From: a virus
Strand: one strand, 5' to 3'
IMG/VR virus record: IMGVR_UViG_3300046507_000434
Coordinates: 1 to 31,926 of that record
Length of the DNA stretch: 31,926 bases
Shown here: one piece after another, positions 1 through 31,926 of the stretch
Position numbering within the stretch: position 1 is the first letter of the stretch
Layout: every line of letters begins with the position of its first letter
Position numbers and translations under genes: made by a program
The notes under the pieces: generated by a model
Seen by the model: the letters and a program-made list of their open reading frames with translations, nothing else
Databases searched by the model: none
Told to the model about the DNA's origin: nothing

Positions 1-394
1 TGTCGATTACCTCTGTCGTCGGCGCGGCCGGTTCCGGCTCGCTGGTTACGTTCTGCTGCTCTAGCGGCGTGAAAAGCGCCTCTGCTCCTGCCCGTGCTGC
101 TGCCTGCGTTTTCTGCTCGTCGTGCTCTTTGGCGAGGCGTTGCCATATCGGCACAATCCACGAGTTTTTAGAAAAGTCGTTGACCCGCATTTGCTTATCC
201 GGGGGCATCGTCGCAATACCTGCGCGCAATGCGTCTAACGGCGATAGCTCGGGGTTAGCGGACATTGCGGCCAGGCTCGCGCGTGCGATCTTTTCTTTCT
301 CCTCATTCGACCATCGCACAAAGTAACTAGACCGGCGTTCGCCGCCCTGCTCCTCCTGCCGGCGACGCTGAGCCATTGCATACGGGTGCGCCAT
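1..394 (-). CDS. Hypothetical phage protein, 3' end cut by window edge
   Basis: The frame is open from the ATG at 394 to the first base of the window, giving about 131 visible residues. The ATG overlaps the stop of the upstream gene as TAATG, and GAGGAGGG lies a few bases before it, so the start is well supported. The visible protein is charged and largely helical. It has an SSYFVRWSNEEKEK segment near residues 23-36, a central part with tryptophans (NSWIVPIWQRL), and an Ala/Glu/Pro-rich stretch towards the edge. I do not recognise a family. Being last in this minus-strand group, it may lead into the terminase/portal genes that are missing from the window; that is only a guess. Confidence 0.75.
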   Translation of the reverse strand, partial: MAHPYAMAQRRRQEEQGGERRSSYFVRWSNEEKEKIARASLAAMSANPELSPLDALRAGIATMPPDKQMRVNDFSKNSWIVPIWQRLAKEHDEQKTQAAARAGAEALFTPLEQQNVTSEPEPAAPTTEVID

Positions 395-615
395 TATTTG
401 CCCTCCTCTTTGTAGAGCTGCGGAAAGTGTTTTCTGTTTGCGTCGTGCATGCCGAGCGCAAGCCCGGCCTTATAGGCGGCTTCTGAGCGTTTCTCGGGGT
501 CTGCGTTGGGATAGAAGTACGCGACGACGGCGCGCAGCGCGTCGGCGAGCTGTTGCGCGTCCTGCGCGGTTGTCATGCCCTCGGTTTGCTCTGTCATTCT
601 GTGTCGTTGGCGCAT
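394..615 (-). CDS. Hypothetical small protein (up to 73 aa)
   Basis: A short acidic/helical protein with no family I recognise. It has an LADALRAVVAYFYPNAD segment and a lysine/glutamate-rich C-terminus. The stop overlaps the next gene's start as TAATG, which argues that it is translated. The start is uncertain: ATGs at 615, 597 and 576 are all in frame and none has a well-spaced Shine-Dalgarno (GAGGG lies only two bases before the ATG at 576). The upstream 200 bases hold an octad array and a hairpin rather than a gene, so this pair may have its own promoter. Confidence 0.55.
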   Translation of the reverse strand: MRQRHRMTEQTEGMTTAQDAQQLADALRAVVAYFYPNADPEKRSEAAYKAGLALGMHDANRKHFPQLYKEEGK

Positions 616-813
616 TGCGCGCCGAGTCGGTAAAAGTGTTACAAGTTATTTCCAGACAGTTGCAGAGTATGCCGATACGCGAAGCGCGACGCAAACGTTT
701 TTATGCATGTGCCTAGCACGTTTGCGGCCTGTCGTTTGTTCGCAACGCCACCATAGAAAACGGCGACATAACATCATGTCGCCGTGTCGTCGTGCCGCTC
801 TGTCGTCGTGTCG
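616..813. other. Intergenic stretch with hairpin and octad array
   Basis: No convincing gene. It contains the terminator-like hairpin at 756-785 and the first half of array R1. On the minus strand TTGCGT and CATACT, 17 bases apart (about 667-695), could be a weak promoter for the 394-615 gene, but the match to sigma70 boxes is poor. Confidence 0.4.
756..785 (-). terminator. Hairpin with short T-tract, possible rho-independent terminator
   Basis: A perfect 10-bp stem (ACGGCGACAT at 760-769 against ATGTCGCCGT at 776-785) with a 6-base loop is followed on the minus strand by TTTTC. It sits just downstream of the 814-1335 gene. One arm overlaps the first octad of array R1, so the structure may instead be a by-product of inverted octads. 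Confidence 0.4.
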
Positions 814-848
814 TTATGGCGTAACCTCGTCGTGCCGTCGTGCCATCA
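777..848 (+). repeat. Octad array R1: nine contiguous 8-bp units
   Basis: Read in steps of eight from 777 the units are TGTCGCCG, TGTCGTCG, TGCCGCTC, TGTCGTCG, TGTCGTTA, TGGCGTAA, CCTCGTCG, TGCCGTCG, TGCCATCA. The register is kept without a gap and units decay towards the right. The array covers the last codons and stop of the 814-1335 gene and extends past it. It is the longest of nine such arrays. Confidence 0.85.
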
Positions 849-1335
849 GCTCGGCCGCTCTGTCGTAAGACTCGGCCGCGCTGTCGAGCTCGCGGCCCTC
901 GCGCCACAGCACGCGCGTTTTCGATCGGCCGGCGCGCACTTCGCCGCCATGCCCGACGAGCGCCACGAATGCGGCCGCGTCGTGAAAATCGTACACGGTC
1001 GCGCGGAGCCCGCCCGTCACGTCGTATATACACAATTTCTCTACAGCCGGCCGTGTCGTCATGGCGTCGTGTCGTCCCGTCACATTCTCAATAAGCGCGA
1101 TTGCCGTGTCGAGCGCGCGCACGCGCCCCGCTAGTGCTGCGTTCATTCGTTTCCCTTGTTGTCCTGTCGTCGTGTCGTCGTGTAGCTTCGCATTGCATCG
1201 CACGCAGCGCGCCGCGAGCGGTACGTCGCGGAATTCCGCGAGCGACAGCCCCGCGCGGCGCAGCGCGACCGATGCCCCATTGCAGACCGGGGCGGAGCCG
1301 CCCCCGTTGCGGCCTAGGTGCTTACGTGGCGTCAT
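814..1335 (-). CDS. Composite ORF: Cys-containing N-terminal part plus unknown C-terminal part
   Basis: This 173-residue frame looks like two or three small genes run together. Residues 1-50 contain Cys18 and a CVRC pair (Cys44/Cys47) that could bind zinc. Residues 50-60 are encoded by octad array R3, residues 84-94 by R2, and the last eleven residues by R1. Met64 (ATG at 1146) has AAGGG seven bases upstream, the best ribosome site in the frame, so a second product of 110 residues is likely. Met92 (ATG at 1062) lies at an octad junction, like several genuine starts nearby. The ATG at 1335 has no Shine-Dalgarno and also lies at an octad junction (R4). No function is recognised. Confidence 0.55.
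   Translation of the reverse strand: MTPRKHLGRNGGGSAPVCNGASVALRRAGLSLAEFRDVPLAARCVRCNAKLHDDTTTGQQGKRMNAALAGRVRALDTAIALIENVTGRHDAMTTRPAVEKLCIYDVTGGLRATVYDFHDAAAFVALVGHGGEVRAGRSKTRVLWREGRELDSAAESYDRAAELMARRHDEVTP
1054..1085 (+). repeat. Octad array R2 (four units, inside an ORF)
   Basis: Units TGTCGTCA, TGGCGTCG, TGTCGTCC, CGTCACAT follow each other without spacing. The TCA|TG junction at 1060-1062 is an in-frame ATG on the minus strand (Met92 of the composite ORF). Confidence 0.75.
1157..1188 (+). repeat. Octad array R3 (four units, inside an ORF)
   Basis: Units TGTTGTCC, TGTCGTCG, TGTCGTCG, TGTAGCTT. The two central units are identical. On the minus strand the array lies just upstream of the Shine-Dalgarno and ATG at 1146, where a separate gene would be expected to begin. 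Confidence 0.75.
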
Positions 1336-1358
1336 GGTGACGTGTCGCCGTGTCAGCC
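1327..1358 (+). repeat. Octad array R4 over the start of the 814-1335 gene
   Basis: Units TGGCGTCA, TGGTGACG, TGTCGCCG, TGTCAGCC. The start codon of the 814-1335 gene (CAT at 1333-1335) lies exactly at the first junction, and the stop of the 1353-1583 gene lies in the last unit. Compare R8, which has nearly the same arrangement before the HTH gene. Confidence 0.75.
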
Positions 1359-1583
1359 GCGCAGCGCGGCGTTCGCTATCTGCTGAATGCGGCGGAATGC
1401 GCGCGCGTCGTGCTCGGCGTGGGCGTTGCTGGAATCGACCGACGCGGCCGCCTCGATACGCCGGAGCGCGTCGGCGAGCTGCGCCGTTATGTCGAGCTGG
1501 CGCGCGAGGTCAAGCGAGAGCTGACCTACGAGCGCGGTTTGTCCAAGTTTCGGTGTCATGTCGTCGTGTCTCCGCGTCGTCAT
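1353..1583 (-). CDS. Hypothetical protein, 76 aa
   Basis: A mostly helical small protein with no recognised family; residues 20-60 are rich in Leu, Ala and Asp. I chose the ATG at 1583 because it overlaps the stop of the 31-residue membrane ORF as ATGA, which suggests translational coupling. A second ATG at 1559 (MTPKLGQ) is possible. Both ATGs fall at octad junctions of array R5, so the first eight residues are octad-encoded. A longer in-frame extension to 1724 exists but would overlay the membrane ORF and is unlikely. Confidence 0.6.
   Translation of the reverse strand: MTTRRHDDMTPKLGQTALVGQLSLDLARQLDITAQLADALRRIEAAASVDSSNAHAEHDARAFRRIQQIANAALRG
1559..1582 (+). repeat. Octad array R5 over a gene start
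   Basis: Units TGTCGTCG, TGTCTCCG, CGTCGTCA, with a weak extra unit before (CGGTGTCA, 1551-1558). Junctions at 1558/1559 and 1582/1583 form the two candidate start codons of the 1353-1583 gene. Confidence 0.7.
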
Positions 1584-1675
1584 GCAAAAGTGTGAGCCGC
1601 GCCGATAGCCCACGAGCCATACAGCACGAACGACAGAGCAACGCCGGTTGCTACGGTTTGAATTACCTGCTTCAT
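1580..1675 (-). CDS. Small single-span membrane protein, 31 aa
   Basis: The ATG at 1675 has AGGGG six bases upstream and opens a 31-codon frame ending in TGA at 1580-1582. The product starts MKQVIQTV, followed by a hydrophobic stretch (about residues 9-27, with VALSFVLYGSW) and a short polar end. One lysine before the hydrophobic part suggests an inner-membrane anchor with the N-terminus inside, or a short signal-like peptide. The stop overlaps the next gene's start as ATGA. Function unknown; small membrane peptides in phage accessory blocks often act in lysis timing, superinfection exclusion or host modulation, but nothing here decides which. Confidence 0.6.
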   Translation of the reverse strand: MKQVIQTVATGVALSFVLYGSWAIGAAHTFA

Positions 1676-1699
1676 TTTCGACCCCTATTAAATGTTTTG

Positions 1700-1731
1700 T
1701 GTCGTCATGACTACGTGACGACACGGCGACA
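1700..1731 (+). repeat. Octad array R6 with inverted units, upstream of the 31-aa gene
   Basis: Units TGTCGTCA, TGACTACG, TGACGACA, CGGCGACA: direct units on the left, inverted ones on the right, forming the inverted repeat GTGTCGTCA / TGACGACAC. It lies 25 bases upstream of the ATG at 1675, an operator-like position. Confidence 0.75.
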
Positions 1732-1754
1732 TTAACAGGGGCCGCCGTGAGCTG

Positions 1755-1967
1755 TCAAGCGCGAATGCCGTTGCGGCGCTGCGCGCGCTGCTCGCGCTCG
1801 TAATCGTCTCTGCAATACGAATCGCAGAATAAATGCGGATTGGGTATGGACGACGAACAGAAATAGCACGCGCCGATCGCGAGTAGTCCCGGCTCCCGTT
1901 TGCGCTTGGCGAAAAGCGCCGCCTCGGCCTCGGCGCGGGCTTGGGTAATGTCTGCGTCATCCGGCAT
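1755..1967 (-). CDS. Small zinc-ribbon protein, 70 aa
   Basis: The second half carries CYFC (Cys34, Cys37) and, eleven residues later, C-x3-C (Cys48, Cys52), an arrangement typical of small zinc ribbons in phage and bacterial accessory proteins (compare DUF2116-type ribbons). The N-terminal 30 residues are a charged helix. Four cysteines probably hold one zinc ion; the partner (DNA, RNA or protein) is unknown. The ATG at 1967 has GGAGGG eight bases upstream and overlaps the end of the DUF3310 gene by 11 bases, so the two are probably co-expressed. Confidence 0.75.
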   Translation of the reverse strand: MPDDADITQARAEAEAALFAKRKREPGLLAIGACYFCSSSIPNPHLFCDSYCRDDYEREQRAQRRNGIRA

Positions 1968-2418
1968 TCGTCGAGCCCTCCCGGCGTGCGATTTCGCGGT
2001 CGAGATACCAACGCGCTTTTTTCAAGTCCTCTATCGCGTCGTGTTTCAGGTCCGCGCGCCAAATGTACTTAACGGCGTTGCCGAGGCAGAAGCCCATATG
2101 CTCAGTCACGACAATGCACTCGACGCCGGAAGGGTGCGCCGTGTAGTGCGTCGGGTGATTTACGGCGTCGTGTCGTTGTGTCGTCGCGTCGTCGTGCGGC
2201 TGTGTCGTTTGCGCAAGCGCGGCGTGCATCGCCTCGACGATCGCCGGGTAAATGCGGGAGGGGGGCGGCCCGTAGCGCGTGCCCTCGTCGGCGTCGCCGA
2301 GCTGCGCCTCGTCGATCATGCGCCCTTCGTACCAATCATAAAAGCCATCGGCCGGGCAATCTGTCGCGTGCGTGCCGTTTGTCCGGCCGCATTCCAGGCA
2401 TCTGACAAACGGGTTCAT
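1957..2418 (-). CDS. DUF3310 (SaV-like) protein with N-terminal Cys cluster
   Basis: Residues 87-147 match the DUF3310 pattern from memory: NHPTHY, then GVECI, EHMGFCLGNAVKYIWR and DLKKARWYLDREI. DUF3310 proteins are common small phage proteins often found near replication or nucleotide genes; their biochemical role is not settled. Residues 1-69 form a separate module with Cys7, Cys10 and Cys21, a possible zinc site. The join (residues 70-86) is encoded entirely by octad array R7. Stand-alone DUF3310 proteins usually begin shortly before the NHP motif, so this looks like an upstream ORF fused to a DUF3310 gene through the repeat. The start overlaps the HTH gene stop as ATGA. Confidence 0.8.
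   Translation of the reverse strand: MNPFVRCLECGRTNGTHATDCPADGFYDWYEGRMIDEAQLGDADEGTRYGPPPSRIYPAIVEAMHAALAQTTQPHDDATTQRHDAVNHPTHYTAHPSGVECIVVTEHMGFCLGNAVKYIWRADLKHDAIEDLKKARWYLDREIARREGSTNAG
2163..2210 (+). repeat. Octad array R7 inside the DUF3310 gene
   Basis: Six units: CGGCGTCG, TGTCGTTG, TGTCGTCG, CGTCGTCG, TGCGGCTG, TGTCGTTT. In the gene's frame they give a polar Thr/His/Asp/Gln linker between the Cys module and the DUF3310 domain. Confidence 0.8.
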
Positions 2419-2753
2419 TTCGACGCCCCCGCTTGCTTGGCTGACAGGGGAGGGCGCGCATTGATCGCGGCCGCTAGGCGTTGGCGCGTAGCGGCGGCTT
2501 TCGTGGTGCGCGGCCTGCGGAAAATGAGCTGCTCGCGCTCCTCGACCGGCAAGCGCTCAAGCGCGGCGAGTGTGACGAGGGCGGGATTAGGAACCGGGCT
2601 CAGGCCGTAAAGCCAGTTTTTGACCGTTACCGGAGATACGCCGAGGGTTAGCGCGAGGTCGCCGTCGATCATCCGGTTAGCGCGGAGGAGCCGGTTAAGC
2701 TCCGCGATACGCTCCGCGCTCGGGAGCTTCGAGAGCTGGTAAAGATTCGTCAT
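2415..2753 (-). CDS. HTH DNA-binding protein, probable phage regulator
   Basis: 112 residues. The region of residues 24-66 reads as a helix-turn-helix: DGDLALTLGVSPVTVKNWLYG is a clear recognition-helix pattern with the usual small residue and turn, followed by a LALE-type helix. The C-terminal third is basic and probably disordered. It could be the lysogeny repressor, a copy-number regulator, or an immunity factor; no other repressor candidate is obvious in the window. The ATG at 2753 has no Shine-Dalgarno and falls at an octad junction of array R8, so its expression is likely controlled by whatever binds there. A good CAGGAG lies 42 bases upstream before a three-codon ORF (2774-2785). Confidence 0.75.
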   Translation of the reverse strand: MTNLYQLSKLPSAERIAELNRLLRANRMIDGDLALTLGVSPVTVKNWLYGLSPVPNPALVTLAALERLPVEEREQLIFRRPRTTKAAATRQRLAAAINARPPLSAKQAGASK

Positions 2754-2792
2754 GGTGATATGTCGCCTTGTCGTCAGGTAGTCATGTCGTCA
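2745..2792 (+). repeat. Octad array R8 over the start of the HTH gene
   Basis: Units ATTCGTCA, TGGTGATA, TGTCGCCT, TGTCGTCA, GGTAGTCA, TGTCGTCA. The HTH gene start codon lies at the first junction (2751-2753), and the start of a three-codon ORF lies at the last (2783-2785). Confidence 0.8.
2774..2785 (-). other. Three-codon ORF (Met-Thr-Thr-stop) with good ribosome site
   Basis: CAGGAG at 2795-2800 (minus strand) precedes ATG ACT ACC TGA with nine bases of spacing. Its stop lies 20 bases before the HTH gene's ATG, which has no ribosome site of its own. It could be a leader minicistron, or the relic of an older start interrupted by octad growth. Nothing shows that it is translated. Confidence 0.3.
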
Positions 2793-2831
2793 ATCTCCTG
2801 TAACGTCTGTTTGCCGGGTTGCCTGTGTCTG

Positions 2832-2857
2832 CGTCGAGCGGGTCGGCCCGCTCGACG
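2832..2857. other. Perfect 11-bp hairpin downstream of the ParG-like gene
   Basis: CGTCGAGCGGG and its exact complement are separated by a TCGG loop. It lies nine bases after the 2866-3132 gene. There is no T-tract on either strand, so it is either a rho-assisted or processing hairpin ending the par message or a protein-binding palindrome. Confidence 0.6.
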
Positions 2858-2865
2858 GCTTGGGG

Positions 2866-3132
2866 TTACTTCGGTTCTTCGGTGCTGATTGGCTTTACGC
2901 CTGCGGCCTGCATCTGCGCGGCGAAGCCCTCTAACAGGAGCTGGTTTAGGCTCTTGCGCTGCTGCAACGCGAAAGCCTGCATTGCAATCCAATCGTCCTG
3001 ACTCCAAGGGCGCACAGCGATAGCCGGCCGCTTGGCGGTTCCGCGCGCGGCCTTGCCCGAGCTCGTCGAGGAGGTTTCAGCCGGCGCAGGCGCGGGCCGC
3101 TTTGCTGCGAATTTCGAAAGGTCGTGTTTCAT
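2866..3132 (-). CDS. ParG/omega-like RHH partition protein
   Basis: 88 residues, in the size range of plasmid ParG and omega proteins. Residues 1-40 form a basic, Pro/Ala/Ser-rich flexible tail. Residues 42-80 fit a ribbon-helix-helix fold: a strand (AIAVRPW), a first helix (SQDDWIAMQAFALQQ), a short turn (RKS) and a second helix (LNQLLLEGFAAQMQ). In the ParF/ParG system the mobile tail stimulates the ATPase and the RHH domain binds the centromere and represses the operon. The ATG overlaps the parA stop as ATGA, the classic parA-parB order. I infer that it binds the nine octad arrays, the nearest upstream one being R9. An RHH regulator without partition function is the alternative. Confidence 0.75.
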   Translation of the reverse strand: MKHDLSKFAAKRPAPAPAETSSTSSGKAARGTAKRPAIAVRPWSQDDWIAMQAFALQQRKSLNQLLLEGFAAQMQAAGVKPISTEEPK

Positions 3133-3758
3133 GCGTGGGATACCTCATTAACTGCGTTATGAATCCAAGCCCACACGGCGCGAATGTCGTCGGCGGCCGG
3201 CGTGCCCGGCGCGTATTCCGTCACGGCGCGGCCGCTAATCCACGCGTCGGGATATGCGTCGAGGCTTGCGAGGGTGTGTGGGCATACCGCGCCATAGCCC
3301 GAGAGGAGGGTGGTCGCGGCGGCCTTACGGCCTGCGGCCTTGCGGCCTATGCGGTTGATAACGAAGCCGAACGGCTTCGCGTGAGCGTTGAGAATGGCGC
3401 AGGTTGCCGGGAGCGTGAGGTAATCATTCGGCGTCGGCTGACACGGCACGACGACAAAATCCATATGCGAGACGAGCCCGGCGACGCCTGCGTCGGCGTG
3501 CGGCGGAAAATCGACCATGACATATTCGTAATCGTCGGCCTGCGCGGCCGCGAGAAAGTCGAGGATGGTCGAGGGCGTTACGACGCCGACGAACGGCGTC
3601 GCGAAAGGCCGATCCTCGCCCCATGCACTGACGTTGCCTTGCGGGTCGGCGTCCACGAGTGCCACCTTGTTTTGCTCCGCTGCGATTACTGCGCTATGCG
3701 AGGCGAGCGTCGATTTTCCGGCTCCGCCCTTCTGCGAAAAGTAGCCGATAACTTTCAT
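3129..3758 (-). CDS. parA: ParA/ParF-type partition ATPase
   Basis: 209 residues, the length of the small ParF-type ATPases rather than large P1-type ParA with an N-terminal HTH. The deviant Walker A KGGAGKST (residues 10-17, with signature Lys10), the A' motif DADPQG (36-41) and the B motif region MVDFPPH (81-87) are all present, so the enzyme should be active. These ATPases form ATP-dependent patterns on the nucleoid and move plasmid copies through a centromere-bound partner. The start overlaps the 73-residue ORF as ATGA and the stop overlaps the RHH gene, making one three-gene operon. Its presence means that the prophage state is probably an extrachromosomal low-copy plasmid. Confidence 0.93.
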   Translation of the reverse strand: MKVIGYFSQKGGAGKSTLASHSAVIAAEQNKVALVDADPQGNVSAWGEDRPFATPFVGVVTPSTILDFLAAAQADDYEYVMVDFPPHADAGVAGLVSHMDFVVVPCQPTPNDYLTLPATCAILNAHAKPFGFVINRIGRKAAGRKAAATTLLSGYGAVCPHTLASLDAYPDAWISGRAVTEYAPGTPAADDIRAVWAWIHNAVNEVSHA

Positions 3759-3976
3759 GCGGCCCCCTGATCGAAACGCACGAGACAGGAGCGCACTTCG
3801 CCGAGCGCCTTTTTATGCCGCGCGACCGGCTCGGGGTAGTGCGGCGTTTTTGGCTCCGATTGCTCAAGCGCGGTTTTTGCGAGCCGGAGCGCGTCGATTA
3901 GCTCGCTGTAAAACGGTAAATCTGCGAGAGCCGCGACGGTATTCGCGGCCGCGACTACTGTGTCTTTGTCTGCCAT
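3755..3976 (-). CDS. Hypothetical first gene of the par operon, 73 aa
   Basis: A helical, slightly acidic protein beginning MADKDTVVAAAN, with no recognised family. The ATG at 3976 has GAGAGG six bases upstream and is the first gene after array R9. It overlaps parA by ATGA, so it is translated with the partition genes. It could be an accessory partition factor or an unrelated gene caught in the operon. Confidence 0.7.
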   Translation of the reverse strand: MADKDTVVAAANTVAALADLPFYSELIDALRLAKTALEQSEPKTPHYPEPVARHKKALGEVRSCLVRFDQGAA

Positions 3977-4007
3977 GCTGGCCTCTCTGTTTAGCTGGTT
4001 CGGGTTA

Positions 4008-4055
4008 TGTCGTCACGACGACATAACGACTTGTCGCCGCGTCGCCGTGACGATT
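4008..4055 (+). repeat. Octad array R9 upstream of the par operon
   Basis: Units TGTCGTCA, CGACGACA, TAACGACT, TGTCGCCG, CGTCGCCG, TGACGATT. The first two form a near-perfect palindrome (TATGTCGTC / GACGACATA around two bases). The position, 32 bases before the first par gene, is where ParF/ParG systems place the centromere and operator, so this is the best candidate for the functional parS-like site and autoregulatory operator. Confidence 0.8.
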
Positions 4056-4482
4056 GCGAGACGATAAACCGAAAGGTCGGCCGGGCGCAAGTGGTAATCC
4101 CGCGTCCTTATGCACAAGCCGGGAAAACGCTCGGGCGTTTCCCCAACTTGCGCACAAGGCATCCTCGCGGCGTGCGGCCTACGGCGTGACTCGCTCCGCT
4201 CGCCTTGTTTAGATAGATTTCTCCTATCGACCCCCCGGCTTGCAAGCCCGCTTTTCAAAACCTCCATATGACCGGGAGCGCCTCGACGCCCACGCGCGAC
4301 GGCCGGCGTTATGCCACCGTCCACTCTCACGATAAGATTTTCGGGGGCCGTCAAGCCGCGCAGCGGCGTTTTAACCCCCGCTTGCGGGGGTCTGGATTTG
4401 AAGCGCCGTAGGCGCGCGGCCCTCGCGCAAAAGACAGAATCAGAGGAATCGTGCGCAAACCCGCGCCGTTGCTGGCTCGTGA
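4056..4482. other. Noncoding structured region between par operon and repL
   Basis: About 430 bases without a believable gene. Visible structures are an 8-bp inverted repeat GCGCAAGT (4085-4092) / ACTTGCGC (4146-4153) enclosing a second imperfect hairpin with GGGAAAACGC, and three hairpins in a row: GCCGC/GCGGC (4355-4367), ACCCCCGC/GCGGGGGT (4374-4391) and GCGCC/GGCGC (4403-4415). Divergent promoters for par and repL must lie in or near it. The combination suits a replication origin, or less likely a transfer origin, but no family-specific signature is recognised. Confidence 0.5.
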
Positions 4483-4584
4483 GGCTCATTTTTGAGCCCC
4501 TTTAGGCTCATTTTTGAGCCTTTCCATGTTGCATTGCAACAATTCGTGTGTAGTTTTTGAGTAGAAAAGGCTCATTTTTGATCC
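4483..4584 (+). repeat. Helically phased palindromes upstream of repL (iteron-like)
   Basis: GGCTCATTTTTGAGCC occurs at 4483-4498 and 4505-4520, and as GGCTCATTTTTGATCC at 4569-4584. A half copy (TTTTTGAG) is at 4554-4561. A different palindrome, GTTGCATTGCAAC, fills 4528-4540. The centres of these five elements (about 4491, 4513, 4534, 4556, 4577) are 21-22 bases apart, two helical turns, so all would face one side of the DNA. A further GGCTC half-site follows at 4591, again 22 bases on. The array ends about 90 bases before the repL start. It is a likely initiator-binding or copy-control site. Confidence 0.8.
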
Positions 4585-4674
4585 TTTACCGGCTCGCGGA
4601 AACGTGCGCATTGCGGCTCTTGTGGGCGAGCCGTTTACTTGATAAATTACGCGAAGTTCCGACAAGGAGGGCGT

Positions 4675-5166
4675 ATGGGCAAGGTGCGATTTCAGGGCGA
4701 GCGGGAGTTTCTCGACACGGCGACAGGCGAGATTTTCGGCGCGCAGGTCGTCGCGCGCGAGGTAGACGGCGACGCCGGTTTCGATAAAATTTGGCTCGGC
4801 GCAATCCTCGAATTGGTTAATGAGGTCGGCGGCCAAAAATACCGCGTGCTGCTGTGGTTGCTCCAAAACCGCGACGCCAAAAACGTTGTGCGCGCAACGA
4901 AAGAGGAGATAGCGAGCGCTACCGGCGTTGCGCGCGCGACGATTACGCGGCTGCTCGCGGCGCTCCGCTCGGCCGACGTGATTAGCGAGGTTCGCCGCTC
5001 CGTATGGCGGCTTAACCCCAACGTCGTATGGAAAGGCCAACACCACACGCGCATGTCTGTCTTGATCCAATACCGCGACGAGCGCGCCGAAGCACAGCGC
5101 GATCTTTTCGCGGAGCCCGAGGCCGAGCTTTTCCCCGATAACGTTCATCCGATTAAGGCCGCCTAA
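4675..5166 (+). CDS. repL: RepL-like plasmid replication initiator
   Basis: 163 residues from the ATG at 4675, which has AAGGAGGG five bases upstream; an upstream TTG at 4639 is less likely. The fold is a winged helix: TKEEIASATGVARATITRLLAAL (about residues 75-97) is the HTH, followed by a basic wing (SEVRRSVWRLNPNVVWKGQ, 104-122). The NPNVVWKG segment is the pattern I know from RepL-family initiators, first described on small Firmicute plasmids and now common in phage-plasmids. It is the only plus-strand gene in the left half. Its stop overlaps that of the primase gene (TAG on the opposite strand). It probably binds the phased palindromes just upstream or an origin inside its own gene. Confidence 0.8.
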   Translation: MGKVRFQGEREFLDTATGEIFGAQVVAREVDGDAGFDKIWLGAILELVNEVGGQKYRVLLWLLQNRDAKNVVRATKEEIASATGVARATITRLLAALRSADVISEVRRSVWRLNPNVVWKGQHHTRMSVLIQYRDERAEAQRDLFAEPEAELFPDNVHPIKAA

Positions 5167-7526
5167 GCGGCCGCAAACTCGCTGCCGGGGGTATGGGTGA
5201 GCCGGAGCCCGACGAAGCCGCGCAAGCCCGTCCCGCCCTGTTTCTTGCGCTCAAAGCCGCGCTGTTGCAGGGCTTGGACAAACTTCTTTTCGCTGCCGGG
5301 AAATTCGCCCGTCACGCCGCAGAATTCCTGCCAGTCTCCGTACAGCGCGTGCGAGTTGATGAATTCATCCGGCGCGGGGTCGGTGCGCTCGCGAAGCCAT
5401 GCGCCTAGCGGGTCCTCGTCCTCGAAATATTCCGCCGTCGCGTCCACCACGGCGCGCGGCGCGACGAGCCCGATTTTCTGCCACTCGATCGCGCCCTCGA
5501 TCGCCCATTGCAGGATTGCCGGATACTCGGCGACGAGCTTTTTGTCGAGCTGCTTATCGACTTTGCGCGGCTTGACCGTAAAGGGCACAAGGTGGAACCG
5601 GCGACGCATGGCGTCGTCTAGGTTCGTGATCGTCGGCTTGTAGTTGCCCGCGAATAGCAATTTGAATTGCGGCTGATACGTAAAAAAGTCTTTCGCCATA
5701 AAGCGCGCCGTAACGGGGTCGCCGCCCGTTAGCGCCTTTACCTTTGCCTCGTCCCACTTGCGGCCCCTGTCGTTCTCCTGCGCCGTCACGAGGCGCGCGC
5801 CCGCGAGCGCGGCGAGCGAGGTAGGGTGCTGGTCCGACTGCGACGCCATAAACGTATTCATTGACGTAGGCTGTGCGTAGTCCTTCCAAATTTTCGTGAT
5901 CGCGTTAAGAAACGTGCCTTTGCCGTTGCCGCCGGGGCCGTGAAAAAACGCGAGCGCGTGCTCGTTCGTGAGGCCCGTAAGCGTGTATCCGGCGAGGCGT
6001 TGCAAATACGCCTCTAGCTCGCGATCGCCGCCCGTCGCCTCGCGGAGAAACGCCTCCCAAAGCGGCGCGGCGCGCTCGGCCGGCGCAACGAGCGTCGTTT
6101 TCGTCATCAGGTGTTCCGGCGAGTGCGGCCGCACGCGACCGGTTTCGAGGTCAACGATTCCGCCCGGCGTATTGAGGAGGAGGGGGTTAGCGTCGAATTC
6201 CGAAACCTGCGCGACGACGGCCGGGTTAGACGACGCATAGCGCGCCACGGCGAGCATTGAGTTAAGCGAGGCGCAACGCGTCGCGACTTTGTTCGCCGTG
6301 CCTTTCTCCTCGATCGTGACGAGCGCCTCGGCGCTCGCGGCCGCGCCGATCTTTCCGGCCCAATGGTGTACGGTCTGCGACTCGTCGCGCGCCCAACGCT
6401 TGCCCGTCCATACGAGCCATCCCCCGAGCGCGGAGCAGTACCGCAGCTCGTGACCGTGCTTTTTCAGGAACCGCGCCGCGAGCGCGCCGTCGCTGTACTG
6501 CACGCCGGCCGTGCTCTGCTCGACGAGCTCGCCCTCGGCCGGAGGGTCGATCGCGTCGAATTCGTCGGCCGGAACGTGCCCGAACTCGCGCGCCGTGTCG
6601 AAAAGGTAATTCGCGCCTACCTCATACGGGGGTTGCATGCGCTCCCAATCGGCGCGCACTGTGTCGGCGTCGTTGCCGGCGTAGTTTTCATTGCCCTCCC
6701 ACTTGAGCGCCCAACGTTCGAACAGCTCGTAACCGGCCTCGCCTGCGGCCGCCTTGATCGCATAGCCCACGCGCAAGTAATCATCGCGGCCGGCAAAGTG
6801 CTCGTTATCGTTCGGCATCGCGTCCACGGCGGCCGCGAGCTTGTCGAGGTCGTCGGCGCTGAGGTTGCCTTGATTGATGCCGTCGCGATCGACGGACAAA
6901 GAGCCATTGCCCTCGCGCTCTGTCGCGTAGCCGAGAAAGTCGAGCGTCGCCGCGAGCTCGACGAGAAACGCGTCGGCCGCCTCGCTGTCGATCATGTTTA
7001 GCGCCGACGCCTCGACGAGCGGCGAGCGCCACGAATACGGTTTCTGTGTGCCTGGGTGAATACCGGACAAAACGAATTGCTGCCCGTCGCCGAGGATTTC
7101 GACTAGATGCTTACGGCCATCAATCCATAGGCGCATGCGGCCGAACGGCGCGGCCGTGCGGTACATGAGGAGCGACTTAGGCACGCGCCCTTGCCGCTCC
7201 GGCGCGCGGCCTAGGTGCGCGATCGCAAGCGCGCGGATTACCTCGACGAGCTGCTCGTCGCTGCAATCAATGTCAACGGCCGGAAACGAGCCCGCACGCA
7301 GGCCGACGTTAGCGCCGTCTGCATCCCATTGCGCCACTTCGCGCAGCGTCGCCGCGCCTGCTTTCTGCCAGTTATAGCCGTACCACTCGCCGGAGCTCGA
7401 TCGCTTGCCCGGCGTTTTGCCGAGCTGGTCGGCTTTGAGCTTGCTGTTAGCGGTGAGCTTCGCGCCGGGGGGCACGACACTAACGAGGTCGGTGAATCCA
7501 AGTTTGAACAGTTCGCGAGCGTTCAT
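5163..7526 (-). CDS. Phage primase-helicase (prim-pol N-terminus, SF3 helicase C-terminus)
   Basis: 787 residues. The N-terminal part fits a bifunctional primase-polymerase domain: AVDIDC with the acidic pair at Asp85/Asp87, and a QFVLSGIHPGT block (150-160) typical of the second half of that domain. Residues 240-310 resemble the PriCT-2 linker. Residues 450-520 look like D5_N. The SF3 helicase follows, with Walker A GPGGNGKGT (530-538), a B-type motif LVTAQE (579-584), motif C FAGNYKP (625-631) and a DAMRRRF arginine-finger region (638-644). It would prime and unwind DNA at the lytic origin. It is the last gene of the replication operon and starts by ATGA overlap with the polymerase. Confidence 0.92.
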   Translation of the reverse strand: MNARELFKLGFTDLVSVVPPGAKLTANSKLKADQLGKTPGKRSSSGEWYGYNWQKAGAATLREVAQWDADGANVGLRAGSFPAVDIDCSDEQLVEVIRALAIAHLGRAPERQGRVPKSLLMYRTAAPFGRMRLWIDGRKHLVEILGDGQQFVLSGIHPGTQKPYSWRSPLVEASALNMIDSEAADAFLVELAATLDFLGYATEREGNGSLSVDRDGINQGNLSADDLDKLAAAVDAMPNDNEHFAGRDDYLRVGYAIKAAAGEAGYELFERWALKWEGNENYAGNDADTVRADWERMQPPYEVGANYLFDTAREFGHVPADEFDAIDPPAEGELVEQSTAGVQYSDGALAARFLKKHGHELRYCSALGGWLVWTGKRWARDESQTVHHWAGKIGAAASAEALVTIEEKGTANKVATRCASLNSMLAVARYASSNPAVVAQVSEFDANPLLLNTPGGIVDLETGRVRPHSPEHLMTKTTLVAPAERAAPLWEAFLREATGGDRELEAYLQRLAGYTLTGLTNEHALAFFHGPGGNGKGTFLNAITKIWKDYAQPTSMNTFMASQSDQHPTSLAALAGARLVTAQENDRGRKWDEAKVKALTGGDPVTARFMAKDFFTYQPQFKLLFAGNYKPTITNLDDAMRRRFHLVPFTVKPRKVDKQLDKKLVAEYPAILQWAIEGAIEWQKIGLVAPRAVVDATAEYFEDEDPLGAWLRERTDPAPDEFINSHALYGDWQEFCGVTGEFPGSEKKFVQALQQRGFERKKQGGTGLRGFVGLRLTHTPGSEFAAA

Positions 7527-9550
7527 TTTCTAAATCGTTTCCCTTTCCATCCCTCGGCCACAATCGGGCATCCTTCGCCCCAATAGCCGACAGGCAAATC
7601 GCACATGATTTTTTCGAAGTCCTCAACAGTACCGAAACCCTCCCGCACTTCGGCGAGTATTTCGTCGTGTACCGTGAGCACGATCGGATAGCCGGCCGCC
7701 TCAAGCCTTAACATCGCGTCGCACATAAAATCGCGCGCCGTCGCCTGCGTGACGTTTTCGCAAATGAGGCCGCCGTATAGGTCCATCGGAACCCATTTGC
7801 GCGAGGTCGAGTTTTCGCCCCAAAACGTTACACACGGTTTCAGCGCGCCCCACGGCGTGAGACGGTCGCGAACGCTCGGCCGGAAATAGGCTAGGGCGCG
7901 CTGGCGGCTCGGCAAAATGATGTTCAGGAAGTCGCCGCGCTTAACAAAAACGAGCTTTCCATCGGCCGCGTACACCTTCCGGCCGGGGTTGCGCACGGCC
8001 TCGATTGCGCACGCTTCGAGCTCGGCCCAAAACGCGACGATTGCCGGATTCTTTTCGCGGTACTTTGTGATAACGGTCTTACCGAATTGCGCCGTAATCA
8101 CGACGCCGGCCTCGCGCAGGCAAGTTGCGATAAATTTCTCTGCGCCCATTTGAAAGCCACAGCCGAGAATCGCGCGCTTACCCATATCGCGCTCGGGGGA
8201 GGGCTTGCCGATGCTGGCGAGCGGCGCGTTATAGATATCGGCCGCCATGATTCGGTATAGGTCCGTCCCGTTGCGGAACGCGTCGAGAATCCACGTCTCG
8301 CCCGCGAGCCACGCCAGTACGCGCGCCTCAATCGCGTTAAAGTCCGCGCCTACAAACTCGTGTCCATCGGCCGCGATGAGGCATGCACGCAATTGCATCG
8401 CGAGCGCCTCAAGTACCGGATAAATCAAATCGAGCTCATCGAACCGGCGCGAGACGACGGTCTCAATCCACGCCTCGGGCTTGTAATACAGGAGCCGCGT
8501 TCGGCTCGGGAGGTTTTGCGGCTGATAGAGCTTGCCGGCAAAACGGCCGGTTCCTGCGCCGTGGTACAGGATCGCGCCGCGCATGCGGGCATCGCGCGAG
8601 GCGCACGCAAACATCGCCTTAACTTTCGATACGGACGACTTGCCGGCCTCTTTGCGCAGCTCTAACAGGGCGCGCGCGCTCGGGTGCAAGTCGTCCTGCC
8701 CGAGCATTTGCGTTACGGCCTGCTTATCAATCTTTTCTGTGTCGATGCCGAGCGAGTTAAGAAACGCGACGATATCGGCGCGCTTCGTGACGCCCTCGAC
8801 ACTGCCGCCCGAGATTTCCCGCATGCTCTCGTTAGCGCGCGCCGTCGCCTCGGCGGCCATATCCTGAATGGCTCCGGCGAGCTCTACGTCGAGGAGCACG
8901 CCGCGATCGTTAATTTTCTGGTCGAGGATATAGATTTGCCGCTCGCGCTCGCTGATTTTGCGAATGCGCTGCGATACCGCGATCTCGGCGCGCACGTCCT
9001 GCGCGCAGTATTGCGCGAGGCGCTCGCGGCGCTCGGCGTCGTCCCACCATACCGGCGCGAGCGAGGGGTCTTTTTTCATAGCGGCCGCGTTGCGCGGCTT
9101 CGCCATTTGCAACATTAATTTTTTACCGTCGCCGTCCTTCTGGTCGATTAGACGTAATACGCGGCCGGTGTTGTCCAGTGCGCGGGGCAATGAACAGGCG
9201 GCCGCATCTGCGGCTGTACAGTAAAAGCGCTCGACTTCGATCGGCGCGAAGCCGTAGCGCTTAACCATGATCTCGCGCCAAATCGCGCGCTCAAATGCTG
9301 CATTCCATGCGCGCACGTTCGCGCCCTGCGCGATTGCGTGCCGTAAGTCGTCGTTGTGTCCATAGTCGTTATCTGGAGTCCATATGCGAACGTCGTCGGC
9401 CTCGCCGCCCACGGCGAACGCGGCGCACCATACGTCTGTATGCTCGTGCTCGGCGTAGGGATAGACGCCGGAGCGTTTGAGGTCTACCGTCGAGCGCGTT
9501 TCAAAGTCGAGATTGAGCTCAAGCGCGAGCGGGGCCGACAAGTCGCACAT
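7523..9550 (-). CDS. Family A DNA polymerase with 3'-5' exonuclease
   Basis: 675 residues, a usual length for phage PolA-type enzymes. Proofreading exonuclease: DFE (Asp15, Glu17), the AWNAAFER motif (81-88) and Y-x3-D (Tyr181, Asp185). Polymerase: motif A GADFNAIEARVLAWL (401-415, metal-binding Asp403), motif B around RDMGKRAILGCGFQMG (454-469) and motif C VHDE (627-630). All catalytic residues are present. It is the phage's own replicase, coupled by overlap to the primase-helicase downstream, and its ATG follows directly on the TAA of the 26-residue membrane ORF. Confidence 0.95.
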   Translation of the reverse strand: MCDLSAPLALELNLDFETRSTVDLKRSGVYPYAEHEHTDVWCAAFAVGGEADDVRIWTPDNDYGHNDDLRHAIAQGANVRAWNAAFERAIWREIMVKRYGFAPIEVERFYCTAADAAACSLPRALDNTGRVLRLIDQKDGDGKKLMLQMAKPRNAAAMKKDPSLAPVWWDDAERRERLAQYCAQDVRAEIAVSQRIRKISERERQIYILDQKINDRGVLLDVELAGAIQDMAAEATARANESMREISGGSVEGVTKRADIVAFLNSLGIDTEKIDKQAVTQMLGQDDLHPSARALLELRKEAGKSSVSKVKAMFACASRDARMRGAILYHGAGTGRFAGKLYQPQNLPSRTRLLYYKPEAWIETVVSRRFDELDLIYPVLEALAMQLRACLIAADGHEFVGADFNAIEARVLAWLAGETWILDAFRNGTDLYRIMAADIYNAPLASIGKPSPERDMGKRAILGCGFQMGAEKFIATCLREAGVVITAQFGKTVITKYREKNPAIVAFWAELEACAIEAVRNPGRKVYAADGKLVFVKRGDFLNIILPSRQRALAYFRPSVRDRLTPWGALKPCVTFWGENSTSRKWVPMDLYGGLICENVTQATARDFMCDAMLRLEAAGYPIVLTVHDEILAEVREGFGTVEDFEKIMCDLPVGYWGEGCPIVAEGWKGKRFRK

Positions 9551-9631
9551 TTAGATGCCGCCCCGCACGAGAGCCCAAGCGCCGAGCGCGAAAACGCCCA
9601 TAAAGAGCAGGAGGAAAGTTAGCCCGCTCAT
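9551..9631 (-). CDS. 26-aa single-span membrane peptide
   Basis: The ATG at 9631 overlaps the stop of the preceding gene as ATGA, and the frame ends with TAA directly before the polymerase ATG. The peptide is almost all hydrophobic (LTFLLLFMGVFALGAWALV, about residues 4-22) with an Arg-Gly-Gly end. It keeps the perfect head-to-tail spacing of the operon, which argues for real translation. Function unknown; it may be a membrane anchor or simply a coupling cistron. Confidence 0.55.
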   Translation of the reverse strand: MSGLTFLLLFMGVFALGAWALVRGGI

Positions 9632-9807
9632 AGCGCCCCCGGCAATGTGCTGTATGCCCAAAGCGCAAGCCAAATATTGATTGCGAGCGTCAAGCCGTGC
9701 TGCCACGGCTTATAGACGACAGCCCGCTCGCCCTTGCCGAGGTAATAGAGCATGCAAAGCGCTTCGACGCAGCAGAGCGTAATGAAGAAATGCACGACGG
9801 TAATCAT
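9628..9807 (-). CDS. 59-aa membrane protein, two spans
   Basis: The ATG at 9807 has AAGGA eight bases upstream. There are two hydrophobic segments, residues 3-22 (VVHFFITLCCVEALCMLYYL) and 39-55 (LTLAINIWLALWAYSTL), separated by a basic loop with KGER and YKPW. By the positive-inside rule the loop should face the cytoplasm. Similar tiny membrane proteins are found in phage replication operons, where they may tether the replisome or alter the host membrane; a holin role is unlikely because a better candidate sits at 23507-24079. Confidence 0.6.
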   Translation of the reverse strand: MITVVHFFITLCCVEALCMLYYLGKGERAVVYKPWQHGLTLAINIWLALWAYSTLPGAL

Positions 9808-9826
9808 TCGGTTTCCTTAATTGAAT

Positions 9827-9844
9827 GGGCGGCCGGAGCCGCCC
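9827..9844. other. Short GC hairpin in the replication operon
   Basis: GGGCGGC and GCCGCCC around CGGA, in the 48-base gap between the ssDNA-binding protein gene and the small membrane genes. With only ATTCAATT after it on the minus strand, it is a weak attenuator at best. Confidence 0.4.
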
Positions 9845-9855
9845 CGGTTGCCTGC

Positions 9856-10428
9856 TTACATGAGGTCGTCGATTCCGTTTCCGGCCGCTGCGCCCTCGAA
9901 TTCGGCTTCGCCTTCCTCGGCTTCAAACTCGTCCTCTGCCTTCATACGTCCGTCGAGGCGTTCGCCGTCGCGGATTTTTTGCATGTTGTTTAGGTAGAAC
10001 GTCACGCCCTTTTTGCCTTTCGCCTCGAAATGCTTAGCGACGATCGACGCGATAACGACACAGCCGGGATACATCTGCTCGGGGTCGTTGATCGGTGCGG
10101 GCTTGCCGTCCGGCCCCTTGAAACGCGACACAATGCCGGGTTTCTTCTCCGTCGTGACGTTGATAAAAATCGAGCCTTCCGGGTAGCCTTTAGCGGCCGC
10201 GTCCTCACGAAACGGCACGTGAATACGCTTCGTTTTGAGGAGCTCGGCGGCCTTGCTGCCATACTTCTCCTCGGCCGCTTCGAGCACGGCTTGCTTGAGC
10301 GCGGAAAGGTCCGTACCGGCCGGGAACACGAGCGAGGCCGAATACTTGAGCTTGCCGTCATCGTTCGCGCGCGGCGTGAAAAGGAAAGGATAGCTAAGGA
10401 TAGCTTCGGGAGTTTTGATTGCTGGCAT
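9856..10428 (-). CDS. DUF2815 single-stranded-DNA-binding protein
   Basis: 190 residues. The N-terminal two thirds have the DUF2815 look: a YPFLFTPRANDDGKLKYSASLVFP strand region near the start, a central GYPEGSIFINVTTEKKPGIV and an NDPEQMYPGCVV region. The C-terminus is strongly acidic and ends GIDDLM, like the protein-interaction tail of SSB. Family members coat ssDNA in phage replication. It follows the DUF2800 gene after five bases, with AGGA upstream of the ATG, and lies in the usual DUF2800-DUF2815-polymerase order seen in many phages. Confidence 0.85.
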   Translation of the reverse strand: MPAIKTPEAILSYPFLFTPRANDDGKLKYSASLVFPAGTDLSALKQAVLEAAEEKYGSKAAELLKTKRIHVPFREDAAAKGYPEGSIFINVTTEKKPGIVSRFKGPDGKPAPINDPEQMYPGCVVIASIVAKHFEAKGKKGVTFYLNNMQKIRDGERLDGRMKAEDEFEAEEGEAEFEGAAAGNGIDDLM

Positions 10429-10433
10429 GTCTG

Positions 10434-11627
10434 TTAGTCCTGTTGGGGGGCTTCGATTGCGTCGAATTCGTCGCCGGGCGAGACGCTAATCGCTTCGCCC
10501 TTCGCCGATTCCGGCACGAGGTTATAGCCGCTCGATTCCTTCACATAGAGCGAGGCGGCTAGGTTCTTTTTGCCGACGATTTTCTCGACTTGCGCGACCG
10601 TCTTTAGCGTCGGCTCGTTGTATAGCTGATCGCGCGTTACGTCCGTCGTCTCCGTCAAGCGCGAAACGATTACGCTGTCGGCCTCTTTCCACTGCCGGTT
10701 AGCGCGCTTCGCTACGAGCTTGAAACCGGGCACGGCGCGGCCCTGCTCGGCCTCGCTTTGCAGGAACCCGCGCACGTCGTCGAGCCAATCCGCGAATTTG
10801 ACGCGCTCGGCCACGGCGAGAATTTCGGCGGCCTGCTCAACGGTCATTGCCGAAACAGAAGGGAGCGCCGGGAATACCGGAGCCGGGAGGGCGGCCGACA
10901 TTGCATCGAGCCGTGCGGTGCATTGCCCCTTTGCAGGGCAAAAACGACAGTGCTCGCCGGGCACGAGCGGAGCGTCGGGCTCAAGCGTTGCGGCGACAGC
11001 GGCCGTAACCTCGTCGGCGAATTCGATCATTTGCCACGGCGAATAGGTGTGCGAGCGGATCGGCCCGAGCTCGTGCTCTTTGCGCGGCTGACAAATGAAC
11101 GTCTCGACGGCTTGAATCGACCAATCGCGAGGCATCGCGACAGATACCCAAGCGCCGAGGCCGTAAATCTTGAGCTGTGCGTTATCCTCGACTTCGACGG
11201 CCACGCCTGCGCCGTGTTTATAGTCGCCGACGATCAAACGCCGCAGCGCGGGAACGTATGCGATAAGGTCGCTCGTCCCGTAGACCGGCGCGGGCGTGCC
11301 GAGCGCGTCGAGGTTGACGCGTTGCTCAAGCAAAATAACCACGTCGAGACCGGCCTCGACATACGACATAACTTTCGCGACATACACGTCCACGGCTTCG
11401 AGCATGTCGGTCGTTGCGACGAGCTGCGCCTCGGCGGCCGCTTCGTGTAGCGCGGCATCATCCGGCGATAGCCGCGACCGTAGAATCAGCTCGGCGAGGG
11501 CGTGCGCGTTCGTGCCTTCCTCGGCGTATTTCGAGCTCTTTTCCTCGATCCCGGCCGACATGCGAATCGAGCCGGGGCACGTCATCCAACGCTTTGCGCC
11601 ACTCGGGCTATGTACTGCGTGACCCAT
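10434..11627 (-). CDS. DUF2800 protein, Cas4/RecB-like nuclease
   Basis: 397 residues. The PD-(D/E)XK core is visible: EEGTNAH near residues 36-42, GTSD with Asp120, GDYKHG with Asp135 and Lys137, and Gln151 on the following helix. Cys17 together with Cys227, Cys230 and Cys236 (CRFCPAKGQC) would hold a 4Fe-4S cluster, as in Cas4 and AddB-type nucleases. It is a probable 5'-3' ssDNA exonuclease that resects ends for recombination, acting with the DUF2815 ssDNA-binding protein encoded next. The C-terminal third is conserved in DUF2800 but has no assigned function. Confidence 0.87.
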   Translation of the reverse strand: MGHAVHSPSGAKRWMTCPGSIRMSAGIEEKSSKYAEEGTNAHALAELILRSRLSPDDAALHEAAAEAQLVATTDMLEAVDVYVAKVMSYVEAGLDVVILLEQRVNLDALGTPAPVYGTSDLIAYVPALRRLIVGDYKHGAGVAVEVEDNAQLKIYGLGAWVSVAMPRDWSIQAVETFICQPRKEHELGPIRSHTYSPWQMIEFADEVTAAVAATLEPDAPLVPGEHCRFCPAKGQCTARLDAMSAALPAPVFPALPSVSAMTVEQAAEILAVAERVKFADWLDDVRGFLQSEAEQGRAVPGFKLVAKRANRQWKEADSVIVSRLTETTDVTRDQLYNEPTLKTVAQVEKIVGKKNLAASLYVKESSGYNLVPESAKGEAISVSPGDEFDAIEAPQQD

Positions 11628-11648
11628 AGCTAGGATTCCTTATGTTCT

Positions 11649-11702
11649 GGAACCCTAAACATTAGGGTTCCGTATCATTCGGAGGCCGAACGATCGGCCT
11701 CC
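11649..11702. other. Pair of perfect hairpins between two replication genes
   Basis: Hairpin one: GGAACCCTAA (11649-11658) and its complement (11662-11671) around ACA. Hairpin two: GGAGGCCG (11681-11688) and CGGCCTCC (11695-11702) around AACGAT. Neither has a T-tract. They lie between the 161-residue gene (upstream) and the DUF2800 gene, and could mark RNA processing or stabilise message ends. Confidence 0.65.
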
Positions 11703-11710
11703 TAACTAAA

Positions 11711-12196
11711 TCACATCAGGCTTTCTTCCGAACCTTCCGGCAATTCGGCTTCGCTCGCTTTGACGCCGCGCGCGAGGTAGTCGGTCGCGGTCGCGATAAA
11801 GTCGGCGAATTGCTCCGGCTTCAGGTCGCCGCCACGCGAGACGCCGAAACGGGAGAACAGGGCGCGCGCTTCTGCCGGGCCGAATTTCGCGGCGTAGTCG
11901 GTTACGGCTTTCGTTACGTCGGTGATCGTTGCGGCCGGCGCGGGCTCGGCCTTCTGCGCGGCTTCGCGCTTGGCGGTCGATTTCGATTTCGTCGCCGGCT
12001 TCGCTTCCGGCTCCGGCGTCGGCTCGACGATCTCGGCTTGTACGTCCACCACTTCGGCGGCCGGCGCGCGCGGCGCTTCGCCCGCGATCAAACCTTGCTC
12101 GATAAGCCACGCCTTGACTTGCGCCGCTTCTTCAAAGCTTTCGCACTTCGCCGAGATTTGCCCGTTCGGAAATGCAACGTTAATAATCAGTTCCAT
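11711..12196 (-). CDS. Hypothetical replication-operon protein, 161 aa
   Basis: Three parts can be seen: an N-terminal domain (1-40) starting MELIINVAFPNGQ, a low-complexity Ala/Glu/Pro/Lys linker (43-88), and a C-terminal helical domain (90-145) with KAVTDYAAKFGPAEARALFSRFG. The end is acidic. The C-terminal part recalls small conserved proteins in phage recombination operons, but I cannot name a family. It starts one base after the helicase stop and precedes the nuclease, so it probably serves the same complex. Confidence 0.7.
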   Translation of the reverse strand: MELIINVAFPNGQISAKCESFEEAAQVKAWLIEQGLIAGEAPRAPAAEVVDVQAEIVEPTPEPEAKPATKSKSTAKREAAQKAEPAPAATITDVTKAVTDYAAKFGPAEARALFSRFGVSRGGDLKPEQFADFIATATDYLARGVKASEAELPEGSEESLM

Positions 12197-12197
12197 C

Positions 12198-13493
12198 CTA
12201 ATTCCCCATAAGTTCGAGAATGTCGCGCGCTCTGCGCGACGTGATTTGTGAAACCGCCTCGTCGATCGAACCGGCGAGAGCGAACGGCCTTACAAAAACC
12301 GGGCGGGTCTGCCCGTAACGATGAGCTCGCTTTGCGGCTTGTACGTTGATATGAGGCGTTACGGATTCCTCAATAAAATTAACGTAAGTCGCCGCCGTGA
12401 GCGTGATCGTGTGGTGCCCCGCGTCGAGCTGCACGACTGCGGCGCGCGTGCGGGGGTCATTCTGGAATTGATATTCGGCGGCCGCGCGCACCTTGTCGGT
12501 TTGCCCGCCTTGGATCGTCACGACGCCGAACGCGCGGAGCTGCTCCGCGACGATCGCGAGCGCCGCGCGATGCTTGCCGAATATCAGGGTTTTTTCATAT
12601 GCGCCGCTTTCGAGCTCGTCGGCGATTATCTGCGCGACCGGCCGCGCTTTCGTGAGCGCGGTAAGCCGGCGCACGGCCGCGAATACGATCGGCTCCTCGC
12701 CATCGGCCCAAAGTGTCCGCGTATCGTCCAGGGCGGCCGACTCGATTACGCGGCGCGCGGCCTCAAAGTCGGGCGTATCGACGAGCCGCGCGAGCTCGCT
12801 GGAAACGTCGGCGGCCTCGATCGTGTATGCGTCCTGCCAGAAAATCGGCGGCCCGCTCCACAGCTCGGCCGTGCGCCGGAGCATGACGGAATCGAGGAGG
12901 GCGCGCAGCTCCGGCGCGTTGCGGTTGCCGCGAATCTTTGGGCCGTAGTCGCCGTGTTCAAGTTGACAGTACCGCTCGATAAAGCCGTCATAAGTGCTCG
13001 TCGCTTCGGTGAGCTTTTCCGGGAACAGCGCGCGCAGCATCGGGAATAGCTGGCCGGCGTGCGTCGGGACCGGCGTCCCGCTCATCGGCCAAATGTAATC
13101 GCTCAAGCCCGCGAGGCCCGTATTCCGGCAATGCGCGCCGTATAGCGCCTTTGTGCGCTTCGCTTGAGGGTTCGTGAGGTAGTGCGATTCGTCCAGTATG
13201 CAAACGTCCGGCCGCCATGCGCGCAGGCGCTTACGCAATGCCTTATCGGTCGCGAGCTTGTCGTAAGACTCGACGAATATCTCGGGCCGCCATACGGACC
13301 AACGATCGAACTGGCTACGCCACATAGACCGGCCGAGCGCGGGTGCGGCGACGAGCACGCGGCGCGCGCCGACGCGATCGGCCGCAAAGATAGCTTGCGG
13401 CGTCTTACCCATGCCGGGCACGTCCGCGAGCAGGCCGCGCCGAACGTCGGCGAGCCATTCGCCGCCCTCGCGCTGGAATGGTTCTAGGATCAT
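12198..13493 (-). CDS. SNF2-type DEAD/DEAH-like helicase
   Basis: 431 residues, compact for the family. Motif I DVPGMGKT (24-31), motif II DESH (101-104), motif III SGTP (about 138-141) and motif VI QAAKRAHRYGQTRPV near the C-terminus are typical of SNF2/SMARCAL1-like ATPases used by phages. Such enzymes move on double-stranded DNA and remodel or anneal forks. It probably acts with the resolvase encoded upstream. It starts by ATGA overlap with the 64-residue gene. Confidence 0.9.
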   Translation of the reverse strand: MILEPFQREGGEWLADVRRGLLADVPGMGKTPQAIFAADRVGARRVLVAAPALGRSMWRSQFDRWSVWRPEIFVESYDKLATDKALRKRLRAWRPDVCILDESHYLTNPQAKRTKALYGAHCRNTGLAGLSDYIWPMSGTPVPTHAGQLFPMLRALFPEKLTEATSTYDGFIERYCQLEHGDYGPKIRGNRNAPELRALLDSVMLRRTAELWSGPPIFWQDAYTIEAADVSSELARLVDTPDFEAARRVIESAALDDTRTLWADGEEPIVFAAVRRLTALTKARPVAQIIADELESGAYEKTLIFGKHRAALAIVAEQLRAFGVVTIQGGQTDKVRAAAEYQFQNDPRTRAAVVQLDAGHHTITLTAATYVNFIEESVTPHINVQAAKRAHRYGQTRPVFVRPFALAGSIDEAVSQITSRRARDILELMGN

Positions 13494-13684
13494 GATTCGC
13501 GGGAGACGGCCGCAGAGACGCGGAGCCCGAGGCCGCGCATGCGATCGCGCAGCGCTTCAATCTCTGCGAGGTCGTCGGCGTACTCCGCCACATTGGGGCA
13601 AGTCGCGATTAGGTTATGCAGCTCGACGAGCGCATAGTCGATTGCGAGCTCGACGAGCGCGAGATTCCGGCCGGTGATTTGCAT
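13490..13684 (-). CDS. Hypothetical small protein, 64 aa
   Basis: A helical, acidic protein (VELAIDYALVELHNLIATCP then a charged coil-like AEIEALRDRMRGLG). No family recognised. It overlaps both neighbours (TAATG with the resolvase stop and ATGA with the helicase start), which supports real translation within the operon. Confidence 0.65.
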   Translation of the reverse strand: MQITGRNLALVELAIDYALVELHNLIATCPNVAEYADDLAEIEALRDRMRGLGLRVSAAVSRES

Positions 13685-14166
13685 TACGCCGCCCGCGCGT
13701 CGAGCTTCGTAAATGCGTAGGCGATAAGCGCCGCGTCGCTCCGGCCGTGATCTTTCACGAGCGCGAACAACTCGGCATACGCCGGGAACAGTTGACAGGC
13801 GCGCAGGCGCGAGCCGTCCTTACCGCTCGGCACGCGTGCGAGCGCTTGCCACTTCTGCGGCTCGATCAACTCATAGGGGATATTGAGGCCGCAGAGCACG
13901 CCCTCGATTACGCCGAAGCAATGCCCGAAAGCAAAGGTGCTCGACAGCCCTTGCTTTGGCATGGCGTGTACGCGCTCAAGCGCGGCAAAATCGACGCGGT
14001 ATGCGCCGAGCATGCGCGCAAACGCGGCCGGAATGATTCGGCGCACTTGGCGGCCGCCGATCTTTACGACGGCCGTAGGCGTGTCGAAAACCTCAAGCGT
14101 GCCGAGCTCTGTGTCGAGCACGGTTACAGCTCCGGTCGCGCCGGGGTCAATTCCTGCAATTCGCAT
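13684..14166 (-). CDS. RuvC-like Holliday junction resolvase
   Basis: 160 residues from the ATG at 14166 (AGGA seven bases upstream); an upstream TTG at 14187 is less likely. RuvC/RNase H-fold motifs: GIDPGATGA near the start with the first metal-binding Asp, LERVHAMPKQG with the second acidic residue, and HGRSDAALIAYA near the end with the third. Phage members of this family cut recombination and replication junctions before packaging. It is the first gene of the replication operon and lies beside the AT-rich control region. Confidence 0.87.
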   Translation of the reverse strand: MRIAGIDPGATGAVTVLDTELGTLEVFDTPTAVVKIGGRQVRRIIPAAFARMLGAYRVDFAALERVHAMPKQGLSSTFAFGHCFGVIEGVLCGLNIPYELIEPQKWQALARVPSGKDGSRLRACQLFPAYAELFALVKDHGRSDAALIAYAFTKLDARAA

Positions 14167-14363
14167 ACTGGCGTCCTGTTCTCTCAAGTTCTATTGATCG
14201 GGATTCCTAACGGTTCCTGATCTTTGGCCGCCCTCGTTGGGGCGTCGCTCCCGCGTTACACACTTATTGCGCAGAATTGAGCACTACACATTTTTTACTC
14301 ATTCAGTGCGGTAAAGCTTTCACGCATCGGCGAGGTTTGAATACTAGCCACGCTGAAACGAAT

Positions 14364-14392
14364 TTGAAATAGGTAAAACATCGAAATATTTA
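14364..14392 (+). promoter_or_regulatory. Possible sigma70-like promoter
   Basis: TTGAAA (14364-14369) and TATTTA (14387-14392) with a 17-base spacer. The -35 is good and the -10 poor. It would lead into the winged-helix gene. Confidence 0.35.
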
Positions 14393-14441
14393 ACGGCGCT
14401 CGATTGACATTCTGCGAATCCGTCGCTCTCGCCCGCCCAGC

Positions 14442-14467
14442 ATAGTGTTGCGGCGTTACGACACTAT
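14442..14467. promoter_or_regulatory. Operator-like inverted repeat ATAGTGT-N12-ACACTAT
   Basis: Seven-base arms are exact. The right arm is part of ACACTATTTA, repeated at 14529-14538 immediately before the start of the 14545-14976 gene. This suggests a binding site for that regulator or for the HTH protein at 2415-2753. Confidence 0.5.
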
Positions 14468-14544
14468 TTATTAATGTCTCCTTATGTTTCTCTCGCGCGA
14501 TACTGTCATTATTGGCTCGATCGATTACACACTATTTACACATT

Positions 14545-14976
14545 ATGGAAACCGGCAATAAATACGTGCATGTACATCGTCGGACGTTACTAATCCTTTC
14601 GCACTCCGGCCCTAGAACAGCGGTGCAATTGGCCCTTGAATTCCCGGCCTGTCTGCGCACGATTCAGCGCGCTCTTACTGCGCTACACTCTCAACGCGCC
14701 GTTTTTGTTTCGGACTACAAAGTAAATCGTCGGGGCCGCCCGTCGAAAGTTTGGAGTGCTGGAACCGGCGTTGACGCGAAACCGCCCCGGCCGCGCACGT
14801 CGGCCGAGCGCCTAATCGCAATGCGGCGAGGTTGGTCGCCGGAGGAGCGCGACTTTGCACGCGCTCGGCGTCGGGCGCTCGCTCGCAAGCCTCGCCGCGA
14901 TAAGCTCATCGCCGCGTTTTTCGGACCCCCGCCGAAAGCGCGGCCCCTCTCAACGATTGGAGAAAACCATGTCTGA
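14545..14976 (+). CDS. Winged-helix regulator, 143 aa
   Basis: Residues 10-70 read as a winged helix: RRTLLILSHSGPRTAVQLALEFPACLRTIQRALTALHSQRAVFVSDYKV, followed by a basic wing (NRRGRPSKVWSAG). The second half is rich in Arg and Lys and probably binds nucleic acid. The ATG at 14545 has no Shine-Dalgarno, so translation may be leaderless; an in-frame TTG at 14512 is the alternative. It stands at the head of a plus-strand pair facing the replication operon, a position fitting an early/late switch or anti-repressor. Its stop overlaps the next gene by eight bases. Confidence 0.7.
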   Translation: METGNKYVHVHRRTLLILSHSGPRTAVQLALEFPACLRTIQRALTALHSQRAVFVSDYKVNRRGRPSKVWSAGTGVDAKPPRPRTSAERLIAMRRGWSPEERDFARARRRALARKPRRDKLIAAFFGPPPKARPLSTIGENHV

Positions 14977-15256
14977 CGTACAGGAAAACGAAGCCCCGGA
15001 GCCGATCGACGAAGCGGCCGTGAATGCAACGGTTGTTTCTGTAGAAGCCGTAATGCCCCCGGCCGATCTCGGCCACAGTCTCGGCGTTGACGATCCCGGT
15101 CATCATCACGGCATTAGTACGGCTTTCGAGCCCTCGACGCACTTCGCGTATGTGCGCGAGGAGCTGCTCGCCGTCGTGTTCGGCATCAAATCCGGCGTTA
15201 ATAACGGCGTCGAGCGCGCCGAGTCGCTAATTCGACACATTGAATCGCTGCTGTAA
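14969..15256 (+). CDS. Hypothetical acidic protein, 95 aa
   Basis: The ATG at 14969 has GGAG six bases upstream and overlaps the end of the winged-helix gene. The N-terminal 35 residues are acidic and probably unstructured. A His cluster (GHHHG) follows, then a helical C-terminus (REELLAVVFGIKSGVNNGVERAESLIRHIESLL). No family recognised. Coupled expression suggests a partner or antagonist of the regulator. Confidence 0.7.
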   Translation: MSDVQENEAPEPIDEAAVNATVVSVEAVMPPADLGHSLGVDDPGHHHGISTAFEPSTHFAYVREELLAVVFGIKSGVNNGVERAESLIRHIESLL

Positions 15257-15274
15257 CGGCGACGAGCTGCAAAG

Positions 15275-15302
15275 AAAAAGGCCGCATTGCGCGGCCTTTT
15301 TT
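15275..15302. terminator. Strong bidirectional rho-independent terminator
   Basis: AAAAAGGCCGC and GCGGCCTTTTT (15275-15285, 15291-15301) around ATTGC, with T-tracts on both strands. It ends the plus-strand pair and the long minus-strand virion operon; the TAA of the last virion gene lies in the T-tract. Confidence 0.93.
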
Positions 15303-17499
15303 ATCGGATATTGATTGTAGGGAGTAGGCCGGTTCCGTCGTCATCGACGGGCGCGGCCTGCGCCGGATCGGCAAGCGCGCCATTGATCCCAAAGAGCGGG
15401 CCGACGCTGTTCGTAACGCGGTTGCCCGGCGTCGCGAAAATCAGGCTCTTAGGCAGATAGCGCGACAGGGCTTGAACGCCATTCCCGAGGCCCGCAACGC
15501 CCGCGAGCGTCGCCGGCACAACGGCGGCCGGGCTCGCGCCGAGGAAATGCGACAGAGCATAAGCCGCGCCCCCCGTAGCGCCGAGGTTTTGCACGCTTTG
15601 TAACCGATTCCCGTTTTTGGGGTCGGCCATCACGTCGTTAGCTCCGCGCCCGAGCTCTAGGAGCGTTCGCATATCCGCCGCGCTCTGCTGCGCGCCCTGC
15701 GTGTTTTGCAGGACACTCGCGAGCACGTCGTTATCCTCATTCAACGATCGCAAGCCCTGCGAGACGCCCACGCCCGGCGAGGTCGTCGTCGCGCCCTTGC
15801 GCGCGGCGTTGCGAAGCGCCTGATACGTTACGGCCTGCTGCCCGTTCGGCGACATGAGGCCGAGCGCATACGGCGCGCGCTCAGTCTGCGCCGTGTTGAA
15901 ATAGTTGTTGTACAGCCCTTGCGCGGCGAGGTCGTAATCGGTTTGCGGCGTGCGCGACGATACGAGCTTGTACATTTGCGGGTCGTTGCGGAACGGGAGA
16001 ACCTGATTCTTAAACGCGTCCATCGCCGCATAATGCAATTGGCCCACGCCTCCCGGCGCGTTCGCCGCCCAATCGCCAATGTCTCCGCCCCCGCCCGGCA
16101 CGCCGTCGCCATTCAGGGCGCGATAGAGCCGCGCAATCATCGCCGTTTGACTCTCATTGCTCGCGCCGGAAACGCTCTGTTTCTGGCTCTGCGCCATCAT
16201 TTGCCCGAGGCTCTTAGACAGAGCGCGCGCGTCCTGATAGGTGATCGTCGGAGTATTCTGAAACGGGGTTCCATTCTGTTGCAGAATCGGCGAATTAACC
16301 GGGTTCGTGCCGCCGATTACGGAACGCACAGCCGAGCGCGCGCTCGCGTCGGTGTTGAGGTCGTCGAATACATTCGGGTATTCGCTCAATAGCTGCTGAG
16401 CTGCGGCGCGCGTGCGCGGCAATTGGATTTGATTCGCGCCGGGGTTCGCGGCGAGCGCATTCTCGACGTTATCAAACGCCGTCGAGACATCGCGCTTTGC
16501 GCCCGCGTACTGGCTCCGCAAATCGCTTGCGAGGAGTTGATCTACATTTCCGTGTTGCGTGCCGAGCCCGGCCGGCATGTATTGGTCTGCCGTCGCATTG
16601 AGCGCGGATTTAATCGCGTCCGTTTGCGCTTTCGCCGTCGCTTTCGGAATGCCCGAGGAGAACGGCGCTTTCTGCGCGGCCTTGGTGATCGCATTCCACC
16701 ATCCGTTGCTTCCGCCTACGTCCTGCGCGTTGAGCGGGACGTTAGCGCGGCGCGCGGCGTCGATTACCTGCTGTTGCTGCGGCGTCGCCGCCATGCCGGG
16801 CAAAGTGCCGCCGCGCGTAACCATCGGCAAACCGTTCGCAAGCTTGCTTGCGACGGCCGCGCCGGGAACGCCCCCGGCCGTGCCCGCGACTGCATCGGTA
16901 AGGAACCGCGCGACCGGCGAGAAACCATGATTCGCCGCGTAGTCGTCGGCCGTGTCGGCGGCCGCCGCGCCCGTCGCCGCTCCGCCCAAGGTTGCGGCCG
17001 GGTTCGCGGCGAGCGTGTCGGCCGTGCTCGACAGCGCGCGCGAGACGTTCGGCGCGAAGCGGCCCGCGACATTCGAGAGGCCGCGCAAAACGCCGCCGAA
17101 ACCGGCCGCGCCTAGCACGCTTGATCCCATTACGTCGTTAAGCTTTTCGGCTTTGGTCTGCGCTTGCGGCAAGTGTGCGAGGTCGCCCCATGCGTCGGCC
17201 GATTGCTGCATCGTCGGGATTTTGGTCCCGGCCACGCCGTTAATTGCGCCGACGATCGGGTCGTAAATCGAGCCGCCGATCGCGCCCGCGCCGTGCAACA
17301 GCATACGGCCGCCGAGCCCGATCTCGCGCCCGAGCTGATCGACGAGCGGCGAACGCTTCGCCGCAGGCTCGGCCGTGTCCGTTACGCCGGCCTGATCGTC
17401 CGACATATAGCGCGAATCCTGCGCCGGAGCCTGCGCGATCGCGGCCGCGCTATGCGGCGTAACGTCGTCGAGCTCTGCGGCGGATAGATAGCGGCCCAT
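15301..17499 (-). CDS. Putative large internal virion (ejection) protein
   Basis: 732 residues, rich in Ala, Gly, Gln and Asn. A hydrophobic, glycine-rich region (about residues 60-180) looks membrane-active. The rest is predicted helical, with long Gln/Asn/Ala stretches. It is the last gene of the virion operon, after three similar low-complexity proteins, the place where podoviruses encode the proteins ejected with the DNA to form a channel through the host envelope. There is no enzyme motif I can see. AAGGG seven bases upstream supports the ATG at 17499. Confidence 0.6.
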   Translation of the reverse strand: MGRYLSAAELDDVTPHSAAAIAQAPAQDSRYMSDDQAGVTDTAEPAAKRSPLVDQLGREIGLGGRMLLHGAGAIGGSIYDPIVGAINGVAGTKIPTMQQSADAWGDLAHLPQAQTKAEKLNDVMGSSVLGAAGFGGVLRGLSNVAGRFAPNVSRALSSTADTLAANPAATLGGAATGAAAADTADDYAANHGFSPVARFLTDAVAGTAGGVPGAAVASKLANGLPMVTRGGTLPGMAATPQQQQVIDAARRANVPLNAQDVGGSNGWWNAITKAAQKAPFSSGIPKATAKAQTDAIKSALNATADQYMPAGLGTQHGNVDQLLASDLRSQYAGAKRDVSTAFDNVENALAANPGANQIQLPRTRAAAQQLLSEYPNVFDDLNTDASARSAVRSVIGGTNPVNSPILQQNGTPFQNTPTITYQDARALSKSLGQMMAQSQKQSVSGASNESQTAMIARLYRALNGDGVPGGGGDIGDWAANAPGGVGQLHYAAMDAFKNQVLPFRNDPQMYKLVSSRTPQTDYDLAAQGLYNNYFNTAQTERAPYALGLMSPNGQQAVTYQALRNAARKGATTTSPGVGVSQGLRSLNEDNDVLASVLQNTQGAQQSAADMRTLLELGRGANDVMADPKNGNRLQSVQNLGATGGAAYALSHFLGASPAAVVPATLAGVAGLGNGVQALSRYLPKSLIFATPGNRVTNSVGPLFGINGALADPAQAAPVDDDGTGLLPTINIR

Positions 17500-17508
17500 A
17501 GATTCCCT

Positions 17509-19278
17509 TTACTGTGTTGCAGGCGTGAGCATGCCCGATTGCGTGCGCGAGACCGGGAGCCAGCCACGCCCCGGAATTTGCACGAACGTCGCGCCCTTGC
17601 TGTTCGTTTTCGTCGTGAGCGCGCCGGAGTTGAGGAGCATAGGCGTCTCCCAAATCGACGGCGCTTGCTGCTCGTGCGCGATCCAAGCCGACGTTAGGCC
17701 GTTAGGATCGGCGCGACCGGCCGCCGCCTCTTGCGCGTAGTTGCTCACGAATTTTTGATACTCCTGCGCGTTGAGTACCTTAGCGGCGTTGATGCCATTG
17801 AGCACGCGCGCGGCCGTCGCTGATTGCCCCTTGCCGGCCATCGTCTGAATTGCGAACTGCAAATCAGCGTTGGTGATACGGCCGGGAAACGTCGCTTTTA
17901 GCTGACCCATGACGGCGTTCGCTTCGTTGTTGTACAGCTCTTGAATTTTGTCGATGTTCGTCGAATCTTTCGGCGACAAAATGCCCGCGCTTTGCAAATA
18001 TTTCCCGATCGCGAGCGCGGCCGGAGCGCCCGCGTTTGCGCCGGTCTGCCGCAATAGTTGATCGTTGCGCGCCAAAACCTGAAGTTGCATAGGCGCATCT
18101 TTCGCGGCCGAGCTCGACGCGACAATTTCCTTTTGCAGCGCTTCGCCGCCGCCCTTTGCGAGCGCGTCGGCGGCCGGAGCCATGCCGGTTTGTACCGCGC
18201 CGGAGGGTAGTCCCTGCGGAGCTGCGGCCGGTACGGGGCCGCTCGGCATCGGAGCTGCCGCGCCTGCGCCGCCGCCCCCGGCAACGCCGCCCGGAATGGT
18301 CGGGAGCGGGGGAGGTTGGCCGCCGCCTGCTGCGGCCGGAGCTCCTACCGGCGTAGTCACATACGGAACGCCGTTCGGCGTCATGCCATGCACGCTGTAA
18401 TCGTATTGCGCCCTGCTGCGCGCTGCAATGTCGGCGAGCTTCGCCTCAGTCTCGGCGACGCCCGGCCGAAGTTGTACGCCGTTCGGCGTGAGCACGGCTT
18501 TTCCGTCGAATAGTTTTCCGTGGAACGAGCCGTTAATCGAATCGTCGTGCAAGTTGACGATTGTCCCGTCGTCGAGCTGCTTATATTCCGGCAAGCTCGG
18601 CGCGAACGCCGCCGCGACGCCGCGCGCATTGCCGGCGTCGAGGAAACCGACGGTTTGCAGATAGTTACGCAAGCGCTGCGCTTTGGTCGCGGCGTCGTTA
18701 GCGGCGACAGGAGCCGCCGCGAGAGCCGCCCCTTGCGCAGACATAGGCGAGGGCATAGCGGCCGCTCCTGCGCCCGCTGCTGCGACCGGAGACGGCATCG
18801 CGCCTGCGCCGCCCGCTGCTCCCGGCGTTGCGCCCTGCGTGAACGGGTTCGGAACCGTGCCCGCTTGCGCTCCAGGCGTCGCGCCGGGCAAAGTGACCCC
18901 TTGGAATGCGTCGGGGTTCGCTGCCTGCGCCGCGCGCATCAGCGCAAGCTGCCGCATCATTTGCAAGCGGCCCATTTGCAACGCCTGCGCCGAGCTCGCC
19001 GACTTAATCGAATTGTCGAGCGAGTTTTGATACGCGCCTTGCGCGCCCTGCGCGCCCTCGGCGAATGCCTGCCCGAGCGTAACCTTGTGCGGGTGCCAGC
19101 CGGCCGCATTCAGCATGCCAATGCCGAAATTGAGGAGGGCGTTATTGCGCGCGTTCTGCAAACCCTCCTGCCCAATGATCGGCGCGACGGTATCGTCGCG
19201 CGGGCCGCCGAGCACTCCGCCGATTTTCGAAAACCAATCGGTCGGCGTTTGCGCGTCTTGCGTGTCGTAATCGCTCAT
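17509..19278 (-). CDS. Putative internal virion (ejection) protein
   Basis: 589 residues. The N-terminal 130 residues are helical (WFSKIGGVLGG, then an Ala/Gln-rich coil). Residues about 140-200 and 315-370 are Ala/Gly/Pro-rich linkers. The C-terminal 200 residues are helical again, with LFP-type and YNNEANAVMGQLKATFPGRITNADL-like segments. Large size, low complexity and position between other such genes support an ejected structural protein. No catalytic motif seen. Confidence 0.55.
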   Translation of the reverse strand: MSDYDTQDAQTPTDWFSKIGGVLGGPRDDTVAPIIGQEGLQNARNNALLNFGIGMLNAAGWHPHKVTLGQAFAEGAQGAQGAYQNSLDNSIKSASSAQALQMGRLQMMRQLALMRAAQAANPDAFQGVTLPGATPGAQAGTVPNPFTQGATPGAAGGAGAMPSPVAAAGAGAAAMPSPMSAQGAALAAAPVAANDAATKAQRLRNYLQTVGFLDAGNARGVAAAFAPSLPEYKQLDDGTIVNLHDDSINGSFHGKLFDGKAVLTPNGVQLRPGVAETEAKLADIAARSRAQYDYSVHGMTPNGVPYVTTPVGAPAAAGGGQPPPLPTIPGGVAGGGGAGAAAPMPSGPVPAAAPQGLPSGAVQTGMAPAADALAKGGGEALQKEIVASSSAAKDAPMQLQVLARNDQLLRQTGANAGAPAALAIGKYLQSAGILSPKDSTNIDKIQELYNNEANAVMGQLKATFPGRITNADLQFAIQTMAGKGQSATAARVLNGINAAKVLNAQEYQKFVSNYAQEAAAGRADPNGLTSAWIAHEQQAPSIWETPMLLNSGALTTKTNSKGATFVQIPGRGWLPVSRTQSGMLTPATQ

Positions 19279-19280
19279 AT

Positions 19281-20324
19281 TTAAATCATCGTTGCAAGTA
19301 GGCCAGCCGGGAGCCCGAGGAGTTGCGCCATTTCCGCAATGGTCGCGCTCGGCATGTGCGGGCGTCCGTCCGGCGTATGCGCCTGCCCTTGGTTGTTTTG
19401 CTGCTGTTGCTGCTGCATCTTACTGGATTGCTGTTGGAGCTGGTTTAGGAGTCCCGAGGAGTTGAAACCCCCCATAGAAGCGCCGCCGACGCCCGACTCG
19501 CCCGCCACTGCGCCGGACAGGCCGCCGCCAAGCGCGCCGCTCGACGTGCCTGTCATTCCGCCGCCCGGTAAGAGCCCGCTAAACAGTCCTGTCGGCGAGC
19601 TGCCGAGAGCGCCGCCCATGTCCGCGCCGCTGCCAAAGAGCGAGCCGACGCCGCCCTCGATCCCGGAGCCGCCCGCCGAAACAGTGCCAGTGAGGCCGGC
19701 GTCGCCAAATGCGGCCGGGCCGCCGAAAAAGCCGCTGAGGCCGCCAGCTCCGCCCGTAATTCCGCCCGTTGCCGTCGCCTCTGTTCCGACGCCAGTCCCG
19801 AGCGCGGTTCCTGCGCTCGTGCCGCCTGCGCCGCCACCAAAGAGCCCGCCGAACAATCCGCCCAAGCCGCCCGAGCTGCCGCCGACTGCGGCCCCGGCCG
19901 CCGCGTCCGCTGCGCCGACGCCGCCAGCTCCGGCCGCGCCAGCTCCGGCCGCGCCCGCGCCGACGCCGCCAGCTCCGGCCGCCGCGCCTCCCTCGCCCGC
20001 GCCGAGAGCGCCGCCGAGCGCGCCCCCGGTGAAAACTGTTCCGATTGCGGTCCCGATTGCGTCGCCCGGCTTGTTCGCGGCGAGCGTCGAAAGGTTATTG
20101 ACGATCGGGATTTTTCGAACCGGGTTAATCTTTTGGTCGATCTCGTCAAACGGTTTGACGATCGGCCGCAAAACCTGATTCGTCGCTTTCGGCAAGTCGT
20201 GGGAGGTCCAATCGGCCCATTTGCCGCCCGTTACCCACGAAAGCGGGTCCGTCCATTTCTGGATAGGCTCCGCGAGCTTGCCGACGATCGGGTCGGAGTT
20301 TTCGGAATCGACGCCAAAGCTCAT
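19281..20324 (-). CDS. Gly/Ala-rich putative internal virion protein
   Basis: 347 residues. Residues 1-80 are ordinary (tryptophan-containing DPLSWVTGGKWADW). From residue 90 to about 290 the protein is nearly all Gly, Ala, Ser and Thr, with internal repeats such as GAGAAGAGAAGAGG, encoded by DNA repeats near 19920-19990. It ends with a Gln-rich stretch and a hydrophobic tail (MAQLLGLPAGLLATMI). Glycine-rich hydrophobic proteins of this kind occur in podovirus ejection sets. The plus-strand frame opposite is a shadow of the repeats. Confidence 0.6.
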   Translation of the reverse strand: MSFGVDSENSDPIVGKLAEPIQKWTDPLSWVTGGKWADWTSHDLPKATNQVLRPIVKPFDEIDQKINPVRKIPIVNNLSTLAANKPGDAIGTAIGTVFTGGALGGALGAGEGGAAAGAGGVGAGAAGAGAAGAGGVGAADAAAGAAVGGSSGGLGGLFGGLFGGGAGGTSAGTALGTGVGTEATATGGITGGAGGLSGFFGGPAAFGDAGLTGTVSAGGSGIEGGVGSLFGSGADMGGALGSSPTGLFSGLLPGGGMTGTSSGALGGGLSGAVAGESGVGGASMGGFNSSGLLNQLQQQSSKMQQQQQQNNQGQAHTPDGRPHMPSATIAEMAQLLGLPAGLLATMI

Positions 20325-20326
20325 TT

Positions 20327-21316
20327 TTAAAACATCCCCAAAATGCCGCCGCCGAGCGCGCTAAGCCCTTGCCCCGTACCGCCCGAACCAAAGATAGAGC
20401 CGCCGATACCTGCGCCGGCCGATGCTCCGCCGAGGAAACCGGCAAACGGGTTCGTGCTGCCTTGCTGCGTCGTCGTCGAGGTCGTGCTATACGGCGTTTG
20501 TCCGAGCGCGCCCTCTAGAATCGAGAGCTGTCGAATCGGCCAATTCTGGTTAGTGAGGTAGTTCTGATAGCCGACGTTATCCACATTCTGTTGCTGCTGT
20601 TGCTGGATATTGCCGGCGTTAAGAACGTTGTTATAGCCCTGCGTCGCCTGCGCGCTCTGCTGCGTGCCGAGCAAGCCGAGCACGCCCGCGCTTTGGTTTT
20701 GCAGCGTCGCGGCGTTGAGCCCCGCCGTTTGATTCGACTGTTGCGCGCTCTGCTGTAGCTGCTGCTGCGCTAGTGCCTGCTGCTGCGCGTTCGTGTAGTT
20801 CGCTTGGTTGAGCTGCGACGTGTTCGTCGCCATCGCGCGCGCATAGCCCTCATTCGTGAGAGCGTCTTGTACCGCGTTGCGCGTGCCGCCATACGCGCCC
20901 TGTTGCGTGGCGTTCGAATCGTTGCCGGCGTTCGCGATCTGATTTTGCCGTTGCAAATCAGAGTTCGTCGTGTCGATAACGTTTTGCGTGTACGGGTTGA
21001 GCTGCGAATTTACCGCGCCTTGGTTATAGCTCGTGCCGACTTGCGAGGGCGAGTATTGCCCCGCGCTTGTCGCATTTTGTACGCCCTGCGCGAGCGCGCC
21101 TTGCCCGGCCGTCGCGGATTGCTGCGCGAGGCCAAACGCATTTTGTTGCGTCGAGTTGAGCGGCGCTACCTGCTCGCCGGAATAGGGCGTAAAGGTCTGA
21201 TTAGCGGCCGGAACCGCGTAATTGTTGTAATTGTTTTGCCCCGCTTCCTGTACCCATTGCGGAACGCTATTGGTTGTCGATTGGCTCGACCCGCCGCCGC
21301 CGCTGCCTAGGCTCAT
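20327..21316 (-). CDS. Gln/Asn-rich putative internal virion or tail protein
   Basis: 329 residues, with GGGGSS at the start and a GG-rich hydrophobic C-terminus (FLGGASAGAGIGG). The middle is rich in Gln, Asn and Ala with a QQQQQQN run near residue 238. The start overlaps the upstream stop as ATGA, with AAGGA upstream. Position and composition put it with the ejection proteins. No family recognised with certainty. Confidence 0.6.
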   Translation of the reverse strand: MSLGSGGGGSSQSTTNSVPQWVQEAGQNNYNNYAVPAANQTFTPYSGEQVAPLNSTQQNAFGLAQQSATAGQGALAQGVQNATSAGQYSPSQVGTSYNQGAVNSQLNPYTQNVIDTTNSDLQRQNQIANAGNDSNATQQGAYGGTRNAVQDALTNEGYARAMATNTSQLNQANYTNAQQQALAQQQLQQSAQQSNQTAGLNAATLQNQSAGVLGLLGTQQSAQATQGYNNVLNAGNIQQQQQQNVDNVGYQNYLTNQNWPIRQLSILEGALGQTPYSTTSTTTQQGSTNPFAGFLGGASAGAGIGGSIFGSGGTGQGLSALGGGILGMF

Positions 21317-21792
21317 TGTTCGGTGTCCTTAAAATATTCTGCAAAACTTTCGTGCGATTCCATCAGGAAACGCCGAACCGTCGCGGAGTGCTCGCGCATC
21401 GCCTCATAGCCGCGCGTAATAAAAATGACCATCGAAACGAGTTCGAGGTAAAAGTCGCGCAGGCCGTATGCCGTCGCGCGGTCCTGCGCGTCTCCTTTTT
21501 CCATCCCGGCCGAATCCATAAAGGCATTCATGCCGGCCGCCATGACCGGCATTAGTATTGCGCCGTGGCGCTGGTAAAAAGGGTTCGTCTGTAGGCCGAT
21601 CGTCGCGAGCCAAAAGGCCCGGTTGATCTGCGAATCGGTTAGCGGCTTGTCGCGGTCGATTAGGTCATCCCACGTTTCCGCGATCTCGCCGACGATATGC
21701 AGGAACCGCAATGCGTCGTTGTCCTGAATAATACCGGCGAGCAGAGCGTCGCGGTCTGCGTGCCATTCCGGCGTGTCGTAATCGTCTCTCAT
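21313..21792 (-). CDS. Conserved-looking hypothetical virion-operon protein, 159 aa
   Basis: A well-ordered globular protein with no low complexity: YDTPEWHADRD at the start, then helices with ETWDDLIDRDKPLT, TIGLQTNPFYQRH and a hydrophobic MPVMAAGMNAFMD. A semi-hydrophobic helix (LELVSMVIFITRG) lies near residues 116-128. I know no function for it. Overlaps on both sides (TGATG and ATGA) place it in the structural operon. Confidence 0.65.
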   Translation of the reverse strand: MRDDYDTPEWHADRDALLAGIIQDNDALRFLHIVGEIAETWDDLIDRDKPLTDSQINRAFWLATIGLQTNPFYQRHGAILMPVMAAGMNAFMDSAGMEKGDAQDRATAYGLRDFYLELVSMVIFITRGYEAMREHSATVRRFLMESHESFAEYFKDTEQ

Positions 21793-21992
21793 CAGTTCGT
21801 CACCACCACGGCCGAGAGCGCGCCGGTATTGCTCACAGTTACGCTATACCGCGTGCCGTTCGGCGCGCGCAGCACGACGCGGCCGGTCCCGACTTCGAAC
21901 GTCCCGCCCTGTTTGACGTTTTGTGCGTCGTTGTATTCGAGCAAGCGTTTCCACGTCGGCCCGTCGAAAGAGGAGGTTAATTGCAGTGACAT
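21792..21992 (-). CDS. Small beta-rich virion-operon protein, 66 aa
   Basis: Short, beta-strand-rich sequence (TSSFDGPTWKRLL, GGTFEVGTGRVVLRAPNGTRYSVTVSNTG). It starts directly after the TAA of the tail protein gene and ends in a TGATG overlap. It may be a small tail or connector subunit; no family recognised. Confidence 0.6.
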   Translation of the reverse strand: MSLQLTSSFDGPTWKRLLEYNDAQNVKQGGTFEVGTGRVVLRAPNGTRYSVTVSNTGALSAVVVTN

Positions 21993-23507
21993 TTATCGGC
22001 CCTCGCCTTTGCTTGCGTCGAGGCGCAGCGTCCCGAAGTCGAAAGGGCCGTCGGCCTGAATGTCCACGCGCACGCGCACTTGCTTAGCGCCGAAACGCGC
22101 GTCAATCTCGCCGTTATCTTTCGGGTTTTTGTACGCCTGCGTTTGAGTCTCCGGCGCTTGCGGATTCTTTCGCATGAAAAACGACAGAGACAGATTCGCG
22201 GCCTCGCCGGCGTTTGAATCGAGGAGAATCGTCGAGACGTTCATTACGTTATCGCCCGCTCCAATCGCGATAGGGCCGCTCTCTGCGTACACCTGCCCGA
22301 CGCGCGACAGGCCGCTATTCGTCCATCCCTGCTCGTGCTGATAGAGTTGGCAATCCGCGCCCGCGCCGACAGGGTACGGCCACGCATCGCGATCGGCCCA
22401 TGCCGTGCGCGCGAGCGCGCCGACGTACCATGTGTTTTCGCGGTAATTCCACACGACGTATCGGTCGTTTTCGGCCGACGCCGCGCTCGGGTAGAAAAAC
22501 CAAACCTCGCCGAATTGCGAATTAACGCCCGCGCAGACTTTCGCGCCTTGCAAGCCGTTAAAGTCGTTGAATACGCGCTCCTGCACTTCGCAAGGGAGCG
22601 CTCTGACAGTCCCGTCGTACACGTAAAAATTGCTTTGGCCCATCCATACGACAGCGCTCCCGGTCGTGAGCGCAACCGGCGCTTTCGCATGCTTCCCGAT
22701 GAGGCCGCACTTATCGCCAACGCGGTTTAGGCCGTACACGAACGGTTGCCCGATATACGTCATCGTATGCACGTCGATATCGGTAAATAGGAGGTATTGC
22801 CCCGAAATGAAGCGTTGCCCCGCGATGAGCACACCGACGCTATTAACCTTGATAGAGCCGGCCGTATTCGTTGCGGCCGGCGTCCATACGGTGTAATCCC
22901 CCTGCGCGCACCATTGCACATTGCGAGGGTCGCCGCCCGCGCCGAGCAAAACCACCATGCGCTCGTCAGTGACGAAAAGCCCACGATTCATAGTCGGCGC
23001 GTTCGCCATAGGGAGCGCTTTAGGGTCGCTCGTGCCGCGCCAAACGTAGGGCGTGCCGTCCGCTGTCGAGCACGCTACAAGGTATTGTCCGAACGCGTCA
23101 AAACTCCAAGTACACGCGTCGAAAATGAGCCCCGAGCTCGCGCGCGGCGTACCGTATGCGGCGTTACCGTAGAGGTCCGCGCCCCATCCAAGCCCGTATA
23201 GCGAATCGACGTTACCGGCGATTAGCCCCGTAGGCGTAATGTCGTAAATCGCGCCCCCGTCGTGCGCGTATAGCTTGTCGGCCGTGCCCGCCGCGAGGAA
23301 CCGCGCCGCGTTGTTATCGCGCCAAGTAAAGAGCCCTCTAACCGGCGCGTCGAGCGCGGCCGTCGTGAACCGCTGCCAGCCGCCTACGGGCCGCATGCGA
23401 CCATTCCACCACCGCACGAGGCTAGAGTCGCGCCAACGCCCGGCCGCTTGATACTGCGTGCCGTTCGCGTAGACGCCGGGAGGGAGCGCAATAGGGATAT
23501 TCGCCAT
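21993..23507 (-). CDS. Podoviral tail/stabilisation-type protein
   Basis: 504 residues from the ATG at 23507, which overlaps the holin stop as TAATG. An in-frame extension to 23726 lies over the holin gene and is rejected. The sequence is beta-rich, with repeated Trp/Tyr-containing blades (WRDSSLVRWWNGRMRPVGGWQRF, GLGWGADLYGNAAYG, NVQWCAQGDYTVW, EVWFFYPS, YVVWNYRENTWY), suggesting a beta-propeller-like fold. This resembles in style the tail stabilisation or hub proteins of P22-like phages, with which I cannot claim sequence homology. It probably joins the connector to fibres or closes the tail. Confidence 0.6.
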   Translation of the reverse strand: MANIPIALPPGVYANGTQYQAAGRWRDSSLVRWWNGRMRPVGGWQRFTTAALDAPVRGLFTWRDNNAARFLAAGTADKLYAHDGGAIYDITPTGLIAGNVDSLYGLGWGADLYGNAAYGTPRASSGLIFDACTWSFDAFGQYLVACSTADGTPYVWRGTSDPKALPMANAPTMNRGLFVTDERMVVLLGAGGDPRNVQWCAQGDYTVWTPAATNTAGSIKVNSVGVLIAGQRFISGQYLLFTDIDVHTMTYIGQPFVYGLNRVGDKCGLIGKHAKAPVALTTGSAVVWMGQSNFYVYDGTVRALPCEVQERVFNDFNGLQGAKVCAGVNSQFGEVWFFYPSAASAENDRYVVWNYRENTWYVGALARTAWADRDAWPYPVGAGADCQLYQHEQGWTNSGLSRVGQVYAESGPIAIGAGDNVMNVSTILLDSNAGEAANLSLSFFMRKNPQAPETQTQAYKNPKDNGEIDARFGAKQVRVRVDIQADGPFDFGTLRLDASKGEGR

Positions 23508-24079
23508 TAGCTTTGCGGCCCCTGCGCAATATTCGCGATAACCTGTTTCGATTGCGTTTCGCCGGAGCTGCCGCCGAGGAAATAGGCGATTGCCTGTTTC
23601 GACTCGCTGAAAACGTAGCCGAGCACGACGCCGACGAGCTGCGCCGTCTCCGCGTCGCGCGCGGTCGGAGCCCATCCCATAATCAGCACGACGGCGAGCG
23701 CCATCGAGGCCGACACGAGGAGCCAAGCGAGCCCGGCCGGGGTCAAGTCGCGCACAGCGGTCTGACGACGGCGCGCGCTGTCGCGGTCTGCGGCGTCGGT
23801 CTGCGCGAGCTGCACGGCCGTCGCTCGCTCGTTCGCCTGCGCGTCGAGCGTTAGCTTAAGCATCGTCTCTTGGTGCGTGAGCTCGAATTGGCGTGCCTTT
23901 TGCAATGCGTCGGCGTCCTGCGTGAGCTTCGCGAGAATGTCGGCCGGCGCGGAGCTAGGCGAGCCAATCGCCGACGCGAGCGCCGCGCCGATAGCTGCGC
24001 CTCCCGGAATCGGCAATACAGCCCCGAGCAAGGGGAGGCCGATTTTCGCGATTTCCTCGCCGATCGCTTTCAAGTCCAT
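23507..24079 (-). CDS. Three-TM holin-like protein
   Basis: 190 residues. Hydrophobic segments at about 12-38, 114-136 and 147-168 with a charged helix between the first and second match the 3TM holin family (GTA_holin_3TM) as I know it. It lies two bases after the endolysin stop. Holins set lysis time by forming inner-membrane lesions that release the endolysin. A dual start cannot be judged. Confidence 0.75.
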   Translation of the reverse strand: MDLKAIGEEIAKIGLPLLGAVLPIPGGAAIGAALASAIGSPSSAPADILAKLTQDADALQKARQFELTHQETMLKLTLDAQANERATAVQLAQTDAADRDSARRRQTAVRDLTPAGLAWLLVSASMALAVVLIMGWAPTARDAETAQLVGVVLGYVFSESKQAIAYFLGGSSGETQSKQVIANIAQGPQS

Positions 24080-24081
24080 AG

Positions 24082-24597
24082 TTACCCCGCGAAGTTAATC
24101 AGGTTATTGGCGACGCGCACGCTCCATCCTTTGCCGTATGTCGCGAATGCGTTCGCCTGCGCGTTCGACAGGAGCCGGTATGCGTCGAGCCGCATAGCGA
24201 CGCGCCACGGCTCTAGCGCCTTGATTCCGGCGAGCGATACCGGCCCGATTACGCCGTCAACGGGATTAACCCGCGCCGCGCGCTGTAGCCATTTCGCCGC
24301 CTGCGGCGTGCCGCAATTTACGGCCGCGTCGAATGCCTGAAATGCGAGCTCGGCGTCGAGCTCGTCGAGCCGAAGCCGGTCCCAAAAATCCGTTTTGTAA
24401 ATCGCCTTTGCGCCATCGAGCGACAAATTCACGATGTCCACATTCGGATACGACATTGCACTCACGCCGTATTTCGTGCCCTTGCATTGGCCCGAGCCGA
24501 TAACGCCCGTAGTCCAATTTCCCCGGTCGCGGGGGTCGCTCGTGTATCCGCCCTCGACGCCGACGACGGCCGCGAAAGCATCATCAAATGCGCTCAT
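24082..24597 (-). CDS. Endolysin, GH108 family with C-terminal peptidoglycan-binding domain
   Basis: 171 residues. The N-terminal block VEGGYTSDPRDRGNWTTG carries the presumed catalytic glutamate (Glu15) of GH108 muramidases, followed by the CKGTKYGVSAMSYP block. A C-terminal peptidoglycan-binding domain is recognisable (QAAKWLQRAARV..DGVIGP). No signal sequence is seen, so release depends on the holin. It overlaps the XhlA-like gene by ATGA. All key residues appear intact. Confidence 0.9.
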   Translation of the reverse strand: MSAFDDAFAAVVGVEGGYTSDPRDRGNWTTGVIGSGQCKGTKYGVSAMSYPNVDIVNLSLDGAKAIYKTDFWDRLRLDELDAELAFQAFDAAVNCGTPQAAKWLQRAARVNPVDGVIGPVSLAGIKALEPWRVAMRLDAYRLLSNAQANAFATYGKGWSVRVANNLINFAG

Positions 24598-24959
24598 TTC
24601 AGCTTCGCTCCGGTCGTATCCTCTAGGTGCTGTACCCGTCGCTCAATCGCTGGAATGTCGTGCAACGCCTCCCACAAAACCGCGCCTGATACCGGCAATA
24701 CGATTGCAGTTAGCACGGCCATAACGCCCCGCGCCCACCATGTAGAAGCCGTTACGCGGCTCGCCAGCTCCGTATGCTTCGCGTCGAATGCGTCGGCTTT
24801 CGAAAACAAAACGCCGAGCTTTTCGTCGCGATCGGTTTCGCGCTCCTGCATACGTGCAATGTTTTCCGAAAGCGTCAGAAGTCGCTCGACGTTCTTCGCG
24901 ATTTCTTCCAATTTCGTCTCTTGCCTTGCCAATTGCACACTTGTCGTTTCATCGCCCAT
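24594..24959 (-). CDS. XhlA-like coiled-coil membrane protein of the lysis cassette
   Basis: 121 residues: a charged coiled coil (about 5-70), a single transmembrane helix (about 73-96, WWARGVMAVLTAIVLPVSGAVLW) and a short charged tail. This resembles haemolysin XhlA-type proteins found beside phage holins and lysins. It could instead be an inner-membrane spanin; no matching outer-membrane lipoprotein ORF was found inside or next to it. The ATG at 24959 has GAGGG upstream but rather far. Confidence 0.65.
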   Translation of the reverse strand: MGDETTSVQLARQETKLEEIAKNVERLLTLSENIARMQERETDRDEKLGVLFSKADAFDAKHTELASRVTASTWWARGVMAVLTAIVLPVSGAVLWEALHDIPAIERRVQHLEDTTGAKLK

Positions 24960-25008
24960 AGCGCGGCCGCCCTCAAAGTAGCCGACAGCGTAGCCGCTTA
25001 GGAATGCG

Positions 25009-25040
25009 AAACGACGCGCCGTAACCGCTGCGCGTCGTTT
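25009..25040. other. Perfect 11-bp hairpin between tail and lysis genes
   Basis: AAACGACGCGC and its complement around a 10-base loop, in the 121-base gap after the collar protein gene. There is no proper T-tract on the minus strand. It is probably a weak terminator or mRNA-stability element that separates fibre from lysis expression. Confidence 0.5.
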
Positions 25041-25080
25041 GCCCCTCTAATCACGGCTCCGGCCGCTTCTAGCTGTCGTG

Positions 25081-25770
25081 TTATGACATACGCTGAATGA
25101 ACGCGAGGGCATAGAACGGCGGCCGGTTTTCGTGGGCTCCGCCGCCGCCGTTCGCTTGAACGCTAATGCCCGTAACCGCCCCATAGATGCCGATACCGGT
25201 TGCGGCCGCGTTTAGCCAAATTCCCGTACCCGAAATTGCGGTTTGACCGACTGTGTTAAACGCCGAAGCGCCGCCCGCATAGTTCCCCGGTCCCGGCGAG
25301 TTGACTAGGAATGTCGTACCCCCCGGCGCGCTGTGGTTGTGCCCCGGATCATTAACGCCGTGTACGTGACCGGGGTCCGCGACAGCGTGCGCGTGCGAGG
25401 GGTCGTTAATGCCATGCGCGTGCGAGGGAATTTGAGCCAGAGTTAGCGAGACAGCGCTAACGCCGCCCGTAGTGCCCACTCCATACGAAGCGCCCGCGCC
25501 GACGATAAACCGATCGCGCAAATCCGGCGTGCCGTTTGTGCCGTCGCATAGCTGAAAATTCGACGGGATAGGCTTCGCCGTCGTATTCCACATAACGATC
25601 ATGCCAACGGGTGCTGACGTATCCGTATATGCTTTCGCCGTCGTCTGATTCGAATACATTTGCGTGTCGATCGTGTCGAGGTTCGTATTCAGCAAACCGC
25701 CCCACGTATTCGAGTCGCCCCCGACTTGCGGCTTAGTCAGGTTGTAATGCGCGGTAAATGTATCTGCCAT
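25081..25770 (-). CDS. Phage tail collar-domain fibre protein with HxH repeats
   Basis: 229 residues from the ATG at 25770 (AAGGTG upstream, two bases after the previous stop). The N-terminus ([28 protein letters not shown]) is a virion-attachment type seen on many fibres. [31 protein letters not shown] is a collar domain as in microcystin-dependent proteins. Residues 117-146 carry four HxH pairs spaced nine residues apart; in the T4 long fibre tip such motifs bind iron in a trimer. The end [15 protein letters not shown] is the usual collar C-terminus. It is probably a second receptor-binding tip. Confidence 0.85.
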
Positions 25771-25772
25771 CG

Positions 25773-26222
25773 TTACACCTTGGTTTCGTATGCTGCGAGC
25801 ACGCGGTCGAGCGCGCAAAAGAGGGCGTTAGGATCGAACCGCCACGATTCGATAAACCCGAGCGCCGCGCCCACTGCCTCAGAGCAAAAATATTTATCTT
25901 TGGACTGCGAAATAAAACCTACGACGAAATGCGCGTCGCCCCACGAATCGTAACCTTTCCCGGCGTTCGCTTCGAACCATGCACGCGCGGCGTGCTCGTC
26001 GAGCGGCGAGAGGTCGAGAAAATCCCACTCCTCGGCGTTAAAGTCGATCGCGCCGGGCGCGGCGAACCGCACGCCACCATCTAGGAACGTTGACGAGGCT
26101 GCGTAGCCGTCTGAAAAAATCAGCTCGACGTGTGCGTACCGCCCGTTTTCCCACTCGCGAACGCCGATATCAAACAGCGCGGCGAGCCCCTTTTTTGTCC
26201 CTTTGAAAAACGCAGCTCGCAT
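25773..26222 (-). CDS. Permuted NlpC/P60-like (YiiX-type) papain-fold protein
   Basis: 149 residues. AHVELIF (His31) comes first and [12 protein letters not shown] (Cys113) near the C-terminus, the order expected for circularly permuted NlpC/P60 or YiiX-like enzymes, where His precedes Cys. GKGYDSWGD (about 89-97) is a typical substrate-side loop. Such enzymes cut peptides, amides or lipids; the substrate cannot be told. It is encoded inside the fibre cassette between a chaperone-like gene and the collar gene, so it could be a virion-borne peptidase or lipase for entry. Activity is inferred only from the His/Cys pair. Confidence 0.65.
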
Positions 26223-26740
26223 TACGTAATCCCCGCAATGATGGTGTTTACCTGCGCGACGATATCGTCGTGTACGGCCTGCGCGCTCGCTGCGTCGGCC
26301 GCGCCTTGAATCTCATACTTGCGCATGCGCTGCGCGCCGATCGAAGCGAGCGCGCCGTTAAGCATGTCCGCTTGCCCGAGGATAATGTCGGCCGCTTGCT
26401 GGTTCGTTACGCCGGCCGCCGTAGCAAACCCCGTAACGTAAATGCCCGGATCGCCGACGTATCCGGCGCTCTTGAACGCGCTTGCCGCCTCCTCCCGCGC
26501 CTCATATTCCGCCTGGAATCTTTGCCACGTCGAATACTGCGACGCGACCATGTTGTCGATGCTGTCGGATAGCCGCGCCTTGAGCTCGTCGAGCGTTTCG
26601 GCGGCCGGCCCCGTCGCGACATTCCCCGCCGCGACCCATTCGAGATAGGCCGCGTAATCGGAGTTGAGCGGATCGGGCGGGATTAGCGCTTGATCTCTGT
26701 CGCGCACGACGAGCCCGTTACCTTGGAGTGTGTATGTCAT
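26222..26740 (-). CDS. Tail-fibre assembly-like protein
   Basis: 172 residues. The IPPDPLNSDYAAYLEWVAAGN segment (about 20-40) is typical of tail fibre assembly chaperones and fibre-associated proteins, and the rest is helical. It follows the fibre gene after three bases. It probably helps the 689-residue fibre fold or trimerise. A DUF4376-type protein is another possible name. Confidence 0.65.
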   Translation of the reverse strand: MTYTLQGNGLVVRDRDQALIPPDPLNSDYAAYLEWVAAGNVATGPAAETLDELKARLSDSIDNMVASQYSTWQRFQAEYEAREEAASAFKSAGYVGDPGIYVTGFATAAGVTNQQAADIILGQADMLNGALASIGAQRMRKYEIQGAADAASAQAVHDDIVAQVNTIIAGIT

Positions 26741-26743
26741 CTT

Positions 26744-28813
26744 TTAGTACTCCGCCGAGAGGCTCATATTTGTGAGCTGCGCGACGACTTGACCTGCGGC
26801 CGTCGCCGATGCATATGCACTGAAGTAATTCGGTCCTACCGCTTCGAACGTCATCCCGGAGGCATTGGTTATCGACGATGCCGAATACGCCACAGTAGGC
26901 GAGGCGCGCATCATAGGAAACCCGAATGTGTTCCCCGTTGCGACGCCCGCATTCTGACTGTAGAGCCAAAATTTATACGTGCCGTAATTTTGGTAATAGC
27001 GCTCACACTGCGCGATTGCGTCTTTCTGCTGCCGAAATTCGAACGGCGTTGCAATGGTCCCGGCCTCTACCTGTAGGAGCGTGGCCGCGATTGTTGCATT
27101 CGCCGTGAGCCCCCAATTTGCGGTTCCGGTCGCCGTGATAAATGTACCGCTCTGCCACGCGTTAAGCGTCGTCGTGATATAGGAACCGGCGCTGAGGCCG
27201 CCAATCCAAATCTGTAGCCCGATACCATTCGTGTTCGGAATGGCGGCCGCTGCCGGAATCGCGGGCACGAGCACGGTGTATTTTTGTGCGGTATTCGCCA
27301 CAGTGACGTTAATCGTCGTCACGTATGAATAGTTAGCACAAACGACAGCAACGCTATATGTTCCTGTTACCGATGCTTGGAACAGGAAACTAACCGCGAC
27401 GGGTTGGCCCACGAGGTCGTAACTATTGACGCCCTCGATTAGCTGGTTGATTCCGCTCCAATAGTTTGTTCCGGCGTTGTTCGTCATTACCGCCGTGGCC
27501 TGCTGCTGCACGCAGAAATATGTCACGCCACCATAGGTAAGCGTGCTTGCGGATTGGGTTACAGTGCCGCCCGCGATGTTGACGCACCTGTATCTGTCGG
27601 GGCCGCCGTACCCACTTACCGCAGTCCCGGCCGTGGTCGCGATCGCGATTGAATTCCGCTGTTGTACCGTGCATGCGCCGTTGATAATCCGGTTGCGGCC
27701 GGATAGCGCGGCCGCGCTCATATTGCCGCTATCCCACGGCGTGTTACCGGCGAACGTCGGGCGCTGCGTGAACGCAGCAACGCCGGTCGATCGCGTGATA
27801 ACGAGCGGATTGTCGATCGACGCGCCCGCGTCGCTATACCGCGTAATCTGAAAATTCGAGCCCGCGTTACTGCCGCTTTCCGTCGCGTTGTTGCGAATCA
27901 CGCCCCAACGATTCGAGCCGGCCGACTGTAAATACACATCGGCCGTACTGCCCGCGACAGAGTTCGCCACGAAAGCGCCGTCGCCGCTCGCCGGGCTTAC
28001 CGTGACCGATCCCGTAAAGGTGTCGCCTGCTTTCGCCGGCACGCCTAGCGCAGTGCGCGCCGCTGCGGCCGTTGTCGAGCCCGTACCGCCGCTCGTAACG
28101 GCGAGGGGTAGCGCGATACTCGCCGCGCTGTTCGCGGCCGCTGTAGCGCTCGCTGCGGCCTGCTGCGCGTAATAGAGCGCGGAAAACCACGCCGTACCAT
28201 TCACGACGCCGCTCGCCTGCGAGGCCCACGCCTGCGCGAGCGTCGCCGAGCTCGCCGCGTTGCCGGCGCTCGTCGAGGCGTTGCCGGCGCTCGTCGAGGC
28301 GTTGCCGGCGCTCGTCGATGCCGCCGTCGCGCTGCCTGCGGCCGCTGTCGCGCTCGCGCTCGCCTGCTGCGAATAGTAGAGCGCCGAATACCATGCAGTA
28401 CCGTTGACGACGCCGCTAGGCTGAGCGGCCCACGCCTGCGCGAGCGTCGCCGAGCTCGACGAATTCGTCGCGCTCGTCGAGGCGTTGCCGGCGCTCGTCG
28501 CCGCATTCGTGGCGCTCGTCGCCGCTGCATTCTGCGAGGCGAGGGCGGCCGCCGCGCTCGCCGCTGCTGCGGCCGCGCTCCCGCTCGTCATCGCGGTAAG
28601 CGTCGCCGCCGTCACGCTGATAGCGGAGAACGCGCCCGAGGTCGGATCAACGCGCCAGCCGATGAGGCTCGTATCCGCGTCGTATGTACCGGGCGGGTAT
28701 TGGTCTTGAAACCACGCGAGACTGTTAGCGTAGCTTTGCCCCGTCCACGGCGTAGGCGTAGGCGGTTGCGGGTTGTCGATCGTCCCGCCGCCCGTTACAG
28801 GTGTCCACGTCAT
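26744..28813 (-). CDS. Tail fibre (receptor-binding) protein
   Basis: 689 residues. Residues 1-70 start with TGGGTIDNPQPP and are probably the virion anchor. Residues 75-235 are an Ala/Ser/Thr/Asn shaft with heptad-like TSAGNAS units and a duplicated SGVVNGTAW module. A GGTG-containing hinge follows (about 241-265). The C-terminal half has NRIINGACTVQQR, GGPDRYRC and LLQVEAGTIATPFEFRQQ..AQCERYYQ motifs that I know from many phage fibre tips. It forms a trimeric fibre that probably recognises the cell surface. It starts by TAATG overlap with the adaptor gene, so it sits directly after the head-tail genes. Confidence 0.87.
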   Translation of the reverse strand: MTWTPVTGGGTIDNPQPPTPTPWTGQSYANSLAWFQDQYPPGTYDADTSLIGWRVDPTSGAFSAISVTAATLTAMTSGSAAAAAASAAAALASQNAAATSATNAATSAGNASTSATNSSSSATLAQAWAAQPSGVVNGTAWYSALYYSQQASASATAAAGSATAASTSAGNASTSAGNASTSAGNAASSATLAQAWASQASGVVNGTAWFSALYYAQQAAASATAAANSAASIALPLAVTSGGTGSTTAAAARTALGVPAKAGDTFTGSVTVSPASGDGAFVANSVAGSTADVYLQSAGSNRWGVIRNNATESGSNAGSNFQITRYSDAGASIDNPLVITRSTGVAAFTQRPTFAGNTPWDSGNMSAAALSGRNRIINGACTVQQRNSIAIATTAGTAVSGYGGPDRYRCVNIAGGTVTQSASTLTYGGVTYFCVQQQATAVMTNNAGTNYWSGINQLIEGVNSYDLVGQPVAVSFLFQASVTGTYSVAVVCANYSYVTTINVTVANTAQKYTVLVPAIPAAAAIPNTNGIGLQIWIGGLSAGSYITTTLNAWQSGTFITATGTANWGLTANATIAATLLQVEAGTIATPFEFRQQKDAIAQCERYYQNYGTYKFWLYSQNAGVATGNTFGFPMMRASPTVAYSASSITNASGMTFEAVGPNYFSAYASATAAGQVVAQLTNMSLSAEY
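28257..28319 (-). repeat. Three tandem 21-bp units in the fibre shaft
   Basis: Three near-identical 21-base units encode seven-residue TSAGNAS repeats. A larger duplication covers 28361-28459 and 28154-28252 (SSATLAQAWA..SGVVNGTAW..SALYY modules, 69 residues apart). Slippage here could change fibre length. Confidence 0.85.
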
Positions 28814-29457
28814 TAGCCAAAACTCCGCGCGCGCATTTTCAGGGGAGACGCGCCATACGCCGCGCGTTGCGTCGAGACTTTCAGGGCTTCGGCTCCGGTG
28901 CTATAGAACGTGCCCCACGTCGCGAGGCGCTCGTCGTTTTTCAGGTACGGCGCGGCCTGCAACAGCGCGCCATAGAGGTAGAGGTCGGGGTGATTTTTCG
29001 AAAGCCAGTTCGATTGATTCGCCGACGACAGAGCCGGCGCTTTGCCGTGGTAGACCATTTCCGCGACGTAGCTGTCGCCGGGAATCGGGAGCACTTCGAT
29101 TTCCTCGCCGACGATCGTGTAAAAGCGCGGTTGCTCGGCGGCCGGATACTTGAGCCGGAGCTCGTCCATTTCCGAGGGCGTTACATATTCGATCGTTGCC
29201 GTCCCGCGCGCGGCCTGCGACTGCACGAGCAGGCGCAAATTCGACATTTCGAGGTAGTCGTCGGGGAGCGGCGTAAATTGCGACGTGATCGGCGCTTGAG
29301 CCCGCACTAGCAAATGCTGCGTGCGGAAACGCTCGTCTTTAGACATAGACGTTTCGGCGAGCTGAATAAAAACGGGGATTTGCGCCGTAAGGTCGTCGCG
29401 GTTTAGCCAGTCCGCGATAGTCGAGCACAGCCCGTCAAATGTCGTAATGTCGGCCAT
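28813..29457 (-). CDS. Head-tail adaptor protein
   Basis: 214 residues. The start FDGLCSTIADWLNRDDL followed by IPVFIQLAETSMSKDERFR is the pattern of phage adaptor proteins that sit under the portal (SU10/gp6-like adaptor family). The middle is beta-rich (LPDDYLEMSNLRLL, FYTIVGEEIEVLPIP, EMVYHGKAPAL) and the end helical (HPDLYLYGALLQAAPYLKND). Position, two genes after the capsid protein, agrees. It stops in a TAATG overlap with the fibre gene. Confidence 0.8.
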   Translation of the reverse strand: MADITTFDGLCSTIADWLNRDDLTAQIPVFIQLAETSMSKDERFRTQHLLVRAQAPITSQFTPLPDDYLEMSNLRLLVQSQAARGTATIEYVTPSEMDELRLKYPAAEQPRFYTIVGEEIEVLPIPGDSYVAEMVYHGKAPALSSANQSNWLSKNHPDLYLYGALLQAAPYLKNDERLATWGTFYSTGAEALKVSTQRAAYGASPLKMRARSFG

Positions 29458-29778
29458 TTACACGCGCCCCGGCCGCACGCGGAAAAACTTGTTTTCGGGG
29501 TCGTTCAGCCATCGTTTCATTGCGGCCGGGTCGTCGGCGATTCCCTTTTTCTTGAGGTCCGCGAGCACGGCCAGCGGGATACGCGCGACGTGATGCACGC
29601 CATCGCCGTAGCGCGCGCGCTCGTCTACCGTCGCATAAACGGCCTTGTTCGCCTCAATAATGCCCTCGGCGTCCTGCACGGTCTCAATCGTCGCCGTGTC
29701 GTTCTCGTCGTCGTAATGCCACTTTTCGACGATTCCGAATTCCGGCATAACGTTAAAAAGTCGCGTCTCGATAGCCAT
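29458..29778 (-). CDS. Conserved small head-region protein, 106 aa
   Basis: A globular alpha/beta protein (IETRLFNVMPEFGIVEKWHYDDENDTATIET at the start, DPENKFFRVRPGRV at the end). Proteins ending in this way are familiar next to podovirus capsid genes, but no function is known to me. The ATG at 29778 has AGGA upstream, right after the terminator, and the stop TAA is followed directly by the adaptor ATG. Confidence 0.7.
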   Translation of the reverse strand: MAIETRLFNVMPEFGIVEKWHYDDENDTATIETVQDAEGIIEANKAVYATVDERARYGDGVHHVARIPLAVLADLKKKGIADDPAAMKRWLNDPENKFFRVRPGRV

Positions 29779-29787
29779 ACGGATTCC

Positions 29788-29828
29788 TAAAATTAAGGGG
29801 CACGAAACGATCGCTTCGTGCCCCTAAT
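29788..29828 (-). terminator. Rho-independent terminator after the capsid gene
   Basis: An 11-bp stem (AGGGGCACGAA at 29796-29806 with its complement at 29815-29825) around ACGATCGC, followed on the minus strand by TTAATTTT. It would cut transcription after the abundant capsid message and lower expression of the tail genes. Confidence 0.8.
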
Positions 29829-29846
29829 GGTTCGCTATCCGAATCA

Positions 29847-29875
29847 TTAGGAGCGCCGATTAATCGGCGTCCTAA
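29847..29875. other. Second hairpin behind the capsid gene
   Basis: TTAGGA(G)CGCCGAT and ATCGGCG(T)CCTAA form a long stem with one bulge and a TA loop, 16 bases after the capsid stop and before the terminator. No T-tract; it may protect the capsid mRNA 3' end. Confidence 0.6.
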
Positions 29876-29890
29876 GCTTCGGAGTGCCGA

Positions 29891-30874
29891 TTAGTTAAAG
29901 TCGGCGTAGACAGCGTGCGCGAGCGGGTTTTGCACGCGAACGGCCCACTCAACGAGGAGTTGCTTTTTCTCGCTGTCGCCGGTCTTGGCGAGGTCAATCG
30001 TCATGAAGTCGCGGAGCTTCGTGATTTTCACGTATTCCGTGTCGATCGCTTGCATGGTCGTCTCGCCCTTGAAACGCGAGGGGACGATCGTAACTTCGCC
30101 GAAGTCGGAAACGTACACGTCGGCCGCGCCAACGATCGACGCTTGTTGACCGGCCGGCACGTCGCGATAGCGCGTAGCGATACCCGCGAAAGCGCTGCAC
30201 TTCACTTTGGTAGACGGGCCGCAAAGCACGAGGTCGGCTTTACCGCCGTTCGTCCACTGCTTTTGCAACATCAGCTTGAAATTCGTTTCGCTGATCGCTA
30301 CGGCCGTCCCTGCCGTCGCCGACGCGTTCGGATAGCCCGAGCCGAGGCCGTTACCGGCAACGCCGCCCGAATATGTCGGGTCTGCGCCGCCTGCGCCACG
30401 AATCGTATTCGTGGTGATAAAGCACTCGAAACCTGCGGTATTGCGCGCAACGGTATCGGAGCCCGACACGGCCGGCTGACCCGAGCATGCGATCGCTTCC
30501 ATATCGCGCTTCAGTTCCGCGCCGCGCTTGGCGAGCTGATACGCCAGTTCCGACTTACGGCCGGCCTTTTTCACGCGCTCGACCGTACCCGAAACGGTTA
30601 CATTCTTCGTCGAAATTTGCGTGTAATTGCCCATGCGGGTCGTCGGGCTCGACGTGACCATAACGGCGTCGCCACCTTCGAGCGCCGCATTCGAGGTATT
30701 GACGGCGGAAAGCGCGTCGGTTTGCCACTCAAAATAGGTGTTATCGCAAGTGTCGGAGCCGACATTGCTGATAAACGGCGTATCGACCGGCGAAATATTC
30801 GAAATGATATCGGCGAGGTTTTCGCGGATACCCTTCGCCTGATAGGTGCTAAACGTGCCTGTAGGCTGTGCCAT
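29891..30874 (-). CDS. Major capsid protein (DUF5309-like)
   Basis: 327 residues. The start FSTYQAKGIRENLADIISNISPVDTPFISNVG, followed by YFEWQTDALSAV and MVTSSPTTRMGNYTQI, is the pattern of the HK97-fold DUF5309 major capsid family. KRGAELKRDMEAIACSGQ and the later KVKCSAFAG fit its central parts. Strong Shine-Dalgarno (AAGGA), its place after the scaffold gene and the terminator behind it all agree with a very abundant product. Confidence 0.88.
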   Translation of the reverse strand: MAQPTGTFSTYQAKGIRENLADIISNISPVDTPFISNVGSDTCDNTYFEWQTDALSAVNTSNAALEGGDAVMVTSSPTTRMGNYTQISTKNVTVSGTVERVKKAGRKSELAYQLAKRGAELKRDMEAIACSGQPAVSGSDTVARNTAGFECFITTNTIRGAGGADPTYSGGVAGNGLGSGYPNASATAGTAVAISETNFKLMLQKQWTNGGKADLVLCGPSTKVKCSAFAGIATRYRDVPAGQQASIVGAADVYVSDFGEVTIVPSRFKGETTMQAIDTEYVKITKLRDFMTIDLAKTGDSEKKQLLVEWAVRVQNPLAHAVYADFN

Positions 30875-30886
30875 GTTTTCCAGTCC

Positions 30887-31876
30887 TTACAAAAAATTCA
30901 GGATTGCGGCCGCCGCGTCATCGACGCGCCCGGTTTTCGCGAGACGTTGTTTTGCGCGCGTGGCTTCGGTCGTGCTGCTCGGCTTCGTCGCATTCGCTCC
31001 CGGCGTTACGGATTTCACTTTGAGCCCCGGCTGTGTGCCGTTCGGCTTCAGTGCTTTCCGCGTCGCCTCGGCTTTGTCGAACAACATTGCTTTTCGCATC
31101 ATCAAAATGGCGCGATGGTCTGCAATGGTGTTTAGCTCCTGTTCGGTCATCCCGTTCTGTTTGCCGTATTCGAGAATCGCGGCGCGCTCGGCGCTTGCGA
31201 CTTTCGGGTCGGCCCACGCGGGGAGGGCTTGGAACAACTTTGCTTTTTCATGCTCGACAAACTCGCGCGCTTTCTGGACTTGCTCGGCGCGCTGCTGCTG
31301 CGTTACGTGCTGCCTTTGCTGCTCGACTGCTGCCTGTTGCTCTTGATAGCTGCGCCACATTTCGCGAGTCGCCGCATATTGCGCGGGGTCTGCCTGATAC
31401 AGTGCATTCCAGTCCGGCTCTTGCGGTTTGAGCTGCACGAGGAGGGCGTTAGCCTGCTCTAGAGCTTGCGCATACTGCGCGCGATGCTGCTGCGTCGTCT
31501 CGACTTCTTTCGCGAGCGCTTGCCGCTGCGTCGCAAGTTCGGTCGTCTTACGCGTGTAATCCGATTGCCGGAGGTAGCCTTTCGAGAGCTCGTCAAGCGT
31601 GACCGTTTCTTTTTTGCCGTCGATTTCCAGCTCAAAGGCTTGCGGTTGCTTTCCGTCGCTTTCGTCGGTTTCTTCCGTTTCCTCGGTTTCGGATTCGTCG
31701 GGCTCGTGCTCGGCTTCCGGCGTTTCCGCCTCGTCGTGCTCGTGCTCCTCGGTTTCCTGCGTCTCGCCGCTTTCCTGTGTCCCGCTCTCGTCGGACAGGA
31801 GTGAGGCGAATTGGTGTGCCGCTTCGTCGGTGCTAATGCCAGTGCCGCTAGGCGTGTTGGCGCTTTCGGTAGTCAT
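30887..31876 (-). CDS. Capsid scaffold protein
   Basis: 329 residues. The first 80 residues are extremely acidic, with Glu/Thr/Asp repeats (SGETQETEEHEHDE). Then come FELEIDGKKETVTLDELSKGYLRQSDYTRK, a motif typical of phage scaffold or head-assembly proteins, and a long coiled coil (about 110-220). The C-terminus is basic (TRAKQRLAKTGRVDD), as expected for coat binding. It lies 12 bases upstream of the capsid gene. No protease motif is seen, so it is removed intact or by another enzyme. Confidence 0.83.
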   Translation of the reverse strand: MTTESANTPSGTGISTDEAAHQFASLLSDESGTQESGETQETEEHEHDEAETPEAEHEPDESETEETEETDESDGKQPQAFELEIDGKKETVTLDELSKGYLRQSDYTRKTTELATQRQALAKEVETTQQHRAQYAQALEQANALLVQLKPQEPDWNALYQADPAQYAATREMWRSYQEQQAAVEQQRQHVTQQQRAEQVQKAREFVEHEKAKLFQALPAWADPKVASAERAAILEYGKQNGMTEQELNTIADHRAILMMRKAMLFDKAEATRKALKPNGTQPGLKVKSVTPGANATKPSSTTEATRAKQRLAKTGRVDDAAAAILNFL

Positions 31877-31926
31877 CTTAATAACCCTTTTGGGTGTTGA
31901 GGAAACCTAACTTATTTAGCCGTGCG
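31877..31926. other. Upstream edge of the virion operon
   Basis: Only 50 bases remain before the window ends. They contain a short CACCC-AAAA-GGGT hairpin and, read on the minus strand, GGCTAAATAAG, which could be the end of a preceding gene (portal expected). Nothing firm can be said. Confidence 0.3.

Follow-up and report, generated by a model that had tools for sequence, protein, structure and literature searches.

Gapless 8-bp repeat arrays at genes of a probable phage-plasmid: candidate sites of its ribbon-helix-helix partition protein

A viral element with a ParF-like ATPase gene and a small ribbon-helix-helix (RHH) gene carries, at ten places, gapless arrays whose 8-bp unit reads TGTCG[T/C]C[G/A] (period 8). 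Nine of these arrays (R1-R9) are confined to 763-4055 within the window, by which we mean the whole stretch of viral DNA analyzed (31,926 nt; positions 1-31,926 of record IMGVR_UViG_3300046507_000434). The tenth (R10) lies on L176, an 11.7-kb contig that overlaps the window at both ends and, judged from its sequence, is a piece of the same element or of a near-identical one. We think it probable that the arrays are the cognate sites of the element's own type Ib partition system, and that its RHH protein reads all ten in the service of both partition and gene control.

Results

Element and genome context

The window contains capsid, scaffold and tail genes, and an SU10-like portal gene is located on L176. 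Phage structural genes thus occur together with ParA and RepL genes, the combination by which a phage-plasmid is recognized. The RepL-family gene (Table 1) suggests plasmid replication, and the phage probably lives as a plasmid.

Table 1. Arrays and genes in the window (positions are those of the window).
Feature	Coordinates	Strand	Description
R1, longest array	763..848		777-848 direct, plus inverted unit 763-770; overlaps 3' end of 173-aa ORF
R2	1054..1085		inside 173-aa ORF; contains alternative ATG 1062
R3	1157..1188		inside 173-aa ORF; 10 nt ahead of alternative ATG 1146
R4	1327..1358		ATG 1335 of 173-aa ORF within its lower end
R5	1559..1582		from stop of 31-aa ORF to ATG 1559 of 68-aa ORF
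R6	1700..1731		array with inverted units; 24 nt ahead of ATG 1675 of 31-aa ORF
DUF3310-domain protein, 153 aa	1957..2418	-	PF11753, 1.8e-15
R7	2163..2210		within 153-aa ORF, directly ahead of DUF3310 domain
XRE-like HTH protein, 112 aa	2415..2753	-	sub-threshold Pfam matches only
R8	2745..2792		ATG 2753 of HTH gene within its lower end
RHH protein, 88 aa	2866..3132	-	candidate centromere-binding protein and repressor; 4-nt overlap with parA
parA, ParF-like Walker ATPase, 209 aa	3129..3758	-	PHROG 164, 7e-35; NF041546, 1.5e-35, under curated cut-off
73-aa ORF, first par-operon gene	3755..3976	-	without family match
R9	4008..4055		mixed-orientation array upstream of par operon; candidate centromere and operator
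RepL-family replication protein	4639..5166	+	PF05732, 2.2e-28

Octad arrays in the window

An earlier note on this DNA had described nine gapless arrays in strict 8-bp register with about 46 units, some degenerate; we recovered all nine in that register at the positions it gave, with 46 octads in the nine spans. Counting either orientation, 32 of the 46 octads match TGTCGTCG with ≤2 mismatches and 41 with ≤3, and the background match rates over 4101-31926 are 2.1% and 8.7%, respectively. The octads with ≥4 mismatches (R1 unit 3, R2 unit 4, R3 unit 4, R7 unit 5 and R8 unit 2) are unconvincing singly. Three-octad matches with ≤6 mismatches occur at 20 positions, all in 1-4080 and none in 4081-31926; in 100 dinucleotide shuffles, the mean was 0.12 and the maximum 2.

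Comparison with shuffled sequence, which the note had named as a check, also came out in favor of the arrays. A consensus-free lag-8 test with a cut of 18/24 identified 16 positions, and 19 of 20 shuffles yielded none and the remaining one a single position. Over the whole window at this cut, lag 9 (20 positions, located in 19029-31692) and lag 15 (28 positions) both exceed lag 8. At 16/24, a cut that misses R4 and R5 and picks up one unrelated stretch within parA (3317-3351), lag 8 gave 61 positions versus 0-28 in shuffles. In a leave-one-out analysis, each array scored above all 31184 scored positions outside the arrays, and a matrix built only from four of the R9 octads, used to scan 758-6759, found the other eight arrays and one match at 6230.

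Relative to transcription, 40 of the 46 octads are nearer one shared orientation. Six are nearer the inverted unit: R9 has three of them, of which one is perfect and two are weak, R6 has two, and R8 has a single weak one; inverted units had been attributed to R6 and R9, correctly for both, and R8 is an addition. The shared orientation and the leader position of several arrays would also suit a role at the RNA or protein level, in which (CGACGACA)n, transcribed just ahead of start codons, would adjust translation or recruit an RNA-binding protein, or encoded HDDTT-type stretches would matter. We regard such a role as very unlikely, given the inverted units in R6 and R9 and given that relatives, at the matching place, have mixed-orientation arrays built from octads that differ considerably.

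Placement relative to genes

R2, R4, R5 and R8 contain or adjoin start codons, and R3, R6 and R9 lie 10-31 nt ahead of one, the distance from R9 to ATG 3976 of the first par-operon ORF being 31 nt. R9 is overlapped by a perfect inverted repeat with 10-bp arms (4005-4026), and a terminator-like hairpin is present on the minus strand at R1 (785-760). Promoter-like sites are not enriched at R1-R9, with one in 1-4700 versus 1.1 expected; this sole site (1112-1084, minus strand, 9/12) ends at the edge of R2.

The claim that no arrays occur elsewhere is true of the window and fails for the element, as R10 is located on L176, with a sigma-70-like promoter (TTGACA-17-CATACT, 10/12 match) on one side and the ATG of a serine resolvase gene on the other. 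In a narrow scan of viral contigs with a 21-nt array pattern, which bears on the note's condition that the same arrays might occur in relatives lacking the par operon, L176 was the only contig found; an exact 23-nt array pattern gave no match in viral contigs.

This placement bears on the possibility of a pure partition scaffold, in which every array serves as an additional centromere site, making the partition complex larger or compacting the DNA, with gene proximity a by-product of a dense genome and no regulation. Such a scaffold would fit the chance-level number of promoter-like sites in 1-4700, the overlap of R1-R3 and R7 with coding sequence, and a long octad-rich block beside par in one relative (L111, below); however, it would not account for start codons within, beside or shortly after R2-R6, R8 and R9, or for R10 between a promoter match and a start codon. 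We consider it improbable, if the least so of the alternatives to an RHH reader with two roles.

The par operon and its RHH protein

The 209-aa ParA begins at the Walker motif, with no DNA-binding N-terminal extension, and its best PDB sequence match is ParF (4dzz; 1e-9 over residues 1-127). Features of type Ib (ParF/RHH) systems are present: a ParF-like ATPase, a small RHH protein with a flexible N-terminal tail encoded directly downstream and a repeat array, R9, upstream. Of the omega/parS type we found neither 7-bp WATCACW repeats nor any lag-7 position at 18/24. In the nearest replicon relative (L009), a small ORF, read by eye, occupies the place ahead of parA that corresponds to the 73-aa ORF.

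The 88-aa protein has no match of its own in Pfam, PHROG or NCBIfam, none by TBLASTN in plasmids and phages, and none as a single sequence against the PDB. A profile of 18 sequences (A4) matched one CopG-type RHH protein (E = 0.0023) and ParG (1p94; E = 0.061) in the PDB; 14 of the 18 aligned members match PF20605 (Antitox_RHH), and the window's protein does not. AlphaFold2 modeled the protein with mean pLDDT 77, helices at residues 45-58 and 62-76 and tail blocks at pLDDT 53-61, and a strand is unassigned in this monomer model. Foldseek with the model gave a top E of 0.54 and no match at 0.001 or better. In comparisons with RHH structures (VIA), Z was at most 4.7 (ParG: Z 3.1, rmsd 14.3), weak values, as would be expected from modeling one short chain of a protein that is an obligate dimer. 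As modeled, the protein is RHH-like.

The arrays could instead be prophage-type repressor sites read by another protein, either the XRE-like HTH protein or a HicB-like RHH protein encoded on L176 (10147-10521). The HTH gene has its ATG within R8, as for an autorepressor, and the HicB-like protein has an RHH_5 match slightly under its cut-off. However, HTH dimers usually prefer longer palindromes over gapless 8-bp direct repeats, L176 has no octad array near the HicB-like gene, and 8-bp arrays recur upstream of parA. Another reader therefore seems unlikely to us, somewhat more so than the scaffold.

Arrays and RHH genes in ParA relatives

A single-sequence ParA scan of viral contigs gave no match, and relatives were found with an alignment query. 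Among 164 ParA relatives (the best 80 from each of two scans, of viral and of genome contigs, plus four plasmids), gapless lag-8 arrays were present directly upstream of parA in 38 versus 1.15 expected in shuffles; in the same set, other lags from 5 to 15 yielded 1-8 loci each, and a coding control yielded lag-8 arrays in 0/164. After thinning of the set, the count was 36/152. Array-positive loci were distributed as 32 of the best 80 viral contigs, 6 of the best 80 genome contigs and none of the 4 plasmids. The window's arrays differ in length and are degenerate at their edges, as neutral slippage expansion of a short, functionless GC-rich repeat would produce, yet one unit stands at ten separate places, and near parA it is period 8 specifically that recurs, in a variety of octad words; we give slippage almost no credence.

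By a model trained on array-free loci, an RHH ORF follows parA at 32 of 38 array loci and 68 of 89 loci without arrays (p = 0.48); with training loci removed, the counts are 14/24 and 37/88 (p = 0.17). An association of 28/38 versus 38/89 (p = 0.0018) was withdrawn, as 14 of the 17 model-training loci were array loci. All of these counts exclude 34 loci with intermediate scores (14-15). An RHH ORF after parA is about equally frequent without arrays, and thus its presence alone proves nothing.

RHH similarity correlates with octad similarity (r = 0.47; 0 of 2000 permutations as high; n = 41) across 40 loci and the window, with the RHH chosen by HMM and an upstream lag-8 score ≥15; we prefer this value to that of an earlier version (r = 0.58; 27 loci and the window, RHH by regular expression, L094-L097 dropped). 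Below 40% core identity the correlation is absent (r = 0.036; 516 of 2000), and it may therefore reflect shared descent only. The octad word varies between lineages and tracks the RHH sequence among close relatives only. By RHH core, L060 is closest to the window (0.28), and of the 40 octads its own is likewise the closest (0.89); L164 ranks second by RHH (0.26), and its octad is dissimilar (0.27).

In L009, a contig that ends inside parA and holds only its start, there were two octad matches versus 0.88 expected, which is at chance level, and no lag-8 stretch of ≥14 near parA (12351-13700). Beyond the par operon, 6 of the 38 loci have own-matrix matches in their fetched flanks, at a threshold that admits about one chance match per ten loci; only L163 and L111 look convincing. 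We withdrew L111 as a second gene-boundary network, as its sequence consists for the most part of an extended octad-rich block in which no gene is convincing: ~1 kb beside par, apparently mostly noncoding, that resembles a long centromere. In the whole records of L094-L097, octad pairs occur at the par locus, except for two 2-mismatch matches in G001, a record in which the control gave 5 matches as well.

Discussion

The earlier note had proposed the RHH protein of the par operon as reader of the arrays. In favor of this proposal, related ParA-RHH operons repeatedly have 8-bp arrays directly ahead of parA (38 of 164 loci, the set being the best 80 per scan plus 4 plasmids) and RHH similarity correlates with octad similarity; against it, RHH presence does not separate array loci from others, and promoter-like sites are at chance level. 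We infer that RHH dimers bind by lining up on the gapless octads, most likely one dimer per 8 bp. R9, together with R8, would then be the centromere where ParA engages the RHH-DNA complex, and would double as the operator through which the par operon regulates itself. The RHH protein would also occupy satellite operators R7-R1 ahead of the accessory genes, as well as R10 at the resolvase promoter, and its occupancy would damp accessory and resolvase expression during plasmid maintenance. The spread of the arrays across genes is the unusual feature.

A bolder version, which we offer tentatively and hold to be possible rather than probable, would make the RHH partition protein the master silencer of a maintenance regulon. 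Its filaments, nucleated on arrays at almost all gene boundaries of the accessory operon, would work within the transcription unit as roadblocks that depend on orientation, not as promoter operators. They would link assembly of the partition complex with expression from par, the resolvase gene and the HTH and DUF3310 genes, with a private octad word for each lineage. Phage stoperators are an analogue of such roadblock sites inside transcription units.

A possible rule is that ParF/RHH operons have gapless 8-bp arrays with a lineage-specific word upstream of parA; such a rule might let the centromeres of many uncharacterized phage-plasmids be read from sequence. The paired RHH sequences and octads could be a resource for working out how RHH partition proteins recognize DNA, and one word at ten places, including the resolvase promoter, makes control of maintenance genes by a partition protein directly testable.

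Several known systems share parts of this arrangement. MetJ, whose RHH dimers bind gapless 8-bp met boxes, resembles the octad arrangement; however, it is a metabolic repressor with a palindromic box, and we know of no role for it in partition. StbA-stbDRs of R388 differs in its 9-bp repeats with 2-bp spacing; there, StbB is dispensable for stability, and outside sites alone are insufficient. SopB sites are dispersed across the N15 genome, and N15 is a phage-plasmid. It uses a ParB/SopB-type protein on inverted repeats, whereas here the candidate is an RHH protein on octads; four partition sites are described for it (PMC7205306).

In ParF-ParG-parH of TP228, as here, a small RHH protein comes after a ParF-like ATPase; short upstream boxes are described as its centromere, and an operator is bound by the same protein, ParG (PMC7308502, PMC5016525). 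However, parH has degenerate tetramer boxes with AT-rich spacers in place of gapless GC-rich octads, and octads here occur at ten places, non-par genes included. In pSM19035, omega binds gapless 7-bp repeats that overlap the copS, delta and omega promoters, and full ParA activation is described as needing four contiguous repeats (PMC9499535). The repeats there are WATCACW, and the copS, delta and omega genes have six sites between them; ours are 8 bp, GC-rich and at ten sites in a phage genome, mostly without a recognizable promoter and in some cases within coding sequence. The likeness to delta-omega-parS lies in gapless, short, non-palindromic repeats, both direct and inverted, and in an RHH dimer as their reader (as described in PMC9499535), a part for which the 88-aa protein is the candidate here.

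Octad arrays in the window

The nine gapless arrays of 8-bp units (octads) described in the earlier note, R1 to R9, are real, lying at the coordinates listed in the table in strict 8-bp register. Compared with TGTCGTCG in either orientation, 32 of the 46 octads in the nine spans had ≤2 mismatches and 41 had ≤3 mismatches, whereas the corresponding values for octads of 4101-31926 were 2.1% and 8.7%; the consensus of the 41 octads is T-G-T-C-G-(T/C)-C-(G/A). Matches to three consecutive octads (≤6 mismatches) numbered 20 in the whole window, all before 4081, compared with a mean of 0.12 and a maximum of 2 in shuffled windows. Using a matrix from four R9 octads alone, a scan of 758-6759 recovered the other eight arrays and one extra match, at 6230; in a leave-one-out analysis, each omitted array scored above all 31184 scored non-array positions.

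The periodicity likewise exceeded that of shuffled sequence: in a consensus-free test of self-match at an 8-bp shift (lag 8), 16 positions reached 18 of 24 matches, and shuffles gave 0 or, once, 1. At this cut, lag 8 does not stand out as the sole period, because across the whole window 20 positions were found for lag 9 and 28 for lag 15. With the cut lowered to 16 of 24, the lag-8 test missed R4 and R5 and gained a parA coding stretch. Within parA, 3317-3351 has its own 8-bp period in coding sequence (encoding GRKAAGRKAA), unrelated to the octads, and period-9 stretches lie within coding regions at 19029-19066, 19848-19881 and 31649-31692.

The likely genes of 394-3976 are on the minus strand. 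Because R2 and R3 fall within a longer ORF, the starts at 1062 and 1146 are alternative and uncertain. Sigma-70-like promoters in 1-4700 were at chance level: 1.1 sites were expected, and the single one found borders R2. Adjoining R1, an inverted octad pair at 760-785 makes, on the minus strand, a hairpin of 11 pairs with TTTCT after it; it is terminator-like, and such sites occur at chance level in the region.

Octad arrays and their placement relative to genes (R1 to R9, window coordinates; R10, coordinates of contig L176)
Array	Coordinates	Placement
R1	777-848	Overlaps end of ORF 814-1335; 777 end 161 nt before ATG 615
R2	1054-1085	Holds ORF ATG 1062; also inside ORF 814-1335
R3	1157-1188	10 nt ahead of ATG 1146; also inside ORF 814-1335
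R4	1327-1358	Holds ORF ATG 1335
R5	1559-1582	From preceding stop codon to ATG 1559
R6	1700-1731	24 nt ahead of ATG 1675
R7	2163-2210	Within 153-aa ORF, directly before DUF3310 domain
R8	2745-2792	Holds ORF ATG 2753
R9	4008-4055	End 31 nt before first ORF of par operon
R10	about 5581-5620	Between TTGACA-17-CATACT (10 of 12) and ATG 5577 of serine resolvase

Contig L176 and array R10

The window is an IMG/VR record, and a 21-nt IUPAC array pattern matched exactly one contig of the viral collection, L176 (IMG/VR 3300046507_000635; 11721 bases). Positions 11498-11721 of L176 match window 1-221 at 98.7%, and positions 1-200 match window 31727-31926 at 99.5%. Judging from these overlaps, L176 appears to supply the part that the window lacks, from either the same element or a near-identical one, and the two together look like a circular or circularly permuted element of ~43 kb. 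The genes of L176 include those for an SU10-like portal protein and an Sf6-like terminase small subunit; those of the window include genes for capsid, scaffold, tail, DNA replication, RepL and ParA. Genes for an H-NS-like protein and a HicB-like ribbon-helix-helix (RHH) antitoxin are found at 5766-6119 and 10147-10521 of L176.

Scanned as for the window, L176 has one octad array, R10, which starts shortly past the -10 box of a promoter candidate for the downstream resolvase (PF00239, 1.9e-32). Two promoter-like sites were found in L176 5400-5800, compared with 0.1 in shuffles.

The RepL-family protein of the window (4639-5166) is of the Firmicute plasmid type and occurs in a 62% GC tailed-phage genome. 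Upstream of repL, 4484-4583 contains a palindromic sequence, AGGCTCATTTTTGA(G/T)CC, in three nearly identical copies, which are possible origin, operator or terminator elements; one stretch there scored terminator-like. Adjoining the replication block, 15301-19278 contains long ORFs of 732 and 589 aa, neither with a PHROG match.

Arrays in relatives

An alignment of five ParAs identified 80 genome loci (the best 80 of at least 485) and 80 viral loci (the best 80 of 282), which together with 4 plasmid loci made up a set of 164. Defined as a lag-8 stretch with ≥16 of 24 matches within 250 bp before parA, arrays were present in 38 of these 164 best-match loci vs. 1.15 predicted from dinucleotide shuffles of the same stretches, and in 36 of 152 once near-duplicates were removed; three quarters of the 164 failed this cut. 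The coding control gave 0 of 164, and other lags before parA (5-7 and 9-15) gave 1 to 8 in the same loci. Array loci were mostly viral (32 of the best 80 viral contigs vs. 6 of the best 80 genome contigs). Scans with locus-specific matrices gave at least two arrays in 30 of the 38, with typical sites ahead of parA, where parA meets the RHH gene, and past the RHH gene; the first and third of these are counterparts of R9 and R8. The octad word varies among loci: TTGATACC in L094-L097, CGTATACN in L117 and L135, CAACCATN in L122 and L125, GCNNGCAT in L163, and CGACATGA in L060.

Extra arrays outside par also occur in other elements. The flanks searched were mostly 3 kb, some shorter, and seven whole records (L094-L097, L163, L111 and L108) were searched with their own words. 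In L163, octads appear again 1.1 kb upstream of par and about 10 kb away (23 pattern matches vs. 0 in the control; the word is near-palindromic and both strands were counted), and the nearer distant array sits between integrase-like and Mom-like genes. L163 and L174 (contig G025) represent an element with ParA-RHH, an integrase-like gene, a Mom-like gene and arrays away from par. In L111, ~1 kb behind the parA-RHH pair (4013-5060) is packed with TGTGGGCA octads and apparently mostly noncoding, making it a candidate for a very long centromere. Octad pairs in L094-L097 are at the par locus, except two matches at control level, and the matches in L108 are clustered at par, no more than about 1.1 kb apart. 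No locus examined had arrays lined up at one gene after the next, as the window does.

The RHH protein and its proposed relation to the arrays

The earlier note had proposed that the arrays are sites of the 88-aa RHH protein of the par operon, serving partition and control of accessory genes; this interpretation is partly supported and is here extended. By its own sequence, the protein had no Pfam, PHROG, NCBIfam or PDB sequence match; PF20605 matched 14 of 18 aligned family members, the window's protein not among them. The profile of the aligned family matched CopG-type RHH (E 0.0023) and ParG (E 0.061). Based on an alignment with 17 relatives, AlphaFold predicted a low-confidence tail and helices at 45-58 and 62-76, with block pLDDT values of 92-96 over residues 41-80; the strand expected ahead of the first helix was unassigned in the monomer. 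Fold matches of the model were Arc, PutA and other RHH proteins (Z up to 4.7). The window ParA is ParF-like.

A model trained on no-array loci placed an RHH ORF behind parA in 32 of the 38 array loci and in 68 of 89 loci lacking arrays (p 0.48, no association); because RHH is also found in so many no-array loci, its presence by itself does not tie the arrays to it. An association at p 0.0018 was withdrawn because model training was biased. Contrary evidence comes from L009, the relative nearest in its replication genes (69% identity in the primase). It has a small ORF followed by the start of parA, as in the window, and its contig ends within parA, ahead of where an RHH gene would lie; its sequenced part contains octad matches only at chance level and no lag-8 array. 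Possibly, the arrays are read by another protein, either the 112-aa XRE-like HTH protein (2415-2753) or the HicB-like RHH of L176.

A link of octads to the RHH protein of the par operon is seen across 41 elements, in which octad similarity correlated with RHH core identity (r 0.47; 0 of 2000 permutations). No correlation was found in pairs with <40% identity (r 0.036; 516 of 2000 permutations), so the data demonstrate a link within lineages, not a general code. The RHH protein nearest to the window's by core identity is that of L060 (0.28), whose octad is also the most window-like among 40 loci (0.89); the next nearest, in L164, accompanies an octad unlike the window's (0.27).

Proposed mechanism and comparison with known partition systems

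A protein on R10 would hinder initiation. Resolvases often resolve plasmid multimers, and therefore it would be logical for a partition protein to control the resolvase. Because no promoters were recognized at the other arrays, the alternative there is that bound protein would block elongation or the function of the leader.

Among the titles listed for the phage-plasmid and RHH partition literature, mostly open-access, none described the present element or set out a rule of octads in ParA-RHH operons. With omega, one dimer binds per 7-bp repeat, full ParA activation requires four or more contiguous repeats, and parS sites overlap the copS, delta and omega promoters (PMC9499535); in the ParG system, parH and the operator are both bound by ParG (PMC7308502, PMC5016525). 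By analogy with omega and ParG, the octads would be covered by RHH dimers. The roles of centromere and par operator would fall to R9 and R8 (six octads apiece), and R7 (six octads) and R1 (nine) could take part in partition too. With three or four octads, R2 to R6 come close to the four-repeat limit of omega or fall short of it, and would fit better as operators. The system is a type Ib partition system whose RHH-type sites are apparently used as satellite operators.

Follow-up and report, generated by a model that had tools for sequence, protein, structure and literature searches.

Plasmids that replicate with RepL are widespread, ranging from single-gene 1.2-kb plasmids to phage-plasmids, and their origin, copy control and incompatibility have been described as hardly studied (PMC5703833). 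The pSN2-family plasmids among them are called rolling-circle in reviews (PMC5703833). Two other kinds of replicon offer points of comparison. The Rep_3 plasmid pSK639 has five 22-bp repeats upstream of rep (PMC5703833), and in the lytic replicon of phage P1 the origin, oriL, lies inside repL (PMC9948254). In the open-licence literature, no account of such an array with a 22-bp step was found for RepL replicons; this literature is incomplete for older subscription work, and priority is not claimed.

The window analyzed here, the whole stretch of DNA at its full length, corresponds to a linear virus record of 31,926 bases. Among its genes are those for head, scaffold, virion and tail-fibre proteins, for a D5-type primase-helicase and for a DNA polymerase of family A. 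Its RepL matches PF05732 over nearly the full length of the family (residues 3-142, E 2.3e-28, 99 bits against a cut-off of 20), and the Pfam scan gives RepL and HTH families only, with no Rep_3 initiator domain. Structure prediction from the single sequence reached a pLDDT of 36; with five sequences, only the winged-helix core was usable (blocks at pLDDT 82-91), and the nearest structures to this predicted core are CRP-type domains (Z about 9.9 across 66 residues). The features around the gene are as follows.

4105-4160, unstranded: nested hairpin GGGAAAACGC..GCGTTTCCC with the DnaA-box-like TTATGCACA at 4108-4116
4483-4498, + strand: array site 1, GGCTCATTTTTGAGCC, 16/16, read directly
4505-4520, + strand: array site 2, GGCTCATTTTTGAGCC, the same as site 1 and 22 bp on, 16/16
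4528-4540, unstranded: slot 3, odd palindrome GTTGCATTGCAAC, in phase and unlike the RepL site type
4548-4563, + strand: slot 4, degenerate site GTGTAGTTTTTGAGTA, 10/16, chiefly in its TTTTTGAG part
4569-4584, + strand: array site 5, GGCTCATTTTTGATCC, 15/16
4591-4595, + strand: slot 6, half site GGCTC
4615-4632, unstranded: GGCTC-N8-GAGCC, two half sites that face each other close to the start of repL
4675-5166, + strand: repL, 163 aa, PF05732, recognition helix at residues 84-98

Direct reading of the sites confirms the row of palindromes with centres 21-22 bp apart that a sequence-only reading had placed upstream of repL, and the extra GGCTC half site that it had reported one step on is present. 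The six slots are centred at 4490.5, 4512.5, 4534, 4555.5, 4576.5 and 4598.5, giving steps of 22, 21.5, 21.5, 21 and 22 bp, and three of them (1, 2 and 5) are of the GGCTCATTTTTGAGCC type. GC drops from about 0.60-0.65 to 35-38% inside the array. The facing GGCTC-N8-GAGCC pair, an addition to the earlier list of sites, lies ~24 bp beyond slot 6, slightly out of phase, and is a candidate autoregulatory operator. The proposal that all of the sites share one face of the DNA holds only roughly: with 10.5 bp per turn assumed, a step of 21.6 bp drifts by ~3 bp (~100 degrees) over five steps.

As judged from these features and from the comparisons below, it is highly likely that the array is bound by RepL, and an origin role is likely as well. 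Taken as a whole, the array probably comprises the cognate sites of the window's own RepL in an iteron-like origin region directly upstream of repL. Slots 3 and 4 are poor RepL sites and count against this reading. An accident is an unlikely explanation for the phase of the slot-3 palindrome; with ~100 comparable palindromes per 31.9 kb, the chance of one falling within 1.5 bp of a slot is ~1%. The suggestion that a second protein is built into the assembly at this slot is unsupported, with no nameable partner protein and with further copies of GTTGCATTGCAAC in the window at chance level (10 found against 6.9 expected). The third slot is weak as well in at least one other RepL array, that of Acetobacter, and slot 3 of the window could just as well have decayed or play a structural part.

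The array stands out within the window. Sites of the GGCTCATTTTTGAGCC-type 16-mer at ≤3 mismatches number four, three of them in the array, against 0.19 expected, and four is reached in 0 of 100 shuffles; at ≤2 mismatches there is none elsewhere in the window. When palindromes are defined by an arm of ≥6 and a loop of ≤6, the array is also the sole chain of three spaced 20-24 bp, and such chains arise in 9 of 500 shuffles. A stricter test for half sites in four slots gives z 2.8-3.4 for the window alone, the best value of 3.4 being reached by 3 of 25 shuffles; the modest score reflects the poor slots 3 and 4. The window-only evidence is good but not overwhelming, and the relatives carry the weight.

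The comparison covered 33 PF05732 loci, the window among them, from Bacillota, Alpha- and Gammaproteobacteria, Campylobacterota, Bacteroidota and phages. Their repL upstream regions were scored for how well four phased sites, all built from a single half-site word and the reverse complement of that word, could be fitted, at spacings of 17-30 bp, against dinucleotide shuffles. The mean z over all 33 loci is 2.99 at 22 bp, 2.60 at 23 and 2.15 at 21, with values of 0.2-0.8 at 17-19 and 25-30 bp. At 22 bp, z exceeds 2 in 19 of the 33 loci and in 1 of 32 control stretches; the other 14 repL loci stay at or below 2. The same test applied inside and just after repL is flat (z about 0). With the window and its close relatives removed, the remaining 25 loci score z 3.39 at 22 bp (Wilcoxon near versus far, p 3e-7). 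An earlier score based on palindromes only, showing a weak, broad peak at 22-23 bp, was superseded by the half-site score. The arrays stand out particularly well in Sodalis phage phiSG1 (z 8.4) and in several Priestia plasmids, and the repeats of repL loci are visible by eye when the sequences are printed in rows of 22; the clostridial loci L045-L048 have no clean arrays. In the window itself, half sites with a 21-23-bp phase are present in the 300 bp that precede repL, with stronger z in its relatives. A central T-run is found on the repL-sense strand in 15 of 16 written-out arrays, which points to a shared site orientation, the 16 having been picked with the T-run in view, so that the count is a description and not a test.

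Comparison with relatives, which the earlier reading had called for, thus finds the same layout in other letters upstream of repL in unrelated plasmids. It supports the idea of an initiator-type array with two turns per step and makes RepL a very probable reader. The array was also expected to be distinctive, on the grounds that RepL origins lie inside repL; that placement is true of the P1 protein, which falls outside PF05732, and an upstream array is common within the family. Several plasmids of 1.2-1.7 kb in which no gene other than repL is annotated (L007, L010, L027, L031 and L035) are informative here. An array is present in at least L031, with two exact 22-bp copies, and L007, which speaks against reading of the sites by a partition protein or by a phage repressor.

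The window RepL found no relatives in viral_contigs or genome_contigs, nor did a search of viral_contigs with a two-sequence alignment, and scans with PF05732 had low yields in Alphaproteobacteria (1 of 385 genomes), Bacilli (2 of 398) and Clostridia (5 of 391). Some of the loci have features of their own. The product of gp23 in phage phiSG1 (L037), annotated as hypothetical, is a RepL (PF05732, E 1e-11), and a four-site 22-bp array of the TTACTC type is clear upstream of the gene; this suggests that phiSG1 can likewise replicate as a plasmid. A contig labelled Sphingomonas sp. (L013) encodes a RepL seemingly identical, over the compared stretch, to that of Priestia plasmid L012 and is probable contamination. 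Two 3454-bp sequences with identical RepL starts, L014 and L015, come from Clostridium beijerinckii and Lachnospiraceae assemblies, reflecting either a shared plasmid or contamination.

The half sites vary together with the protein. Half-site 7-mers were chosen by eye on the DNA, ahead of any comparison of proteins or helices, and their similarity tracks that of the recognition helix, residues 84-98 (Mantel r 0.49, p 2e-4), more closely than that of the rest of the core (r 0.24). Partial correlations are 0.45 for the helix given the rest and -0.06 for the rest given the helix. The strongest of 623 residue-base pairs links residue 87 with half-site base 2, where Arg87 goes with G in four of four cases and Leu87 always with T. 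At base 4, Lys88 is accompanied by G in four cases out of five and Glu88 by C in two of two. Two Priestia RepLs with 94% identical cores have Lys88 and Arg88, with half sites GGTGTAA and GGTTTAA, respectively. The locus pRGF232, which was not used in the derivation, agrees (half site GTACTGA, Leu87, Asp88). With lineages collapsed, the Arg87-G link has p 0.02, a value from few independent lineages and related sequences, and helix columns supply 5 of the top 20 residue-base pairs against 2.9 expected, a mild enrichment. In the chemistry of base reading, G is the usual partner of Arg and Lys, and C that of Glu. For the pSN2 family, residues 85-95 have been proposed to determine the specificity of incompatibility (PMC5703833), and these lie in the same helix that is linked to the half sites here.

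Sites for RepL could also serve as an operator only, for self-repression and dosage, with the true origin (start or nick site) located elsewhere, for example at the 4105-4160 hairpin or a TAGATAAGAGTGAA box. This is rather unlikely, although several facts speak for it. The repL ATG follows the array at a distance of 80-190 bp, and several plasmids have a site <50 bp from the repL start. The TAGATAAGAGTGAA box keeps a nearly fixed distance to the first array site, 66-73 bp upstream of it, in L007, L008, L011, L012, L014, L016, L023, L024, L025 and L039, with weaker versions in L010, L022 and L035, and is a possible nick or opening site of RepL origins. Its complement may resemble the CTTATCTTGATA nick region of pC194-type plasmids. 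In addition, the pSN2 family is classed as rolling-circle, its dso being recognized by similarity (PMC5703833). However, the fixed distance from box to array suggests one assembled complex, and a pure operator would rarely need four to six phased sites kept across phyla. The best match to the box in the window is 9/14, in the wrong place and at chance level, and Acetobacter matches are at chance level too. Given this lack of a box, the full origin plan of the window may differ from that of other RepL plasmids.

The hairpin has a different distribution. Its core is common to window positions 4105-4160 and the Acetobacter RepL plasmid (L004, about 2572-2620), and it also occurs in Novacetimonas, Komagataeibacter, Pseudolysobacter and Caballeronia plasmids. 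Because at least two of these have no RepL nearby, the hairpin is probably a portable accessory origin element. A second exact DnaA-box-like site, TTATCCACA, is found far from the array at 20577-20585, in the structural-gene region.

It is very improbable that the array is instead a partition site to which the centromere protein of the nearby ParA operon (3976-2866) binds. The window has a partition-type ParA gene (PHROG 164, E 7e-35) within about 750 bp of the array, and repeats by par operons are often centromeres. Against this, the tiny repL-only plasmids carry the same arrays without par genes, and the half sites track the RepL helix. A separate perfect palindrome, GTTATGTCGTC-AC-GACGACATAAC (4004-4027), adjoins the par operon, lying right before it, and may itself be the operator or the centromere of the par system.

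That the sites are operators through which a repressor of the phage or a regulator of the host controls a lytic switch or repL is more improbable still: palindromes do precede an early gene here, and slot 3 is of a different type, but the site is absent from the rest of the window at ≤2 mismatches and plasmids without phage genes share the layout. Least credible of all are RNA hairpins or terminators of the repL leader, for although the single strand folds well (z -5.9) with one terminator-like match, any row of palindromes folds, terminators are at expectation (1 found against 1.2), no Rfam family matches, and a strict 22-bp step with protein-helix co-variation is unexpected for RNA.

If the array is the binding region of RepL and part of its origin, the small winged-helix protein would sit as one dimer on each palindrome, with helix residues 84-98 (P0001) reading the half sites around the central T-tract. 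Stacking at 21-22 bp would line the dimers up roughly along one side of the helix, and the lined-up dimers could bend or wrap the AT-rich stretch and open the strands nearby. The opened strands would allow the loading of replication proteins, here the D5-type primase-helicase and the family A polymerase, so that the origin would fire and replication would presumably start in this region. Occupancy of the array and of the 4615-4632 pair would probably also damp repL transcription and in this way set the copy number. A sigma-70 promoter scan found none.

A wider reading is that all PF05732 RepL replicons, which tend to be counted among rolling-circle plasmids and have had little study, would share one origin plan, a row of 22-bp dimer sites with, in many, a fixed box distance, and a simple helix-base code that links residue 87 to base 2 and residue 88 to base 4. 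Under this generalization, which has about an even chance of being correct, incompatibility groups would be predictable from sequence and phage-plasmids would swap repL and array as a cassette. The only phage relative found, L040, bears on this last point. Its primase is 69% identical and the neighbours are kept, while the repL slot holds a distant RepL homologue under the Pfam threshold (profile comparison 95.7% over 114 columns). Upstream of this Rep are different repeats (12048-11986, - strand), in which TTCCCGATTTCG recurs after 21 bp and a related TTCC word follows at a further 20 bp. It seems that Rep and array move as one cassette. The shared 22-bp array and the link from helix to half site offer cheap, direct tests of where RepL binds, of compatibility, and of iteron-like versus nicking-Rep initiation.

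Of the known systems, the closest is the 6.5-kb Acetobacter pasteurianus plasmid Apa386Bp6 (NC_021978, L004), which encodes the nearest RepL found (57.9% identical). It has GGTATCAAAATTGATACC and GGTGTCAAAATTGATACC 22 bp apart, then weaker sites and a palindrome beside repL. It differs in its half site (GGTATCA, against AGGCTCA in the window), in a central AAAA, in an array 60 bp nearer the gene and in being a plain small plasmid. The Firmicute RepL plasmids (the pSN2 family, pNE131, pOM1, pONE430 and those of Priestia) share the PF05732 initiator, the 22-bp phased sites and the T-tract centre, whereas their sites are AT-rich and the TAGATAAGAGTGAA box, which was not found in the window, is present in many of them.

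Comparisons beyond the family are looser. TubR, the winged-helix protein of TubZ partition on pBtoxis, gives a weak match to the RepL profile that is not significant (positions 41-113, E 0.27). TubR dimers bind repeat arrays, but their role is in partition rather than replication. Phage P1 RepL shares the name, a role as a phage replication initiator and a winged-helix-like match. However, it does not match PF05732, and its profile comparison with the window RepL is weak (30% probability over 55 columns, in the HTH stretch only). Rep_3 iteron origins such as that of pSK639 resemble the window in having tandem 22-bp repeats before the rep gene, likely for both origin function and autoregulation. 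Origins of Rep_3 iteron plasmids also combine such repeats with a DnaA box and an AT-rich region; beside its repeats, the window has one TTATGCACA at 4108 and a GC of 35-38% within the array, a possible correspondence. Unlike the Rep_3 systems, its initiator is without the Rep_3 domain, and its sites are palindromic, suggesting one dimer per repeat. The origin most likely works like an iteron origin, yet it belongs to no Rep_3 member and is distinct from P1 oriL.
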